A DNA stretch of 64,000 nucleotides from Pyropia yezoensis (lineage: Eukaryota; Rhodophyta; Bangiophyceae; Bangiales; Bangiaceae): positions 25,765,122 to 25,829,121 of the forward strand of contig CM020618.1 of assembly GCA_009829735.1 (NCBI GenBank), in the 5' to 3' direction. The notes beneath the pieces were generated by a model. It saw only the letters and a list, made by a program, of their open reading frames with translations. It searched no databases and had not been told where the DNA came from. Position numbers and translations under genes: made by a program. Position 1 is the stretch's first letter. Each line of letters starts with the position of its first letter. Positions 1 to 64,000 of this stretch are shown here, in pieces.

Positions 1-327
1 AGTCTCGGCGGGCAGCGGCGCAACGCAAGGCATCCACCGGGGGGTATCCCGCCCGAGCACCCGGACCTGCACCGGGTAGGCAGCCAGCTCCAGGTGGAGT
101 ACTGGCCGTCGAGGGGGCACCTACTCAGCCGGATGTCCCGGCGGACAGCACCCTACCAAGGGCGGGAAACGAGTAAGAGGAAGGATGACCGGGGGGCGCT
201 GGGGTTACCCAAGCAAGCCACCCCGGAGTACCGCGGGGAAAGCCCCACGGAGAGCGCGGTTGAGCCGACGCCGCATCAACCCCCGGGTACACCTTCCGGC
301 CCCGACGACACGGCGTCAGGGGATTGA
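1..327 (+). CDS. Chromovirus A Gag, C-terminal end (partial)
   Basis: The first forward frame is open from the first base of the window to a TGA at 325-327 and encodes about 108 residues rich in Pro, Gly, Arg and Ser, ending in a short acidic tail. I infer it is the end of Gag because it lies directly upstream of and overlaps the pol frame, as in element B, whose Gag also ends in an acidic Ser/Asp-rich tail. No zinc knuckle or capsid segment is visible, since these would lie upstream of the window. The overlap with the pol frame is 143 nt if pol begins at its first ATG (185), and pol is in the +1 frame relative to this one. It could instead be non-coding leader that happens to be open. Confidence 0.4.
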   Translation, partial: SLGGQRRNARHPPGGIPPEHPDLHRVGSQLQVEYWPSRGHLLSRMSRRTAPYQGRETSKRKDDRGALGLPKQATPEYRGESPTESAVEPTPHQPPGTPSGPDDTASGD

Positions 328-3300
328 TGACCAACCTCCAAGGTTGGGAGGAGAGGACGGGAAGCCCCGTCACGTTGAACCAGACAAGGGCCCTGTTCAG
401 GATGCCCGAGCTACACCGGATATCGGTGTAGGACATGTGTTGTTTACCTTGGAGAACTTCAAGGTATCAGCCACACTGGGGGTTGACCCCCAGTCGACAC
501 GATCGTACTACCCTGTACTGGATACAGGGGCTGGACCCAACCTTATCCGGAAGGATACCCTCCCGGACAAGTGGCTTCCACGAGTCAGAGTGACTCGGGG
601 ACCCACCATCAAGGACGCGAATGGTCGACTCATTCGTACGACCGCAGCGATGTCGCTGCGGGTTACCATCGGGGATCTCACCACGGAAGTTGACTTCCTG
701 GTGTGTGAAACGCTATCGGTGCCCTGCATACTGGGGTGCACCTTCATCAACGTTCACGTTGATGCAATCCGGCCAGGCCGGAGGACCGTCGAGCTTCAAG
801 AAGCCGACGGGACGAAGCGAGGACACACGGCTATCGTCAGGGATCTGACGCTACAAGGAAGCCACGTTAACGTGGCTGAGGTGTACGCAAGCGTCGAGCC
901 GAAGACACTTCTATTGGCCAAGCGAACTCGCTTTGAGCCGTTGTCAGAGACAGTCCTCCCGGTTAACTGCGACCTCGCAGGCATCTTCAGAGTCCAGTCC
1001 AACCTACGGACGTACAAGCGCCATGGGTTGACCATGGCCAACGGTCTCATAGACCTCCCAGCAGGAGGGTCGTCCCTCCTAGTGATGGCGAACTATCGCC
1101 GTAAGGCAGTCACCCTCCCGAAGGGAGCTATCCTCGGGATTGCCGAACTCTACGAAGGAGATATCCTTACCCCTGATAAGGAAGGTCAAGTGGAACCACT
1201 TGAAGTACTGGCGGTCGCCGAGACCACCGAGCGACAGCAACCCGATGACGGGAAGCCTAACCCATCGGCGGCTCCGGCGGACCTGCCGCCAAAGGACCAA
1301 GAGGCCTTGAAGGCACTGGCCGAGGCTGACCTCGACCACCTTCACCCTTCGGTAGCCGAAGGGGTACGACGGATGCTAAGAAAGCATGACGTTATGTGGA
1401 CAGGCGGGGCCTTGGGGACCATTGGGGCAACCCAACATCGTATAGACCTGGTACCAGGCGCACGACCCGCCCGCTCACAACCGCACCGAGCGGGACCTAT
1501 GCAACGAGAGATCGTTGATGGAGAAGTGAAGAGGATGAGTGAAGCTAAGGTGATCCGACCTTCGATGTCGGAATGGGGTGCCCCCGTCGTTATTGTGCCG
1601 AAGAAGGATCAAACCCCTCGGTTTTGCATCGATTATCGACGCCTCAACTTGGTTACCAAGAAGGACTCATACCCTTTACCAAGGATGGATGAATGCATCG
1701 ACTCCCTGGGGGAGGCTACGGTGTTTACCACCATCGACTGCAATGCCGGATACTGGCAGATCCCGGTGGCGGACGAGGATATCCCCAAGACGGCATTCGT
1801 CTGTCACAGTGGAGTGTACGAGTTCCTAAGGATGCCCTTCGGATTGTCCAACGCCCCCGCTACATTCCAGCGGGCTATCGACATCATACTGTCGGGGGTG
1901 AAGTGGCGTAACTGCCTAGTGTACCTCGATGACGTCATCGTCTTCTCGCGTAACATGGATGACCATGTACAACATGTTGACGAGGTACTCACCCTCTTGA
2001 GGAACGCCGGGGTAACCCTGCGTCTGAAGAAGTGCGCCTTCTTCCAACAGACGGTCGAATATCTGGGCCACCAGATAACCCCTGGTAAACTAGGGGAACT
2101 CGAAGCCAATACCCGGGCACTCCGGGATGCCCGGTTCCCTAACACCCAGACGCAGCTCAAGAGCTTCCTGGGAATGTGCAATGTATACCGACGGTTCGTC
2201 AAGGACTTCGCTCGGATAGCTAAACCGTTAACGGTTCTTACGAGCAGTACCTTACCCAAGGTACTCCAACCCCCTTCGCCTAGCGAAGAGGAGACATTCG
2301 AGTCGCTGAAGCGAGCCCTACTAGCCCCACCCGTCCTTGCGTTACCGCATAGACGGGGTACCTTCGTCATCGATGTCGATGCGTGTGATACACAAGTGGG
2401 ATGCACCCTGTTACAGGGAGAGACGTTGATCGGCACCGATAACGTTATCCCGGACCTACGTCCGGTAGGGTACTTCAGCCGGACACTCAACCCGGCTGAG
2501 CGGAACTATAGTGCCACCGAGCGTGAATGCCTCGAAGTTATATGGGCAGTGCAACTGCTCCGTCCATACCTGGAGGGCTCCAGGTTCATCGTTAGGTCCG
2601 ACCACGAACCCCTACGATGGCTCCTCAACCTTGGTGACAAGGATTCCGATAGCCATGGGAGGCTAGCCCGATGGAGGCTGAAGATGGCCGAGCACGACTA
2701 CCGCACGGTGTATAAGGCTGGGTCAACCCACCACCTCGGAGACGCGTTGTCTCGACTCGACACCCCGAGCGGGGATACCCGCCCGGTGGACGAGGACATC
2801 CCGGTAGTACCGGTGTGCATGGTGGGTAATGCTACCCAGGGTATGGCTGACCATACCATGGCACACCTTGCGTGCCCATTGACCCTCGCGGACTTCCGCG
2901 AGGCACAGGCCAACGAAGATGACTGTAGACGTCATCGTGCTAACCTCCTGGCCGGTACGGCCGGCATCTTCTCCGAGAACGAAGACGGACTCATATACCG
3001 GCGGGCACCCGCCGATGGACGACATCAAGTCGTGGTTCCCGTGTCCTTACGGCAAGCCGTCATGGAACGAGAACATGAGAACCCTACAGCCGGACACCCG
3101 GGGGGTTCACGTATGTTCGCAGCAATGCGAAGGTTCTTCTACTGGCCAGCAATGGCCGTCGACGTGGTCGACCACGTAAGGGGATGCCACCCCTGTGCAC
3201 GTAACCGCATGAGTCTACATAGGCGGGCGTCTGCCATGAAGCTATTCCCACCTGATGGGCCCAACGAGCAAGTCGCTATCGACATACTCGGGCCACTTCC

Positions 3301-4351
3301 GATAACGGAAGAAGGGAACAGGTACATCATGGTCATGTCTGACCGCTTCACTAAGCTGTCAAGAGCGGCAGCCATCCCGAATGATACGGCATACACGATC
3401 ATGAACGCAGTGGTTGACCACTGGATCAGTGCATACGGAGTCATGAAGCAACTCCTCTCCGATAACGGAGCAAACCTTACGTCGGCATTCTGCACTAAGG
3501 TCCTGGGCATGTTCGGTATCGAACCACGTCGGGCATCCGACTACCACCCGCAGTCCAACGGGCAGGTGGAGCGGTTCAACCGCACCATCGTCAAGATGCT
3601 ACAGTGCTACGTGGCAGAGCACACGAACACTTGGGACAGGCTTCTGTCCGTACTCACCCTGGCATACAATGCCAGGCCACATCGGAGCACAAACATCGCT
3701 CCGCTGGAGTGGGTCATGCCACTAGGCGTCTGTAACCTGACGCTGCCACCAGGCAGGTGCACTCGGTATGATACACCGAAGGGCCGACCCGCCGAACGCA
3801 TCCACCTAGCTTGGTTGGCCAAGCTATCGTGGATGATTCCTAAGCTCAAGGGTGCCCTTGACAGAACACAACTTCGGTATAAGAAGAACTTCGACGCCCG
3901 ACTACGGGTGCGCAACGCAACCCTGGTAACAGGTGACTGGGTCTATATCAGACACCAGAAGTTCCGAGGGAACAAGCTTATGCAACTGGTCAAGGGACCG
4001 TACCAGATCCTCCACAGAGATAACCACTCTGATATCTTACACTCCGATACGGAGATTCAACGCATCAGCATGAATGATGTCACACCTGCTCCGATGCCGG
4101 AACAGCCTCAGCCGGTACCGGCTGGGTTGCTACATGAAGCTCTTACAACCCACCTGTCAGATGACCCGGTGGGACCGGATGGGATTCCATACCAAGTAGA
4201 GAGCGTAGTCGGACACACCGACCCGGACATACCAGGACCCTGGTACGTCAAGGTTATGTGGGTCGGATACGACTCACCCACCTGGGAACAGGCGGCAAAT
4301 ATACCCCGCCAACTCCTCATGCCTTACATGAGCCGACGACGCCTACTGTAA
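185..4351 (+). CDS. pol: Chromovirus A Pol polyprotein (PR-RT-RNase H-IN-chromodomain), intact
   Basis: An uninterrupted 1388-residue frame gives a complete Ty3/gypsy polyprotein. In order it carries an aspartic protease with the DTGA active site at D113; reverse transcriptase with YLDD at 580-583; RNase H beginning near the DVDA motif (about residue 730); an integrase zinc finger H964, H971, C1001, C1004; a catalytic core D1033, D1093, E1129 with the diagnostic 35-residue D-E spacing; and a C-terminal chromodomain near 1331-1380 (KVMWVGYDSPTWE). Order and chromodomain place it in the chromovirus branch. The ATG at 185 is only the first in frame; the frame is open upstream to a stop near 79, so expression by frameshift from gag is possible. 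All catalytic residues are present, so this is the only potentially functional pol in the window. Confidence 0.93.
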   Translation: MTGGRWGYPSKPPRSTAGKAPRRARLSRRRINPRVHLPAPTTRRQGIDDQPPRLGGEDGKPRHVEPDKGPVQDARATPDIGVGHVLFTLENFKVSATLGVDPQSTRSYYPVLDTGAGPNLIRKDTLPDKWLPRVRVTRGPTIKDANGRLIRTTAAMSLRVTIGDLTTEVDFLVCETLSVPCILGCTFINVHVDAIRPGRRTVELQEADGTKRGHTAIVRDLTLQGSHVNVAEVYASVEPKTLLLAKRTRFEPLSETVLPVNCDLAGIFRVQSNLRTYKRHGLTMANGLIDLPAGGSSLLVMANYRRKAVTLPKGAILGIAELYEGDILTPDKEGQVEPLEVLAVAETTERQQPDDGKPNPSAAPADLPPKDQEALKALAEADLDHLHPSVAEGVRRMLRKHDVMWTGGALGTIGATQHRIDLVPGARPARSQPHRAGPMQREIVDGEVKRMSEAKVIRPSMSEWGAPVVIVPKKDQTPRFCIDYRRLNLVTKKDSYPLPRMDECIDSLGEATVFTTIDCNAGYWQIPVADEDIPKTAFVCHSGVYEFLRMPFGLSNAPATFQRAIDIILSGVKWRNCLVYLDDVIVFSRNMDDHVQHVDEVLTLLRNAGVTLRLKKCAFFQQTVEYLGHQITPGKLGELEANTRALRDARFPNTQTQLKSFLGMCNVYRRFVKDFARIAKPLTVLTSSTLPKVLQPPSPSEEETFESLKRALLAPPVLALPHRRGTFVIDVDACDTQVGCTLLQGETLIGTDNVIPDLRPVGYFSRTLNPAERNYSATERECLEVIWAVQLLRPYLEGSRFIVRSDHEPLRWLLNLGDKDSDSHGRLARWRLKMAEHDYRTVYKAGSTHHLGDALSRLDTPSGDTRPVDEDIPVVPVCMVGNATQGMADHTMAHLACPLTLADFREAQANEDDCRRHRANLLAGTAGIFSENEDGLIYRRAPADGRHQVVVPVSLRQAVMEREHENPTAGHPGGSRMFAAMRRFFYWPAMAVDVVDHVRGCHPCARNRMSLHRRASAMKLFPPDGPNEQVAIDILGPLPITEEGNRYIMVMSDRFTKLSRAAAIPNDTAYTIMNAVVDHWISAYGVMKQLLSDNGANLTSAFCTKVLGMFGIEPRRASDYHPQSNGQVERFNRTIVKMLQCYVAEHTNTWDRLLSVLTLAYNARPHRSTNIAPLEWVMPLGVCNLTLPPGRCTRYDTPKGRPAERIHLAWLAKLSWMIPKLKGALDRTQLRYKKNFDARLRVRNATLVTGDWVYIRHQKFRGNKLMQLVKGPYQILHRDNHSDILHSDTEIQRISMNDVTPAPMPEQPQPVPAGLLHEALTTHLSDDPVGPDGIPYQVESVVGHTDPDIPGPWYVKVMWVGYDSPTWEQAANIPRQLLMPYMSRRRLL

Positions 4352-4790
4352 CAACCCAACCGACACCGACTTCGGCTGTTGGGGGGTGAGGCTTATACCT
4401 ACTAAGTAGGGTGTGACATGGTTAAAGCAGACTTAGGTTTCTAAGTCAAATCAGACTTAGGTTTCTAAGTCGAACCAAGCTTAGGTAACTAAGTAGAGCT
4501 AAGCTTAGGTAACTAAGTAAAAACCTGAACCTTAATAAGTTAACTTAAAGGTAAAGGCTAACTCGATAATATCGAAGTAACTAGGGAGCTTACACGGGAG
4601 GATGACCTCCCCAAGCCAAGACACAAAGTGAGGGAGGATAACCTCCCCAAGCATGAACCAACCGGAAGAAGTTGGGCGGGAGGCAAGGCACCACTGAGCC
4701 AGAAGGGGTACTCCCCAGGGCAGCAAACAGAGGCAAGCAATGCCCCCAGCGGGGGATGAGTTTATACTCACTACTACCCGGCTACCATAA
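4352..4790. other. Spacer between convergent pol and antisense ORF, with stem-loop cluster (copy 1)
   Basis: This non-coding stretch follows the pol stop. It holds four tandem 24-bp units (about 4429-4524), each with an inverted repeat CTTAG-GTNN-CTAAG. Two GGAGG-ATRA-CCTCC hairpins follow (about 4600-4650), then a CCCCC-AGC-GGGGG hairpin at about 4743-4755. The same block recurs at 9211-9650. Because pol ends here and the antisense ORF ends just beyond, the block lies where two converging transcripts meet. A role in 3'-end formation is inference. Confidence 0.6.
4429..4524. repeat. 24-bp tandem repeat, 4 copies, each a hairpin (copy 1)
   Basis: Units start at 4431, 4455, 4479 and 4503, a strict 24-bp spacing. 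The first two carry ACTTAG-GTTT-CTAAGT and the last two GCTTAG-GTAA-CTAAGT. Each unit is an inverted repeat with a 4-nt loop. The second copy of the element carries the same array at about 9288-9383. Confidence 0.8.
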
Positions 4791-5290
4791 NNNNNNNNNN
4801 NNNNNNNNNNNNNNNNNNNNNNNNNNNNNNNNNNNNNNNNNNNNNNNNNNNNNNNNNNNNNNNNNNNNNNNNNNNNNNNNNNNNNNNNNNNNNNNNNNNN
4901 NNNNNNNNNNNNNNNNNNNNNNNNNNNNNNNNNNNNNNNNNNNNNNNNNNNNNNNNNNNNNNNNNNNNNNNNNNNNNNNNNNNNNNNNNNNNNNNNNNNN
5001 NNNNNNNNNNNNNNNNNNNNNNNNNNNNNNNNNNNNNNNNNNNNNNNNNNNNNNNNNNNNNNNNNNNNNNNNNNNNNNNNNNNNNNNNNNNNNNNNNNNN
5101 NNNNNNNNNNNNNNNNNNNNNNNNNNNNNNNNNNNNNNNNNNNNNNNNNNNNNNNNNNNNNNNNNNNNNNNNNNNNNNNNNNNNNNNNNNNNNNNNNNNN
5201 NNNNNNNNNNNNNNNNNNNNNNNNNNNNNNNNNNNNNNNNNNNNNNNNNNNNNNNNNNNNNNNNNNNNNNNNNNNNNNNNNNNNNNNNNN
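4791..5290. other. Assembly gap (500 N)
   Basis: Exactly 500 undetermined bases, the look of a fixed-size scaffolding gap. The 4360 bp before it (431-4790) and the 4360 bp after it (5291-9650) are nearly the same sequence, so the true gap is probably negative, meaning the two contigs overlap. Confidence 0.98.
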
Positions 5291-8200
5291 GGACATGTGT
5301 TGTTTACCTTGGAGAACTTCAAGGTATCAGCCACACTGGGGGTTGACCCCCAGTCGACACGATCGTACTACCCTGTACTGGATACAGGGCTGGACCCAAC
5401 CTTATCCGGAAGGATACCCTCCCGGACAAGTGGCTTCCACGAGTCAGAGTGGACTCGGGGACCCACCATCAAAGGACGCGAATGGGTCGACTCATTCGTA
5501 CGACCGCAGGCGATGTCCGCTGCGGGTTACCATCGGGGATCTCACCACGGAAGTTGACTTCCTGGTGTGTGAAACGCTATCGGTGCCCTGCATACTGGGG
5601 TGCACCTTCATCAACGTTCACGTGATGCAATCCGGCCAGGCCGGAGGACCGTCGAGCTTCTAAGAAGCCGACGGGACGAAGCGAGGACACACGGCTATCG
5701 TCAGGGATCTGACGCTACAAGGAAGCCACGTTAACGTGGGCTGAGGTGTACGCAAGCGTCGAGCCGAAGACACTTCTATTGGCCAAGCGAACTCGCTTGA
5801 GCCGTTGTCAGAGGACAGTCCTCCCGGTTAACTGCGACCTCGCAGGCATCTTCAGAGTCCAGTCCAACCTACGGACGTACAAGCGCCATGGGTTGACCAT
5901 GGCCAACGGTCTCATAGACCTCCCAGGCAGGAGGGTCGTCCTCCTAGTGATGGCGAACTATCGCCGTAAGGCAGTCACCCCCGAAGGGAGCTATCCTCGG
6001 GATTGCCGAACTCTACGAAGGAGATATCCTTACCCCTGATAAGGAAGGTCAAGTGGAACCACTTGAAGTACTGGCGGTCGCCGAGACCACCGAGCGACAG
6101 CAACCCGATGACGGGAAGCCTAACCCATCGGCGGCTCCGGCGGACCTGCCGCCAAAGGACCAAGAGGCCTTGAAGGCACTGCCGAGGCTGACCTCGACCA
6201 CCTTCACCCTTCGGTAGCCGAAGGGGTACGACGGATGCTAAGAAAGCATGACGTTATGTGGACAGGCGGGCCTTGGGGACCATTGGGGCAACCCAACATC
6301 GTATAGACCTGGTACCAGGCGCACGACCCGCCCGCTCACAACCGCACCGAGCGGGACCTATGCAACGAGAGATCGTTGATGGAGAAGTGAAGAGGATGAG
6401 TGAAGCTAAGGTGATCCGACCTTCGATGTCGGAATGGGGTGCCCCGTCGTTATTGTGCCGAAGAAGGATCAAACCCCTCGGTTTTGCATCGATTATCGAC
6501 GCCTCAACTTGGTTACCAAGAAGGACTCATACCCTTTACCAAGGATGGATGAATGCATCGACTCCCTGGGGGAAGCTACGGTGTTTACCACCATCGACTG
6601 CAATGCCGGATACTGGCAGATCCCGGTGGCGGACGAGGATATCCCCAAGACGGCATTCGTCTGTCACAGTGGAGTGTACGAGTTCCTAAGGATGCCCTTC
6701 GGATTGTCCAACGCCCCCGCTACATTCCAGCGGGCTATCGACATCATACTGTCGGGGGTGAAGTGGCGTAACTGCCTAGTGTACCTCGATGACGTCATCG
6801 TCTTCTCGCGTAACATGGATGACCATGTACAACATGTTGACGAGGTACTCACCCTCTTGAGGAACGCCGGGGTAACCCTGCGTCTGAAGAAGTGCGCCTT
6901 CTTCCAACAGACGGTCGAATATCTGGGCCACCAGATAACCCTGGTAAACTAGGGGAACTCGAAGCCAATACCCGGGCACTCCGGGATGCCCGGTTCCCTA
7001 ACACCCAGACGCAGCTCAAGAGCTTCCTGGGAATGTGCAATGTATACCGACGGTTCGTCAAGGACTTCGCTCGGATAGCTAAACCGTTAACGGTTCTTAC
7101 GAGCAGTACCTTACCCAAGGTACTCCAACCCCCTTCGCCTAGCGAAGAGGAGACATTCGAGTCGCTGAAGCGAGCCCTACTAGCCCCACCCGTCCTTGCG
7201 TTACCGCATAGACGGGGTACCTTCGTCATCGATGTCGATGCGTGTGATACACAAGTGGGATGCACCCTGTTACAGGGAGAGACGTTGATCGGCACCGATA
7301 ACGTTATCCCGGACCTACGTCCGGTAGGGTACTTCAGCCGGACACTCAACCCGGCTGAGCGGAACTATAGTGCCACCGAGCGTGAATGCCTCGAAGTTAT
7401 ATGGGCAGTGCAACTGCTCCGTCCATACCTGGAGGGCTCCAGGTTCATCGTTAGGTCCGACCACGAACCCCTACGATGGCTCCTCAACCTTGGTGACAAG
7501 GATTCCGATAGCCATGGGAGGCTAGCCCGATGGAGGCTGAAGATGGCCGAGCACGACTACCGCACGGTGTATAAGGCTGGGTCAACCCACCACCTCGGAG
7601 ACGCGTTGTCTCGACTCGACACCCCGAGCGGGGATACCCGCCCGGTGGACGAGGACATCCCGGTAGTACCGGTGTGCATGGTGGGTAATGCTACCCAGGG
7701 TATGGCTGACCATACCATGGCACACCTTGCGTGCCCATTGACCCTCGCGGACTTCCGCGAGGCACAGGCCAACGAAGATGACTGTAGACGTCATCGTGCT
7801 AACCTCCTGGCCGGTACGGCCGGCATCTTCTCCGAGAACGAAGACGGACTCATATACCGGCGGGCACCCGCCGATGGACGACATCAAGTCGTGGTTCCCG
7901 TGTCCTTACGGCAAGCCGTCATGGAACGAGAACATGAGAACCCTACAGCCGGACACCCGGGGGGTTCACGTATGTTCGCAGCAATGCGAAGGTTCTTCTA
8001 CTGGCCAGCAATGGCCGTCGACGTGGTCGACCACGTAAGGGGATGCCACCCCTGTGCACGTAACCGCATGAGTCTACATAGGCGGGCGTCTGCCATGAAG
8101 CTATTCCCACCTGATGGGCCCAACGAGCAAGTCGCTATCGACATACTCGGGCCACTTCCGATAACGGAAGAAGGGAACAGGTACATCATGGTCATGTCTG

Positions 8201-9210
8201 ACCGCTTCACTAAGCTGTCAAGAGCGGCAGCCATCCCGAATGATACGGCATACACGATCATGAACGCAGTGGTTGACCACTGGATCAGTGCATACGGAGT
8301 CATGAAGCAACTCCTCTCCGATAACGGAGCAAACCTTACGTCGGCATTCTGCACTAAGGTCCTGGGCATGTTCGGTATCGAACCACGTCGGGCATCCGAC
8401 TACCACCCGCAGTCCAACGGGCAGGTGGAGCGGTTCAACCGCACCATCGTCAAGATGCTACAGTGCTACGTGGCAGAGCACACGAACACTTGGGACAGGC
8501 TTCTGTCCGTACTCACCCTGGCATACAATGCCAGGCCACATCGGAGCACAAACATCGCTCCGCTGGAGTGGGTCATGCCACTAGGCGTCTGTAACCTGAC
8601 GCTGCCACCAGGCAGGTGCACTCGGTATGATACACCGAAGGGCCGACCCGCCGAACGCATCCACCTAGCTTGGTTGGCCAAGCTATCGTGGATGATTCCT
8701 AAGCTCAAGGGTGCCCTTGACAGAACACAACTTCGGTATAAGAAGAACTTCGACGCCCGACTACGGGTGCGCAACGCAACCCTGGTAACAGGTGACTGGG
8801 TCTATATCAGACACCAGAAGTTCCGAGGGAACAAGCTTATGCAACTGGTCAAGGGACCGTACCAGATCCTCCACAGAGATAACCACTCTGATATCTTACA
8901 CTCCGATACGGAGATTCAACGCATCAGCATGAATGATGTCACACCTGCTCCGATGCCGGAACAGCCTCAGCCGGTACCGGCTGGGTTGCTACATGAAGCT
9001 CTTACAACCCACCTGTCAGATGACCCGGTGGGACCGGATGGGATTCCATACCAAGTAGAGAGCGTAGTCGGACACACCGACCCGGACATACCAGGACCCT
9101 GGTACGTCAAGGTTATGTGGGTCGGATACGACTCACCCACCTGGGAACAGGCGGCAAATATACCCCGCCAACTCCTCATGCCTTACATGAGCCGACGACG
9201 CCTACTGTAA
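5291..9210 (+). pseudogene. Second copy of chromovirus A pol, frameshifted; probable assembly duplicate
   Basis: This repeats 431-4351 almost base for base. From about 6950 to the stop at 9208-9210 the copy matches element A essentially perfectly and encodes the RT end, RNase H, integrase and chromodomain without a break. Between 5291 and about 6950 the protease and early RT are broken by many single-base gains and losses, mostly in short homopolymers or next to doubled bases (for example GGGG to GGG in the DTGA codons near 5390, and a lost C near 6945). The copy starts abruptly at the gap edge, mid-protease, with no LTR or gag. I read it as the unpolished end of the right-hand contig overlapping the left-hand contig rather than a biological tandem copy. 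A true tandem copy joined across the gap cannot be excluded. Confidence 0.8.
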
Positions 9211-9690
9211 CAACCCAACCGACACCGACTTCGGCTGTTGGGGGGTGAGGCTTATACCTACTAAGTAGGGTGTGACATGGTTAAAGCAGACTTAGGTTTC
9301 TAAGTCAAATCAGACTTAGGTTTCTAAGTCGAACCAAGCTTAGGTAACTAAGTAGAGCTAAGCTTAGGTAACTAAGTAAAAACCTGAACCTTAATAAGTT
9401 AACTTAAAGGTAAAGGCTAACTCCGATAATATCGAAGTAACTAGGGAGCTTACACGGGAGGATGACCTCCCCAAGCCAAGACACAAAGTGAGGGAGGATA
9501 ACCTCCCCAAGCATGAACCAACCGGAAGAAGTTGGGCGGGAGGCAAGGCACCACTGAGCCAGAAGGGGTACTCCCCAGGGCAGCAAACAGAGGCAAGCAA
9601 TGCCCCCAGCGGGGGATGAGTTTATACTCACTACTACCCGGCTACCATAAGGGTTGCCGGGGCCCTCTCCCTCACAAACAATAGCACTCC
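9211..9690. other. Spacer between convergent pol and antisense ORF, with stem-loop cluster (copy 2)
   Basis: Same content as the block before the gap, with one extra C near 9423: four 24-bp hairpin repeats, two GGAGG/CCTCC hairpins and a CCCCC/GGGGG hairpin. It continues unbroken into the antisense ORF, whose stop is at 9691, and so shows the natural structure lost in copy 1 at the gap. Confidence 0.6.
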
Positions 9691-12138
9691 TCAGTGGGTA
9701 GACCCACTGCCCGAGGGAGGCCACTCACGCGTAAGCGCGTATACCTCCGTGCTCCACCGGTCGGCAATGTCACGACGGTCGATCACCCGAGTTACCTCGG
9801 TGCATAGCTGGACGAGGGTGCTGCGGCCAGCCTCCACGTCCTCCAGAGCTTTCTGGAGGCGGTCAAGCACGCCACCGAAGCAACGCGCTGACCCAACCAG
9901 CGCAGCACCTGGGGGGATATCCCCCCAGCTAACAGAGAGACCCCCACGCATTGCGCGGGTAAGAAGGGCGTCAACGCCCTCATACCAGAGACGGGGACCC
10001 CCGTCATGTAGGACAGGGGCGGAAGGTGACACTGGCGCAGCCAGAGGAGCCACAGGAGCCGACACGGCTACCACCGGAGCCGGTGGCACCTGATACGAGG
10101 CCCGGTAGGACCCTACCGAAGGGGCTCCACCGTAACCACGGCGGTACTCCGCCCGACGACGGGACACCTCACGCTCCCCACCCACAGAGCCCCACTCTCG
10201 GGGACGACGGCCAACCGCCGCCGGCATCGGGTTACCGAACCACGGAGCAAGGACCTGAAGAGGGTCATGGATAACCATGGGAATACCCAGGTCAGCAACA
10301 GCCTCGGTGGATGCCCACCCATGGCAACTGGGCTCACCCGGCTGAGTACGCCGGACACGCAACGAGTGACGAGGCAAGGGGGAAGCCCCAGCCTGCGGGT
10401 CCCGGTACGGGGGAAGGTCCAACACCCCAGCCCAGTTCACGGCATCGCGAACAGCCAGCAGGGCTTCGAACTCCCGGGCCAACCCGGTCTTGGCGGCTAT
10501 CAGATCCACACCCAACTGCGCGATGTGCCGACGGACACCCGTCGGGAGATGAAACAGACGACCCTGCCGGCGGACGGACAGCAAGAAGGATGAAGCCTGC
10601 CCGAGGGTAACCTCAAGGGTGAAGGTACCCTGCAACGGGTGGACCGGTCGCGAGGCCAACACACTCCCGAAGTAGCGAAGGCAGGAGCCGGTGTCAAACC
10701 GGAAAGCAGGGGCGGGTTCCCACCCCTCCTGCCATAGCGGCGGGCGCACGGGAGTGTATACCGGAGCACGACCGTTGCCGGTCTGCAACGCACACGTTAT
10801 ATCCGTGCGGAACGCATCCGCCATGACACCATGGTTACGTCGCCAACTCGACGCCGACTTCAACCCCGCCATGGGCGGGTAGGGAGCCGTCAACGACAGA
10901 TACGGGGGTACCCCCGGGTAGTAGTCAAAGTCGGGATACCGACCGGTACGGCTCACCGTCTCCCCAAACGCAACCGGCTCCGCCGCCGCCGCAATCCCCC
11001 GAGCACTAGCCGGGTAGTCAATCTCCCGCGGCAACGCGGGGGCAATCAAGTCGCAGACCCCGAAGTTGGGGTCGAGGTAGACCTCACCCCGTCCCACCCG
11101 GGTGCGCCAGAGCTGCGCATGCCGGTCGTCCGGCTGACTCAGGATCCAATGGTGTTCCACCCGGACCGCGTTCGGCTGGTTGACCAGCCGCACCAACTCC
11201 CGCTCCCAGCACGGGTCCACCTTGACGCGCCGGGAGGATTCTCCACGGGGATGCACCAGGTGGAAGTCCACCCGCATACGCCCATCGGACTCCATCGACT
11301 CTTGCACCGTGAGGCCTCGAACCCGAGCCACCAAGTCGGACACCGACATGGCGGGTTGACCCGCCGCCACGGCGACGCCGCCACCCAACGGGGCAACCCG
11401 GGCAGGAGCAGGAAGAATCGGGGGCGCCGGGGGACGCACCACCGGCAGAGGGGCCGACGTCGGAGATGGACGAGGCCGAGGAGGAAGAAGAAGGGCGGGC
11501 GCCCGCCCGGAGTAACTCCCGGTGTCAACCGCCATGGGAGAAGGAGCGTCTTGACCGCTCGACGCCCGCGGCACCGCAGGTACGGCACCGGCGCCGGCAC
11601 CACCCGTCGGCGTAGCCCCCGCCTCGGAAGGGGAAGGCACTTGGACAGCCTCCGGAGCCGGAGCCCCGGCCGTGCGGACACCCGCACCGTCTTGACCCAC
11701 CGCACCGGGTGTCGCACCGCCACCACCACCCGCGTCAACGTCGGGACCGCCTCGAGGAGTCACCGCCCGGACACCCGGACCACCTTGACCAGCCGGAGTC
11801 GGCTGCGGGTCGCCACCTCCGCCGCAGGGCGGACCATCTTGAGGTAGCTGCGGTGAGCCGGCACCGGCACCAGGCTCCATCCGGGCAGCCGGCAGAGAGG
11901 GGGTAGAAGCCGCCACGCGCGGTTGACCGCCGGGTTGACCTCCGGCCGACGGCACCGTCGTGCCGCTGCACACGGACGACAGTCCTCCGGCCGACAGACG
12001 GACGGACACCGCAGGCCCGTCGTCGTCAGACGAGCTCACCCCGTAACGCGCGGCGTCGGGACCGACAGGCGCGTCGTCCTCCATCTCCTCCCCGATCAGG
12101 AGGTCTTCCTCCTCTTCAAGCACCTGGGGATAGGACAT
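9691..12138 (-). CDS. Chromovirus A antisense accessory ORF (815 aa, unknown function)
   Basis: A single uninterrupted minus-strand frame lies between pol and the 3' LTR of element A, convergent with pol. The N-terminus is acidic (LEEEEDLLIGEEMEDD). A long Pro/Ala/Gly-rich, probably disordered stretch runs to about residue 260. A more structured region follows at about 265-600, then another Pro-rich linker and a helical-looking C-terminal segment. Residues about 488-530 contain YFGSV and LFHLP blocks that recur in the same order in the antisense ORFs of element B (HFGSV, LWHLP) and, more diverged, of element C (FFHSI, LWFLP). I recognise no Gag, Env, protease or zinc-finger domain. Antisense ORFs downstream of pol are known in plant Ty3/gypsy elements such as Grande, RIRE2 and Retand; homology to those is untested. 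The first ATG (12138) is chosen because it starts the conserved acidic N-terminus. Confidence 0.7.
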   Translation of the reverse strand: MSYPQVLEEEEDLLIGEEMEDDAPVGPDAARYGVSSSDDDGPAVSVRLSAGGLSSVCSGTTVPSAGGQPGGQPRVAASTPSLPAARMEPGAGAGSPQLPQDGPPCGGGGDPQPTPAGQGGPGVRAVTPRGGPDVDAGGGGGATPGAVGQDGAGVRTAGAPAPEAVQVPSPSEAGATPTGGAGAGAVPAVPRASSGQDAPSPMAVDTGSYSGRAPALLLPPRPRPSPTSAPLPVVRPPAPPILPAPARVAPLGGGVAVAAGQPAMSVSDLVARVRGLTVQESMESDGRMRVDFHLVHPRGESSRRVKVDPCWERELVRLVNQPNAVRVEHHWILSQPDDRHAQLWRTRVGRGEVYLDPNFGVCDLIAPALPREIDYPASARGIAAAAEPVAFGETVSRTGRYPDFDYYPGVPPYLSLTAPYPPMAGLKSASSWRRNHGVMADAFRTDITCALQTGNGRAPVYTPVRPPLWQEGWEPAPAFRFDTGSCLRYFGSVLASRPVHPLQGTFTLEVTLGQASSFLLSVRRQGRLFHLPTGVRRHIAQLGVDLIAAKTGLAREFEALLAVRDAVNWAGVLDLPPYRDPQAGASPLPRHSLRVRRTQPGEPSCHGWASTEAVADLGIPMVIHDPLQVLAPWFGNPMPAAVGRRPREWGSVGGEREVSRRRAEYRRGYGGAPSVGSYRASYQVPPAPVVAVSAPVAPLAAPVSPSAPVLHDGGPRLWYEGVDALLTRAMRGGLSVSWGDIPPGAALVGSARCFGGVLDRLQKALEDVEAGRSTLVQLCTEVTRVIDRRDIADRWSTEVYALTREWPPSGSGSTH

Positions 12139-12721
12139 GACAACGGGTGCGGAGTCCCCCGCACAAGCCGTCGACGGCTACGACCCGGTACGATGGGTTA
12201 ACCGGGACGAGCAAGGGAAGCGCGGGCACCCGCGCTTATGACCACAAACGGCCACGAGAAGCGCCGCAGGCACGCGGGTCGACCCGCGCCCCACGGGGCT
12301 ACGACCGCGCTCCACCCAGGCACCTGGGCGGGACGGGGCCACACCCACACACGGGGTAAGTAAGGGGGGTCACCCCCAACCGCCCCCACGCAACGCGGGC
12401 AGCCCCCGCCCCCCACTCAATCGTCCACACGAGAGGGGCCCCCCTACCACCAGGCACCTGGTGGCGGATCCGCTTGCACCACCCCTCGGAAAGGGGGGGC
12501 GTGAACAGCAACCCGCATCGGGAATTTAACGGTCCGGAAAACGGATCGTGTGTGTGTACCACGCAAAGGGGGGCACCCCCCTGAGACAACCTCGAAAAGG
12601 GGTGTCTGTCGCGACGGGGCGCAAAGCCCCACCCGACGGGTAAACGGTCACGCGACCCACTTACATTCGGTACCCCGAATGCAACTCGACCCGAGGACGG
12701 GCCGAATCTAAGGGGGGGACA
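12139..12721. other. Untranslated region between antisense ORF and 3' LTR of element A
   Basis: About 580 bp of G-run and C-run rich sequence without a supportable ORF on either strand. It is 3' untranslated region for the genomic transcript and 5' leader or promoter region for any antisense transcript. It ends in the polypurine tract. Confidence 0.5.
12708..12721 (+). other. Polypurine tract of element A
   Basis: The G-run in CTAAGGGGGGGACA immediately precedes the TGTAGCA start of the 3' LTR, the position of the plus-strand primer in LTR retrotransposons. Confidence 0.65.
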
Positions 12722-12939
12722 TGTAGCAATATGGTTGTCCGTATTGTGACCCTAATATTAGGGGGGCTACTTCTAATCCTTAACTTTCAATTTGAGAGTC
12801 CGAACTGGTCACGGTATCTATAAGTTACGTATGACCAGAGGGACTTGCATCTTGGGGTGGAGGGTAGTTAGTAGTGTCTCCGAGGGTTTATAACGAGGGG
12901 GCCGGTGGCGAATCCACCGCCGGCCAAGGTAGAACAACA
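12722..12939 (+). mobile_element. Element A 3' LTR (about 218 bp, right end tentative)
   Basis: It begins TGTAGCAATATGG directly after the polypurine tract and is closed here at a CA (12938-12939). It contains AT-rich TATA-like stretches (TCTATAAGTT, TTTATAAC) in otherwise GC-rich DNA, as expected for an LTR promoter. The 5' LTR lies outside the window, so the right border cannot be confirmed by comparison. The next sequence is a truncated Harbinger transposase. Confidence 0.55.
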
Positions 12940-12977
12940 AACCCCTCCCATTTGGGCTCCCATCTTGGTCCCGTGGC

Positions 12978-13859
12978 TTGCGCTCCAAGGACAGCAACCT
13001 TGGCCTCCCGGTGACGTTGGTGCCGATCCCCCTTGGTGAGTGTTCCCTGAGAGTGGACGTGCGACGGATTCCTATTGTGCTACAGGTGGCCGCCTTCAGA
13101 GTGCTCGCATACGGGGAAACCTACGACCGCGCAGACGAGTACGTGCGCCTCTCGCGCTCGACCGTTGCTGTTGCGACGACGAAGGTAGTGAAGTTCATTG
13201 TGACGGAGTTTGAGCCGCAATATCTGCGGCCTCCCAACGACGAGGAGCTCACCCGCATCCTCAAGCGCAATGAGGAGCGCAGGATGCCTGCACGTATGGG
13301 CAGTATTGACTGCTCTCATTGGCGATGGAGGCAGTGCCCACGCGGCCTGGCAGGACAATACAAGGACCGCAAGGGCCGGTGCTTCGTCGTCATGGAGACG
13401 GTCTGCGACGAGGACCTGCATACCTGGCATTTATTCATTGGCTGTCCAGGCAGTCAGAGCGATCTCAACGTGTGGTCGCAGTCGCCATTGTACTCTGACA
13501 TCATGAGTGGGAGCTGGCCGCCAGATCGCTTCCCTTTCATGCTGAACGGCCGCTGACGACGGATGCCGTATTTCTTGGCTGACGGCTTCTATCCCAAGTA
13601 CACGATCTTTGCGCGGCCCTTTGCCAAGCCCGCGGATGCGGCGCAGCGTACGTACAACCGCCTGCAGGAGGCTCTTCGTATGGACGCTGAGCGACTTTAC
13701 GCTGTCCTGACAAACCGATTCAACATCTCTCTCTGTCCGGCGCGATTCTCCAACGTCAGCCGCATTATCAATACGGCAAAGCGATTGCCATACTACACAA
13801 CATGGTCGTCATTGAACGACGGGACGGCTTTCTTTCACGTACGCGCACGGCCGGCGTAA
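12978..13859 (+). pseudogene. PIF/Harbinger (HARBI1/ALP1-like) transposase, broken
   Basis: Two adjoining pieces in the same frame form one DDE transposase. The first has the helix-turn-helix end (LAYGETYDRADEYVRLS), the GSIDCSHW block with the first catalytic Asp, and GSQSDLNVW with the second. The second piece has MPYFLADGFYP and RMDAERLYAVL, which holds the catalytic Glu. A TGA at 13554-13556 interrupts the conserved NGR-to-YFLADG segment in frame, and the N-terminal half of the helix-turn-helix region is missing. Sequence before about residue 35 of the first piece does not look like the family, so the true remnant probably begins near 13080. I see no terminal inverted repeats. It lies about 40 bp from the element A LTR, which may have inserted into it. 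Confidence 0.85.
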
Positions 13860-13903
13860 CTGACTGACACTGTGGACCTTCATCGTCCAAATCCCCCGAT
13901 ATT

Positions 13904-14130
13904 GGCGGGCGGGGGTAGCGACCCGCTCGTTGGCAGACCAGTCAATGCAGCGGCGGGCGGAGTTGGGGACCTGCTCGTCGGTGGACCTGTCAATGCAGCG
14001 GCGGGCGGGGTTGGGGACCCGCCCGTCGGTGGATCTGTCAATGCAGCGGCGGGCGGTGTTGGGGATCCGCCCGCCAGTTGACCTGTCAATGCAGCGGCGG
14101 GCGGGGCTGGGGACCCGCCCGTCGGTACAC
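13904..14130. repeat. 48-bp minisatellite, about 4.7 copies
   Basis: The anchor GTCAATGCAGCGGCGGGCGG starts at 13941, 13989, 14037 and 14085, a strict 48-bp period. Since 48 is a multiple of three, a spurious 16-residue peptide repeat appears in the translations. Units differ at several sites, so the array is not recent. Confidence 0.85.
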
Positions 14131-14843
14131 ATCACAGCGCAGTAGTGGGCGGTCGTAGAGCCCAGGCGAGTGCTGCAGGTCTTGCTGGCGCTTCCAGACT
14201 CCCTGTTCTTCCGTAGCATGAGATCGCCAGGAAGAGGTCCAGTCCGGCAGTGCGCCGCCTGAGGTGTGGTTCCTGCGGTCGCTCTTGGCACGAGCCGTGG
14301 CCACCAGCTCTGCTGGTCACAACTTGCTGTGTATGGACCTGGCAGCGCACGTCTGGCTGCATCGTGGGAGGGCTCTGGCCCCATACCTGTAGAGCGTCAC
14401 AAAAGTTTTTTTTTTGCCTCAGAGGAGGCTTTTATTTTTTTTCTTTACCTGCTTGTGTGGTCTTTCAAAGACATAGGAAGATGCCCGTCCCTGGCACTTA
14501 GTGCAACCGACATCCAAAGTCTCACCGAGGCGCACCCGCGGTCGAGAGGTGTGCCGTATACTACACGCCGTGCCCATGGGTGGGCATTATATGCAGGTGG
14601 CCAGGACTCGCAGCGGTTGGGAGCAAAAAGCAGAACGTATGATCCATTGGCTGGCCAGCAACCTCCGTGGACACGTTACTGGACTGTGGGCACTGGAAAT
14701 GGTGTGGTGCCGTACTGGGTGCAATGTCTGCCGAGTGCTGTGTGCCCTTGTGGCCATGGTTAGAGGGCCACAACCCGAGGTAATGGCCGCCGCACTGACT
14801 GTGATACGGCGGAAGCGGTAAGGTGGGTAGAAGAGCACTCAAC

Positions 14844-14848
14844 CTGCT
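14844..14848. other. Left target-site duplication CTGCT of the LTR array
   Basis: The five bases CTGCT directly precede the first LTR (TGTAGCAT...). The same five bases directly follow the last LTR at 35168-35172. A 5-bp duplication is typical of Ty3/gypsy and many other LTR retrotransposon integrases. Confidence 0.85.
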
Positions 14849-15254
14849 TGTAGCATATCCGCCCATTGTACAGAATTCCGGTATTGTCTGACTAGCAGCC
14901 CCCCTGACTGGTGGTCCCAACCTTGTCGGTATGGGCCCACTTGTGGCTCGCCCTTTGGGGGACTACTTTTGTTTTGCATTGTTTATCTGTCCCTGTCTTG
15001 GAGGGATCTTTTATGTTGTTTGCCATGCTCGTAGCGATCGGCCGTCCGGCCTCCGCTCGGTCGCTCGACCAGCATGTTATTTCGCCCTTCTCTGCGACGT
15101 GGGGGCTCGCCGCAGCCGTTCGGCCGGCTGGCCCCCCATCGAACGTCTGAGAGCTAAAGGATTGTCTTCTTTGCCTTTACGGTAATAGCTGTCTCTTTGC
15201 CTTCCCGGCGTCGGTCGGTCCCATATCCTTTTATTGGTCAACACTTATTCCACA
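14849..15254 (+). repeat. First (outermost left) LTR of the array, 406 bp
   Basis: It starts TGTAGCATATCCGCCCATTG and ends ...TTATTCCACA. The first 55 bp differ from all inner LTRs at about six sites (for example GCATAT versus GCATGT, AGCAGCC versus AGTAACC), while the rest is nearly identical to them. Confidence 0.9.
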
Positions 15255-15255
15255 T

Positions 15256-15273
15256 TGGTGGAGCAGCAGGGGA
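15256..15273 (+). other. Primer binding site of the array unit (first copy)
   Basis: TGGTGGAGCAGCAGGGGA lies one base after the LTR end. TGG pairs with the CCA tail of a tRNA. The same 18 bases follow each of the first 19 LTRs of the array, and recur after the LTRs of elements C (identical) and B (one mismatch). It is not the initiator-Met site (TGGTATCAGAG) common in plants. Confidence 0.8.
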
Positions 15274-15886
15274 TGCGTAGGAACGTGGCCATCTGGCCGT
15301 CAACCTCGAACCTCCCCGCCGTAGCACAACGGCGCTACCCGCACTCAAGCAACAGCTCAAGGTGCCGACTGGCAAACGTGTCGGACCATGGCCGACAGGT
15401 CAGCGACCGCACGCCCTTGCACCCGCGCGTCGAGCCAACGCACGGGAGGGCCAACCGGGCGTGACCTGCGAACCACGCGGTACTCCGCCGAGTCAACACG
15501 GGCCGACCACACGGCCTGCACGTAAACAACGGCCCAACACGCCGACAGGTGAACACGAGATCGATGGACAACTGGCCAGCGACCACACCCTCCCGCCCGT
15601 CAGGCTATCACCGGAAGGCCAACTGGGCGCGGCTCAACAACCTGGTCCTTGACCACGTAGTGCACTGCACTATGTAACGTGGCACGCCGCTTCGCGACCG
15701 GCGCGAGGCAAGCAGTGGGCAACACCACGGCCACACTGGACCGAAGCTTCTGGAAGCACCAACCGGTGCTGGCGCGGCCCCGGCACGCTTGCTGGAGGCC
15801 GCGCCCGGAGCCTCCCCGCCCACACAGGGCACAACCGGCAGCAACTTGCACCCGACCGGATCTCGCCGGCACGGCTCGAAGCTTGC

Positions 15887-15896
15887 AACGGGGGTA
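15887..15896 (+). other. Polypurine-like tract of the array unit (first copy)
   Basis: AACGGGGGTA immediately precedes the LTR start TGTAGCA in every unit. It is short for a polypurine tract, but the place is right, and element A shows a similar G-run followed by the same TGTAGCA. Confidence 0.5.
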
Positions 15897-16302
15897 TGTA
15901 GCATGTCCGCCCTTTGTACCGAATTCCGGTATTGTCTGGCTAGTAACCCCCCTGACTGGTGGTCCCAACCTTGTCGGTATGGGCCCACTTGTGGCTCGCC
16001 CTTCGGGGGACTACTTTTGTTTTGCATTGTTTATCTGTCCTTGTCTTGGAGGGATCTTTTATGTTGTTTGCCATGCTCGTAGCGATCGGCTGTCCGGCCT
16101 CCGCTCGGTCGCTCGACCAGCATGTTATTTCGCCCTTCTCTGCGACGTGGGGGCTCGCCGCAGCCGTTCGGCCGGCTGGCCCCCCATCGAACGTCTGAGA
16201 GCTAAAGGATTGTCTTCTTTGCCTTTACGGTAATAGCTGTCTCTTTGCCTTCCCGGCGTCGGTCGGTCCCATATCCTTTTATTGGTCAACACTTATTCCA
16301 CA
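15897..16302 (+). repeat. Second LTR of the array (typical inner LTR), 406 bp
   Basis: Starts TGTAGCATGTCCGCCC and ends TTATTCCACA. It serves as 3' LTR of the first unit and 5' LTR of the second. This form is nearly invariant in inner copies; a CTGTCC/CTATCC variant separates a subset (LTRs 3, 4, 9 and 14). Confidence 0.9.
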
Positions 16303-19300
16303 TTGGTGGAGCAGCAGGGGATGCGTAGGAACGTGGCCATCTGGCCGTCAACCTCGAACCTCCCCGCCGTAGCACAACGGCGCTACCCGCACTCAAGCAA
16401 CAGCTCAAGGTGCCGACTGGCAAACGTGTCGGACCATGGCCGACAGGTCAGCGACCGCACGCCCTTGCACCCGCGCGTCGAGCCAACGCACGGGAGGGCC
16501 AACCGGGCGTGACCCGCGAACCACGCGGTACTCCGCCGAGTCAACACGGGCCGACCACACGGCCTGCACGTAAACAACGGCCCAACACGCCGACAGGTGA
16601 ACACGAGATCGATGGACAACTGGCCAGCGACCACACCCTCCCGCCCGTCAGGCTATCACCGGAAGGCCAACTGGGCGCGGCTCAACAACCTGGTCCTTGA
16701 CCACGTAGTGCACTGCACTATGTAACGTGGCACGCCGCTTCGCGACCGGCGCGAGGCAAGCAGTGGGCAACACCACGGCCACACTGGACCGAAGCTTCTG
16801 GAAGCACCAACCGGTGCTGGCGCGGCCCCGGCACGCTTGCTGGAGGCCGCGCCCGGAGCCTCCCCGCCCACACAGGGCACAACCGGCAGCAACTTGCACC
16901 CGACCGGATCTCGCCGGCACGGCTCGAAGCTTGCAACGGGGGTATGTAGCATGTCCGCCCTTTGTACCGAATTCCGGTATTGTCTGGCTAGTAACCCCCC
17001 TGACTGGTGGTCCCAACCTTGTCGGTATGGGCCCACTTGTGGCTCGCCCTTTGGGGGACTACTTTTGTTTTGCATTGTTTATCTATCCTTGTCTTGGAGG
17101 GATCTTTTATGTTGTTTGCCATGCTCGTAGCGATCGGCCGTCCGGCCTCCGCTCGGTCGCTCGACCAGCATGTTATTTCGCCCTTCTCTGCGACGTGGGG
17201 GCTCGCCGCAGCCGTTCGGCCGGCTGGCCCCCCATCGAACGTCTGAGAGCTAAAGGATTGTCTTCTTTGCCTTTACGGTAATAGCTGTCTCTTTGCCTTC
17301 CCGGCGTCGGTCGGTCCCATATCCTTTTATTGGTCAACACTTATTCCACATTGGTGGAGCAGCAGGGGATGCGTAGGAACGTGGCCATCTGGCCGTCAAC
17401 CTCGAACCTCCCCGCCGTAGCACAACGGCGCTACCCGCACTCAAGCAACAGCTCAAGGTGCCGACTGGCAAACGTGTCGGACCATGGCCGACAGGTCAGC
17501 GACCGCACGCCCTTGCACCCGCGCGTCGAGCCAACGCACGGGAGGGCCAACCGGGCGTGACCCGCGAACCACGCGGTACTCCGCCGAGTCAACACGGGCC
17601 GACCACACGGCCTGCACGTAAACAACGGCCCAACACGCCGACAGGTGAACACGAGATCGATGGACAACTGGCCAGCGACCACACCCTCCCGCCCGTCAGG
17701 CTATCACCGGAAGGCCAACTGGGCGCGGCTCAACAACCTGGTCCTTGACCACGTAGTGCACTGCACTATGTAACGTGGCACGCCGCTTCGCGACCGGCGC
17801 GAGGCAAGCAGTGGGCAACACCACGGCCACACTGGACCGAAGCTTCTGGAAGCACCAACCGGTGCTGGCGCGGCCCCGGCACGCTTGCTGGAGGCCGCGC
17901 CCGGAGCCTCCCCGCCCACACAGGGCACAACCGGCAGCAACTTGCACCCGACCGGATCTCGCCGGCACGGCTCGAAGCTTGCAACGGGGGTATGTAGCAT
18001 GTCCGCCCTTTGTACCGAATTCCGGTATTGTCTGGCTAGTAACCCCCCTGACTGGTGGTCCCAACCTTGTCGGTATGGGCCCACTTGTGGCTCGCCCTTT
18101 GGGGGACTACTTTTGTTTTGCATTGTTTATCTATCCTTGTCTTGGAGGGATCTTTTATGTTGTTTGCCATGCTCGTAGCGATCGGCCGTCCGGCCTCCGC
18201 TCGGTCGCTCGACCAGCATGTTATTTCGCCCTTCTCTGCGACGTGGGGGCTCGCCGCAGCCGTTCGGCCGGCTGGCCCCCCATCGAACGTCTGAGAGCTA
18301 AAGGATTGTCTTCTTTGCCTTTACGGTAATAGCTGTCTCTTTGCCTTCCCGGCGTCGGTCGGTCCCATATCCTTTTATTGGTCAACACTTATTCCACATT
18401 GGTGGAGCAGCAGGGGATGCGTAGGAACGTGGCCATCTGGCCGTCAACCTCGAACCTCCCCGCCGTAGCACAACGGCGCTACCCGCACTCAAGCAACAGC
18501 TCAAGGTGCCGACTGGCAAACGTGTCGGACCATGGCCGACAGGTCAGCGACCGCACGCCCTTGCACCCGCGCGTCGAGCCAACGCACGGGAGGGCCAACC
18601 GGGCGTGACCCGCGAACCACGCGGTACTCCGCCGAGTCAACACGGGCCGACCACACGGCCTGCACGTAAACAACGGCCCAACACGCCGACAGGTGAACAC
18701 GAGATCGATGGACAACTGGCCAGCGACCACACCCTCCCGCCCGTCAGGCTATCACCGGAAGGCCAACTGGGCGCGGCTCAACAACCTGGTCCTTGACCAC
18801 GTAGTGCACTGCACTATGTAACGTGGCACGCCGCTTCGCGACCGGCGCGAGGCAAGCAGTGGGCAACACCACGGCCACACTGGACCGAAGCTTCTGGAAG
18901 CACCAACCGGTGCTGGCGCGGCCCCGGCACGCTTGCTGGAGGCCGCGCCCGGAGCCTCCCCGCCCACACAGGGCACAACCGGCAGCAACTTGCACCCGAC
19001 CGGATCTCGCCGGCACGGCTCGAAGCTTGCAACGGGGGTATGTAGCATGTCCGCCCTTTGTACCGAATTCCGGTATTGTCTGGCTAGTAACCCCCTGACT
19101 GGTGGTCCCAACCTTGTCGGTATGGGCCCACTTGTGGCTCGCCCTTTGGGGGACTACTTTTGTTTTGCATTGTTTATCTGTCCTTGTCTTGGAGGGATCT
19201 TTTATGTTGTTTGCCATGCTCGTAGCGATCGGCCGTCCGGCCTCCGCTCGGTCGCTCGACCAGCATGTTATTTCGCCCTTCTCTGCGACGTGGGGGCTCG

Positions 19301-22300
19301 CCGCAGCCGTTCGGCCGGCTGGCCCCCCATCGAACGTCTGAGAGCTAAAGGATTGTCTTCTTTGCCTTTACGGTAATAGCTGTCTCTTTGCCTTCCCGGC
19401 GTCGGTCGGTCCCATATCCTTTTATTGGTCAACACTTATTCCACATTGGTGGAGCAGCAGGGGATGCGTAGGAACGTGGCCATCTGGCCGTCAACCTCGA
19501 ACCTCCCCGCCGTAGCACAACGGCGCTACCCGCACTCAAGCAACAGCTCAAGGTGCCGACTGGCAAACGTGTCGGACCATGGCCGACAGGTCAGCGACCG
19601 CACGCCCTTGCACCCGCGCGTCGAGCCAACGCACGGGAGGGCCAACCGGGCGTGACCCGCGAACCACGCGGTACTCCGCCGAGTCAACACGGGCCGACCA
19701 CACGGCCTGCACGTAAACAACGGCCCAACACGCCGACAGGTGAACACGAGATCGATGGACAACTGGCCAGCGACCACACCCTCCCGCCCGTCAGGCTATC
19801 ACCGGAAGGCCAACTGGGCGCGGCTCAACAACCTGGTCCTTGACCACGTAGTGCACTGCACTATGTAACGTGGCACGCCGCTTCGCGACCGGCGCGAGGC
19901 AAGCAGTGGGCAACACCACGGCCACACTGGACCGAAGCTTCTGGAAGCACCAACCGGTGCTGGCGCGGCCCCGGCACGCTTGCTGGAGGCCGCGCCCGGA
20001 GCCTCCCCGCCCACACAGGGCACAACCGGCAGCAACTTGCACCCGACCGGATCTCGCCGGCACGGCTCGAAGCTTGCAACGGGGGTATGTAGCATGTCCG
20101 CCCTTTGTACCGAATTCCGGTATTGTCTGGCTAGTAACCCCCCTGACTGGTGGTCCCAACCTTGTCGGTATGGGCCCACTTGTGGCTCGCCCTTTGGGGG
20201 ACTACTTTTGTTTTGCATTGTTTATCTGTCCTTGTCTTGGAGGGATCTTTTATGTTGTTTGCCATGCTCGTAGCGATCGGCCGTCCGGCCTCCGCTCGGT
20301 CGCTCGACCAGCATGTTATTTCGCCCTTCTCTGCGACGTGGGGGCTCGCCGCAGCCGTTCGGCCGGCTGGCCCCCCATCGAACGTCTGAGAGCTAAAGGA
20401 TTGTCTTCTTTGCCTTTACGGTAATAGCTGTCTCTTTGCCTTCCCGGCGTCGGTCGGTCCCATATCCTTTTATTGGTCAACACTTATTCCACATTGGTGG
20501 AGCAGCAGGGGATGCGTAGGAACGTGGCCATCTGGCCGTCAACCTCGAACCTCCCCGCCGTAGCACAACGGCGCTACCCGCACTCAAGCAACAGCTCAAG
20601 GTGCCGACTGGCAAACGTGTCGGACCATGGCCGACAGGTCAGCGACCGCACGCCCTTGCACCCGCGCGTCGAGCCAACGCACGGGAGGGCCAACCGGGCG
20701 TGACCCGCGAACCACGCGGTACTCCGCCGAGTCAACACGGGCCGACCACACGGCCTGCACGTAAACAACGGCCCAACACGCCGACAGGTGAACACGAGAT
20801 CGATGGACAACTGGCCAGCGACCACACCCTCCCGCCCGTCAGGCTATCACCGGAAGGCCAACTGGGCGCGGCTCAACAACCTGGTCCTTGACCACGTAGT
20901 GCACTGCACTATGTAACGTGGCACGCCGCTTCGCGACCGGCGCGAGGCAAGCAGTGGGCAACACCACGGCCACACTGGACCGAAGCTTCTGGAAGCACCA
21001 ACCGGTGCTGGCGCGGCCCCGGCACGCTTGCTGGAGGCCGCGCCCGGAGCCTCCCCGCCCACACAGGGCACAACCGGCAGCAACTTGCACCCGACCGGAT
21101 CTCGCCGGCACGGCTCGAAGCTTGCAACGGGGGTATGTAGCATGTCCGCCCTTTGTACCGAATTCCGGTATTGTCTGGCTAGTAACCCCCCTGACTGGTG
21201 GTCCCAACCTTGTCGGTATGGGCCCACTTGTGGCTCGCCCTTTGGGGGACTACTTTTGTTTTGCATTGTTTATCTGTCCTTGTCTTGGAGGGATCTTTTA
21301 TGTTGTTTGCCATGCTCGTAGCGATCGGCCGTCCGGCCTCCGCTCGGTCGCTCGACCAGCATGTTATTTCGCCCTTCTCTGCGACGTGGGGGCTCGCCGC
21401 AGCCGTTCGGCCGGCTGGCCCCCCATCGAACGTCTGAGAGCTAAAGGATTGTCTTCTTTGCCTTTACGGTAATAGCTGTCTCTTTGCCTTCCCGGCGTCG
21501 GTCGGTCCCATATCCTTTTATTGGTCAACACTTATTCCACATTGGTGGAGCAGCAGGGGATGCGTAGGAACGTGGCCATCTGGCCGTCAACCTCGAACCT
21601 CCCCGCCGTAGCACAACGGCGCTACCCGCACTCAAGCAACAGCTCAAGGTGCCGACTGGCAAACGTGTCGGACCATGGCCGACAGGTCAGCGACCGCACG
21701 CCCTTGCACCCGCGCGTCGAGCCAACGCACGGGAGGGCCAACCGGGCGTGACCCGCGAACCACGCGGTACTCCGCCGAGTCAACACGGGCCGACCACACG
21801 GCCTGCACGTAAACAACGGCCCAACACGCCGACAGGTGAACACGAGATCGATGGACAACTGGCCAGCGACCACACCCTCCCGCCCGTCAGGCTATCACCG
21901 GAAGGCCAACTGGGCGCGGCTCAACAACCTGGTCCTTGACCACGTAGTGCACTGCACTATGTAACGTGGCACGCCGCTTCGCGACCGGCGCGAGGCAAGC
22001 AGTGGGCAACACCACGGCCACACTGGACCGAAGCTTCTGGAAGCACCAACCGGTGCTGGCGCGGCCCCGGCACGCTTGCTGGAGGCCGCGCCCGGAGCCT
22101 CCCCGCCCACACAGGGCACAACCGGCAGCAACTTGCACCCGACCGGATCTCGCCGGCACGGCTCGAAGCTTGCAACGGGGGTATGTAGCATGTCCGCCCT
22201 TTGTACCGAATTCCGGTATTGTCTGGCTAGTAACCCCCCTGACTGGTGGTCCCAACCTTGTCGGTATGGGCCCACTTGTGGCTCGCCCTTTGGGGGACTA

Positions 22301-25300
22301 CTTTTGTTTTGCATTGTTTATCTGTCCTTGTCTTGGAGGGATCTTTTATGTTGTTTGCCATGCTCGTAGCGATCGGCCGTCCGGCCTCCGCTCGGTCGCT
22401 CGACCAGCATGTTATTTCGCCCTTCTCTGCGACGTGGGGGCTCGCCGCAGCCGTTCGGCCGGCTGGCCCCCCATCGAACGTCTGAGAGCTAAAGGATTGT
22501 CTTCTTTGCCTTTACGGTAATAGCTGTCTCTTTGCCTTCCCGGCGTCGGTCGGTCCCATATCCTTTTATTGGTCAACACTTATTCCACATTGGTGGAGCA
22601 GCAGGGGATGCGTAGGAACGTGGCCATCTGGCCGTCAACCTCGAACCTCCCCGCCGTAGCACAACGGCGCTACCCGCACTCAAGCAACAGCTCAAGGTGC
22701 CGACTGGCAAACGTGTCGGACCATGGCCGACAGGTCAGCGACCGCACGCCCTTGCACCCGCGCGTCGAGCCAACGCACGGGAGGGCCAACCGGGCGTGAC
22801 CCGCGAACCACGCGGTACTCCGCCGAGTCAACACGGGCCGACCACACGGCCTGCACGTAAACAACGGCCCAACACGCCGACAGGTGAACACGAGATCGAT
22901 GGACAACTGGCCAGCGACCACACCCTCCCGCCCGTCAGGCTATCACCGGAAGGCCAACTGGGCGCGGCTCAACAACCTGGTCCTTGACCACGTAGTGCAC
23001 TGCACTATGTAACGTGGCACGCCGCTTCGCGACCGGCGCGAGGCAAGCAGTGGGCAACACCACGGCCACACTGGACCGAAGCTTCTGGAAGCACCAACCG
23101 GTGCTGGCGCGGCCCCGGCACGCTTGCTGGAGGCCGCGCCCGGAGCCTCCCCGCCCACACAGGGCACAACCGGCAGCAACTTGCACCCGACCGGATCTCG
23201 CCGGCACGGCTCGAAGCTTGCAACGGGGGTATGTAGCATGTCCGCCCTTTGTACCGAATTCCGGTATTGTCTGGCTAGTAACCCCCCTGACTGGTGGTCC
23301 CAACCTTGTCGGTATGGGCCCACTTGTGGCTCGCCCTTTGGGGGACTACTTTTGTTTTGCATTGTTTATCTATCCTTGTCTTGGAGGGATCTTTTATGTT
23401 GTTTGCCATGCTCGTAGCGATCGGCCGTCCGGCCTCCGCTCGGTCGCTCGACCAGCATGTTATTTCGCCCTTCTCTGCGACGTGGGGGCTCGCCGCAGCC
23501 GTTCGGCCGGCTGGCCCCCATCGAACGTCTGAGAGCTAAAGGATTGTCTTCTTTGCCTTTACGGTAATAGCTGTCTCTTTGCCTTCCCGGCGTCGGTCGG
23601 TCCCATATCCTTTTATTGGTCAACACTTATTCCACATTGGTGGAGCAGCAGGGGATGCGTAGGAACGTGGCCATCTGGCCGTCAACCTCGAACCTCCCCG
23701 CCGTAGCACAACGGCGCTACCCGCACTCAAGCAACAGCTCAAGGTGCCGACTGGCAAACGTGTCGGACCATGGCCGACAGGTCAGCGACCGCACGCCCTT
23801 GCACCCGCGCGTCGAGCCAACGCACGGGAGGGCCAACCGGGCGTGACCCGCGAACCACGCGGTACTCCGCCGAGTCAACACGGGCCGACCACACGGCCTG
23901 CACGTAAACAACGGCCCAACACGCCGACAGGTGAACACGAGATCGATGGACAACTGGCCAGCGACCACACCCTCCCGCCCGTCAGGCTATCACCGGAAGG
24001 CCAACTGGGCGCGGCTCAACAACCTGGTCCTTGACCACGTAGTGCACTGCACTATGTAACGTGGCACGCCGCTTCGCGACCGGCGCGAGGCAAGCAGTGG
24101 GCAACACCACGGCCACACTGGACCGAAGCTTCTGGAAGCACCAACCGGTGCTGGCGCGGCCCCGGCACGCTTGCTGGAGGCCGCGCCCGGAGCCTCCCCG
24201 CCCACACAGGGCACAACCGGCAGCAACTTGCACCCGACCGGATCTCGCCGGCACGGCTCGAAGCTTGCAACGGGGGTATGTAGCATGTCCGCCCTTTGTA
24301 CCGAATTCCGGTATTGTCTGGCTAGTAACCCCCCTGACTGGTGGTCCCAACCTTGTCGGTATGGGCCCACTTGTGGCTCGCCCTTTGGGGGACTACTTTT
24401 GTTTTGCATTGTTTATCTGTCCTTGTCTTGGAGGGATCTTTTATGTTGTTTGCCATGCTCGTAGCGATCGGCCGTCCGGCCTCCGCTCGGTCGCTCGACC
24501 AGCATGTTATTTCGCCCTTCTCTGCGACGTGGGGGCTCGCCGCAGCCGTTCGGCCGGCTGGCCCCCCATCGAACGTCTGAGAGCTAAAGGATTGTCTTCT
24601 TTGCCTTTACGGTAATAGCTGTCTCTTTGCCTTCCCGGCGTCGGTCGGTCCCATATCCTTTTATTGGTCAACACTTATTCCACATTGGTGGAGCAGCAGG
24701 GGATGCGTAGGAACGTGGCCATCTGGCCGTCAACCTCGAACCTCCCCGCCGTAGCACAACGGCGCTACCCGCACTCAAGCAACAGCCAAGGTGCCGACTG
24801 GCAAACGTGTCGGACCATGGCCGACAGGTCAGCGACCGCACGCCCTTGCACCCGCGCGTCGAGCCAACGCACGGGAGGGCCAACCGGGCGTGACCCGCGA
24901 ACCACGCGGTACTCCGCCGAGTCAACACGGGCCGACCACACGGCCTGCACGTAAACAACGGCCCAACACGCCGACAGGTGAACACGAGATCGATGGACAA
25001 CTGGCCAGCGACCACACCCTCCCGCCCGTCAGGCTATCACCGGAAGGCCAACTGGGCGCGGCTCAACAACCTGGTCCTTGACCACGTAGTGCACTGCACT
25101 ATGTAACGTGGCACGCCGCTTCGCGACCGGGCGCGAGGCAAGCAGTGGGCAACACCACGGCCACACTGGACCGAAGCTTCTGGAAGCACCAACCGGTGCT
25201 GGCGCGGCCCCGGTACGCTTGCTGGAGGCCGCGCCCGGAGCTTCCCCGCCCACACAGGGCACAACCGGCAGCAACTTGCACCCGACCGGATCTCGCCGGC

Positions 25301-28300
25301 ACGGCTCGAAGCTTGCAACGGGGGTATGTAGCATGTCCGCCCTTTGTACCGAATTCCGGTATTGTCTGGCTAGTAACCCCCCTGACTGGTGGTCCCAACC
25401 TTGTCGGTATGGGCCCACTTGTGGCTCGCCCTTTGGGGGACTACTTTTGTTTTGCATTGTTTATCTGTCCTTGTCTTGGAGGGATCTTTTATGTTGTTTG
25501 CCATGCTCGTAGCGATCGGCCGTCCGGCCTCCGCTCGGTCGCTCGACCAGCATGTTATTTCGCCCTTCTCTGCGACGTGGGGGCTCGCCGCAGCCGTTCG
25601 GCCGGCTGGCCCCCCATCGAACGTCTGAGAGCTAAAGGATTGTCTTCTTTGCCTTTACGGTAATAGCTGTCTCTTTGCCTTCCCGGCGTCGGTCGGTCCC
25701 ATATCCTTTTATTGGTCAACACTTATTCCACATTGGTGGAGCAGCAGGGGATGCGTAGGAACGTGGCCATCTGGCCGTCAACCTCGAACCTCCCCGCCGT
25801 AGCACAACGGCGCTACCCGCACTCAAGCAACAGCTCAAGGTGCCGACTGGCAAACGTGTCGGACCATGGCCGACAGGTCAGCGACCGCACGCCCTTGCAC
25901 CCGCGCGTCGAGCCAACGCACGGGAGGGCCAACCGGGGCGTGACCCGCGAACCACGCGGTACTCCGCCGAGTCAACACGGGCCGACCACACGGCCTGCAC
26001 GTAAACAACGGCCCAACACGCCGACAGGTGAACACGAGATCGATGGACAACTGGCCAGCGACCACACCCTCCCGCCCGTCAGGCTATCACCGGAAGGCCA
26101 ACTGGGCGCGGCTCAACAACCTGGTCCTTGACCACGTAGTGCACTGCACTATGTAACGTGGCACGCCGCTTCGCGACCGGCGCGAGGCAAGCAGTGGGCA
26201 ACACCACGGCCACACTGGACCGAAGCTTCTGGAAGCACCAACCGGTGCTGGCGCGGCCCCGGCACGCTTGCTGGAGGCCGCGCCCGGAGCCTCCCCGCCC
26301 ACACAGGGCACAACCGGCAGCAACTTGCACCCGACCGGATCTCGCCGGCACGGCTCGAAGCTTGCAACGGGGGTATGTAGCATGTCCGCCCTTTGTACCG
26401 AATTCCGGTATTGTCTGGCTAGTAACCCCCCTGACTGGTGGTCCCAACCTTGTCGGTATGGGCCCACTTGTGGCTCGCCCTTTGGGGGACTACTTTTGTT
26501 TTGCATTGTTTATCTGTCCTTGTCTTGGAGGGATCTTTTATGTTGTTTGCCATGCTCGTAGCGATCGGCCGTCCGGCCTCCGCTCGGTCGCTCGACCAGC
26601 ATGTTATTTCGCCCTTCTCTGCGACGTGGGGGCTCGCCGCAGCCGTTCGGCCGGCTGGCCCCCCATCGAACGTCTGAGAGCTAAAGGATTGTCTTCTTTG
26701 CCTTTACGGTAATAGCTGTCTCTTTGCCTTCCCGGCGTCGGTCGGTCCCATATCCTTTTATTGGTCAACACTTATTCCACATTGGTGGAGCAGCAGGGGA
26801 TGCGTAGGAACGTGGCCATCTGGCCGTCAACCTCGAACCTCCCCGCCGTAGCACAACGGCGCTACCCGCACTCAAGCAACAGCTCAAGGTGCCGACTGGC
26901 AAACGTGTCGGACCATGGCCGACAGGTCAGCGACCGCACGCCCCTTGCACCCGCGCGTCGAGCCAACGCACGGGAGGGCCAACCGGGCGTGACCCCGCGA
27001 ACCACGCGGTACTCCGCCGAGTCAACACGGCCGACCACACGGCCTGCACGTAAACAACGGCCCAACACGCCGACAGGTGAACACGAGATCGATGGACAAC
27101 TGGCCAGCGACCACACCCTCCCGCCCGTCAGGCTATCACCGGAAGGCCAACTGGGCGCGGCTCAACAACCTGGTCCTTGACCACGTAGTGCACTGCACTA
27201 TGTAACGTGGCACGCCGCTTCGCGACCGGCGCGAGGCAAGCAGTGGGCAACACCACGGCCACACTGGACCGAAGCTTCTGGAAGCACCAACCGGTGCTGG
27301 CGCGGCCCCGGCACGCTTGCTGGAGGCCGCGCCCGGAGCCTCCCCGCCCACACAGGGCACAAACCGGCAGCAACTTGCACCCGACCGGATCTCGCCGGCA
27401 CGGCTCGAAGCTTGCAACGGGGGTATGTAGCATGTCCGCCCTTTGTACCGAATTCCGGTATTGTCTGGCTAGTAACCCCCCTGACTGGTGGTCCCAACCT
27501 TGTCGGTATGGGCCCACTTGTGGCTCGCCCTTTGGGGGACTACTTTTGTTTTGCATTGTTTATCTGTCCTTGTCTTGGAGGGATCTTTTATGTTGTTTGC
27601 CATGCTCGTAGCGATCGGCCGTCCGGCCTCCGCTCGGTCGCTCGACCAGCATGTTATTTCGCCCTTCTCTGCGACGTGGGGGCTCGCCGCAGCCGTTCGG
27701 CCGGCTGGCCCCCCATCGAACGTCTGAGAGCTAAAGGATTGTCTTCTTTGCCTTTACGGTAATAGCTGTCTCTTTGCCTTCCCGGCGTCGGTCGGTCCCA
27801 TATCCTTTTATTGGTCAACACTTATTCCACATTGGTGGAGCAGCAGGGGATGCGTAGGAACGTGGCCATCTGGCCGTCAACCTCGAACCTCCCCGCCGTA
27901 GCACAACGGCGCTACCCGCACTCAAGCAACAGCTCAAGGTGCCGACTGGCAAACGTGTCGGACCATGGCCGACAGGTCAGCGACCGCACGCCCTTGCACC
28001 CGCGCGTCGAGCCAACGCACGGGAGGGCCAACCGGGCGTGACCCGCGAACCACGCGGTACTCCGCCGAGTCAACACGGGCCGACCACACGGCCTGCACGT
28101 AAACAACGGCCCAACACGCCGACAGGTGAACACGAGATCGATGGACAACTGGCCAGCGACCACACCCTCCCGCCCGTCAGGCTATCACCGGAAGGCCAAC
28201 TGGGCGCGGCTCAACAACCTGGTCCTTGACCACGTAGTGCACTGCACTATGTAACGTGGCACGCCGCTTCGCGACCGGCGCGAGGCAAGCAGTGGGCAAC

Positions 28301-31300
28301 ACCACGGCCACACTGGACCGAAGCTTCTGGAAGCACCAACCGGTGCTGGCGCGGCCCCGGCACGCTTGCTGGAGGCCGCGCCCGGAGCCTCCCCGCCCAC
28401 ACAGGGCACAACCGGCAGCAACTTGCACCCGACCGGATCTCGCCGGCACGGCTCGAAGCTTGCAACGGGGGTATGTAGCATGTCCGCCCTTTGTACCGAA
28501 TTCCGGTATTGTCTGGCTAGTAACCCCCCTGACTGGTGGTCCCAACCTTGTCGGTATGGGCCCACTTGTGGCTCGCCCTTTGGGGGACTACTTTTGTTTT
28601 GCATTGTTTATCTATCCTTGTCTTGGAGGGATCTTTTATGTTGTTTGCCATGCTCGTAGCGATCGGCCGTCCGGCCTCCGCTCGGTCGCTCGACCAGCAT
28701 GTTATTTCGCCCTTCTCTGCGACGTGGGGGCTCGCCGCAGCCGTTCGGCCGGCTGGCCCCCCATCGAACGTCTGAGGGCTAAAGGATTGTCTTCTTTGCC
28801 TTTACGGTAATAGCTGTCTCTTTGCCTTCCCGGCGTCGGTCGGTCCCATATCCTTTTATTGGTCAACACTTATTCCACATTGGTGGAGCAGCAGGGGATG
28901 CGTAGGAACGTGGCCATCTGGCCGTCAACCTCGAACCTCCCCGCCGTAGCACAACGGCGCTACCCGCACTCAAGCAACAGCTCAAGGTGCCGACTGGCAA
29001 ACGTGTCGGACCATGGCCGACAGGTCAGCGACCGCACGCCCTTGCACCCGCGCGTCGAGCCAACGCACGGGAGGGCCAACCGGGCGTGACCCGCGAACCA
29101 CGCGGTACTCCGCCGAGTCAACACGGGCCGACCACACGGCCTGCACGTAAACAACGGCCCAACACGCCGACAGGTGAACACGAGATCGATGGACAACTGG
29201 CCAGCGACCACACCCTCCCGCCCGTCAGGCTATCACCGGAAGGCCAACTGGGCGCGGCTCAACAACCTGGTCCTTGACCACGTAGTGCACTGCACTATGT
29301 AACGTGGCACGCCGCTTCGCGACCGGCGCGAGGCAAGCAGTGGGCAACACCACGGCCACACTGGACCGAAGCTTCTGGAAGCACCAACCGGTGCTGGCGC
29401 GGCCCCGGCACGCTTGCTGGAGGCCGCGCCCGGAGCCTCCCCGCCCACACAGGGCACAACCGGCAGCAACTTGCACCCGACCGGATCTCGCCGGCACGGC
29501 TCGAAGCTTGCAACGGGGGTATGTAGCATGTCCGCCCTTTGTACCGAATTCCGGTATTGTCTGGCTAGTAACCCCCCTGACTGGTGGTCCCAACCTTGTC
29601 GGTATGGGCCCACTTGTGGCTCGCCCTTTGGGGGACTACTTTTGTTTTGCATTGTTTATCTGTCCTTGTCTTGGAGGGATCTTTTATGTTGTTTGCCATG
29701 CTCGTAGCGATCGGCCGTCCGGCCTCCGCTCGGTCGCTCGACCAGCATGTTATTTCGCCCTTCTCTGCGACGTGGGGGCTCGCCGCAGCCGTTCGGCCGG
29801 CTGGCCCCCCATCGAACGTCTGAGAGCTAAAGGATTGTCTTCTTTGCCTTTACGGTAATAGCTGTCTCTTTGCCTTCCCGGCGTCGGTCGGTCCCATATC
29901 CTTTTATTGGTCAACACTTATTCCACATTGGTGGAGCAGCAGGGGATGCGTAGGAACGTGGCCATCTGGCCGTCAACCTCGAACCTCCCCGCCGTAGCAC
30001 AACGGCGCTACCCGCACTCAAGCAACAGCCCAAGGTGCCGACTGGCAAACGTGTCGGACCATGGCCGACAGGTCAGCGACCGCACGCCCTTGCACCCGCG
30101 CGTCGAGCCAACGCACGGGAGGGCCAACCGGGCGTGACCCGCGAACCACGCGGTACTCCGCCGAGTCAACACGGGCCGACCACACGGCCTGCACGTAAAC
30201 AACGGCCCAACACGCCGACAGGTGAACACGAGATCGATGGACAACTGGCCAGCGACCACACCCTCCCGCCCGTCAGGCTATCACCGGAAGGCCAACTGGG
30301 CGCGGCTCAACAACCTGGTCCTTGACCACGTAGTGCACTGCACTATGTAACGTGGCACGCCGCTTCGCGACCGGCGCGAGGCAAGCAGTGGGCAACACCA
30401 CGGCCACACTGGACCGAAGCTTCTGGAAGCACCAACCGGTGCTGGCGCGGCCCCGGTACGCTTGCTGGAGGCCGCGCCCGGAGCTTCCCCGCCCACACAG
30501 GGCACAACCGGCAGCAACTTGCACCCGACCGGATCTCGCCGGCACGGCTCGAAGCTTGCAACGGGGGTATGTAGCATGTCCGCCCTTTGTACCGAATTCC
30601 GGTATTGTCTGGCTAGTAACCCCCCTGACTGGTGGTCCCAACCTTGTCGGTATGGGCCCACTTGTGGCTCGCCCTTTGGGGGACTACTTTTGTTTTGCAT
30701 TGTTTATCTGTCCTTGTCTTGGAGGGATCTTTTATGTTGTTTGCCATGCTCGTAGCGATCGGCCGTCCGGCCTCCGCTCGGTCGCTCGACCAGCATGTTA
30801 TTTCGCCCTTCTCTGCGACGTGGGGGCTCGCCGCAGCCGTTCGGCCGGCTGGCCCCCCATCGAACGTCTGAGAGCTAAAGGATTGTCTTCTTTGCCTTTA
30901 CGGTAATAGCTGTCTCTTTGCCTTCCCGGCGTCGGTCGGTCCCATATCCTTTTATTGGTCAACACTTATTCCACATTGGTGGAGCAGCAGGGGATGCGTA
31001 GGAACGTGGCCATCTGGCCGTCAACCTCGAACCTCCCCGCCGTAGCACAACGGCGCTACCCGCACTCAAGCAACAGCTCAAGGTGCCGACTGGCAAACGT
31101 GTCGGACCATGGCCGACAGGTCAGCGACCGCACGCCCTTGCACCCGCGCGTCGAGCCAACGCACGGGAGGGCCAACCGGGCGTGACCCGCGAACCACGCG
31201 GTACTCCGCCGAGTCAACACGGGCCGACCACACGGCCTGCACGTAAACAACGGCCCAACACGCCGACAGGTGAACACGAGATCGATGGACAACTGGCCAG

Positions 31301-34300
31301 CGACCACACCCTCCCGCCCGTCAGGCTATCACCGGAAGGCCAACTGGGCGCGGCTCAACAACCTGGTCCTTGACCACGTAGTGCACTGCACTATGTAACG
31401 TGGCACGCCGCTTCGCGACCGGCGCGAGGCAAGCAGTGGGCAACACCACGGCCACACTGGACCGAAGCTTCTGGAAGCACCAACCGGTGCTGGCGCGGCC
31501 CCGGCACGCTTGCTGGAGGCCGCGCCCGGAGCCTCCCCGCCCACACAGGGCACAACCGGCAGCAACTTGCACCCGACCGGATCTCGCCGGCACGGCTCGA
31601 AGCTTGCAACGGGGGTATGTAGCATGTCCGCCCTTTGTACCGAATTCCGGTATTGTCTGGCTAGTAACCCCCCTGACTGGTGGTCCCAACCTTGTCGGTA
31701 TGGGCCCACTTGTGGCTCGCCCTTTGGGGGACTACTTTTGTTTTGCATTGTTTATCTGTCCTTGTCTTGGAGGGATCTTTTATGTTGTTTGCCATGCTCG
31801 TAGCGATCGGCCGTCCGGCCTCCGCTCGGTCGCTCGACCAGCATGTTATTTCGCCCTTCTCTGCGACGTGGGGGCTCGCCGCAGCCGTTCGGCCGGCTGG
31901 CCCCCCATCGAACGTCTGAGAGCTAAAGGATTGTCTTCTTTGCCTTTACGGTAATAGCTGTCTCTTTGCCTTCCCGGCGTCGGTCGGTCCCATATCCTTT
32001 TATTGGTCAACACTTATTCCACATTGGTGGAGCAGCAGGGGATGCGTAGGAACGTGGCCATCTGGCCGTCAACCTCGAACCTCCCCGCCGTAGCACAACG
32101 GCGCTACCCGCACTCAAGCAACAGCCCAAGGTGCCGACTGGCAAACGTGTCGGACCATGGCCGACAGGTCAGCGACCGCACGCCCTTGCACCCGCGCGTC
32201 GAGCCAACGCACGGGAGGGCCAACCGGGCGTGACCCGCGAACCACGCGGTACTCCGCCGAGTCAACACGGGCCGACCACACGGCCTGCACGTAAACAACG
32301 GCCCAACACGCCGACAGGTGAACACGAGATCGATGGACAACTGGCCAGCGACCACACCCTCCCGCCCGTCAGGCTATCACCGGAAGGCCAACTGGGCGCG
32401 GCTCAACAACCTGGTCCTTGACCACGTAGTGCACTGCACTATGTAACGTGGCACGCCGCTTCGCGACCGGCGCGAGGCAAGCAGTGGGCAACACCACGGC
32501 CACACTGGACCGAAGCTTCTGGAAGCACCAACCGGTGCTGGCGCGGCCCCGGTACGCTTGCTGGAGGCCGCGCCCGGAGCTTCCCCGCCCACACAGGGCA
32601 CAACCGGCAGCAACTTGCACCCGACCGGATCTCGCCGGCACGGCTCGAAGCTTGCAACGGGGGTATGTAGCATGTCCGCCCTTTGTACCGAATTCCGGTA
32701 TTGTCTGGCTAGTAACCCCCCTGACTGGTGGTCCCAACCTTGTCGGTATGGGCCCACTTGTGGCTCGCCCTTTGGGGGACTACTTTTGTTTTGCATTGTT
32801 TATCTGTCCTTGTCTTGGAGGGATCTTTTATGTTGTTTGCCATGCTCGTAGCGATCGGCTGTCCGGCCTCCGCTCGGTCGCTCGACCAGCATGTTATTTC
32901 GCCCTTCTCTGCGACGTGGGGGCTCGCCGCAGCCGTTCGGCCGGCTGGCCCCCCATCGAACGTCTGAGAGCTAAAGGATTGTCTTCTTTGCCTTTACGGT
33001 AATAGCTGTCTCTTTGCCTTCCCGGCGTCGGTCGGTCCCATATCCTTTTATTGGTCAACACTTATTCCACATTGGTGGAGCAGCAGGGGATGCGTAGGAA
33101 CGTGGCCATCTGGCCGTCAACCTCGAACCTCCCCGCCGTAGCACAACGGCGCTACCCGCACTCAAGCAACAGCTCAAGGTGCCGACTGGCAAACGTGTCG
33201 GACCATGGCCGACAGGTCAGCGACCGCACGCCCTTGCACCCGCACGTCGAGCCAACGCACGGGAGGGCCAACCGGGCGTGACCCGCGAACCACGCGGTAC
33301 TCCGCCGAGTCAACACGGGCCGACCACACGGCCTGCACGTAAACAACGGCCCAACACGCCGACAGGTGAACACGAGATCGATGGACAACTGGCCAGCGAC
33401 CACACCCTCCCGCCCGTCAGGCTATCACCGGAAGGCCAACTGGGCGCGGCTCAACAACCTGGTCCTTGACCACGTAGTGCACTGCACTATGTAACGTGGC
33501 ACGCCGCTTCGCGACCGGCGCGAGGCAAGCAGTGGGCAACACCACGGCCACACTGGACCGAAGCTTCTGGAAGCACCAACCGGTGCTGGCGCGGCCCCGG
33601 CACGCTTGCTGGAGGCCGCGCCCGGAGCCTCCCCGCCCACACAGGGCACAACCGGCAGCAACTTGCACCCGACCGGATCTCGCCGGCACGGCTCGAAGCT
33701 TGCAACGGGGGTATGTAGCATGTCCGCCCTTTGTACCGAATTCCGGTATTGTCTGGCTAGTAACCCCCCTGACTGGTGGTCCCAACCTTGTCGGTATGGG
33801 CCCACTTGTGGCTCGCCCTTTGGGGGACTACTTTTGTTTTGCATTGTTTATCTGTCCTTGTCTTGGAGGGATCTTTTATGTTGTTTGCCATGCTCGTAGC
33901 GATCGGCCGTCCGGCCTCCGCTCGGTCGCTCGACCAGCATGTTATTTCGCCCTTCTCTGCGACGTGGGGGCTCGCCGCAGCCGTTCGGCCGGCTGGCCCC
34001 CCATCGAACGTCTGAGAGCTAAAGGATTGTCTTCTTTGCCTTTACGGTAATAGCTGTCTCTTTGCCTTCCCGGCGTCGGTCGGTCCCATATCCTTTTATT
34101 GGTCAACACTTATTCCACATTGGTGGAGCAGCAGGGGATGCGTAGGAACGTGGCCATCTGGCCGTCAACCTCGAACCTCCCCGCCGTAGCACAACGGCGC
34201 TACCCGCACTCAAGCAACAGCCCAAGGTGCCGACTGGCAAACGTGTCGGACCATGGCCGACAGGTCAGCGACCGCACGCCCTTGCACCCGCGCGTCGAGC

Positions 34301-34761
34301 CAACGCACGGGAGGGCCAACCGGGCGTGACCCGCGAACCACGCGGTACTCCGCCGAGTCAACACGGGCCGACCACACGGCCTGCACGTAAACAACGGCTT
34401 AACACGCCGACAGGTGAACACGAGATCGATGGACAACTGGCCAGCGACCACACCCTCCCGCCCGTCAGGCTATCACCGGAAGGCCAACTGGGCGCGGCTC
34501 AACAACCTGGTCCTTGACCACGTAGTGCACTGCACTAAGTAACGTGGCACGCCGCTTCGCGACCGGCGCGAGGCAAGCAGTGGGCAACACCACGGCCACA
34601 CTGGACCGAAGCTTCTGGAAGCACCAACCGGTGCTGGCGCGGCCCCGGCACGCTTGCTGGAGGCCGCGCCCGGAGCCTCCCCGCCCACACAGGGCACAAC
34701 CGGCAGCAACTTGCACCCGACCGGATCTCGCCGGCACGGCTCGAAGCTTGCAACGGGGGTA

Positions 34762-35167
34762 TGTAGCATGTCCGCCCTTTGTACCGAATTCCGGTATTGT
34801 CTGGCTAGTAACCCCCCTGACTGGTGGTCCCAACCTTGTCGGTATGGGCCCACTTGTGGCTCGCCCTTTGGGGGACTACTTTTGTTTTGCATTGTTTATC
34901 TGTCCTTGTCTTGGAGGGATCTTTTATGTTGTTTGCCATGCTCGTAGCGATCGGCCGTCCGGCCTCCGCTCGGTCGCTCGACCAGCATGTTATTTCGCCC
35001 TTCTCTGCGACGTGGGGGCTCGCCGCAGCCGTTCGGCCGGCTGGCCCCCCATCGAACGTCTGAGAGCTAAAGGATTGTCTTCCTTGCCTTTACGGTAATA
35101 GCTGTCTCTTTGCCTTCCCGGCGTCGGTCGGTCCCATATCCTTTTATCGGTCAACACATATTTCACA
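34762..35167 (+). repeat. Last (outermost right) LTR of the array, 406 bp
   Basis: Its left part matches the inner LTRs, but the last 30 bp differ at three sites (TTATCGG, ACACATATTTCACA), with one more change near 35082. It ends at CACA and is followed by the CTGCT duplication, with no primer binding site. Confidence 0.9.
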
Positions 35168-35172
35168 CTGCT
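35168..35172. other. Right target-site duplication CTGCT of the LTR array
   Basis: CTGCT directly follows the last LTR and equals the five bases before the first LTR, showing that the whole 20.3-kb array occupies one insertion site. Confidence 0.85.
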
Positions 35173-35658
35173 GAGGGGTGCTCAGTATCCACCTCAGGCA
35201 GTCCCTGTGCTACACTGCACCTCAGGCAGCCCCTCTGCTACACTGCCTCCGCATAAGGCGTGTATCATCGAACTAAGCCGGCAAGGCTGAGCCCACCTGA
35301 GTCGAGTCTACTCGACCGGTACGGCCGCGCTTCCACCCTCATAGGACAATGAACAAGTACAACAACAAAGAAGTGCATGAAAAAAAAAAAAAAACCGCAC
35401 ACAACCGAGGGGGAAAAGCCGCGGCCAGTACAATCAGACCAAGCAAACACCGGCGACAGGCGATCACACAAAGCACATGAACGCACAAGCAAAACGAACC
35501 ATCAAAAACACCAGCAAGGAGCAGCCGTATCACATGCATGACAAGAGAAGAAAACGCGACAAGGGACACCCCGAGCGACGCACAAGCACCAGAGCTCACA
35601 GGCGAAGACCGCAAACCAGATAAAAGTTCTCAAACAGAAAAGCCCTCACAGAGTCCAA
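35173..35658. other. Intergenic, no gene recognised; short 28-bp duplication
   Basis: A 28-bp direct duplication beginning ACCTCAGGCAG lies at 35191-35218 and 35219-35246. An A-run is at about 35380-35393. The short open frames show no recognisable domain. Confidence 0.6.
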
Positions 35659-37945
35659 CTATTGCCCATCCCGAATCTCCACGAAGCGACGGCGCTTCGT
35701 GCGCTGGGAGCGCACCGCCCGGGGAGTGTAGGGCATCTCCTCGTCGAACTGAATGTCCACAAGGTCCACAACGTCCGTGACGTCCACCACACGGACGTTG
35801 ACCGCGTCGGGGGTGCCTGCTGGAGACTGCTCCGCCATCGTGGTGGGCGGCGTAGCGGGCGGCGTAGCGGGCGACATTAGCACCACCCATTCGTGCCCGC
35901 GCCGCTTGTCACAGCTGTGCTGAATGGGACCTTCGCTGCCACCGCTGTGGACGGCTCCGTCAAGAGGCCGTCAAGCCACTCGCCGTCTTCCGCACTCATG
36001 CCAGCAGGTGGCATGGGCGCGATGGCCGCCGCGGCCATCGCGGCCGGCACACCCTCAACGTTGCCACGCCGTTCTTTGTCGCGCGAGGGCACCGCCGTGG
36101 CGGCGTCCGCCCCCCCAATGTCGACGGTGTCGTCGTCGGCATTCTCCTCCCAAGCGGCACCTGCAAGAGCCTTGATACGGCGGCGCAATTCCAAGCGCCG
36201 CCACTGCGCTGCCTCCTTCGTGCGCCGCACGTCAGGTCCTCCCCAAAACGCAATGTCGGCGCGACACTCAGCCACCCTGGCCATGCGGCTCAGCGCCTCG
36301 CGCGTGGCCTCCGCCTCGCGGGCGGCCGACAAGTCTGCGGCGCGCATAGCCTTGGCCGCCTTCGTGCCTGCCCGCCGCGACTGGAAAGCGGCGGGCCCGT
36401 CCTCCTCGTCATCATCACCGTCGATCACAAAAGATGGCTCCAGCACGGATGGTTGAACCACTCGCCCTCCGCGGTCACGACCGCCACCATCAACTGATGC
36501 GCCTCCACCACGGCCTGATGCACGTGCGCGACCAGCAGCTCGTCCCACGGGACGGCCACGACGGCGGCTAGCTGCAGACCCAGCGGCACCGCTAAACTTG
36601 TCCATATCCTTGAGAATCCGCCAAAAGCTCAGCCATGTGGCCGCACGCTGGTCAACGTGCAGGTCCGCCGCCTCCTGCTGCTCGTTGGCATCACCGCGGA
36701 TGGATTCTTAGAGGTCTCGGCGCTCAAAGTGGGCGGCGGCGGCCAGCTCGCGCTGCTCAGCCGTGATGTTGCCCGTCAGTTGGTCCCGGTCCACGGCCGC
36801 AAACGAGGACGCCAGGCGCTGCATGTGCTTCGCCACATGGTCGCGCATCTCCTGCGTCATGGCACTCGTCGTGCGAAACGGTCTTGCGATAGGCACGCCC
36901 TGGCGTGTTGGCAGCGGCACCTTCGACATTTTCCAGCGAAAGTCCGCGGCAACGGCAGCCCAAAACGTGCGACCCGCCGGGTCGGTCCCCACAATGGGGT
37001 CTTGGGAAATATCCTTGTACGCCTCGAACAGACGGCAACGCTCGACGTCCGTCCACGCCATGCCGCGGCCTGGCGAGCCTCCCACCGCGTCAACCTCCTC
37101 CTCTTCCCCCGCCACTTCGCCATCGCTGTTTGTCTCCGCTACTGCCGCTTTGGCAGCCGCGTTAGGGTCGCCCACAACGGCAGCGGGGCCCCCCGCCGCC
37201 GCAGCAGCAGGCAATATCTCTGCCTCCTCTTCACAGCCAGTGTCCACCTCCACGTTAAACACAGGGCCACCCGAGTTGGCCCGCCCATCCTCATGCCCGG
37301 CATTATGCACGATCTCGTCCTCCTCCTCGCCCGAACTCACAGCACTTGCGGGCACATCATTGCAGCCACCGCGCTCCGACGCCGCGCCTCCCCCTTCAAA
37401 ACCGCTCAGCTGCATCGCCTCGTCCACCTTATTGTCAACATCACAGGCATCGTCAGTCACCTCGACGGCCACACCGCCCAACGGGCCGCCCGTTGACGCA
37501 GGGTCGGCGCGCGACGGCGTCCAACGAGGACGCACACGCAGAGCGCGCGCCTCGCACGACGCAGTGCTTGCGGCCGTAGGATTGTCTGCCACGTCCACAA
37601 GGGCCATCGAAGCGGTCGCTTGCTCAGCCGGCGACAGGTCTTCCAGCCGGCGCGCAATACGGATGTCTACGCGCGCGGAGGCGGTCGCGCCCCCGTCGGC
37701 TTGGTCGCCGCCGCTGGGGCTGCCACTCGGCTCATTCGGTCCGCCTCCCCCGCCGGGGCCACCGTCGACGACGGCACCGCCGCCAGCTACATCAGTCGAC
37801 GCGGCGACGTCGCCGCCCTTGCCGCCGCGCGCGCGGTCACGGCGGGCTCGAGCAGCCTCGTCATTGGCCCAGTCGGCGACAGATGACGCAAGGCCGTGGA
37901 AGGGAAGGTAGTCGCTTGTCGACCGCCGTCTGCGGCCCCCAATAC
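35659..37945 (-). pseudogene. Myb/SANT-like DNA-binding protein (Harbinger-associated or NAM-C-like), broken
   Basis: Three minus-strand pieces read as one gene. The first (37945 down to 36708) has a low-complexity acidic N-terminal part and then a Myb/SANT-like trihelix block (GMAWTDVERCRLFEAYKDIS ... AGRTFW). A TAA at 36708-36710 then interrupts; the frame continues without shift through ATWLSFWRILKDMDKF, the kind of motif seen after this domain in NAM-associated C-terminal proteins. A Gly/Arg-rich linker and helical stretch follow to a stop at 35877. The last piece, in another frame (about 35886-35659), is acidic and ends in a basic TKRRRF patch, so a one-base shift near 35880 is likely. 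Such proteins are often the second protein of PIF/Harbinger transposons or expanded host families. The 5' end is cut by element B. Confidence 0.55.
37941..37945. other. Left target-site duplication of element B (AATAC)
   Basis: AATAC precedes the 5' LTR and AACAC follows the 3' LTR (47326-47330). They match at four of five bases; one T/C transition after insertion explains the difference. Confidence 0.65.
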
Positions 37946-38414
37946 TGTGGCAATGTTGACCCCAAGGTAGGGGGGCAACACGTGCCATGCAAGGGGCGGC
38001 AGGCCACTTGCCTGATCCGTTCCTCCCCCTGCATTTGGGTCCATATTCCCTAAGTTTGGGATAGTTAGCTTAGTAGTAAATCCAACTTGAATTTGAGGGT
38101 TTTCTGCATTTATCGTCTTGAATTTTCGTGTGGCCCGGTGGGCAGGTGCTGGGGTGGGAGATTCTGAGTGGCGAGATTCTGAGTGGACCCGGGGGGGATA
38201 AGGGGAGGGACAGCGGGGCTTGGCCCTGCGTCCCCGTCCCGACCAAGAAACTGTTGGACCACACACCATCCTCTTGTATGTCCGTGGGGGGTTTGCCCCA
38301 CAACAGGGACAGAATGTGTGCGACTTGAACTTCTTCCGGTTCCCCCGACACGGGATGCAGCCCTTGCACACCGCCCCAACTTGGGTGCCGTGTGTGCATG
38401 TGGTTTTTGCCACA
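37946..38414 (+). repeat. Element B 5' LTR, 469 bp
   Basis: Begins TGTGGCAATGTTGACC and ends TTTTTGCCACA. The same sequence recurs at 46857-47325 with the same length. The minus strand is open throughout and would encode a Cys-rich peptide (see findings). Confidence 0.92.
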
Positions 38415-38416
38415 TT

Positions 38417-38434
38417 TGGAGGAGCAGCAGGGGA
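38417..38434 (+). other. Element B primer binding site
   Basis: TGGAGGAGCAGCAGGGGA starts two bases after the LTR. It differs at one base from the site used by the tandem-array element and by element C. Confidence 0.8.
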
Positions 38435-38533
38435 CAGAGGTAAACTTTACCTCCGTGTGCACCCGGGTGTAGGGGGCCCTCTGTCTCAGAGGAACGGTGG
38501 ACTTGGACCGTGTCATACGGATCTTCAGCCAAC

Positions 38534-40480
38534 ATGGCTAGCTCGGACCCCCCGTCGTCCGGGGAGTACACGGGTGACGCACGTACTTCAGTGCCTTTGA
38601 ATACTGGTGAGACACAGGTGGGTTTACCTGGGGTCGCAGAGGGACTAGAGGTCCCTCAAGCCAGCAGGACTGGAAGTGCGGGCGGGCAACAGGCCACCCC
38701 GACTCAGTCGGGAGTTCACTCGGGTGACACTTCTGATGTGGGTGGGCCGAAGTCTGGCCACCGTGTGGGATACTCAACGGGAACGTCCCAAGGGGTGAGG
38801 ACTGTCCCCGCGGGTTCCACTCGGGTTGGAGCCAACTTTGGCTTGGAGCCGTCGCCAACTAGGCTTTCGGAGGACGGCGGACCTCCGTTGGTCGGCGATG
38901 GGCTCGCGCCCATGCCCCCGGTTGAGACCCCTGCGGAACGTGGTTACCCCTCAGGTGGACTCCGGGAGGCGGACCGAGACTCAACTGGAGTCGTCAATCC
39001 ACTCCTCGCGGAAATTGTCCGTCGGGAGGCGACCAATGTGTTGCGGCAGACTTTGCTGGACCTGGTGGTCACGATGACGAATACTATTTTGAATCAGATT
39101 GTGGCGAGTTTGCCAGATGGCCTTAATGTCCAGACCGGATTGGGGCTTTCGAGCCCGCAGGCGCAGGGGGAATCTCCCCTGACGCCTATTCCGGGTCGCC
39201 CCGAACAGGGGGGGACCCCTGTGACTCCCAACGTGGGAGCCGCACCATTCTCGGTGGGGCGTACGCCCTTCACGGGGGAGTTCCCCTCGGAAACGCCGAC
39301 GGCTACACCAAGCTCGCCGTACCAGACTACAGGCGCTGAGGGTCAACTTACCCCAGTGCCACAGCGGCTGTTCCCTCAACGTGAGGTGCCGCCCAAGATC
39401 CAGGTAGCCAACCCGGTCTACCAGCGGATCTTTGACTGTGAGACCTACGCCCTCCACAACAAGTCGGTGGCGTATGGTCCTGACCAGGCCCGAGGCATGG
39501 GCCGCGCCAAGAAGAATGCACTTCATTCTTTTGGGCACAAAGCGGAGTGGGATGGAACCCCCCCCCTCCGTGTCTTTGAGTTCCTACGTCGTTTCACAAA
39601 AGCCTGTGACGACAATGCCATAAGTGAAGGCATGGCTTTTTACATGCTACAGGAGTTTACTAAGGGCGACCTGCGGACAGAACTTATGTCCGTCATGCCC
39701 AGCTCCTCAAGTGGAGGCGCTGGGGAGGTGACGTCCTATTTGGAGCTCGTCAACTGGTTGTTGAGAGCCATGGTTGATGAGGCAGCGTTGGCTTCTCAAG
39801 TCGAGGAGTTTACGCAAGCCCATCAGGAAGAGGCGGAGGACGAGTTGTCCTTTGCGGAGCGAGTCCGTAAGCTCAACAATCTTTGTGGGTTTCTTCATCC
39901 ACAAGCTGTGGTGACGAGTCGGTTTGTGGAGGGACTCTATTGGTCAGTCCGGATGGAGACCCGGGAGCATAACACTGCCCGGGCGACCCTGGCCGAGTTG
40001 GCAAGGTTCGCCTATCGCAGAGGCGAGGCCTACCGCAAGGTGCGGGAGGAACAACGCCAGGAGCGTCAGGCCGAGTTTGCCAAGGAACGGGAGGAGGCGC
40101 GCCAGGCCAGAGAGTTGAGAGAGGCACGCCGAATCCGCAAGGAGAGGTTGGTAGCTGCCGTGGGAACTTCCCAGGGTATCTCTTCGTCTTCCCCAGTTGG
40201 GAAAACCCCTCCGGGAACTGACAATCGGTGTTGGAACTGCAACTCCGATGGACACTGGGCTTATAATTGCCCCAAGTTGAGCAAACGCATCCAACAACTT
40301 CTTAGGAATGCGAGTAAGAAGTCGGCTACGAACGAAGTACGTTCACGCCGCGAGGGTGGGTCTCGACCGGTCGTCGCGGTCGCCACACCCTCGGCGGAGG
40401 AGGCGGACACGTCGTCCTCGGACTCGTCGTCTTCCTCCCCGCCCTCAGATTCGGACGCCAAGTCGGCGGGAAACGAATGA
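38534..40480 (+). CDS. gag: Element B Gag (648 aa) with CCHC zinc knuckle
   Basis: The N-terminal 300 residues are Gly/Pro/Ser/Thr rich. A capsid-like helical region follows (FEFLRRFTKACDDNAISEG ... ELVNWLLRAM ... ERVRKLNNLCGF), then a charged coiled-coil stretch rich in Glu, Arg and Gln. A single CX2CX4HX4C zinc knuckle lies at C566, C569, H574, C579. The tail is Ser/Asp rich. I chose the ATG at 38534 rather than the in-frame ATG at 38510 because its context (CAACATGGCT) is the same as at the gag start of element C. The stop TGA overlaps the next ORF's ATG as ATGA. The frame is intact. Confidence 0.88.
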   Translation: MASSDPPSSGEYTGDARTSVPLNTGETQVGLPGVAEGLEVPQASRTGSAGGQQATPTQSGVHSGDTSDVGGPKSGHRVGYSTGTSQGVRTVPAGSTRVGANFGLEPSPTRLSEDGGPPLVGDGLAPMPPVETPAERGYPSGGLREADRDSTGVVNPLLAEIVRREATNVLRQTLLDLVVTMTNTILNQIVASLPDGLNVQTGLGLSSPQAQGESPLTPIPGRPEQGGTPVTPNVGAAPFSVGRTPFTGEFPSETPTATPSSPYQTTGAEGQLTPVPQRLFPQREVPPKIQVANPVYQRIFDCETYALHNKSVAYGPDQARGMGRAKKNALHSFGHKAEWDGTPPLRVFEFLRRFTKACDDNAISEGMAFYMLQEFTKGDLRTELMSVMPSSSSGGAGEVTSYLELVNWLLRAMVDEAALASQVEEFTQAHQEEAEDELSFAERVRKLNNLCGFLHPQAVVTSRFVEGLYWSVRMETREHNTARATLAELARFAYRRGEAYRKVREEQRQERQAEFAKEREEARQARELREARRIRKERLVAAVGTSQGISSSSPVGKTPPGTDNRCWNCNSDGHWAYNCPKLSKRIQQLLRNASKKSATNEVRSRREGGSRPVVAVATPSAEEADTSSSDSSSSSPPSDSDAKSAGNE

Positions 40481-41520
40481 CCGTTGGAGCCGGCCGTCCG
40501 AAGCTCACAACGGCAGCCTCGGCCAAGTGGGCCAGGAGGACGAGCCAACCGTGCCGGATACTGCGGCGACCTAAGGGAGTCCGCCCACCTCGGGTAGGAC
40601 TCCCTAAGAACGTAAACCCACGTCGGGTCATCGCGGTGCTGACGGGTGAGAACTTCCAGGTGGCTGGACGGGTGCAACTTGCCCCCGGCCGCGCCTGTTG
40701 TGCCCGTATCGTACTTGACACCGGGTCAGGAGCCTCCTTGATACGCAAGTCGCTATTACCAAAGGAGGTGAAGCTCCAATGCTGGAGGTTCAAAGCTGAC
40801 CATATGATTGACATCAATGGTGGGGTACTTCCCATCGTTGGTGCCGTGACCCTACCAACTAGGTTGGGGACACATGAGGTCGACGTGACCTATGGTGTAG
40901 TTGAGAATATATCGGTACCCCTGCTTCTGGGTACCCCTTATGTTGTTACACAAGTGCCTTTGATTTGTGGCCCTGAGTACTGGGTCAAGTTGATGAATGG
41001 GGAGACTATCCCCATCCTTGGTAAGGGAAAGTCTGTGGCTCCTGTGACAGTCTCACAGTCGAAGCCTGTTTGCTCTGTGAGGGAAGGGTTTACTGCTATC
41101 CTGCGTTTAGCCCGTAAAGTCACGTTGCCCCCCAACTCGGTGGCGCACGTTGACGTTGTAACTGATTTTACGGGGAACGGGTTGGTGCACCCTTACCCCC
41201 GTCTTGCTCGCAAGCACCAAGTGTATGTTGCCCTTGGCACGATGGACTCCAAAGCTGGAGTCCCGTGGAGGATACAGGTGATGAACCTGAGCTCGTCACC
41301 CCAGTACTTCAAGTCGGGAGCCAAGTTCGGCTATATCGACCAACACGAGGGACCGGTAGTAGCGGTCACCCTCAACGCGGGCGCAAGTAGCGACCCGAAG
41401 TCCGGAAAGGAGAAGCATCAAGCCAAGTCGGCCGCCTCTCCTCGGCCCCATGTGAACATGGAGGGTGTCCCCCCCAGGTTGAGGGTTCAAGTTGAACGCC
41501 TCTTGGACCAATATCACTAG
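40477..41520 (+). pseudogene. pol: Element B Pol, protease part, ended by in-frame TAG
   Basis: The frame starts with ATG within ATGA, overlapping the gag stop by 4 nt, in the -1 frame. It has an aspartic protease with DTGS at residue 81 and the downstream ILGTP-like flap region (LLLGTPY). It ends at TAG (41518-41520), and the RT ORF continues in the same frame from the next codon. The corresponding positions in A and C are sense codons just before the conserved LWxGxLG/ATxHRI segment. The TAG is therefore best read as a nonsense mutation inside pol, though stop readthrough is an alternative. Confidence 0.75.
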
Positions 41521-43896
41521 TTGTGGGATGGTCAATTGGGACTCATGAGAGCCACCCAACACCGGATCGAGTTGAAGCCCGGTGCACCCCCTATACGCCA
41601 ACAACCGTATAGGGGAGGACCTCGTTCAAGGTCCCTCGTTAAGGAGCAAGTTGCTCGCATGGAGGCCCTCGATGTGATCGAGGCCAGCAACGCCGAGTGG
41701 GCGAGTCCGGTGGTTATCGTCCCCAAAGTTGATGGGACCCCCCGGTTCTGTATCGACTACCGTAAGCTCAACGAGAGCACGGTGCAGGACAGTTATCCCC
41801 TACCTAGGATGGACGACTGTCTGGACTCTCTGGGGGAGGCGAACGTGTTCTCTACCCTGGACTGTAACGCGGGGTACTGGCAAATTCCCATTGCCCCGGA
41901 GGACAGGCATAAAACTACCTTTACCTGTGACTGTGGTACCTACCAGTGCAAGCATCTACCGTTTGGTCTGTGTAACGCGCCGGCAACTTTCCAGCGCGCT
42001 ATGGACATGATTCTGGCCGGAGTACGGTGGCAGATCTGTCTTGTGTACCTAGACGATATCATTGTGTTCTCCCGAAGTCCGGAGGAACACATTGGCCATC
42101 TTGGCCAGGTGTTCAAGCTACTTGCTGACGCCGGTGTGTCGCTGAAGGCGAGTAAGTGCCACCTCTTCACTCAAGAGGTGGAGTACTTGGGACATGTTGT
42201 CCGTCCGGGGCGTCTCAGTGTTAACGAGAAGAACTTGAGGGCCATTCGTAAGGCTCAGTACCCCCGGACCCAGACCCAGATGAGGAGCTTCCTCGGGATG
42301 TGTAACGTGTACCGACGTTTCACCAAAGGCTTCGCCAAGGTGGCGAAGCCGTTGAATGAGTTAGTGAGCTCAACGCTCCCGAAAAACCTACCTCCCCCAA
42401 GTCGGGTGGCGCAGGAATCCTTTGAGACTCTTCGGGACCTTCTGCTGAAGCCCCCCATCTTGGCTATTATCAGGTTGGGAGGCCACTACATCCTGGATGT
42501 GGACGCAAGCTACGACCAACTTGGTTGTGTGTTGCTTCAGCAGCAGCCGGACAAGGAGTACTTGCCGGTGGGATACTTCAGTAAGGGGCTGAACTCGGCC
42601 GAGAAGAACTACGGAGTCACAGAGTTGGAAGGACTCGCAGTGGTGTGGGCGGTGACGTCACTTCGTCACTACCTAGAGGGTGAGAAGTTCCTCATTCGCT
42701 GTGACCACCGCGCGTTGCAGTTCATCTTTAAGACGGACTGTACGAACACTCGTCTCAATCGGTGGAGGGTGCGACTGGCACCCTTCAACTTTGACATTGA
42801 GCACCGACCTGGCAGGCAACATGCCCTTGCCGACGGCCTCTCTCGGGTACCTACCGAGGGGCTGGACACTAACCCAGTCGATGAGGACATCCCCATCGTG
42901 GGGGTAGTCACGCGCTCGGGTAAGGCGTTGAACCCTGAGGCGCCAGGGAACAAGAAGTACTTGCCCCTGTCCCTGGCAGAGGTGGTGAAGGCCCAGGCCG
43001 AGGATCCCTTCTGCAAGTCGCAGAGGGATATACTGGACACAGTGGTGGAGACGCGGTTCTTCTTGGGAGACGATGGCCTCCTCATGAGGAGGGGGGTATT
43101 CCAGGGGACCGAACAACTTGTCGTCCCCGCATCCCTCAAGGGCAGTATCCTTGAGAGGGAGCACAACGCTCCCACGGGTGGACACCTGGGGTCTAGTAAA
43201 CTGTACCAGACCCTGAGGACCAGGTACTACTGGCCGTCCATGGTGGTGGACATCTATTGTTGGGTGGCTGCCTGCACATGTTGTGCACAGAACCGTCTGA
43301 TGGAACGGCGGCCTAGTACGGCTATGCTATTGTTCCCGGCCAAGGAGCCCTTCGCCGCGTTGGCGATGGACATCCTTGGGCCACTGCCAGTGACCGAGGA
43401 GGGCAACCAGTACCTCCTGGTCATCTGTGACCGCTTCACGAAACTTACGCGAGCGATCCCGCTGGCAGAGATCACGGCCATGTCGGTCGTGTCAGCCTTC
43501 CTAGATCACTGGGTTGCCGCGTATGGCATCCCAGATAGTACACTATCGGACAATGGACCGCAATTTGCGTCTGTACTGTTTCAGGGAGTGCTGGATATGT
43601 TGGGGGTTAAGGCAAACTATGCCACCCCCTACCACCCACAAACTAATGGGCAGGTGGAGCGCTTCAACAAAACTATTGTTAGGCAGCTGCGCCACTATGT
43701 GAGTGAGCACGTGAAGACGTGGGACCAATACATTTCTATCCTTACTACTGCCTACAATTCGCAGGTTCACTCATCTACCGGGGAAGTACCCCTCGCTTTT
43801 GTGACCCCCCGTCGTGTGCGGTCTATTGCCGTGCGGCGGTCGCTCCCAACTAGAGAGGATGGTGGCATTACGCCTACTCCTACTGAGAGAGAGTAA
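41521..43896 (+). pseudogene. pol: Element B Pol, RT-RNase H-integrase core, frameshifted at its end
   Basis: This continues the protease frame after the TAG. RT has YLDD at 176-179 of this segment. RNase H starts near the DVDAS motif (D328). The integrase zinc finger is H548, H555, C585, C588, and the catalytic core is D617, D677, E713 with 35-residue spacing. All catalytic residues remain. The frame runs into a stop at 43894-43896 just after a GAGAGAGAG tract, and the rest of the integrase continues one frame over, so a small indel in that tract has broken the gene. Confidence 0.9.
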
Positions 43897-44464
43897 GGCG
43901 GAGTTCGCTGCTAGGCTTGAAAAACTCATCCCTAAAGTCAGGGCTGAGATGGACAAAGCACAAAAGCGCTACAAGCGTACCTTTGACAAAAAGGTGCGCA
44001 ATGCTAAGCATGTCCCCGAGCAGAGTGACTGGGTGCTGGTTCACTCACACACCCCAACTGGGGGTAAGTTGGTATTCCAGACGAAGGGGCCGTACCAGGT
44101 CCTTCGTACTGATGGGCGGCGCTTCACCATCGAAAGTGACGATGGGGTCCGCACAGTGAACGGACAAGACGTGGTCAAAGTTGCACCACCGCCTGCAGGC
44201 GACCCAGCTTGGGCGCGTGCTTTGGGAGCGTGGCACCTCCCCTCACTGCCTGCGGCCAAACAGGGCCCGCAGGAGTACGTGTTCGATAAGTTCATCGACC
44301 ACGGATGGGATGAGGACACTAACCGCCTCATGTTGAGGGTGCGTTGGTTTGGCTACAAAGCCAAGGATGATACGTGGGAGTATGTGGAGGATCTTCCCGC
44401 TGAGAAGGTCCGGGCGTACTGTGCCAGGAATGAAATAGACCCAAACAGCCCTCCCTCAACGTGA
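43814..44464 (+). pseudogene. pol: Element B Pol, integrase C-terminus and chromodomain (shifted frame)
   Basis: Homology to the pol of C starts at about 43890 (KAEFAARLEKL), so sequence before this in the frame is spurious. It includes the helical KAQKRYKRTFDKKV segment, the GPY/F-like module (KGPYQVL) and a C-terminal chromodomain (LRVRWFGYKAKDDTWE). It lies one frame from the main integrase ORF. A chromodomain would direct integration to marked chromatin. Confidence 0.85.
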
Positions 44465-44575
44465 GGGAAGGCCGAGCAACAGTGCCAAGAGAGTGCTTCA
44501 AGTCGAAGTGGTACGCAGAGTGGCTTTTAACTACAGCCCTAACCCTCACACTCTCACAACAAAGGCAGCTGCCAA
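44465..44575. other. Short spacer between convergent pol and antisense ORF of element B
   Basis: About 110 bp separates the pol stop from the end of the antisense coding remnant. Unlike in element A, I see no hairpin repeat cluster. Confidence 0.5.
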
Positions 44576-46689
44576 CTAGGCACGCATGCTAGACTCTCCC
44601 ACTCCACGGCCCTCGCCCTCACGCGGAGGCGAGCGGCGAGACCCACGCCGATAATGGTCTCCACTCGTTGGAAGGGGCGGCGGCTCCAAGTCGGAACCGT
44701 CGCGCCCTTCACGGTCGCGCAAGTGGCGCCGACCGTGGCTACTCTTCTGCCTGGTCTTGCGCGCAAGTTTGCGACGTAGATGCTGGACAGACTCCGTCTC
44801 CGACGGGGTAGAGGACTCCGAGATGGAGTAAGACAACTCGTCTTCCGACACGGAGGGAGAGCGCCGCGAGTGTCGGCGAAGACGGCGAGGAGGCGAGTAT
44901 GCCCGGCTCGCGCGACGTTAGCCACGCCCAAGTGGGGCTGGCTAGGGCATAATAGCCCCAATGCGAGCCAACTCGGCTGTCATAAACTCCGCCACCGACT
45001 CGCAACTCGCGGTCGCCACTGCAGTACGAACGCGCTCCTCAAGTTGAGGAGTCTCGGAACTTTGGAGGGTTGCGGTCGACGCGGCCAACCAGGAAATGGT
45101 GCGCACCAACGTGGTGATCATCATCTCTGAGGTTAGAGGCGTGGGCGGTAACACCAACTTGGGGTATACCGTCAGGAGGGTGGCCCCAAGTTGGGGGACA
45201 CCGGGGTGGATGACTTCACGGCCACGCTGATCGGGATGTTCCCGTGAGGCTGGAAAGGAACAGGAGGAAGCGGAGGGGCACGCCGAGGTGGCGGTACCCG
45301 GGTGTAACTGCGACCCCGACTTGGGGCCCCCGCAGTAGGTTGAGTCATATGGTCATCATATGAGGGCACAGCCATAACTATGGGCTTGTCCGGGGGTGGC
45401 GCAGTGTGGCGATGCACCCCCGGGGCATACGGGTAGTCCCCGATGCCCAACCCCTCTCGTAGGACCACACGGCCGTCGTGAAGTTCACGAGCGACCCACA
45501 CGAACTGGCGAAGTGCGCCATCGTCCTTGGGCCCACGAGTGGGGCGGCGCAACTTGTGCTCAATGCTCTCCCACTCGATAAACTTATGGAGCCGGAGCAT
45601 CTCCTCAAGTAGAGTGAGTCGTCCTGATGAGCACCCCTCAGCAACTAGCTGAGGGGTGAGCTGTTCCAAACCTTGGATGAGCCGGAGGGGGAGATGCCAG
45701 AGCATCCCCCGCCGCTGAACACAAGACACCCAGGTCGACATGACCTCGAGGAGCCACTGGGTGGCCAACATGGCCCACACCAGGTGATCAGGGCCAGCCG
45801 TCAACATGACGGAGCCGAAGTGGTCAAGCAACCGTGGCAGCAACGCCGGGAACCCGTAGGGGACCTCAACTTGAGGCCACCACTCGGGCTTCTTCGGATA
45901 GTACTGTTCCTTACTGGCAGCAGACTGTTGAGGAAACTCAAGTTGAGCCGAGGTCACCAAGTAGGGACCTCGCCGGAAGTCCTTCTCCATCCGCACATCA
46001 AAGTGATGAGTGTGCGGATCAGCCTCGTGAAGGTACGGGGGGCGAGTTGCCACCGCGTCCCAAGTAAAGGTCGGCAAGTCGCCGGGACCCGGGATAGTTA
46101 CCCCGCGGTCCACCATGGCCTTGGCACGCTGAACGTCCTCAACCTCCTCATCGTCCAGGAAGGCAAACTGGTCCGTCCTGAAGCCGGCAGGGAACCCGAC
46201 CCTACGGGGATACTTCTCCCGTGGGCGGTCCCATACCCGACTCATCGCTGCGCCAAGTCGGCCACAGCGAAGAACAGTCAACCCCTCCTCATAGAGAGGC
46301 CAAGCGGGGTAAAACCACCGCCCCAAGGACTCACGCGGGACAACTTGTCCCGCCTCCGGGGGAGATCCCGCCGTCAACCCAAAGCCGGGTGACGCGGGAA
46401 TCCCATCCCCCGGAGCGATCGCGGAGCCCCCGCCGAAAGTCCCGGCGGGTGCTGCACCGTAGGTGGTGTCCTCCATACGCTCATCTAGAGAGTCCGTCTC
46501 CACTCCCGGGGTCGCCATGGCTCTTTCCAAGTTGGGGAGAGACGCTCTGGCTATCGCGGCACGAGACCCGCCTCGAGTTGAGGGGGACTCGGACCGTGGG
46601 TATACGGGTGGCCTCCCCAGCGTGGGGCGGCCCAGTGGAAGGTTAAAGGGAGGTGGGGGTGATGGTGAAGTGTGTACTGAGGAGAGCAA
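44576..46689 (-). pseudogene. Element B antisense accessory ORF, broken
   Basis: The main open piece (46689 down to 45172, 505 aa) starts with a Pro/Ser-rich segment and then a structured region. HFGSV (about residue 288) and LWHLP (about 331) match the core of the antisense ORF in A. EQYYPK ... VEVPYGF and TQWLLEVMS match AAYYPK ... VEIPVGF and NHWLHEVLV in C. After the stop at 45172 the protein resumes in another frame (45157-44942, LERVRTAVATASCESVAEF), which parallels the C-terminal domain of C. It then passes two in-frame stops (TAG at 44942-44944, TAA near 44920) into an Arg/Ser-rich basic tail ending at 44576. Function is unknown. Which ATG starts it is unclear; later ATGs are possible. 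Confidence 0.65.
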
Positions 46690-46839
46690 GCTGCCGAGTG
46701 GGCAAGCTTGAGGAGAGCGGCGGTCAACGTGACCGCCTCCACATCCGCGTTACGTACTCGATGGGGGACAGCAAGTCGCGCCCCCAACGCCGAGACGTGC
46801 GTTTACGCACCCCCTCACAGGGCCGACCGGGTCGGTCGG

Positions 46840-46856
46840 AACTGAGGAGAGGAGAG
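46840..46856 (+). other. Element B polypurine tract
   Basis: AACTGAGGAGAGGAGAG directly precedes the 3' LTR start TGTGGC. It is almost purely purine and sits at the plus-strand primer position. Confidence 0.85.
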
Positions 46857-47325
46857 TGTGGCAGTATTGACCCCCAGGTAGAGGGGCAACACGTGCCATG
46901 CAAGGGGCGGCAGGCCACTTGCCTGATCCGTTCCTGCCCCTGCATTTGGGTCCATATTCCCTAAGTTTGGGATAGTTAGCTTAGTAGTAAATCCAACTTG
47001 AATTTGAGGGTTTTCTGCATTTATCGTCTTGAATTTTCGTGTGGCCCGGTGGGCAGGTGCTGGGGTGGGAGATTCTGAGTGGCGAGATTCTGAGTGGACC
47101 CGGGGGGGATAAGGGGAGGGACAGCGGGGCTTGGCCCTGCGTCCCCGTCCCGACCAAGAAACTGTTGGACCACACACCATCCTCTTGTATGTCCGTGGGG
47201 GGTTTGCCCCACAACAGGGACAGAGTGTGTGCGACTTGAACTTCTTCCGGTTCCCCCGACACGGGAGGCAGCCCTTGCACACCGCCCCAACTTGGGTGCC
47301 GTGTGTGCATGTGGTTTTTGCCACA
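46857..47325 (+). repeat. Element B 3' LTR, 469 bp
   Basis: Begins TGTGGCAGTATTGACC and ends TTTTTGCCACA, matching the 5' LTR in length and sequence apart from about seven sites. Confidence 0.92.
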
Positions 47326-47330
47326 AACAC
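47326..47330. other. Right target-site duplication of element B (AACAC)
   Basis: AACAC follows the 3' LTR and pairs with AATAC at 37941-37945 with one mismatch. Confidence 0.65.
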
Positions 47331-48110
47331 GGCCGCCGACGACGCCTTCACCGCCACGGACTGAGCGCCTTGCCCCGCCAACGACGGCACCGCCTGCACG
47401 ACGGTTGTCTTCGTAGCCGGCTGCGGCAACGTCTCGCGTACGCCCGTCGCGCGCCCGCCCCATGAGTTCTCGGAGCTTGACGACAACCATGGCGGCAGCC
47501 GCACTCGCGCCTGACGCTTCACTGGCGGCTGCTGGGCCTCCTCCCAGGCCTCGATGCGCCGCTAAGTGTCCTCCTGCTCCTTGGCGTCCGCCTCGCGGAT
47601 CTCCTGCTTCAGCTCCCGCACCCGCTTGTACGCCGCCCACAGCGGTTGGTGCCGCTCCAGCCAGCGCACGTGCGCGTCGTGACTCAACTTTTACCTCTCT
47701 GCCATAGACACGGGCGAACCAAGCGGCTCCGTCCACATCTCGCCTGGCCGTAGCACCGCCGTCACGGGCTGCCACGGCACAGATACCACGGGCACCACGC
47801 ATTCCCCGGGTGACAGCCATGCCGCCGGCCGGATGCTCCGTCCGCCGTCGGCCACCAGCCGGTCCAGGTCGTCCTTGTGGACACCCTGGCCGTCCACACG
47901 GCCACGCACGGTGTAGAGAGGGAGGGGGGCCAACGTACACAGGGTACCCGCTGGGCAAGGGGGTCGGTCAAAGCCGCTCGTCTGCAGGCGGCGACACGCC
48001 GAACAAAGGCGTCGCATGCCCCGCCGCTTCTGAGCCCCCGTTAGGTAGCCGTCGTCGTCGTCCTCGGCGCCGCGCGGACCGCGATCCCCGTCCCCCCCCC
48101 CACCCCCCCG
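47326..48110 (-). pseudogene. Coding-like minus-strand remnant, product not recognised
   Basis: One minus-strand frame reads from about 48110 to the element B border with protein-like composition. It has an acidic patch (GAEDDDDGYL), a Cys-containing stretch (RRLCSAC), then a charged coiled-coil-like segment (WLERHQPLWAAYKRVRELKQ). In-frame stops sit at 47691-47693 (TAA) and 47562-47564 (TAG), and the sequence after each continues the same style in the same frame. It ends at element B's right flank. Element B therefore probably split this gene, or inserted between it and the Myb-like remnant at 35659-37945. The frame does not join directly to the Myb frame across the target site, so whether they were one gene is open. 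Confidence 0.4.
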
Positions 48111-49160
48111 CCAGGCTCCACCCGAGCGACACGCCCCGCCTGGGGCGTACGTTCACTCCGAAGGGCGCCGCCCACCGCCAGACCCGCCTAGGCTCCACTG
48201 GCAAAGTCCGCGTGCATCGTGGTGCGCGCCGAAAAAGGCGGCACGTGTGGCGAATGCGGGCAACACGGCGATGTCGGGAAGCAAAGAATGGGTCGCCGCA
48301 CCCGCCCCTCCAGTCGTGTTTCTGGAGGACTGCGTTGTCCGCCACGCGCGGTGGTGCCCGACAAAGGCTGCCCCATCCCGGGATGGCGTGAGCGAGAGCC
48401 TCCTCCGCAACGCCCGCACACCACCGCACGCCCTGCCGCACACAAGCACGCACCAAGTAGAAAATATCGTTCTCGTTGCTGACCGCCCACTCCTATTGGT
48501 CGTGCGAGCTTCCAGGGGGTACTCGGCGGGCGGCGACAGGGTAGGATGAGGGAGCCAGAGGCAACGAGGTGGGGCCGGAATTGTCGTGTGAGGGTGACGG
48601 CCAGAAGGGCCAACATCGTTGCTGGACGGGTCTGCACTGCGCGCAGAGGTGGCGGCGCCCAGGGTGCGTGGCAGCCCACATCACCACCGGGGGTGATGGA
48701 AGGGGCACTTCGGGAGACCTTTCGGGCCCCGCCCAAGAGCTGGGGCGCCCTAACGCCCGCCAGGATTGCAGGAAGGGCGTGCGCTGCCGGCCGTGGCGGC
48801 CGCGCCGAGGGTGGGCGGCGGCCCAGACAACCACCAGCGCTGCTGGAAGCGAGATGTCGGGTCGTAGTGGGGGCCCCGGCCTGGGGAGGGGCCCCCCAGA
48901 CGCCCGCCAGCGTTGCTGGATGGGAGCACGCAGCCGGCAGTGGCGGCCGCGCCCAGGGAGGACGGCAACGCTGGCGACGCCCAGAATTGCTGGGACACGT
49001 CGGTCGGGGGGTGGCGGCCCCCCCGGGGGGTCGCAGGGGCCACTGAGAGGCCCACCAGCGCTGATGGATTGGCGTGCGTGGCCGGCAGTGGCGGCCGCGC
49101 CCAGGAAGGGCGGCAACGCAGAGGACGACCACCGCTGCCCTCCTAGCCGGAGGGGCGGCA
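48111..49160. repeat. GC-rich region with degenerate 147-bp tandem repeat (clear part 48600-49160)
   Basis: The anchor GGCGGC(CGC)GCC recurs at about 48651, 48795, 48942 and 49090, and a second anchor (GTTGCTGGA-like) at about 48611, 48759, 48906 and 49052, giving a 144-148 bp period. Copies are strongly diverged. Long open frames cross this region on both strands because of base composition and have no recognisable domain. Confidence 0.6.
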
Positions 49161-52100
49161 GAGCGGGAGACCAGCTTGGGTGGATGGGTGGAAGGCGCGG
49201 GGCTGCCGGTGGCAAGGGCCGCCGGCGGCGGGGCCGCCGCGGCCGCGGCGGCCCCGCCCAGGTGGGGGGGTGTTGCACGCGCCAGGAGATGCTGGACGGC
49301 CAGCAGGTGCATGCGCCCGACAGGGCAGAGAGGAGGGAGGGGCGGGCGGGGTGAGGATGCCCGGTGGGGTGGCAAAGGCGTGGCACGCCACGAGGCACGC
49401 AATGTGGGTGGGGGCTCCGCGCAGGGTGCATTCGAAAGCTTCACACGGTGGACCTCATCGAGCACTTCGGGGGGGGGTGGGGGGGAGGGGGTGCGCTTGA
49501 GGCGGCCACGTCTAGCACGCCAACCGCCCCGGCTGTGTTGTGGCCTCGTGCGAGGCCCGTGGGTGGGGTGCACCCCCCCGAACATGGCCTGTAGAACGGA
49601 CAGGGGCTGAGCAACCGAGGCCTCATCGACAGCCCGGCCCAACGGTAAAGGCACTTGCCCCACCCCCCCCCTCCCTGGCGGAGCAAACTGGGCAGTGTCG
49701 TGGGCTGTCCACCACACCGGCCCAGCGCAACAGCCTTTTTTTGGTGGCAAGTAAACCGGAGCTTCTGCTGCTCGGGATCCATGAGGGAGGTCGCGCGGCG
49801 GCTGCCAAGAATTCCACCGCCCGGGGTGCACCCGTGTGCACGCGTGTGCACCAATGGCAAGCGAGGCCTCTTCCACGATGCTTCATGGTCGACAGACAGC
49901 CGAGAGAGAGGGCCTGGCGCTGGGCTGCCTGCTTTCCTCAACCGTTCACGCAGGTGACCTGCAAACCGAAAATGGAGCGGCCTCCAGGGCGTACGCCGCT
50001 TCGAATCGCCGTCGCTTGGCGCCCCAAGACCACGCTGGGCAACATTTTGCACCACGGTGCGTTGTTCGACCTGTGGCGGGGGAGCACCGGCGATCGACGA
50101 TAGCGCCATCCTGACCACCCGTTCGTGTCCGACTGTCTCCTGAGAACCCTCTCGACTCTACCCCCTCCCGTCCTGTCCTCCATTACAAACCGGCTGCGAC
50201 CGCAGATGTGCCCGTCCGCGTGGACTTGTTTAATATTAAGTCATCGCTAGCCATCCTACGTGTCTCAGACAGCTCAGGTGCGCTCCATTTCGACCTCCGT
50301 TTCGGAGTAAAACGAGCTCCTGGGGCTGTGCTGACAGCCTCTCGCTACAGCCCCTACCAGATTGAGGCGACGACTGCTGTGCGTGAAAAATCTCGTTTCG
50401 CTCGTTTCTCCGGTGCGCATTCTCGATGTCACCCCCGCTCTGCGGCCCATTTTACGTAAGTCCAGCAGGGTTGAGAGGGGATAATTTTAGTCGGATTAAT
50501 GCAGCTGAACTTTTCACTGTAATAATCCAAACCATGGATGGGCAGACAATAAATATGCAACGTGGGCACCACGTGTCGATAGTTGATTCTCACTTCCTCT
50601 CTCTACGTAGCCACTAAGTACTGTGATTACATCGGCCTGAACGTGGGGGGGAGTGGTCGGCAGCTGTGCCACCCGCTTTCATGTGGAGGGGGGGGTGTAA
50701 ACTGTGGGTGGGGGCCGCGCATGAGCTCTGTGCACCGGAGAGGGGGGCTGCGGCAGGCGGCAGACGCAGCCACGGCCCAGCCACGATACTGCAAGTGCGG
50801 CGAGAGCGCAGGCAGTGCGGCGTGAGGGGCAGGCACGGGGGCCGCCTGGCGAAAGCTGAGCAGGCAGGCCCTCCCAGTGCTCCCGCCACAACCGGCTCTG
50901 GCCACACAGCCAGTGGCACCACCCTCTCAAAACGGTTGTCTGGAAAAGCCCGCAGCGCCACCCCCCCCAGCGCAGCGAAACGGCTGCCTGGCATTGCCTT
51001 CTGCTCCGCCCCCCCCCCGCATTGCCTGCTGCTCCGCCCCCCCCCCGCAAAACGGCTGCCTGGCATTGCCCGCAGCGCCGCCGTCTGCTATTGCCGGTGA
51101 CAAGGTAGATCGCCAGGCGAAACGGTCGGAATGCTTTTGATAAATTTGGAACGTGAAACTCATAACTCTTCCACAAATGCTTTACATAGTTCTACTGTCA
51201 AGATTTCTATAATTGTACTGAAATAGATCCTTCAGTGGATGATTACACCGTAAACTTGCATTCCTGAAGTCCAGAGGGTCTGGATGGCGAACATCGGAAA
51301 GCGAGTTCGGAAAGCTCCACCCTTCAATGAACGTCTGCCACGTTGATCTCCAAATTAAGCTCTCGTAACGTCGGAACGCCTGTTCTTGGCTGCGCTCTGA
51401 GCCATGGAAAGCTCGTTGGCGGCTCTCGTGGCTTTGCCCTTCCGGGCTGAGTCAACGGAATGCCTGAGATAGGTCGGGGGGGTCTTGCGCATTCGGCAGT
51501 TTAAAAGACTTTGAAAGTGTTGGAAAGCTGACGCTCGAGCTTGAAACATCACACCATCGAAGCTATGCTTTCCGGAGAATATCTGTGGTAAACTACGCGA
51601 TGTGGCAGTTTTCTGAGCAATTCCGCCGCGAGTCAGAAGCTGTAACCTTCGGCTAGCAGCGCCGAGACCGCTTAATTCGAATGGCGACCCCCATGCCACC
51701 GCCACTGCAACAGGAGCGTCTGGCCTGCACTGAACTATGGCACACTGACACACGCTTCGGCAAAAACGCAGCAAAGCACTCGCTTCCTGACCCGATATGC
51801 GGCTGGGCAGTGGGCTCCGCCGCCTCCACCACCCGCCGCAGGCGTCGGGCCAGCTGAGCAATAACTCTCTACCTTTCCAACCGCCCCCTGAGGCAGCGAC
51901 CCCGCCCCATTTTTATCTCTTAGGAGAGCGGCGGCGGGGATGGTAGTGAGGGCCCCCTCGCCCACCCCCCGCCACCACTCCGACAATGCCGACGGGGAAT
52001 TGGAGGCCATCAAACGGCATTCGCGGGCTGACATTCGTTCTTTCTCTGTCTCTAATAGAACGCCCACGTCTCTTCTTCCGAAGCACACCAGCGAACGTTC

Positions 52101-52194
52101 TCCACCATTGGGCCGCCCATGGCTGGATCGGCACGCAGGCAAGGGGGGGGGATCGGGCGCACTCGGAAGGCCACCTTGAGACGTCGCCGACGTC
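49161..52194. other. No gene recognised; low-complexity patches
   Basis: About 3 kb with G-runs near 49470, C-runs near 49667, a C-run minisatellite at 50935-51090 and AT-richer unique sequence around 50200-50640 and 51120-51620. Open frames are present but show no domain I know. Exons of the amidohydrolase gene could lie here, but I could not identify one. Confidence 0.4.
50935..51090. repeat. C-run minisatellite
   Basis: Alternating AACGGCTGCCTGGCATTGCC-like blocks and GCTCCGCCCCCCCC-like runs repeat about three times with irregular spacing. It looks like a simple-sequence expansion. Confidence 0.6.
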
Positions 52195-52457
52195 GGGTGC
52201 TCTCCTCCACCGCTGCGGACCGCCTCGTTTGTATGGATGGGGTGACGCTGGCGACCGCCCGCGCCGATATCGGCTACACGGGTGCGCTGGAGGAAGTTGC
52301 CCTGCCGACGGGTGCCTTCTCAACCTTTCTTGAGCTCCATATTGAGCAGGGTCCCAACCTCGAGGCCACCGACACGCGTGTAGGTGTGGTGTTTCCCGGG
52401 GCTATCAACGCGGTGTCCTCAGCGGGGCTGTCATGGGACGTCCACGACCGGGGCCAG
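52195..52457 (+). CDS. Exon of M20-family allantoate/ureidoglycolate (carbamoyl) amidohydrolase
   Basis: The translated segment contains DGVTLATARADIGYTGALEE and, a little later, FLELHIEQGPNLEA followed by GVV. The ELHIEQGP block is the signature of M20-type amidohydrolases acting on ureides and N-carbamoyl compounds (allantoate, ureidoglycolate, N-carbamoyl-beta-alanine); its His is a metal ligand in the family. The exon ends CAG|GTGAGT at 52457/52458, a consensus splice donor in phase 0, just where the family's GHAG motif would follow. The 5' border is uncertain; the frame is open further upstream, but the Arg-rich residues there do not resemble the family. Other exons were not found, and the pogo remnant lies immediately downstream, perhaps in the next intron. 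It may be a live gene with long introns or an isolated fragment. Confidence 0.6.
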
Positions 52458-52655
52458 GTGAGTGCATGGCAGCTGGGACTTGGTCTACTGTCATTCTCCA
52501 TTCTTGTCCCGTCCTTTGCTATCACCGGGTGATACTATCAAAAGTAGGTCGACCGACGGTCGGGGCCAGATGCAGCGATCGATCGCATGAGAAATTAGAG
52601 ACGAGTTACTGGCTAGATCAATTTACTATCGCTCGATATGCCAGCCTGCGGCTGG

Positions 52656-52800
52656 CATGTGACGCAGGGCACCCACCGTCGTCGCACCCACCCACGCCGC
52701 GCCCACCGTGGTCGCACCCATCCTCGTCGCGCCTACCGTCGTCGCACACACGGCTGTTGCCCCCACCGACCCGACGAGCCCCCCCCCCCCCCGCCTTCTT
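52656..52800. repeat. CCCACCGTCGTCGCA-type imperfect 15-bp repeat and C-run
   Basis: About seven imperfect units of roughly 15 bp (CCCACCGTCGTCGCA-like), ending in a run of C near 52785, just upstream of the pogo-like ORF. Confidence 0.5.
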
Positions 52801-52828
52801 CCTCGGTTAGCACTGTGCGTCCCCCACA

Positions 52829-54110
52829 ATGACCACGCCACAACCACCGGCACCCCCATTGACATCCCCAGGCGTCTCGATTGCGGCGACCGTCGAGGCT
52901 GCGATTGAGAGGGCTGTACCAGTATTGACGCATGAGTGGCCCCATGCTGTCCGGGTAGCAGCGAGAGCGGCGGCTGCGACCTGTGAAGATCTGATGGCTG
53001 ACGGGAACGAGGACCCTACGCGAGCCTACAACGCCGAGGAGGCCAATGGACCACAGCCAGCCATGATGGTTGCCGGGCAGCGGCGGCCTTGGCATCGCCA
53101 ACAAACGCCAATGGGGGTCAAGAAGCAAATTGTTCGGCTACGGGACGCCAATGTGCCGTGGGCTGTCGTCTTGCAACAGCTCTCCACGCCGGTCACGAAA
53201 TCTACTGGCAAAGGCATCATGCGCCATGCTCAGCGATATCGCGATATGCAGGATGACGCCCACACTCTGGCATGAGTGAATAGCCGAGGGAGCAAGTCGC
53301 TCGAGCTGGATACTCGGCTGTACGATTGGTACATTGCCCTCTATTGCCTTGGCCACCGCCGAATTCCCATTACCACGGCGATGCTGCAGGAGGCGGCATG
53401 CGGGATTGCGACCGACCTATCCATCACTGGCTATGCCGCCAGCCACGGCTTTGTGCGCGGCTTTTTGAAGCGTCACAACATATGCAACGTGGAGATGCAT
53501 TGCCAGGCGGGAGCGGTCTACCTCGCTGCCTCCGATGCCGCCATCGCGGACATCAGACGTCGTCTGGAGAGCTACCCTCCCGATCGTATACATAACATGG
53601 ACGAGACGGGATTGCTTTACCGGTGCCTGCCCTTCCGTTCTTACATCCCACGCCGGGACCGCACTCGCGCGCGTGGCACGAAGGCAATGCGGGACATGAA
53701 CCACGAGACGCTGGTGCTCTGCACTAACGCAACAGCCACGCACAAGCTGCCCGTGGCGATGATTGGAACGGCTGCGGTACCTCCTTGCTTCAGGGGGGAG
53801 GGAAGCGCCTGCCCGCTGCCGTACTTTTCACAAAAGAAAGCATGGATGGACAGGCATGTTTACAAGCGGTGGTAGGAAGACGTATTTTTGCCGGCTGTGC
53901 GGTCACGCCACGGTGGTGAGAAGTGTGTGCTGATTACGGACCATTCAGCCACATACGATGTCGAGTTGGCGGCTCCTGACGTGGAGCAGATCTTCCAGCC
54001 GCCAAAATACAACTGCTGTGTACCAGCCGATGGACGCCGGCGTGATTGCGGCCCTCAAGCGACGGTACAAGCGCCGGCTTCTGGCCATCATCGTGCGGTC
54101 CTTTCCAGTT
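52829..54110 (+). pseudogene. Pogo/Tigger-type transposase, broken
   Basis: Consecutive forward pieces form one transposase. An N-terminal Psq-type helix-turn-helix (GVKKQIVRLRDANVP) is followed by a CENP-B-type DNA-binding domain (ELDTRLYDWYIALY ... GFVRGFLKRHNI) and then a DDE_1 endonuclease domain with Asp in MDETGLLYR, Asp in ITDHSA and Asp in QPMDAGVI. The pieces are separated in frame by TGA (53273-53275) and TAG (53873-53875), both where the family has Trp, and a one-base shift near 54005 moves the QPMDAG block to another frame. No terminal inverted repeats were identified. After about 54110 the sequence becomes pyrimidine-rich and non-coding. Confidence 0.85.
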
Positions 54111-55646
54111 CCCCTCATCCCCTCTGCTGCCACCTCCCCGAACCACCCTTCTCCCAGCCACCCGCTCTCCCACCCCCCCTACATCAACCCAATCCCCTCC
54201 CATCCCCCTCCTGCGCCCCCCGCTGTACCCCTTTTCACTTTCGTCGCGGCCCTCACGGCGTAGCGGCTGCCCTTCGGCGGGCGGGGCTCCTCTGCGCGGC
54301 TTTAGCGCTGAGGTGGAGCGTGCGTGGCTTGTCCTAGTCAGCGTCGTGCGCAGTTACGGCCCCGCGTGGGTCCCTACTCAAGGCGGAGGGCCGAGTGTGT
54401 TACGAAGGTTGGGGGGGGACTCCCGGACCGCCGTTGTGGTGCAGGCGGACCGAGCAGAGTGCCGAGTTGTGGTCGGGTGGGAGGGCGGTGGGCAGCGTTC
54501 AGAGCGCCGGCGTGCGTTTGTGGAGCGAATGGCCAAGCGAAAGGCCAGGAGGGGTAGTGGTACTTGTTTCGCACCCATTCAATCGTCCATTCCTGGGTTC
54601 AGACGCGCCTTCCACATGTGGTCGAGCGCCGCTGACAGCCACATCACTGGTGCTGACGTGCAGAGCATCCCGGAATTTTCTTGCTTGTCGCCTTCAATTT
54701 TGCGCGATGAGTCAATCGTAAGTATTTCAAGACTTGGAAGTCCGCGTCTTGATCGCTTTGACACTGGGTCGATTGACATCTTTTCACAGCGGACCCGCGA
54801 GAGACGGACACTTTTCAGAGGACAAGTGGCCCACAACATGGATCGACCGCAGCGCCCTTTCGCCGCTCTCGTGAGCGACGATCGACGAAAGGGGGTGATA
54901 GTATTGGAGAAAGACTGTACACATCTGTCGTCGAAAGAGCGACGAGGAACGTCAGAGCACAACTAACCACGTCCATCGAAACGCCTGAAACATTCATTCT
55001 AGGACGCCACCTATGGCACGTGGCGGCCTGTGAGTGGAGTGCCCATTTACAAACCTGGTGCCCCAACCGATTCGGAAGAACTTGCGTAGAACGGCGTCAA
55101 CGGGCGGTATACGATTGGGCACCGACACACATAGCGACGTTCCACTGTTTTCCATTTTTTGAAAAATGTAGAACTTGGGTGCCTGGCGTGTTACGTGTAT
55201 TGAGTGCACCCTGTCAATCGGACGGCTTTCGAAGCGCAATCGTCGCTCGGTGCATGGCCGTATGGCGTGACACGTTGGTGACTACGCGTGATCCTGGCCG
55301 GTCGTGGGCGATCGTGGGCGATCGAGAAGCGGTCATCGCTCGTCAATTTTCTTAAAACGGAGCCCTGGGCGTGCCACGACGCAGCCGTGAGCGGGCCACA
55401 TCTGTAGCATCCCTGGCCCCGACTTGGCGCCGACCCGGGACTACAACCAGAGGGCACCAGGTGCCAGAACACGCCCGCCTTGTGGTGATGGTTGGCGGCC
55501 GTGGCCCGTGCCCGGCACTGGGATGCGGTGGACTACGCTATCCACACGTGAGAGAGGGATTGCTGATGGGTTTTTGCATACTTGTGAGGGACTTGATTTG
55601 AGAGAATTTGAGTGTGAGATTAGTGAGTGGGAATAGAATTAGTAGT
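54111..55646. other. Intergenic, no gene recognised
   Basis: Pyrimidine-rich tract to about 54240, then unique sequence of mixed composition. Open frames on both strands (longest about 300 residues) overlap the pogo tail and show no domain. Confidence 0.45.
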
Positions 55647-55973
55647 GATAGTGGCCCCCGACCTGACGAGGTTAGACTCGGGTCGGGGCCACTCGGGGTT
55701 ATGGGGGGGCTACCTGGCCAACGTGCCGAGGCTCCCCCAGATGCACGTTAAGAGGGACAGCGAGGCGCCCTTGGCCCGCGCCCTCAGGAAAAAGACAACT
55801 GCACGTTTGCTTTCCTCTTCCCCGTGTGCACTACCGTGCGTATCTGTTTGCTCTGCGAGCAGGCACGTGAGGCAACAGGCATACCATTCTCGTAGTTCCC
55901 CTTTCTGTGTTACCTGTCCCTTTCCCCCGAGGGATATTGACACGTGTCTGAGAGGATCGAGTTTTATACCACA
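55647..55973 (+). repeat. Element C 5' LTR (about 327 bp, left end tentative)
   Basis: The right end is placed at CCACA (55973), four bases before the primer binding site. The left end is placed at TGATAGTGGCCCCCG by its TG start, but the 3' LTR lies beyond the window, so this is a guess. A TTTTATACC stretch near the right end is TATA-like. Confidence 0.5.
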
Positions 55974-55977
55974 TATT

Positions 55978-55995
55978 TGGTGGAGCAGCAGGGGA
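55978..55995 (+). other. Element C primer binding site
   Basis: TGGTGGAGCAGCAGGGGA, identical over 18 bases to the site of the tandem-array element and one base different from element B. Confidence 0.8.
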
Positions 55996-56185
55996 TGATT
56001 GGAGTGTTTGAGAAGAGACATTTGGGAGCAGCGGTTGGGTTGTTCCTGTTCTGTCTTTTTCTGTGGTTTGGGAATTATTTGCACCCGTTCACGGGAATCC
56101 CATTCCTGGCTCTCTAACCCCTCTCTTGTGGTCTGGCGATCTTTGGACACGCAGGCAACTGGACTGTGGCTGTCAAGAGACCAAC

Positions 56186-57947
56186 ATGGCTACCCTCCCT
56201 GGCACGACGGTGCCCGAAGGGGTAGACCCCGCGTCCCTTGATGCATCCCTGGTCACCGCGGGGGACGGTGCCCAACCCGGCGTTCTCCCTACGGGTGAAG
56301 CAGACCTGGGTGTGACATCCGGTAGCGGACTGGAGTCCACAGGCGGCCAAGCACCACCTGCTCCCGTTCCTCCGGCTGTTCCTCCTGTGGGAGCCACCCC
56401 GGGGTCAACGGCGTTTGAGTCCGCTCGCAGCAGACGTCTCCCTCCTGTCGGTTCTACTCCTCAACCTCCAGGGATAGCCCCTGGTGTGTTTACTCCTGGA
56501 CCCACACATGGCAGCTGGGTGTATACACCTCTTCCTGTGGGCACTAGCGATGCCAGAGGCACCGTTGTGACTCGTTCTACGGGTCTCCCTGAGACCTCGA
56601 CTCCTGGGACCGGCCAAGCTTTTCCTCCCCTTGCATCCTATGGGGCGGGGAGATCTCAGACCGGTAACCGGAGCAGCCGAAGGCGTCGGCGTCATCGCCG
56701 TCGCTCTAGCACCAGCGAGACCAGTTCCTCCAGCTCTGAGGAGGGATATGATTGGGATGCATCTCCCGGTCCCACCCGGCGCAGGCTAGTCGAGTTTGAC
56801 TTCCCTGCCCATCAAGTGGGAGATGCCACCCTGAACAAGGTCACGTATTGGGGTAACTACCGGCTGGAGAACCAAGACCAAGGTTACACCGGGAAGATGG
56901 CCAAGAAGATGGCGTCCCTGAACCGGCGAATGCAGCCGAGCTTCGGGGGACATCCTAAGTTTTCCGGGAAGAGACCGGCGCTTATCTTTGCCTTCCTGCG
57001 CCGGTTTGTCAAGGCATGCAATGACAACGATGTGTCCGAGGGCAAGGCTCTCTACCTCCTGGTTAACTTCATGACCGGAGAAGCGGAACAGCGGTTTGCA
57101 CAGGTTCTACCAGACTCTGCCGGACACATTGTCGGACGTACCGTCGCGAGTTATCCGGAGGCGGTCAACTGGCTCCTGTCCAACTACGCTGACGCGGACT
57201 CTCTGCGTAAAGCAGTCGGCAGGCTGAACCGGGCAACCATGGAAAGACAAGAGACTCCAGAGGCGTTTGCCCGTCGTGTCCGGGAGATGAGCGATGCTTG
57301 TGGCAACGTTTACCCTGAGGACAGGCTCAAGATGATCTTCTCGGAAGGGCTTCCTGAATATCTTCAAGTGGATGCGGAGAACTACAACCAGGAACATCAA
57401 GAACATACCTTCCAGCAGTTGATGGCCTACACCCAGGGCAAGTACCGGCAAGCCAGGGCCCTCCAAGCTCCCCTGGTATCAACTCCCCAAGCCGTTGTCG
57501 CGAGTTCGACCCGGACCCGACAAGTATAAGGGAGGTGATAGCCCTGTACCATTACTCGCAGTTGGCGAGGCCTCACCCATGGGGTCAGGGGACAAGTGGG
57601 GCGGCTTCGTTTCTAAGGAGCAACCATCCCTGGTCGCCCCCAAGCAAGTCAAGAACCAGCGGTTCCGGTCTTGTTGGCTGTGCCAGAAGGAGGATCACAT
57701 GTCCTACCAGTGCCCGACCATTCCCAAGGACCTCCAGGAGAAACTCAAGCGTCAAGGACTGGTGTTTGTAAAGGCGGTCAACTGGGCTGACCGGCGGGCA
57801 CCCTCCAAGATGGACAAGGCACAGGTACATGCAATCCGAGTGGCAACCTTACAGAGCATCACGGAGGCTCTGGCAAGGGAAGCTCCTACGAACTTCGACC
57901 AGGAGACCGAAACCTCTAAGGACTCCTCGGACCCGGGAAACGAGTAG
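56186..57947 (+). pseudogene. gag: Element C Gag, frameshifted before the zinc knuckle
   Basis: Translation from ATG 56186 (context CCAACATGGCT, as in element B) gives a Pro/Gly/Thr-rich N-terminus, a basic SRRRRRHRRRS patch and a capsid-like region (FAFLRRFVKACNDNDVSEG ... EAVNWLLSNY ... ARRVREMSDACGNVYPED) clearly related to that of element B. The frame stops at 57529. The protein continues in another frame from about 57500 to a TAG at 57947 and there contains the zinc knuckle CWLCQKEDHMSYQC (CX2CX4HX4C). In element B both parts are in one frame, so an indel near 57500-57530 probably broke gag here. Programmed frameshifting is a less likely reading. Confidence 0.8.
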
Positions 57948-58075
57948 GGCAGGCGCTCTCCCCAAGTGTCTTCCCGAATCTCCGACGGCAGGGTACTTCT
58001 ACCTGTTCTCCCCTTGAGTGCCGGGAGAAAGGACGGCAGTTACCCGCTCAACCGGTAGCCGCCTGGACACCCTGT

Positions 58076-58795
58076 TTGTTCAAGGGGACATTGCTCGTCC
58101 TGCGTAAAGAAAACCTCAAGATTAATGCTCGTATGCGTGTGGGGGATAGTCTCCCCCAAGCTGTTACGCCGGTGGTTGACACGGGAGCCGGACCAAGCGT
58201 CATCACTGAGAACCTGTTACCTCCGGGCTGGCGTCGACATGCCTGGAGAGCGCCTACCCGGACCCATATCGTCGACGCTTCGGGTCAAACCCTACGACCG
58301 CTTGGCCGTCTTCCTGTCGCCATCTATGTCAACAATGAACCAATGCTTTTTCCCTTTCTAGTAGTCAAGACCCTATCAGTCCCCCTCATCCTAGGCTGGG
58401 ACTTCCAGAAGCAGCATGTCAAGAGCATCCTACCCGGAGAAGGGCAGGTCCAGTTCAACCATGGGTTTGTGTCACCGGTATTGGAGCATCTGGACGCCAA
58501 GGTTCGTGTAGCCAAGAGCAAGAGGGAACGCATCCCACCCTCTACCTTGACTCTCTTCAAACCGGTGCTCCTACCCCCTCGCTCGGAGACCAAGGTTCAA
58601 GTAACGACCCGGATTGCAGGTCAATGCCTGATCTACGGACGTAAGAAATTTCTGGCGAATCACCGGTTATACTTGGCCCACGGACATCACAAGAAGGTAG
58701 AAAGGCACACCCCGTTCTCGGTGCTAATCGTCAACGTGAGCCGGAAGCCAATAACCCTCGCCAAGGGCACCCGAGTTGGTACAGCAGAGCCTTAA
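58076..58795 (+). pseudogene. pol: Element C Pol, protease part, ended by in-frame TAA
   Basis: An aspartic protease with DTGA at about residue 35 and an LILGWDF flap-side motif. The frame ends in TAA at 58793-58795, and the RT ORF starts 18 bases later in the same frame. Element A is continuous across this junction, so the TAA is probably a nonsense mutation, though the following ATG (58814) could restart translation. No obvious start codon joins it to gag; 57948-58075 appears to be the linker. Confidence 0.7.
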
Positions 58796-58813
58796 CGGGG
58801 ATCCGCCCGTGCT

Positions 58814-60730
58814 ATGAGCAAGGAAGACCTCCTGAACCTGCAACAAGAACTGGCATCCAACTTGACGACCTTAGACGTACCTCCGAAGCAAGAGCAGGCT
58901 GGCAGCGCTACTCCGAAACCCGAACAAGCACCACCCGGGATGCCGAAGGTCAAGCAAGAAAATGTCCCTCCCGACTTGAAGGAGGCACTGGAGAAGCTTC
59001 TCCAGGAATATCGGCACCTGTGGTCGGGAGAGCTGGGCAAGATGGACGCCACTCTACACCGGATTCAACTCAAGCCGGAAGCTAAGCCAGTGCACATGCA
59101 ACCATATCGGGCCGGACCTCATCGCCGGGATGAGATTGAGAAGCAGGTTAACAAGATGCTCAAGATGGATGTTATCGAGCCGTCTGATAGCGAGTGGGCT
59201 TTCCCGGTGGTAGTCGTCCCGAAAACCGGCGGTCACTTCCGTTTTTGCGTTGACTACCGGCGCCTGAACGAGATGACAGTCAAGAACGTATACCCGATAC
59301 CCCGGATGGATGATTGCCTCGACTTTCTTGGTGATGCCACCCTCTTCTCGACGCTGGATTGTAATGCCGGTTACTGGCAGATCCCTCTGGCTGACGAGGA
59401 CAAGGACAAGACCACCTTCACGTGCCACCTGGGACTATTCCGGTGCAAGCGTCTTCCTTTTGGTCTCACCAATGCTCCGGCGACCTTCCAAAGAGCCATC
59501 GACATCATCCTGTCCGGGCTAAGGTGGAGAACATGTTTGGTCTACCTGGATGACATTATTGTTTTCTCCAAGACCCCAGCGGAACACCTGGAGCACCTTC
59601 GGGAGGTCCTGGCCCTCCTGTCCAAGGCCGGAGTTACCCTCAAGGCCGAGAAGTGCCACCTGTTTGAGACTGAGGTGGAGTATCTGGGGCATGTGCCGAG
59701 TCCGGGGGAGCTCCGAGTCAATGAGAAGAACATCAAGGCCCTCCGGCATGCACGGCAACCCAAAACCCAGACGGAACTCAAGAGCTTCCTGGGTATGTGC
59801 AACGTCTATCGCCGGCTCGTACGGGACTATGCTCTGATTGCCCGACCACTGACCAAGCTGACCAGCAAGAAGCTTCCCGCACAACTCCCGGTGTTCGACG
59901 AGAAGCAGACCGCGGCCTTCGAAGAGCTCAAGAAGCGCCTGACCACCACTCCAGTACTGGCGTTACCCAAGCGGGAGGGCCAGTTTGTTCTGGAGACGGA
60001 TGCCTGTGGCGTCCAGGTGGGGTTCTCACTACTCCAGCAGCAACCTGATGGGCACTTTCTCCCGATAGGCTACTACAGTCGCGTCTTGACTCCAGCTGAG
60101 AAGAACTATTTCACGACCGAGCGCGAGTGCTTGGCAGTCGTCTGGGCTTGCTTCCTGTTACGGCCACATCTTGAAGGACAAGAGTTCCTCATCCGGACGG
60201 ACCACGCCAGCCTAAGGTGGCTGCTATGTATGGACAGCAGTCAAGGAAGGGTCGCCCGGTGGCGCCTACGCCTTTCGGAGTTCAAGTACAAGGTGTGCAC
60301 CAGAGCAGGGAGGGAGCACCACTGCGCCGACACCATGTCCCGGCTGGAGACTCCTGCAGCCGATACCGGTCCTATCCCGGAGGAAATACCTTGCTTCATC
60401 CTCCCGAATGTCGGACGTGGCTGGCACGCTCCCCTGTATGAGACACCTGAAGCTCATCAACCGGTGACCATTCACCGGATGCTGGAGGCACAACTGACGG
60501 ATCCTCAATGCTTGGAGCTTCGCCACCAAATGGACCTGAACCGGAACAGTTTTTTCTCCGAGTCTACGGACGGACTCCTAGTACGGGTGTCACCCTTCGA
60601 TGGGGCCACTCAAGTCTACGTACCCCGGGGCCTACGAGCTGACATCCTACGCCTGGAGCACTCGTCTCCCCAGGCCGGACATCCTGGTATCAATCGGATG
60701 TATGCTTCCATGAGACGACACTATTACTGA
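58814..60730 (+). pseudogene. pol: Element C Pol, RT-RNase H and start of integrase, ended by in-frame TGA
   Basis: RT carries YLDD at 244-247 of this segment, and RNase H begins near ETDACGVQ. The integrase zinc finger begins (LEHSSPQAGHPG) but the frame stops at TGA 60728-60730 within MRRHYY-stop, exactly where A and B have Trp (FFYWPAM, RYYWPSM). A TGG-to-TGA change explains it. Translation could not produce an integrase with an intact zinc finger. Confidence 0.85.
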
Positions 60731-60736
60731 GAAACC

Positions 60737-62035
60737 ATGGCCAGTGACGTCCATAAGTACCTGGAGGCTTGTGTCTCGTGGGCAAGGAACCGGTTGTCCC
60801 AGAGGAAGAAGACTTCTAAGCTACGCCTATTCCCTGAGGCGGAGCCCTTTGCAAGCTTAAGCATGGACATCCTGGGGCCCCTACCTGAAACATCCAGTGG
60901 CAACATATACCTGCTCATCATATGTGACCGGTTCTCCAAGTATACTCGAGCAATCCCGCTGAGGACCATCACGGCTCTGGATGTCCCGTCAGCCTTCTGC
61001 GAGTACTGGATAGCTGCCTACGGCCCTCCAGACTCCGTCTTGACCGACAACGGTCCCCAGTTTGCATCCCTGTTCTTCCAAGGAGTCTGTGACCTGATGG
61101 GCATCAAGAACTTGTACACTACGACGTACCACCCTCAAACGAACGGCCAGGTGGAACGATTCAACCGGACCCTAGTAGACATGCTACGGCACTACGTGGA
61201 GGAGCACCAAGAAGACTGGGACGAGCTCCTGGCTGTCCTCACTCTAGCCTACAACTCCCGAGTTCACCGGACAACGGGGGTCGCTCCACTCGACTTTGTC
61301 ACCCCGAGGCGGCTGACCAACTTCTCCCTGGAAAGAATACCAGACGGTCTCCAGCCTGCACTGAAGTCAGGTCCCAAGGCAAAGGATGAGTTTCTGGAAC
61401 AACTGAAGCTCCTGCTCCCAAGAGTCAAGGAGTCAATCTCGAAGACCCAGGAGCGATACAAGCGAGGCTATGACAAGGGCGTTCGGGAAAAGAACAAGGA
61501 ACTGGGTGGTGGCGACTGGGTTTTTGTGGACAACCATAGCAAGACCCGGGGGAAGCTGGACTCGAAGACGGATGGACCTTATGAGATCCTGAATACGGAC
61601 GGTTGGACCTTTCTTCTAGACGTGGACGGCTCCCCGTACCGCGTGAGCAGCGACCATGTCACCCGAGCGCCACCGCCAAGCCAACGGGACTTGACCCGGC
61701 GCAAGCGGGCCGCAGTACCCTGGCTATCCCAAGAAGAAGGTCGGGAATATGTCTACGTCAAGTTTGTGGACCATGCCTGGAGAGACGGACGCCTGTACCT
61801 GCGAGTACGCTGGTTCGGTTTTAACCCGGCAGATGATACCTGGGAACCCTCAAACCGGCGACCCATCGCGGATGTCTGTGCCTACACGCGACGGAACGGG
61901 ATAGAGGGCACTCCAGTGGCCAGAGCCGGCAAGATTCTGGAGTCGGACTCGGAGGAGGACCAAGAGGATGGGGCCAACCAAGACCCTCGGGACGAGCCGA
62001 GTTCATCCGCAACGGATGCGGAACAAGAGGATTGA
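60737..62035 (+). pseudogene. pol: Element C Pol, integrase core and chromodomain (after the TGA, same frame)
   Basis: This continues the same frame as the RT segment. The catalytic core is D44, D104, E140 of this piece, with 35-residue spacing. The GPY/F-like module (DGPYEIL) and a chromodomain (LRVRWFGFNPADDTWE) follow, then an acidic tail. The zinc-finger end reads ACVSWARNRL where A and B have a second Cys (CHPCARNRM, CTCCAQNRL), so the last zinc ligand is Trp. Both defects mark this copy as dead. Confidence 0.87.
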
Positions 62036-62179
62036 GAAAAGGGAACGGGTATATCAAGGAGAACACGCAATACAAGCATGGAACAATCAAGGAAAACAAG
62101 CACCCGCTCGGGCAACCCTTCTCTCCGCCTCTTCCCTCCTCGCTTCTCCCAAGACCCTCACCCTCCTTGCCTCTAACTA
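62036..62179. other. Spacer between convergent pol and antisense ORF of element C
   Basis: Only 144 bp separates the pol stop from the antisense stop at 62180. No hairpin cluster like that of element A was seen. Confidence 0.5.
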
Positions 62180-64000
62180 CTACTCCCGGCGCGGACGCTG
62201 AGCCGCGGGAGTGTCCTCCAGCGCTGCCTCCGCGGCACGACGGGAACCGGAGGAAGACGGGATGACGTAGTGCGGTGGACGCGGTGCATCCCGGTATGAC
62301 GCCATCGGAGTAGTACCGGTAGTTGCCGGGGGCTCCCGCTCATCCAGATATGCCCGTCGGCGCCCCTGGAAGCCAGTGAAGGTTTCTGACCACTGCTGGG
62401 CGAAGCCATACCGCGTTAAGGTCGCCAGAAGTTCGCCAACCACCGGGCTGTTCGACATCTGGCCGCTGTCCGCGCAAGCACACACCCGGTCGACCACGTT
62501 GTTCAAGACGCTGGCGTAAGTACCCAGCACCAGGGAGGACCCAACGCCTTCAACCTGCACCGGAAGACGACCCAGCTGGTCTTCAATCATACCGACGTCG
62601 TACTGGTCGCATGTCGTACCACCTTGGATCAGGTACCAGTCAGGCACCCGGAAGCGGGTAAGGCGCAGAGTCGGCGCCGGATTCTCGAACCGCCCCGAGG
62701 ATGACACCACCGGACGGTCCACAACGGCCCCCGAAACCGGAGTACCCAACTCCAGCGGAGGCACAGCGCCACCGACGTTGGAAGAAGGCGTCCGAGGCGG
62801 AGCGGCTGGAGTGGTAGGCGACCGCACGGTCACCCCCAGACTCGCCGCAGACAGGCGCGGTGCCGGAGGAGCTTGAAGTACCGGCACAGCCGGAACAGGG
62901 CGTGAACGCGCCGGCGACGGTTCAGGCGAGGCCACCGGGGCGACAGGTGCAACAGGAGGAAGCGGAGCCGCCGCAGACGCCTGACCGACCGCCGCGGCCC
63001 ATCCCGACTCCTGCACCGGCGGTCCAACTGGCAGGAGATCAAGGGCGGCCGGGGCAGGAAAGCTACCTAGCTGCGGCCACGCCGGAAGCGGCGTCGCCAG
63101 CTGCACCTTGGCCGGAGAAGACTGGTAGACCACATGCGCCCATCCGAAGCCATCCCGACGCGGGCGGTTCTGGTCGGCAATCGCGTTCAAGAAGTTCCGG
63201 TCATGCACCGGCACCAGACGCCGGAAGTCAATCATCGCCTGGAAGAGCCCCTTGTACTCTTCGTCCTGGCTGCACAGGAAGTCGACGGTCAACTTGTCGA
63301 CAATCCAGACCATCAGGAGGTCAGGGAGAAACCAAAGCCGGTTGGACACCAAGACCTCGTGAAGCCAGTGGTTGGCCGCCAAGACTGTCATCTCGGACGT
63401 GTACATCATGTACGGGATCGAGTGGAAGAAGCCCTTGATCGACCCCTGAGTCAAGGCGTCCAAGAAGTACCAGGTGAAGGGGATGCTGGAAGGAGCAAAC
63501 CCGACCGGGATCTCGACTTCCTGCTGCTGCGGGATGACCTTGGGGTAGTACGCCGCCCGGTTAGCCTTATCCAGCTTCCAGAACTCCTGATGGTTGCAGC
63601 TCACGAGGAAGTCACGCTGGCGGCCGCGTCGCTCGCCTTGCTCCCGTGCCGGTGACAACTTGGAGTACTTCCGGGTCAGAAAAGGCGGCTCCAGAGCGAC
63701 CATGCTCGGACGGTGGTCGCAGTTCAGGCTCCCCGACCCCTTGAGCGCCTCGTCCCAGACCTTGAGCGCCCGGTGGACGTACTCTTCCTCCTCCGGCCAC
63801 CGGAGAACGGACGCGGACACGCGACGCTCGGTCAAGGGTAGATCCAGCACCAGCGCGAAGGGGAGATCCTCCAGACGAGCAACCCAAGAGGAACCCGAGA
63901 AGCTCTGGGAGCGGTCTTGTGCCAGGCGCATCTGGTCCGCCGTGTGAAGACGAGCCTTATCCATCTCGGTCAGGACCCCGCGCTGGAGTTCCTTGCGCCA
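62180..64000 (-). CDS. Element C antisense accessory ORF (partial, at least 607 aa)
   Basis: An uninterrupted minus-strand frame runs from the window end to 62180. An in-frame ATG occurs at 63964, but the frame stays open to base 64000, so the start may lie outside. The N-terminal half is structured (EEEEYVHRALKVWDEALKG, AAYYPK, VEIPVGF, FFHSI, NHWLHEVLV, LWFLP). A Pro/Ala/Val-rich linker spans about residues 295-400, and a second conserved block (DQLGRLPVQVEG ... VLNNVVDRVCACADSG ... WSETFTGF) parallels the C-terminal parts of the antisense ORFs of A and B. It is intact although gag and pol of the same element are broken. Function unknown. Confidence 0.7.
   Translation of the reverse strand, partial: WRKELQRGVLTEMDKARLHTADQMRLAQDRSQSFSGSSWVARLEDLPFALVLDLPLTERRVSASVLRWPEEEEYVHRALKVWDEALKGSGSLNCDHRPSMVALEPPFLTRKYSKLSPAREQGERRGRQRDFLVSCNHQEFWKLDKANRAAYYPKVIPQQQEVEIPVGFAPSSIPFTWYFLDALTQGSIKGFFHSIPYMMYTSEMTVLAANHWLHEVLVSNRLWFLPDLLMVWIVDKLTVDFLCSQDEEYKGLFQAMIDFRRLVPVHDRNFLNAIADQNRPRRDGFGWAHVVYQSSPAKVQLATPLPAWPQLGSFPAPAALDLLPVGPPVQESGWAAAVGQASAAAPLPPVAPVAPVASPEPSPARSRPVPAVPVLQAPPAPRLSAASLGVTVRSPTTPAAPPRTPSSNVGGAVPPLELGTPVSGAVVDRPVVSSSGRFENPAPTLRLTRFRVPDWYLIQGGTTCDQYDVGMIEDQLGRLPVQVEGVGSSLVLGTYASVLNNVVDRVCACADSGQMSNSPVVGELLATLTRYGFAQQWSETFTGFQGRRRAYLDEREPPATTGTTPMASYRDAPRPPHYVIPSSSGSRRAAEAALEDTPAAQRPRRE

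Follow-up and report, generated by a model that had tools for sequence, protein, structure and literature searches.

Tandem arrangements of LTR elements are already known, and the closest described systems come from plants. Zma-SMART (PMC4717578) and Wukong (PMC4528315) are tandemly arrayed TRIMs (TA-TRIMs). In the accessible sections of these reports, their arrays consist of non-coding units in which LTRs and internal regions alternate with an LTR at both ends, and a 5-bp duplication surrounds most Wukong arrays (PMC4528315). Most of the TA-TRIMs described there hold three LTRs; arrays with five LTRs and four internal regions also occur, and the maximum is seven LTRs. Cassandra, a widespread family that carries 5S rRNA sequence, forms long arrays of near-identical LTR–internal units with up to 12 repeats per array, and the available text leaves their origin between recombination and template switching (PMC7215508). 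Tandem LTR-retrotransposons of rice, mostly gypsy elements of the Tekay lineage, likewise share their inner LTRs. According to the part of that report at hand, protein-coding regions are present in every one of the 28 clear tandems, of which 10 show perfect 5-nt duplications; a locus presented as an example contains three LTRs, and the authors left concatemer insertion versus recombination undecided (PMC11899658). The available text of the latter two studies leaves open whether insertion precedes or follows the formation of the tandem (PMC11899658; PMC7215508).

The array described here lies in a window of 64,000 nucleotides of the red alga Pyropia yezoensis, by which we mean the whole stretch of DNA that was analysed; all features are on the + strand. 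Twenty LTRs of 406 bp alternate with 19 internal regions of approximately 642 bp, and an LTR stands at both array ends. The LTR starts run from 14849 to 34762 with a spacing of 1047–1050 bp, which confirms the original prediction that the apparent 1048-bp satellite resolves into LTR(406)-internal(642) repeats with 20 LTRs and 19 internal regions. The 19 tandem units, each an LTR plus an internal region of together 1047–1050 bp, occupy positions 14849..34761, and a single LTR-internal-LTR unit measures 1454 bp. The first and the last LTR (14849..15254 and 34762..35167) are both 406 bp long.

Each internal region is opened by TGGTGGAGCAGCAGGGGATG one base after the LTR (19/19); this sequence occurs 20 times in the window, and 19 of the occurrences are the internal-region starts of the array. 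The predicted position of the primer-binding site (PBS) was thus correct, whereas its predicted length of 18 nt has to be replaced by a 19-nt match to the tRNA-Ala end. The first internal region (15255..15896, 642 bp) consists of one base, the PBS (15256..15274) and then a chromovirus 3′ end region, and lacks gag-pol. As anticipated, a G-run precedes every next LTR: GCAACGGGGGTA closes the internal region and directly abuts the LTR in 19 of 19 cases. No stop-to-stop ORF of at least 220 aa, the size range covered by the ORF list, overlaps the array, in line with the predicted absence of evident coding capacity. An RNA-family search of the window gave no match, and ARAGORN found no tRNA in it.

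With its LTR-ended alternation of LTRs and internal regions and its single outer target-site duplication, the array is a tandem LTR-retrotransposon; as a long tandem run of near-identical units (n = 19) it is also satellite DNA. The locus represents a clear step from retrotransposon to satellite in a red alga. Its 20 LTRs contrast with the at most seven of TA-TRIMs, and its 19 units exceed the longest array in the available parts of the literature compared (the 12 repeats of Cassandra). It differs from the rice tandems in having no long ORF. TA-TRIMs are dispersed families, whereas here a single locus was found and no dispersed miniature was detected among the best 40 of 90 candidates. TRIMs are very small, with LTRs and whole elements of a few hundred bp. 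The array shares with them an LTR, a PBS, a purine-rich end and the lack of an ORF of at least 220 aa, but neither the very small size (LTR 406 bp, element 1454 bp) nor a dispersed miniature family.

The sequence CTGCT lies directly outside both array ends, at 14844..14848 and 35168..35172, as had been predicted for an array that starts and ends in an LTR. The two 250-bp flanks (14599..14848, including the left duplication copy, and 35173..35422) belong to the same host repeat. When joined (250 + 250 bp), they give an unbroken match at six other places and a match split in two at one further place; four of the unbroken matches run end to end at 84–91% and two more reach 70–72%. Among the six paralogous empty sites that were read, four have a single CTGCT, one has CTACT and one CTTCT. 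The prediction of a single CTGCT at an empty site is therefore borne out in four of six copies, the other two being one base off. Because the joined flanks match paralogous host-repeat copies that lack the insertion, and four of these six carry a single CTGCT at the junction, the outer duplication is beyond chance. Nested insertions as the origin of the array are ruled out by the presence of only one junction type and one outer duplication.

A comparison of the LTRs shows that the outermost copies differ from the interior ones. The first and last LTR differ at 11 of 406 positions (2.7%), whereas the 18 inner LTRs have four variable substitution columns in total. Unit 2 had served as inner-LTR reference at first, but has variants of its own at 108 and 195, and the comparison was repeated with unit 7. 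Between the inner LTR of unit 7 and the first LTR there are seven differences (9, 17, 24, 43, 48, 50 and 145), all within positions 1–145, and between it and the last LTR there are four (322, 387, 397 and 402), all within 322–406. That all seven first-LTR sites lie to the left of all four last-LTR sites would occur with P of about 0.003 at random positions. The changes were polarised against 35 family LTR rows, i.e. non-identical matches of more than 300 bp in the compared loci, drawn from a larger family of which the best 40 of 232 LTR candidates were scored. Positions 17, 24, 43, 48 and 145 are derived on the first LTR and 322, 387, 397 and 402 on the last, 397A being also present in one of the 35 rows; 9G (3/35 rows) and 50A (1/35) are common to the inner and the last LTRs. 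In an LTR tree the LTRs of the array group in a single clade (support 100/99). The mean pairwise substitution among units 2–19 is 0.20%, and five internal-region substitutions are private to one unit, all in units 1, 18 and 19.

Outer LTRs that are 11/406 apart and inner LTRs that are nearly uniform indicate an old insertion that was amplified later by LTR–LTR exchange. Our preferred history, to which we give a probability of roughly three in four, comprises birth by deletion, one insertion, ageing of the LTRs and then LTR–LTR unequal exchange that built the 19-unit array. At its birth, gag and pol would have been skipped, leaving a 1454-bp LTR-642-LTR element. The element integrated once, at CTGCT in a dispersed host repeat, as the duplication and the empty sites show, and its two LTRs then drifted to 11 differences in 406, as seen in the outer copies. 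Unequal exchange between the left and the right LTR on misaligned chromatids probably duplicated the unit, a step that is strongly supported rather than observed. Further exchanges would have expanded and homogenised the interior, so that each terminal LTR retains original sequence only in its outward-facing portion. A young satellite within an older insertion is strongly supported by these data. The original prediction of one integration followed by LTR–LTR unequal recombination thus agrees with the outer duplication, the empty sites and the chimeric inner LTRs. The one genome analysed showed neither a single-unit nor an intermediate haplotype.

One of the observations that count against this explanation is that none of the 11 differences between the outer LTRs falls within their middle 176 bp (P 0.002 if uniform). 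A single crossover leaves this empty middle unexplained, and hence contractions or gene conversion have to be invoked as well. The undiverged middle is not due to constraint, since variation among the family LTRs is spread evenly from end to end (0.063, 0.065 and 0.067).

The original prediction also allowed for a preformed concatemer, so that approximately 19 units made by reverse transcription or from circles would have integrated in one step. The single outer duplication fits such an event equally, and the available text of two plant studies keeps this route open for their arrays (PMC11899658; PMC7215508). A static concatemer is nevertheless rejected: if the 18 inner LTRs were as old as the outer ones and had undergone no later exchange, about 99 substitutions would be expected in them (lowest of 5,000 draws, 67), compared with the four variable columns seen, and 9 of 13 LTR events fall on 2 of 20 LTRs (P 5e-7, with each inner column taken as one event). 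A short concatemer homogenised by later exchange is what survives of this option, at the cost of an extra step, and we regard one-step integration as very unlikely. Amplification might also have proceeded through one-LTR extrachromosomal circles of 1048 bp that were copied by rolling circle and recombined back into the resident LTR. This route, which we consider unlikely, would likewise produce chimeric edges and leave the interior highly uniform. Some variants recur in units dispersed along the array (141A in units 3, 4, 9 and 14; 940T and 968T in units 10, 15 and 17), which weakly favours repeated exchange over one circle.

For one locus, inner LTRs that are chimeras of the two outer LTRs of an aged insertion bear directly on whether a tandem arises before or after insertion. 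The underlying test, outer versus inner LTR differences by position, is applicable to every array in public genomes; we did not find it in the parts of the literature that were compared.

The exact copy number of the array depends on the assembly. The published P. yezoensis assembly is described, in the portion of the report available, as PacBio-based with a contig N50 of 340.8 kb (PMC7423979; reads under PRJNA589917), and two features of the window might point to an artefact. All nine single-base indels of the array are in units 5 and 9–12, as if the middle were poorly polished, and the only N-run of the window (4791–5290, outside the array) is flanked by an unmerged duplicate of about 4.36 kb (99.5% identity, 1 mismatch, 19 gaps; spacing 4.86 kb). 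The array itself contains no N and its units bear distinct substitutions; the array edges and the empty site are independent of array length, and inner LTRs distinct from both outer LTRs could not exist with fewer than two units. An error in the number of units is much more probable than an absent array, and an artefact affecting either the copy number or the entire array appears highly improbable.

The dispersed relatives of the array are full-length elements of about 8.7–9.7 kb, and all four complete relatives checked have their own 5-bp duplications. Relative L013 encodes a gag zinc knuckle and then RT, RNase H and integrase followed by a chromodomain. By this domain order, read on L013, the relatives are Ty3/gypsy chromoviruses, to which Tekay also belongs. 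Ten internal-region relatives match at 92–96%, 11 partial matches at 76–78%, and there is one short match. Scoring of the best 40 of 90 candidates placed the deletion junction in the 19 array units and nowhere else; among these candidates, 10 other loci match only the internal 3′ part and 11 only the LTR-PBS part. Where LTR matches reach position 395, all 20 distinct loci in which a leader follows the LTR run into the normal leader and not into the deletion (22 leader rows, as L036 repeats L013 and L039 repeats L011); the remaining 23 rows of the comparison are LTRs followed by other DNA. A genome search for single LTR-642-LTR copies had been proposed, and it returned full-length relatives with their own duplications and no miniature copies among these 40 candidates. 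With the junction seen at the array locus only, in the same 40 of 90 candidates, a dispersed TRIM family is rejected and the view of a TRIM-type element mobilised as such is not supported. That no dispersed 1454-bp copy was detected among them refutes only the reading as a miniature family, not that of a single insertion.

The PBS is complementary over 19 nt to the 3′ end of tRNA-Ala. In an initial comparison over 30 tRNA loci, the match to a tRNA-Ala(UGC) gene had two mismatches, and that in L081 lay outside its tRNA. A pattern search for the PBS complement identified three loci with the 19-nt match (L101, L102 and L103); ARAGORN called a tRNA-Ala in L102 but no tRNA-Ala at the other two.

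The deletion junction lies at PBS nt 16–19, i.e. at the PBS 3′ end. L012, the closest internal-region relative, and L014 were used as stand-ins for the parent copy, and in both the junction homology is a 9/11 match with an exact run of 3 nt (GAT). When 11-nt stretches are compared with the PBS end, no other of the 8,040 positions in L012 matches as well as the landing site, and among the 7,942 positions in L014 one other equals it and none surpasses it. The landing-site homology is 8/11 in L013 and 7/11 in L011 and is not the best there, which counts against our preferred history. The length of 11 nt was picked after the junction was seen; the landing site is best or tied best at lengths 8–13 in L012 and 8–14 in L014, and not at 6–7 nor at greater lengths up to 16.

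A junction at the PBS 3′ end together with a lookalike landing site suggests a misplaced plus-strand transfer during reverse transcription, and judging from these sequences the deletion may have arisen while the autonomous element's own RNA was copied. The enzymes of another element, which the original prediction considered necessary for mobilisation, need not be invoked if the deletion occurred in this way. The birth step alone could be replaced by an in-chromosome deletion of a full-length insertion by microhomology repair, followed by amplification. End-joining or slippage would also leave a 3-nt microhomology (GAT) within a 9/11 match. Of the pairs of sites that lie 1 kb or more apart and are equally homologous, however, only one begins at the PBS end in each relative (1 of 2,846 in L012, 1 of 2,583 in L014), and we know of no reason why chromosomal repair should choose this end. 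We therefore regard in-place deletion as rather doubtful.

Tentatively, and with low confidence, transfer of the PBS end onto a 3′ lookalike might be a general one-step birth of miniature LTR elements. The two LTRs of such miniatures would be only a few hundred bases apart, making them unusually prone to LTR–LTR exchange, and one reverse transcription error may then seed a satellite. The PBS-end junction offers a concrete, countable prediction for the birth of these elements. Pulsinelli and Temin reportedly observed in 1991 that strand-transfer errors cause retroviral deletions. Their system consisted of retroviral vectors, whereas the present locus is one chromosomal instance that arose naturally and gave rise to a satellite.

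A 5-unit block pattern in shared variants (units 9–10 and 14–15) was not significant (permutation P 0.66), with no repeated neighbour pair by exact state, and block duplication was dropped. Another element, L009, lies 18 kb upstream of the array; its 3′ LTR carries 50A and shares an identical stretch of 196 nt with the inner array LTR, a sign of LTR exchange close to the array. It was rejected as direct parent. Its own two LTRs pair with each other in the tree, and the match of its 3′ internal region is confined to the last ~67 bp, so that the 196-nt identity is read as gene conversion.

The original prediction described a tandem LTR array in the window, and this array is real: LTR starts, unit lengths and the outer CTGCT motifs all agree. 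LTRs start at 20 places from window position 14849 to 34762, the last one ending at 35167, with units of 1047–1050 bp and CTGCT on both outer sides of the entire array. Nineteen units is the count in the assembly and not a measured number; the published Pyropia yezoensis assembly is described as PacBio-based with a contig N50 of 340.8 kb (PMC7423979). By column comparison of the units, all nine single-base indels (9/9) fall within units 5 and 9–12, and this clustering suggests that the consensus is weaker in the middle of the array. A 500-N gap (window 4791–5290) separates two copies of approximately 4.36 kb (431–4790 and 5291–9650), which are 99.5% identical (1 mismatch, 19 gaps); rather than a genuine duplication, they are probably the overlapping ends of two contigs that were never merged.

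The insertion is a single event, and the element inserted in a dispersed host repeat. The genome (107.5 Mb in 11 contigs, the window being C1:25765122–25829121) was searched with 250 bp of the left flank joined to 250 bp of the right flank. The joined flanks matched end to end at four other places with 84–91% identity and at two with 70–72%; at a seventh place the match was split in two, and the junction comparison covers the six end-to-end copies. A single CTGCT was present at the junction in 4/6 copies (L095, L097, L098 and L100), with CTACT in L096 and CTTCT in L099. The empty site, proposed to be sought in another individual, was thereby found in paralogous copies of the host repeat. A 28-bp tandem duplication in the host repeat adjoining the array (window 35190–35246) is also present in two of these copies (L095 and L096) and absent from four.

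Column-by-column comparison placed the differences between the first LTR and the inner LTRs at positions 9, 17, 24, 43, 48, 50 and 145 and those between the last LTR and the inner LTRs at positions 322, 387, 397 and 402; no others appear when unit 7 serves as the inner reference. The inner LTR (unit 7) thus consists of the left part of the last LTR and the right part of the first LTR. Such a chimera is what an unequal crossover would be expected to yield if the left LTR on one chromatid recombined with the right LTR on its partner, in an element with LTRs that had drifted apart beforehand. Polarised against 35 family LTR rows, positions 17, 24, 43, 48 and 145 are derived on the first LTR and 322, 387, 397 and 402 on the last, 397A also occurring in one of the 35 rows. 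9G (3/35 rows) is common to the inner and last LTRs, as is 50A, which the first LTR lacks and which occurs in one row, the 3′ LTR of the upstream element L009. The outer LTRs differ by 11/406 and show no differences across the middle 176 bp (P 0.002 if uniform), although family LTRs vary evenly along their length. One crossover is therefore insufficient, and later contractions or conversions, which would carry interior sequence into the terminal LTRs, are needed. Among the 18 inner LTRs only four substitution columns vary (108, 141, 195 and 304), plus two single-base indels; about 99 substitutions would be expected if all 20 LTRs had aged alike. Five internal-region substitutions are each confined to a single unit, and the units concerned are 1, 18 and 19 alone, an edge distribution that would be the gradient left by repeated unequal exchange. 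A 5-unit block pattern was looked for among the array units and was not significant.

Outside the array, the LTR closest to those of the units belongs to L009 (C1:25751700–25761699), 18 kb upstream, and is its 3′ LTR (positions 9523–9928). From position 46 to 241 (196 nt) this 3′ LTR and the inner array LTR are identical (P 0.002 for a run of this length, given a uniform spread of the 13 differences between them), the next-longest runs among the 35 family rows being 91 (L009 5′ LTR) and 78. At position 50 the 3′ LTR of L009 has A and its own 5′ LTR has G; the two still pair with each other in the tree. We infer gene conversion from the array across 18 kb as the probable source of this run, and LTR exchange may reach the neighbourhood of the array. 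Seven of the 13 differences crowd into 25 bp, LTR positions 242–266 (window 15090–15114 in the first LTR); 242C and 266A of the array LTR occur in 0/35 family rows.

The internal region of the array has matches of 92–96% at ten other loci, in each case to the 3′ end, and about a dozen further matches are weaker and partial. Four complete relatives span about 8.7–9.7 kb, with 15/406, 5/405, 11/405 and 7/370 differences between the two LTRs of each. Flanking 5-bp duplications were found in all four complete relatives checked (GCCCG, CTCCA, CCAGC and GGAAG), L012 being left out of this check for its incomplete 5′ LTR. In the relative L013, one stop-to-stop frame of 500 aa contains a zinc knuckle and a second of 1385 aa, scanned in two pieces, contains reverse transcriptase, RNase H, integrase and chromodomain.

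The primer-binding site (PBS) matches a tRNA-Ala end over 19 nt, with a non-encoded terminal CCA appended for the match and counted in it. ARAGORN called the anticodon CGC in one of three tRNA-Ala-like loci (L102; no call in L101 and L103). All three carry extra sequence, L103 also on the D-arm side, perhaps as unusual introns. At the deletion junction the array agrees with the PBS up to its nt 16; nt 17–19 (GAT) occur in both partners, and beyond them lies the 3′ region. When 8,040 positions of L012, the closest relative, were compared with the PBS end over 11 nt, none matched as well as the landing site; of the pairs equal to it in homology and separated by 1 kb or more, 1/2,846 has its start at the PBS end. 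In the relative L014 it is joint best with one other of 7,942 positions, and 1/2,583 pairs starts there. It is best or tied at match lengths of 8–13 (L012) and 8–14 (L014), not at 6–7 or at longer lengths, and the homology is weaker in L011 (7/11) and L013 (8/11). The position of the junction suggests that the deletion arose through a misplaced plus-strand transfer during reverse transcription; a deletion within the chromosome is a possible but less likely origin.

The original prediction proposed a search of the genome for dispersed single copies of the miniature element. Among the best 40 of 90 candidates scored, the 19 array units alone gave a complete match to the deletion-junction probe; at ten other loci just its 3′ part was matched, and at eleven just its LTR-PBS part. 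Among the loci compared, the PBS runs into ordinary leader in 20/20 distinct loci with leader. With the junction confined, among the candidates scored, to the array units and an ordinary leader in the loci compared, a TRIM family was therefore rejected. No copy of the miniature outside the array was found by these two checks; as the genome search scores the best candidates alone, the case for this absence is strong, though short of absolute.

Plants are already reported to carry tandem LTR elements flanked by outer duplications, among them Wukong with up to 7 LTRs per array (PMC4528315), Zma-SMART with five LTRs (PMC4717578) and Cassandra with up to 12 repeats (PMC7215508). A study of rice describes 28 clear tandems, 10 with perfect duplications, and its authors were unable to tell insertion of a concatemer from recombination (PMC11899658). 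Compared with these plant tandems, as far as those reports describe them, the present array stands out by its length, its probable red-algal host and its nature as a single-locus deletion derivative. Its foremost distinction is the sequence signature bearing on the order of events, for which no priority is claimed.

A gypsy element at window 55978–62035, with a chromodomain match below the Pfam cut-off, has the same 20-nt primer-binding sequence as the array; no array-like LTR was found at this element. Two direct repeats of 469 bp (98.5% identical, 8.9 kb apart; window 37946–47325) enclose a zinc-knuckle frame and a gypsy pol frame, and this region is probably a further LTR retrotransposon.
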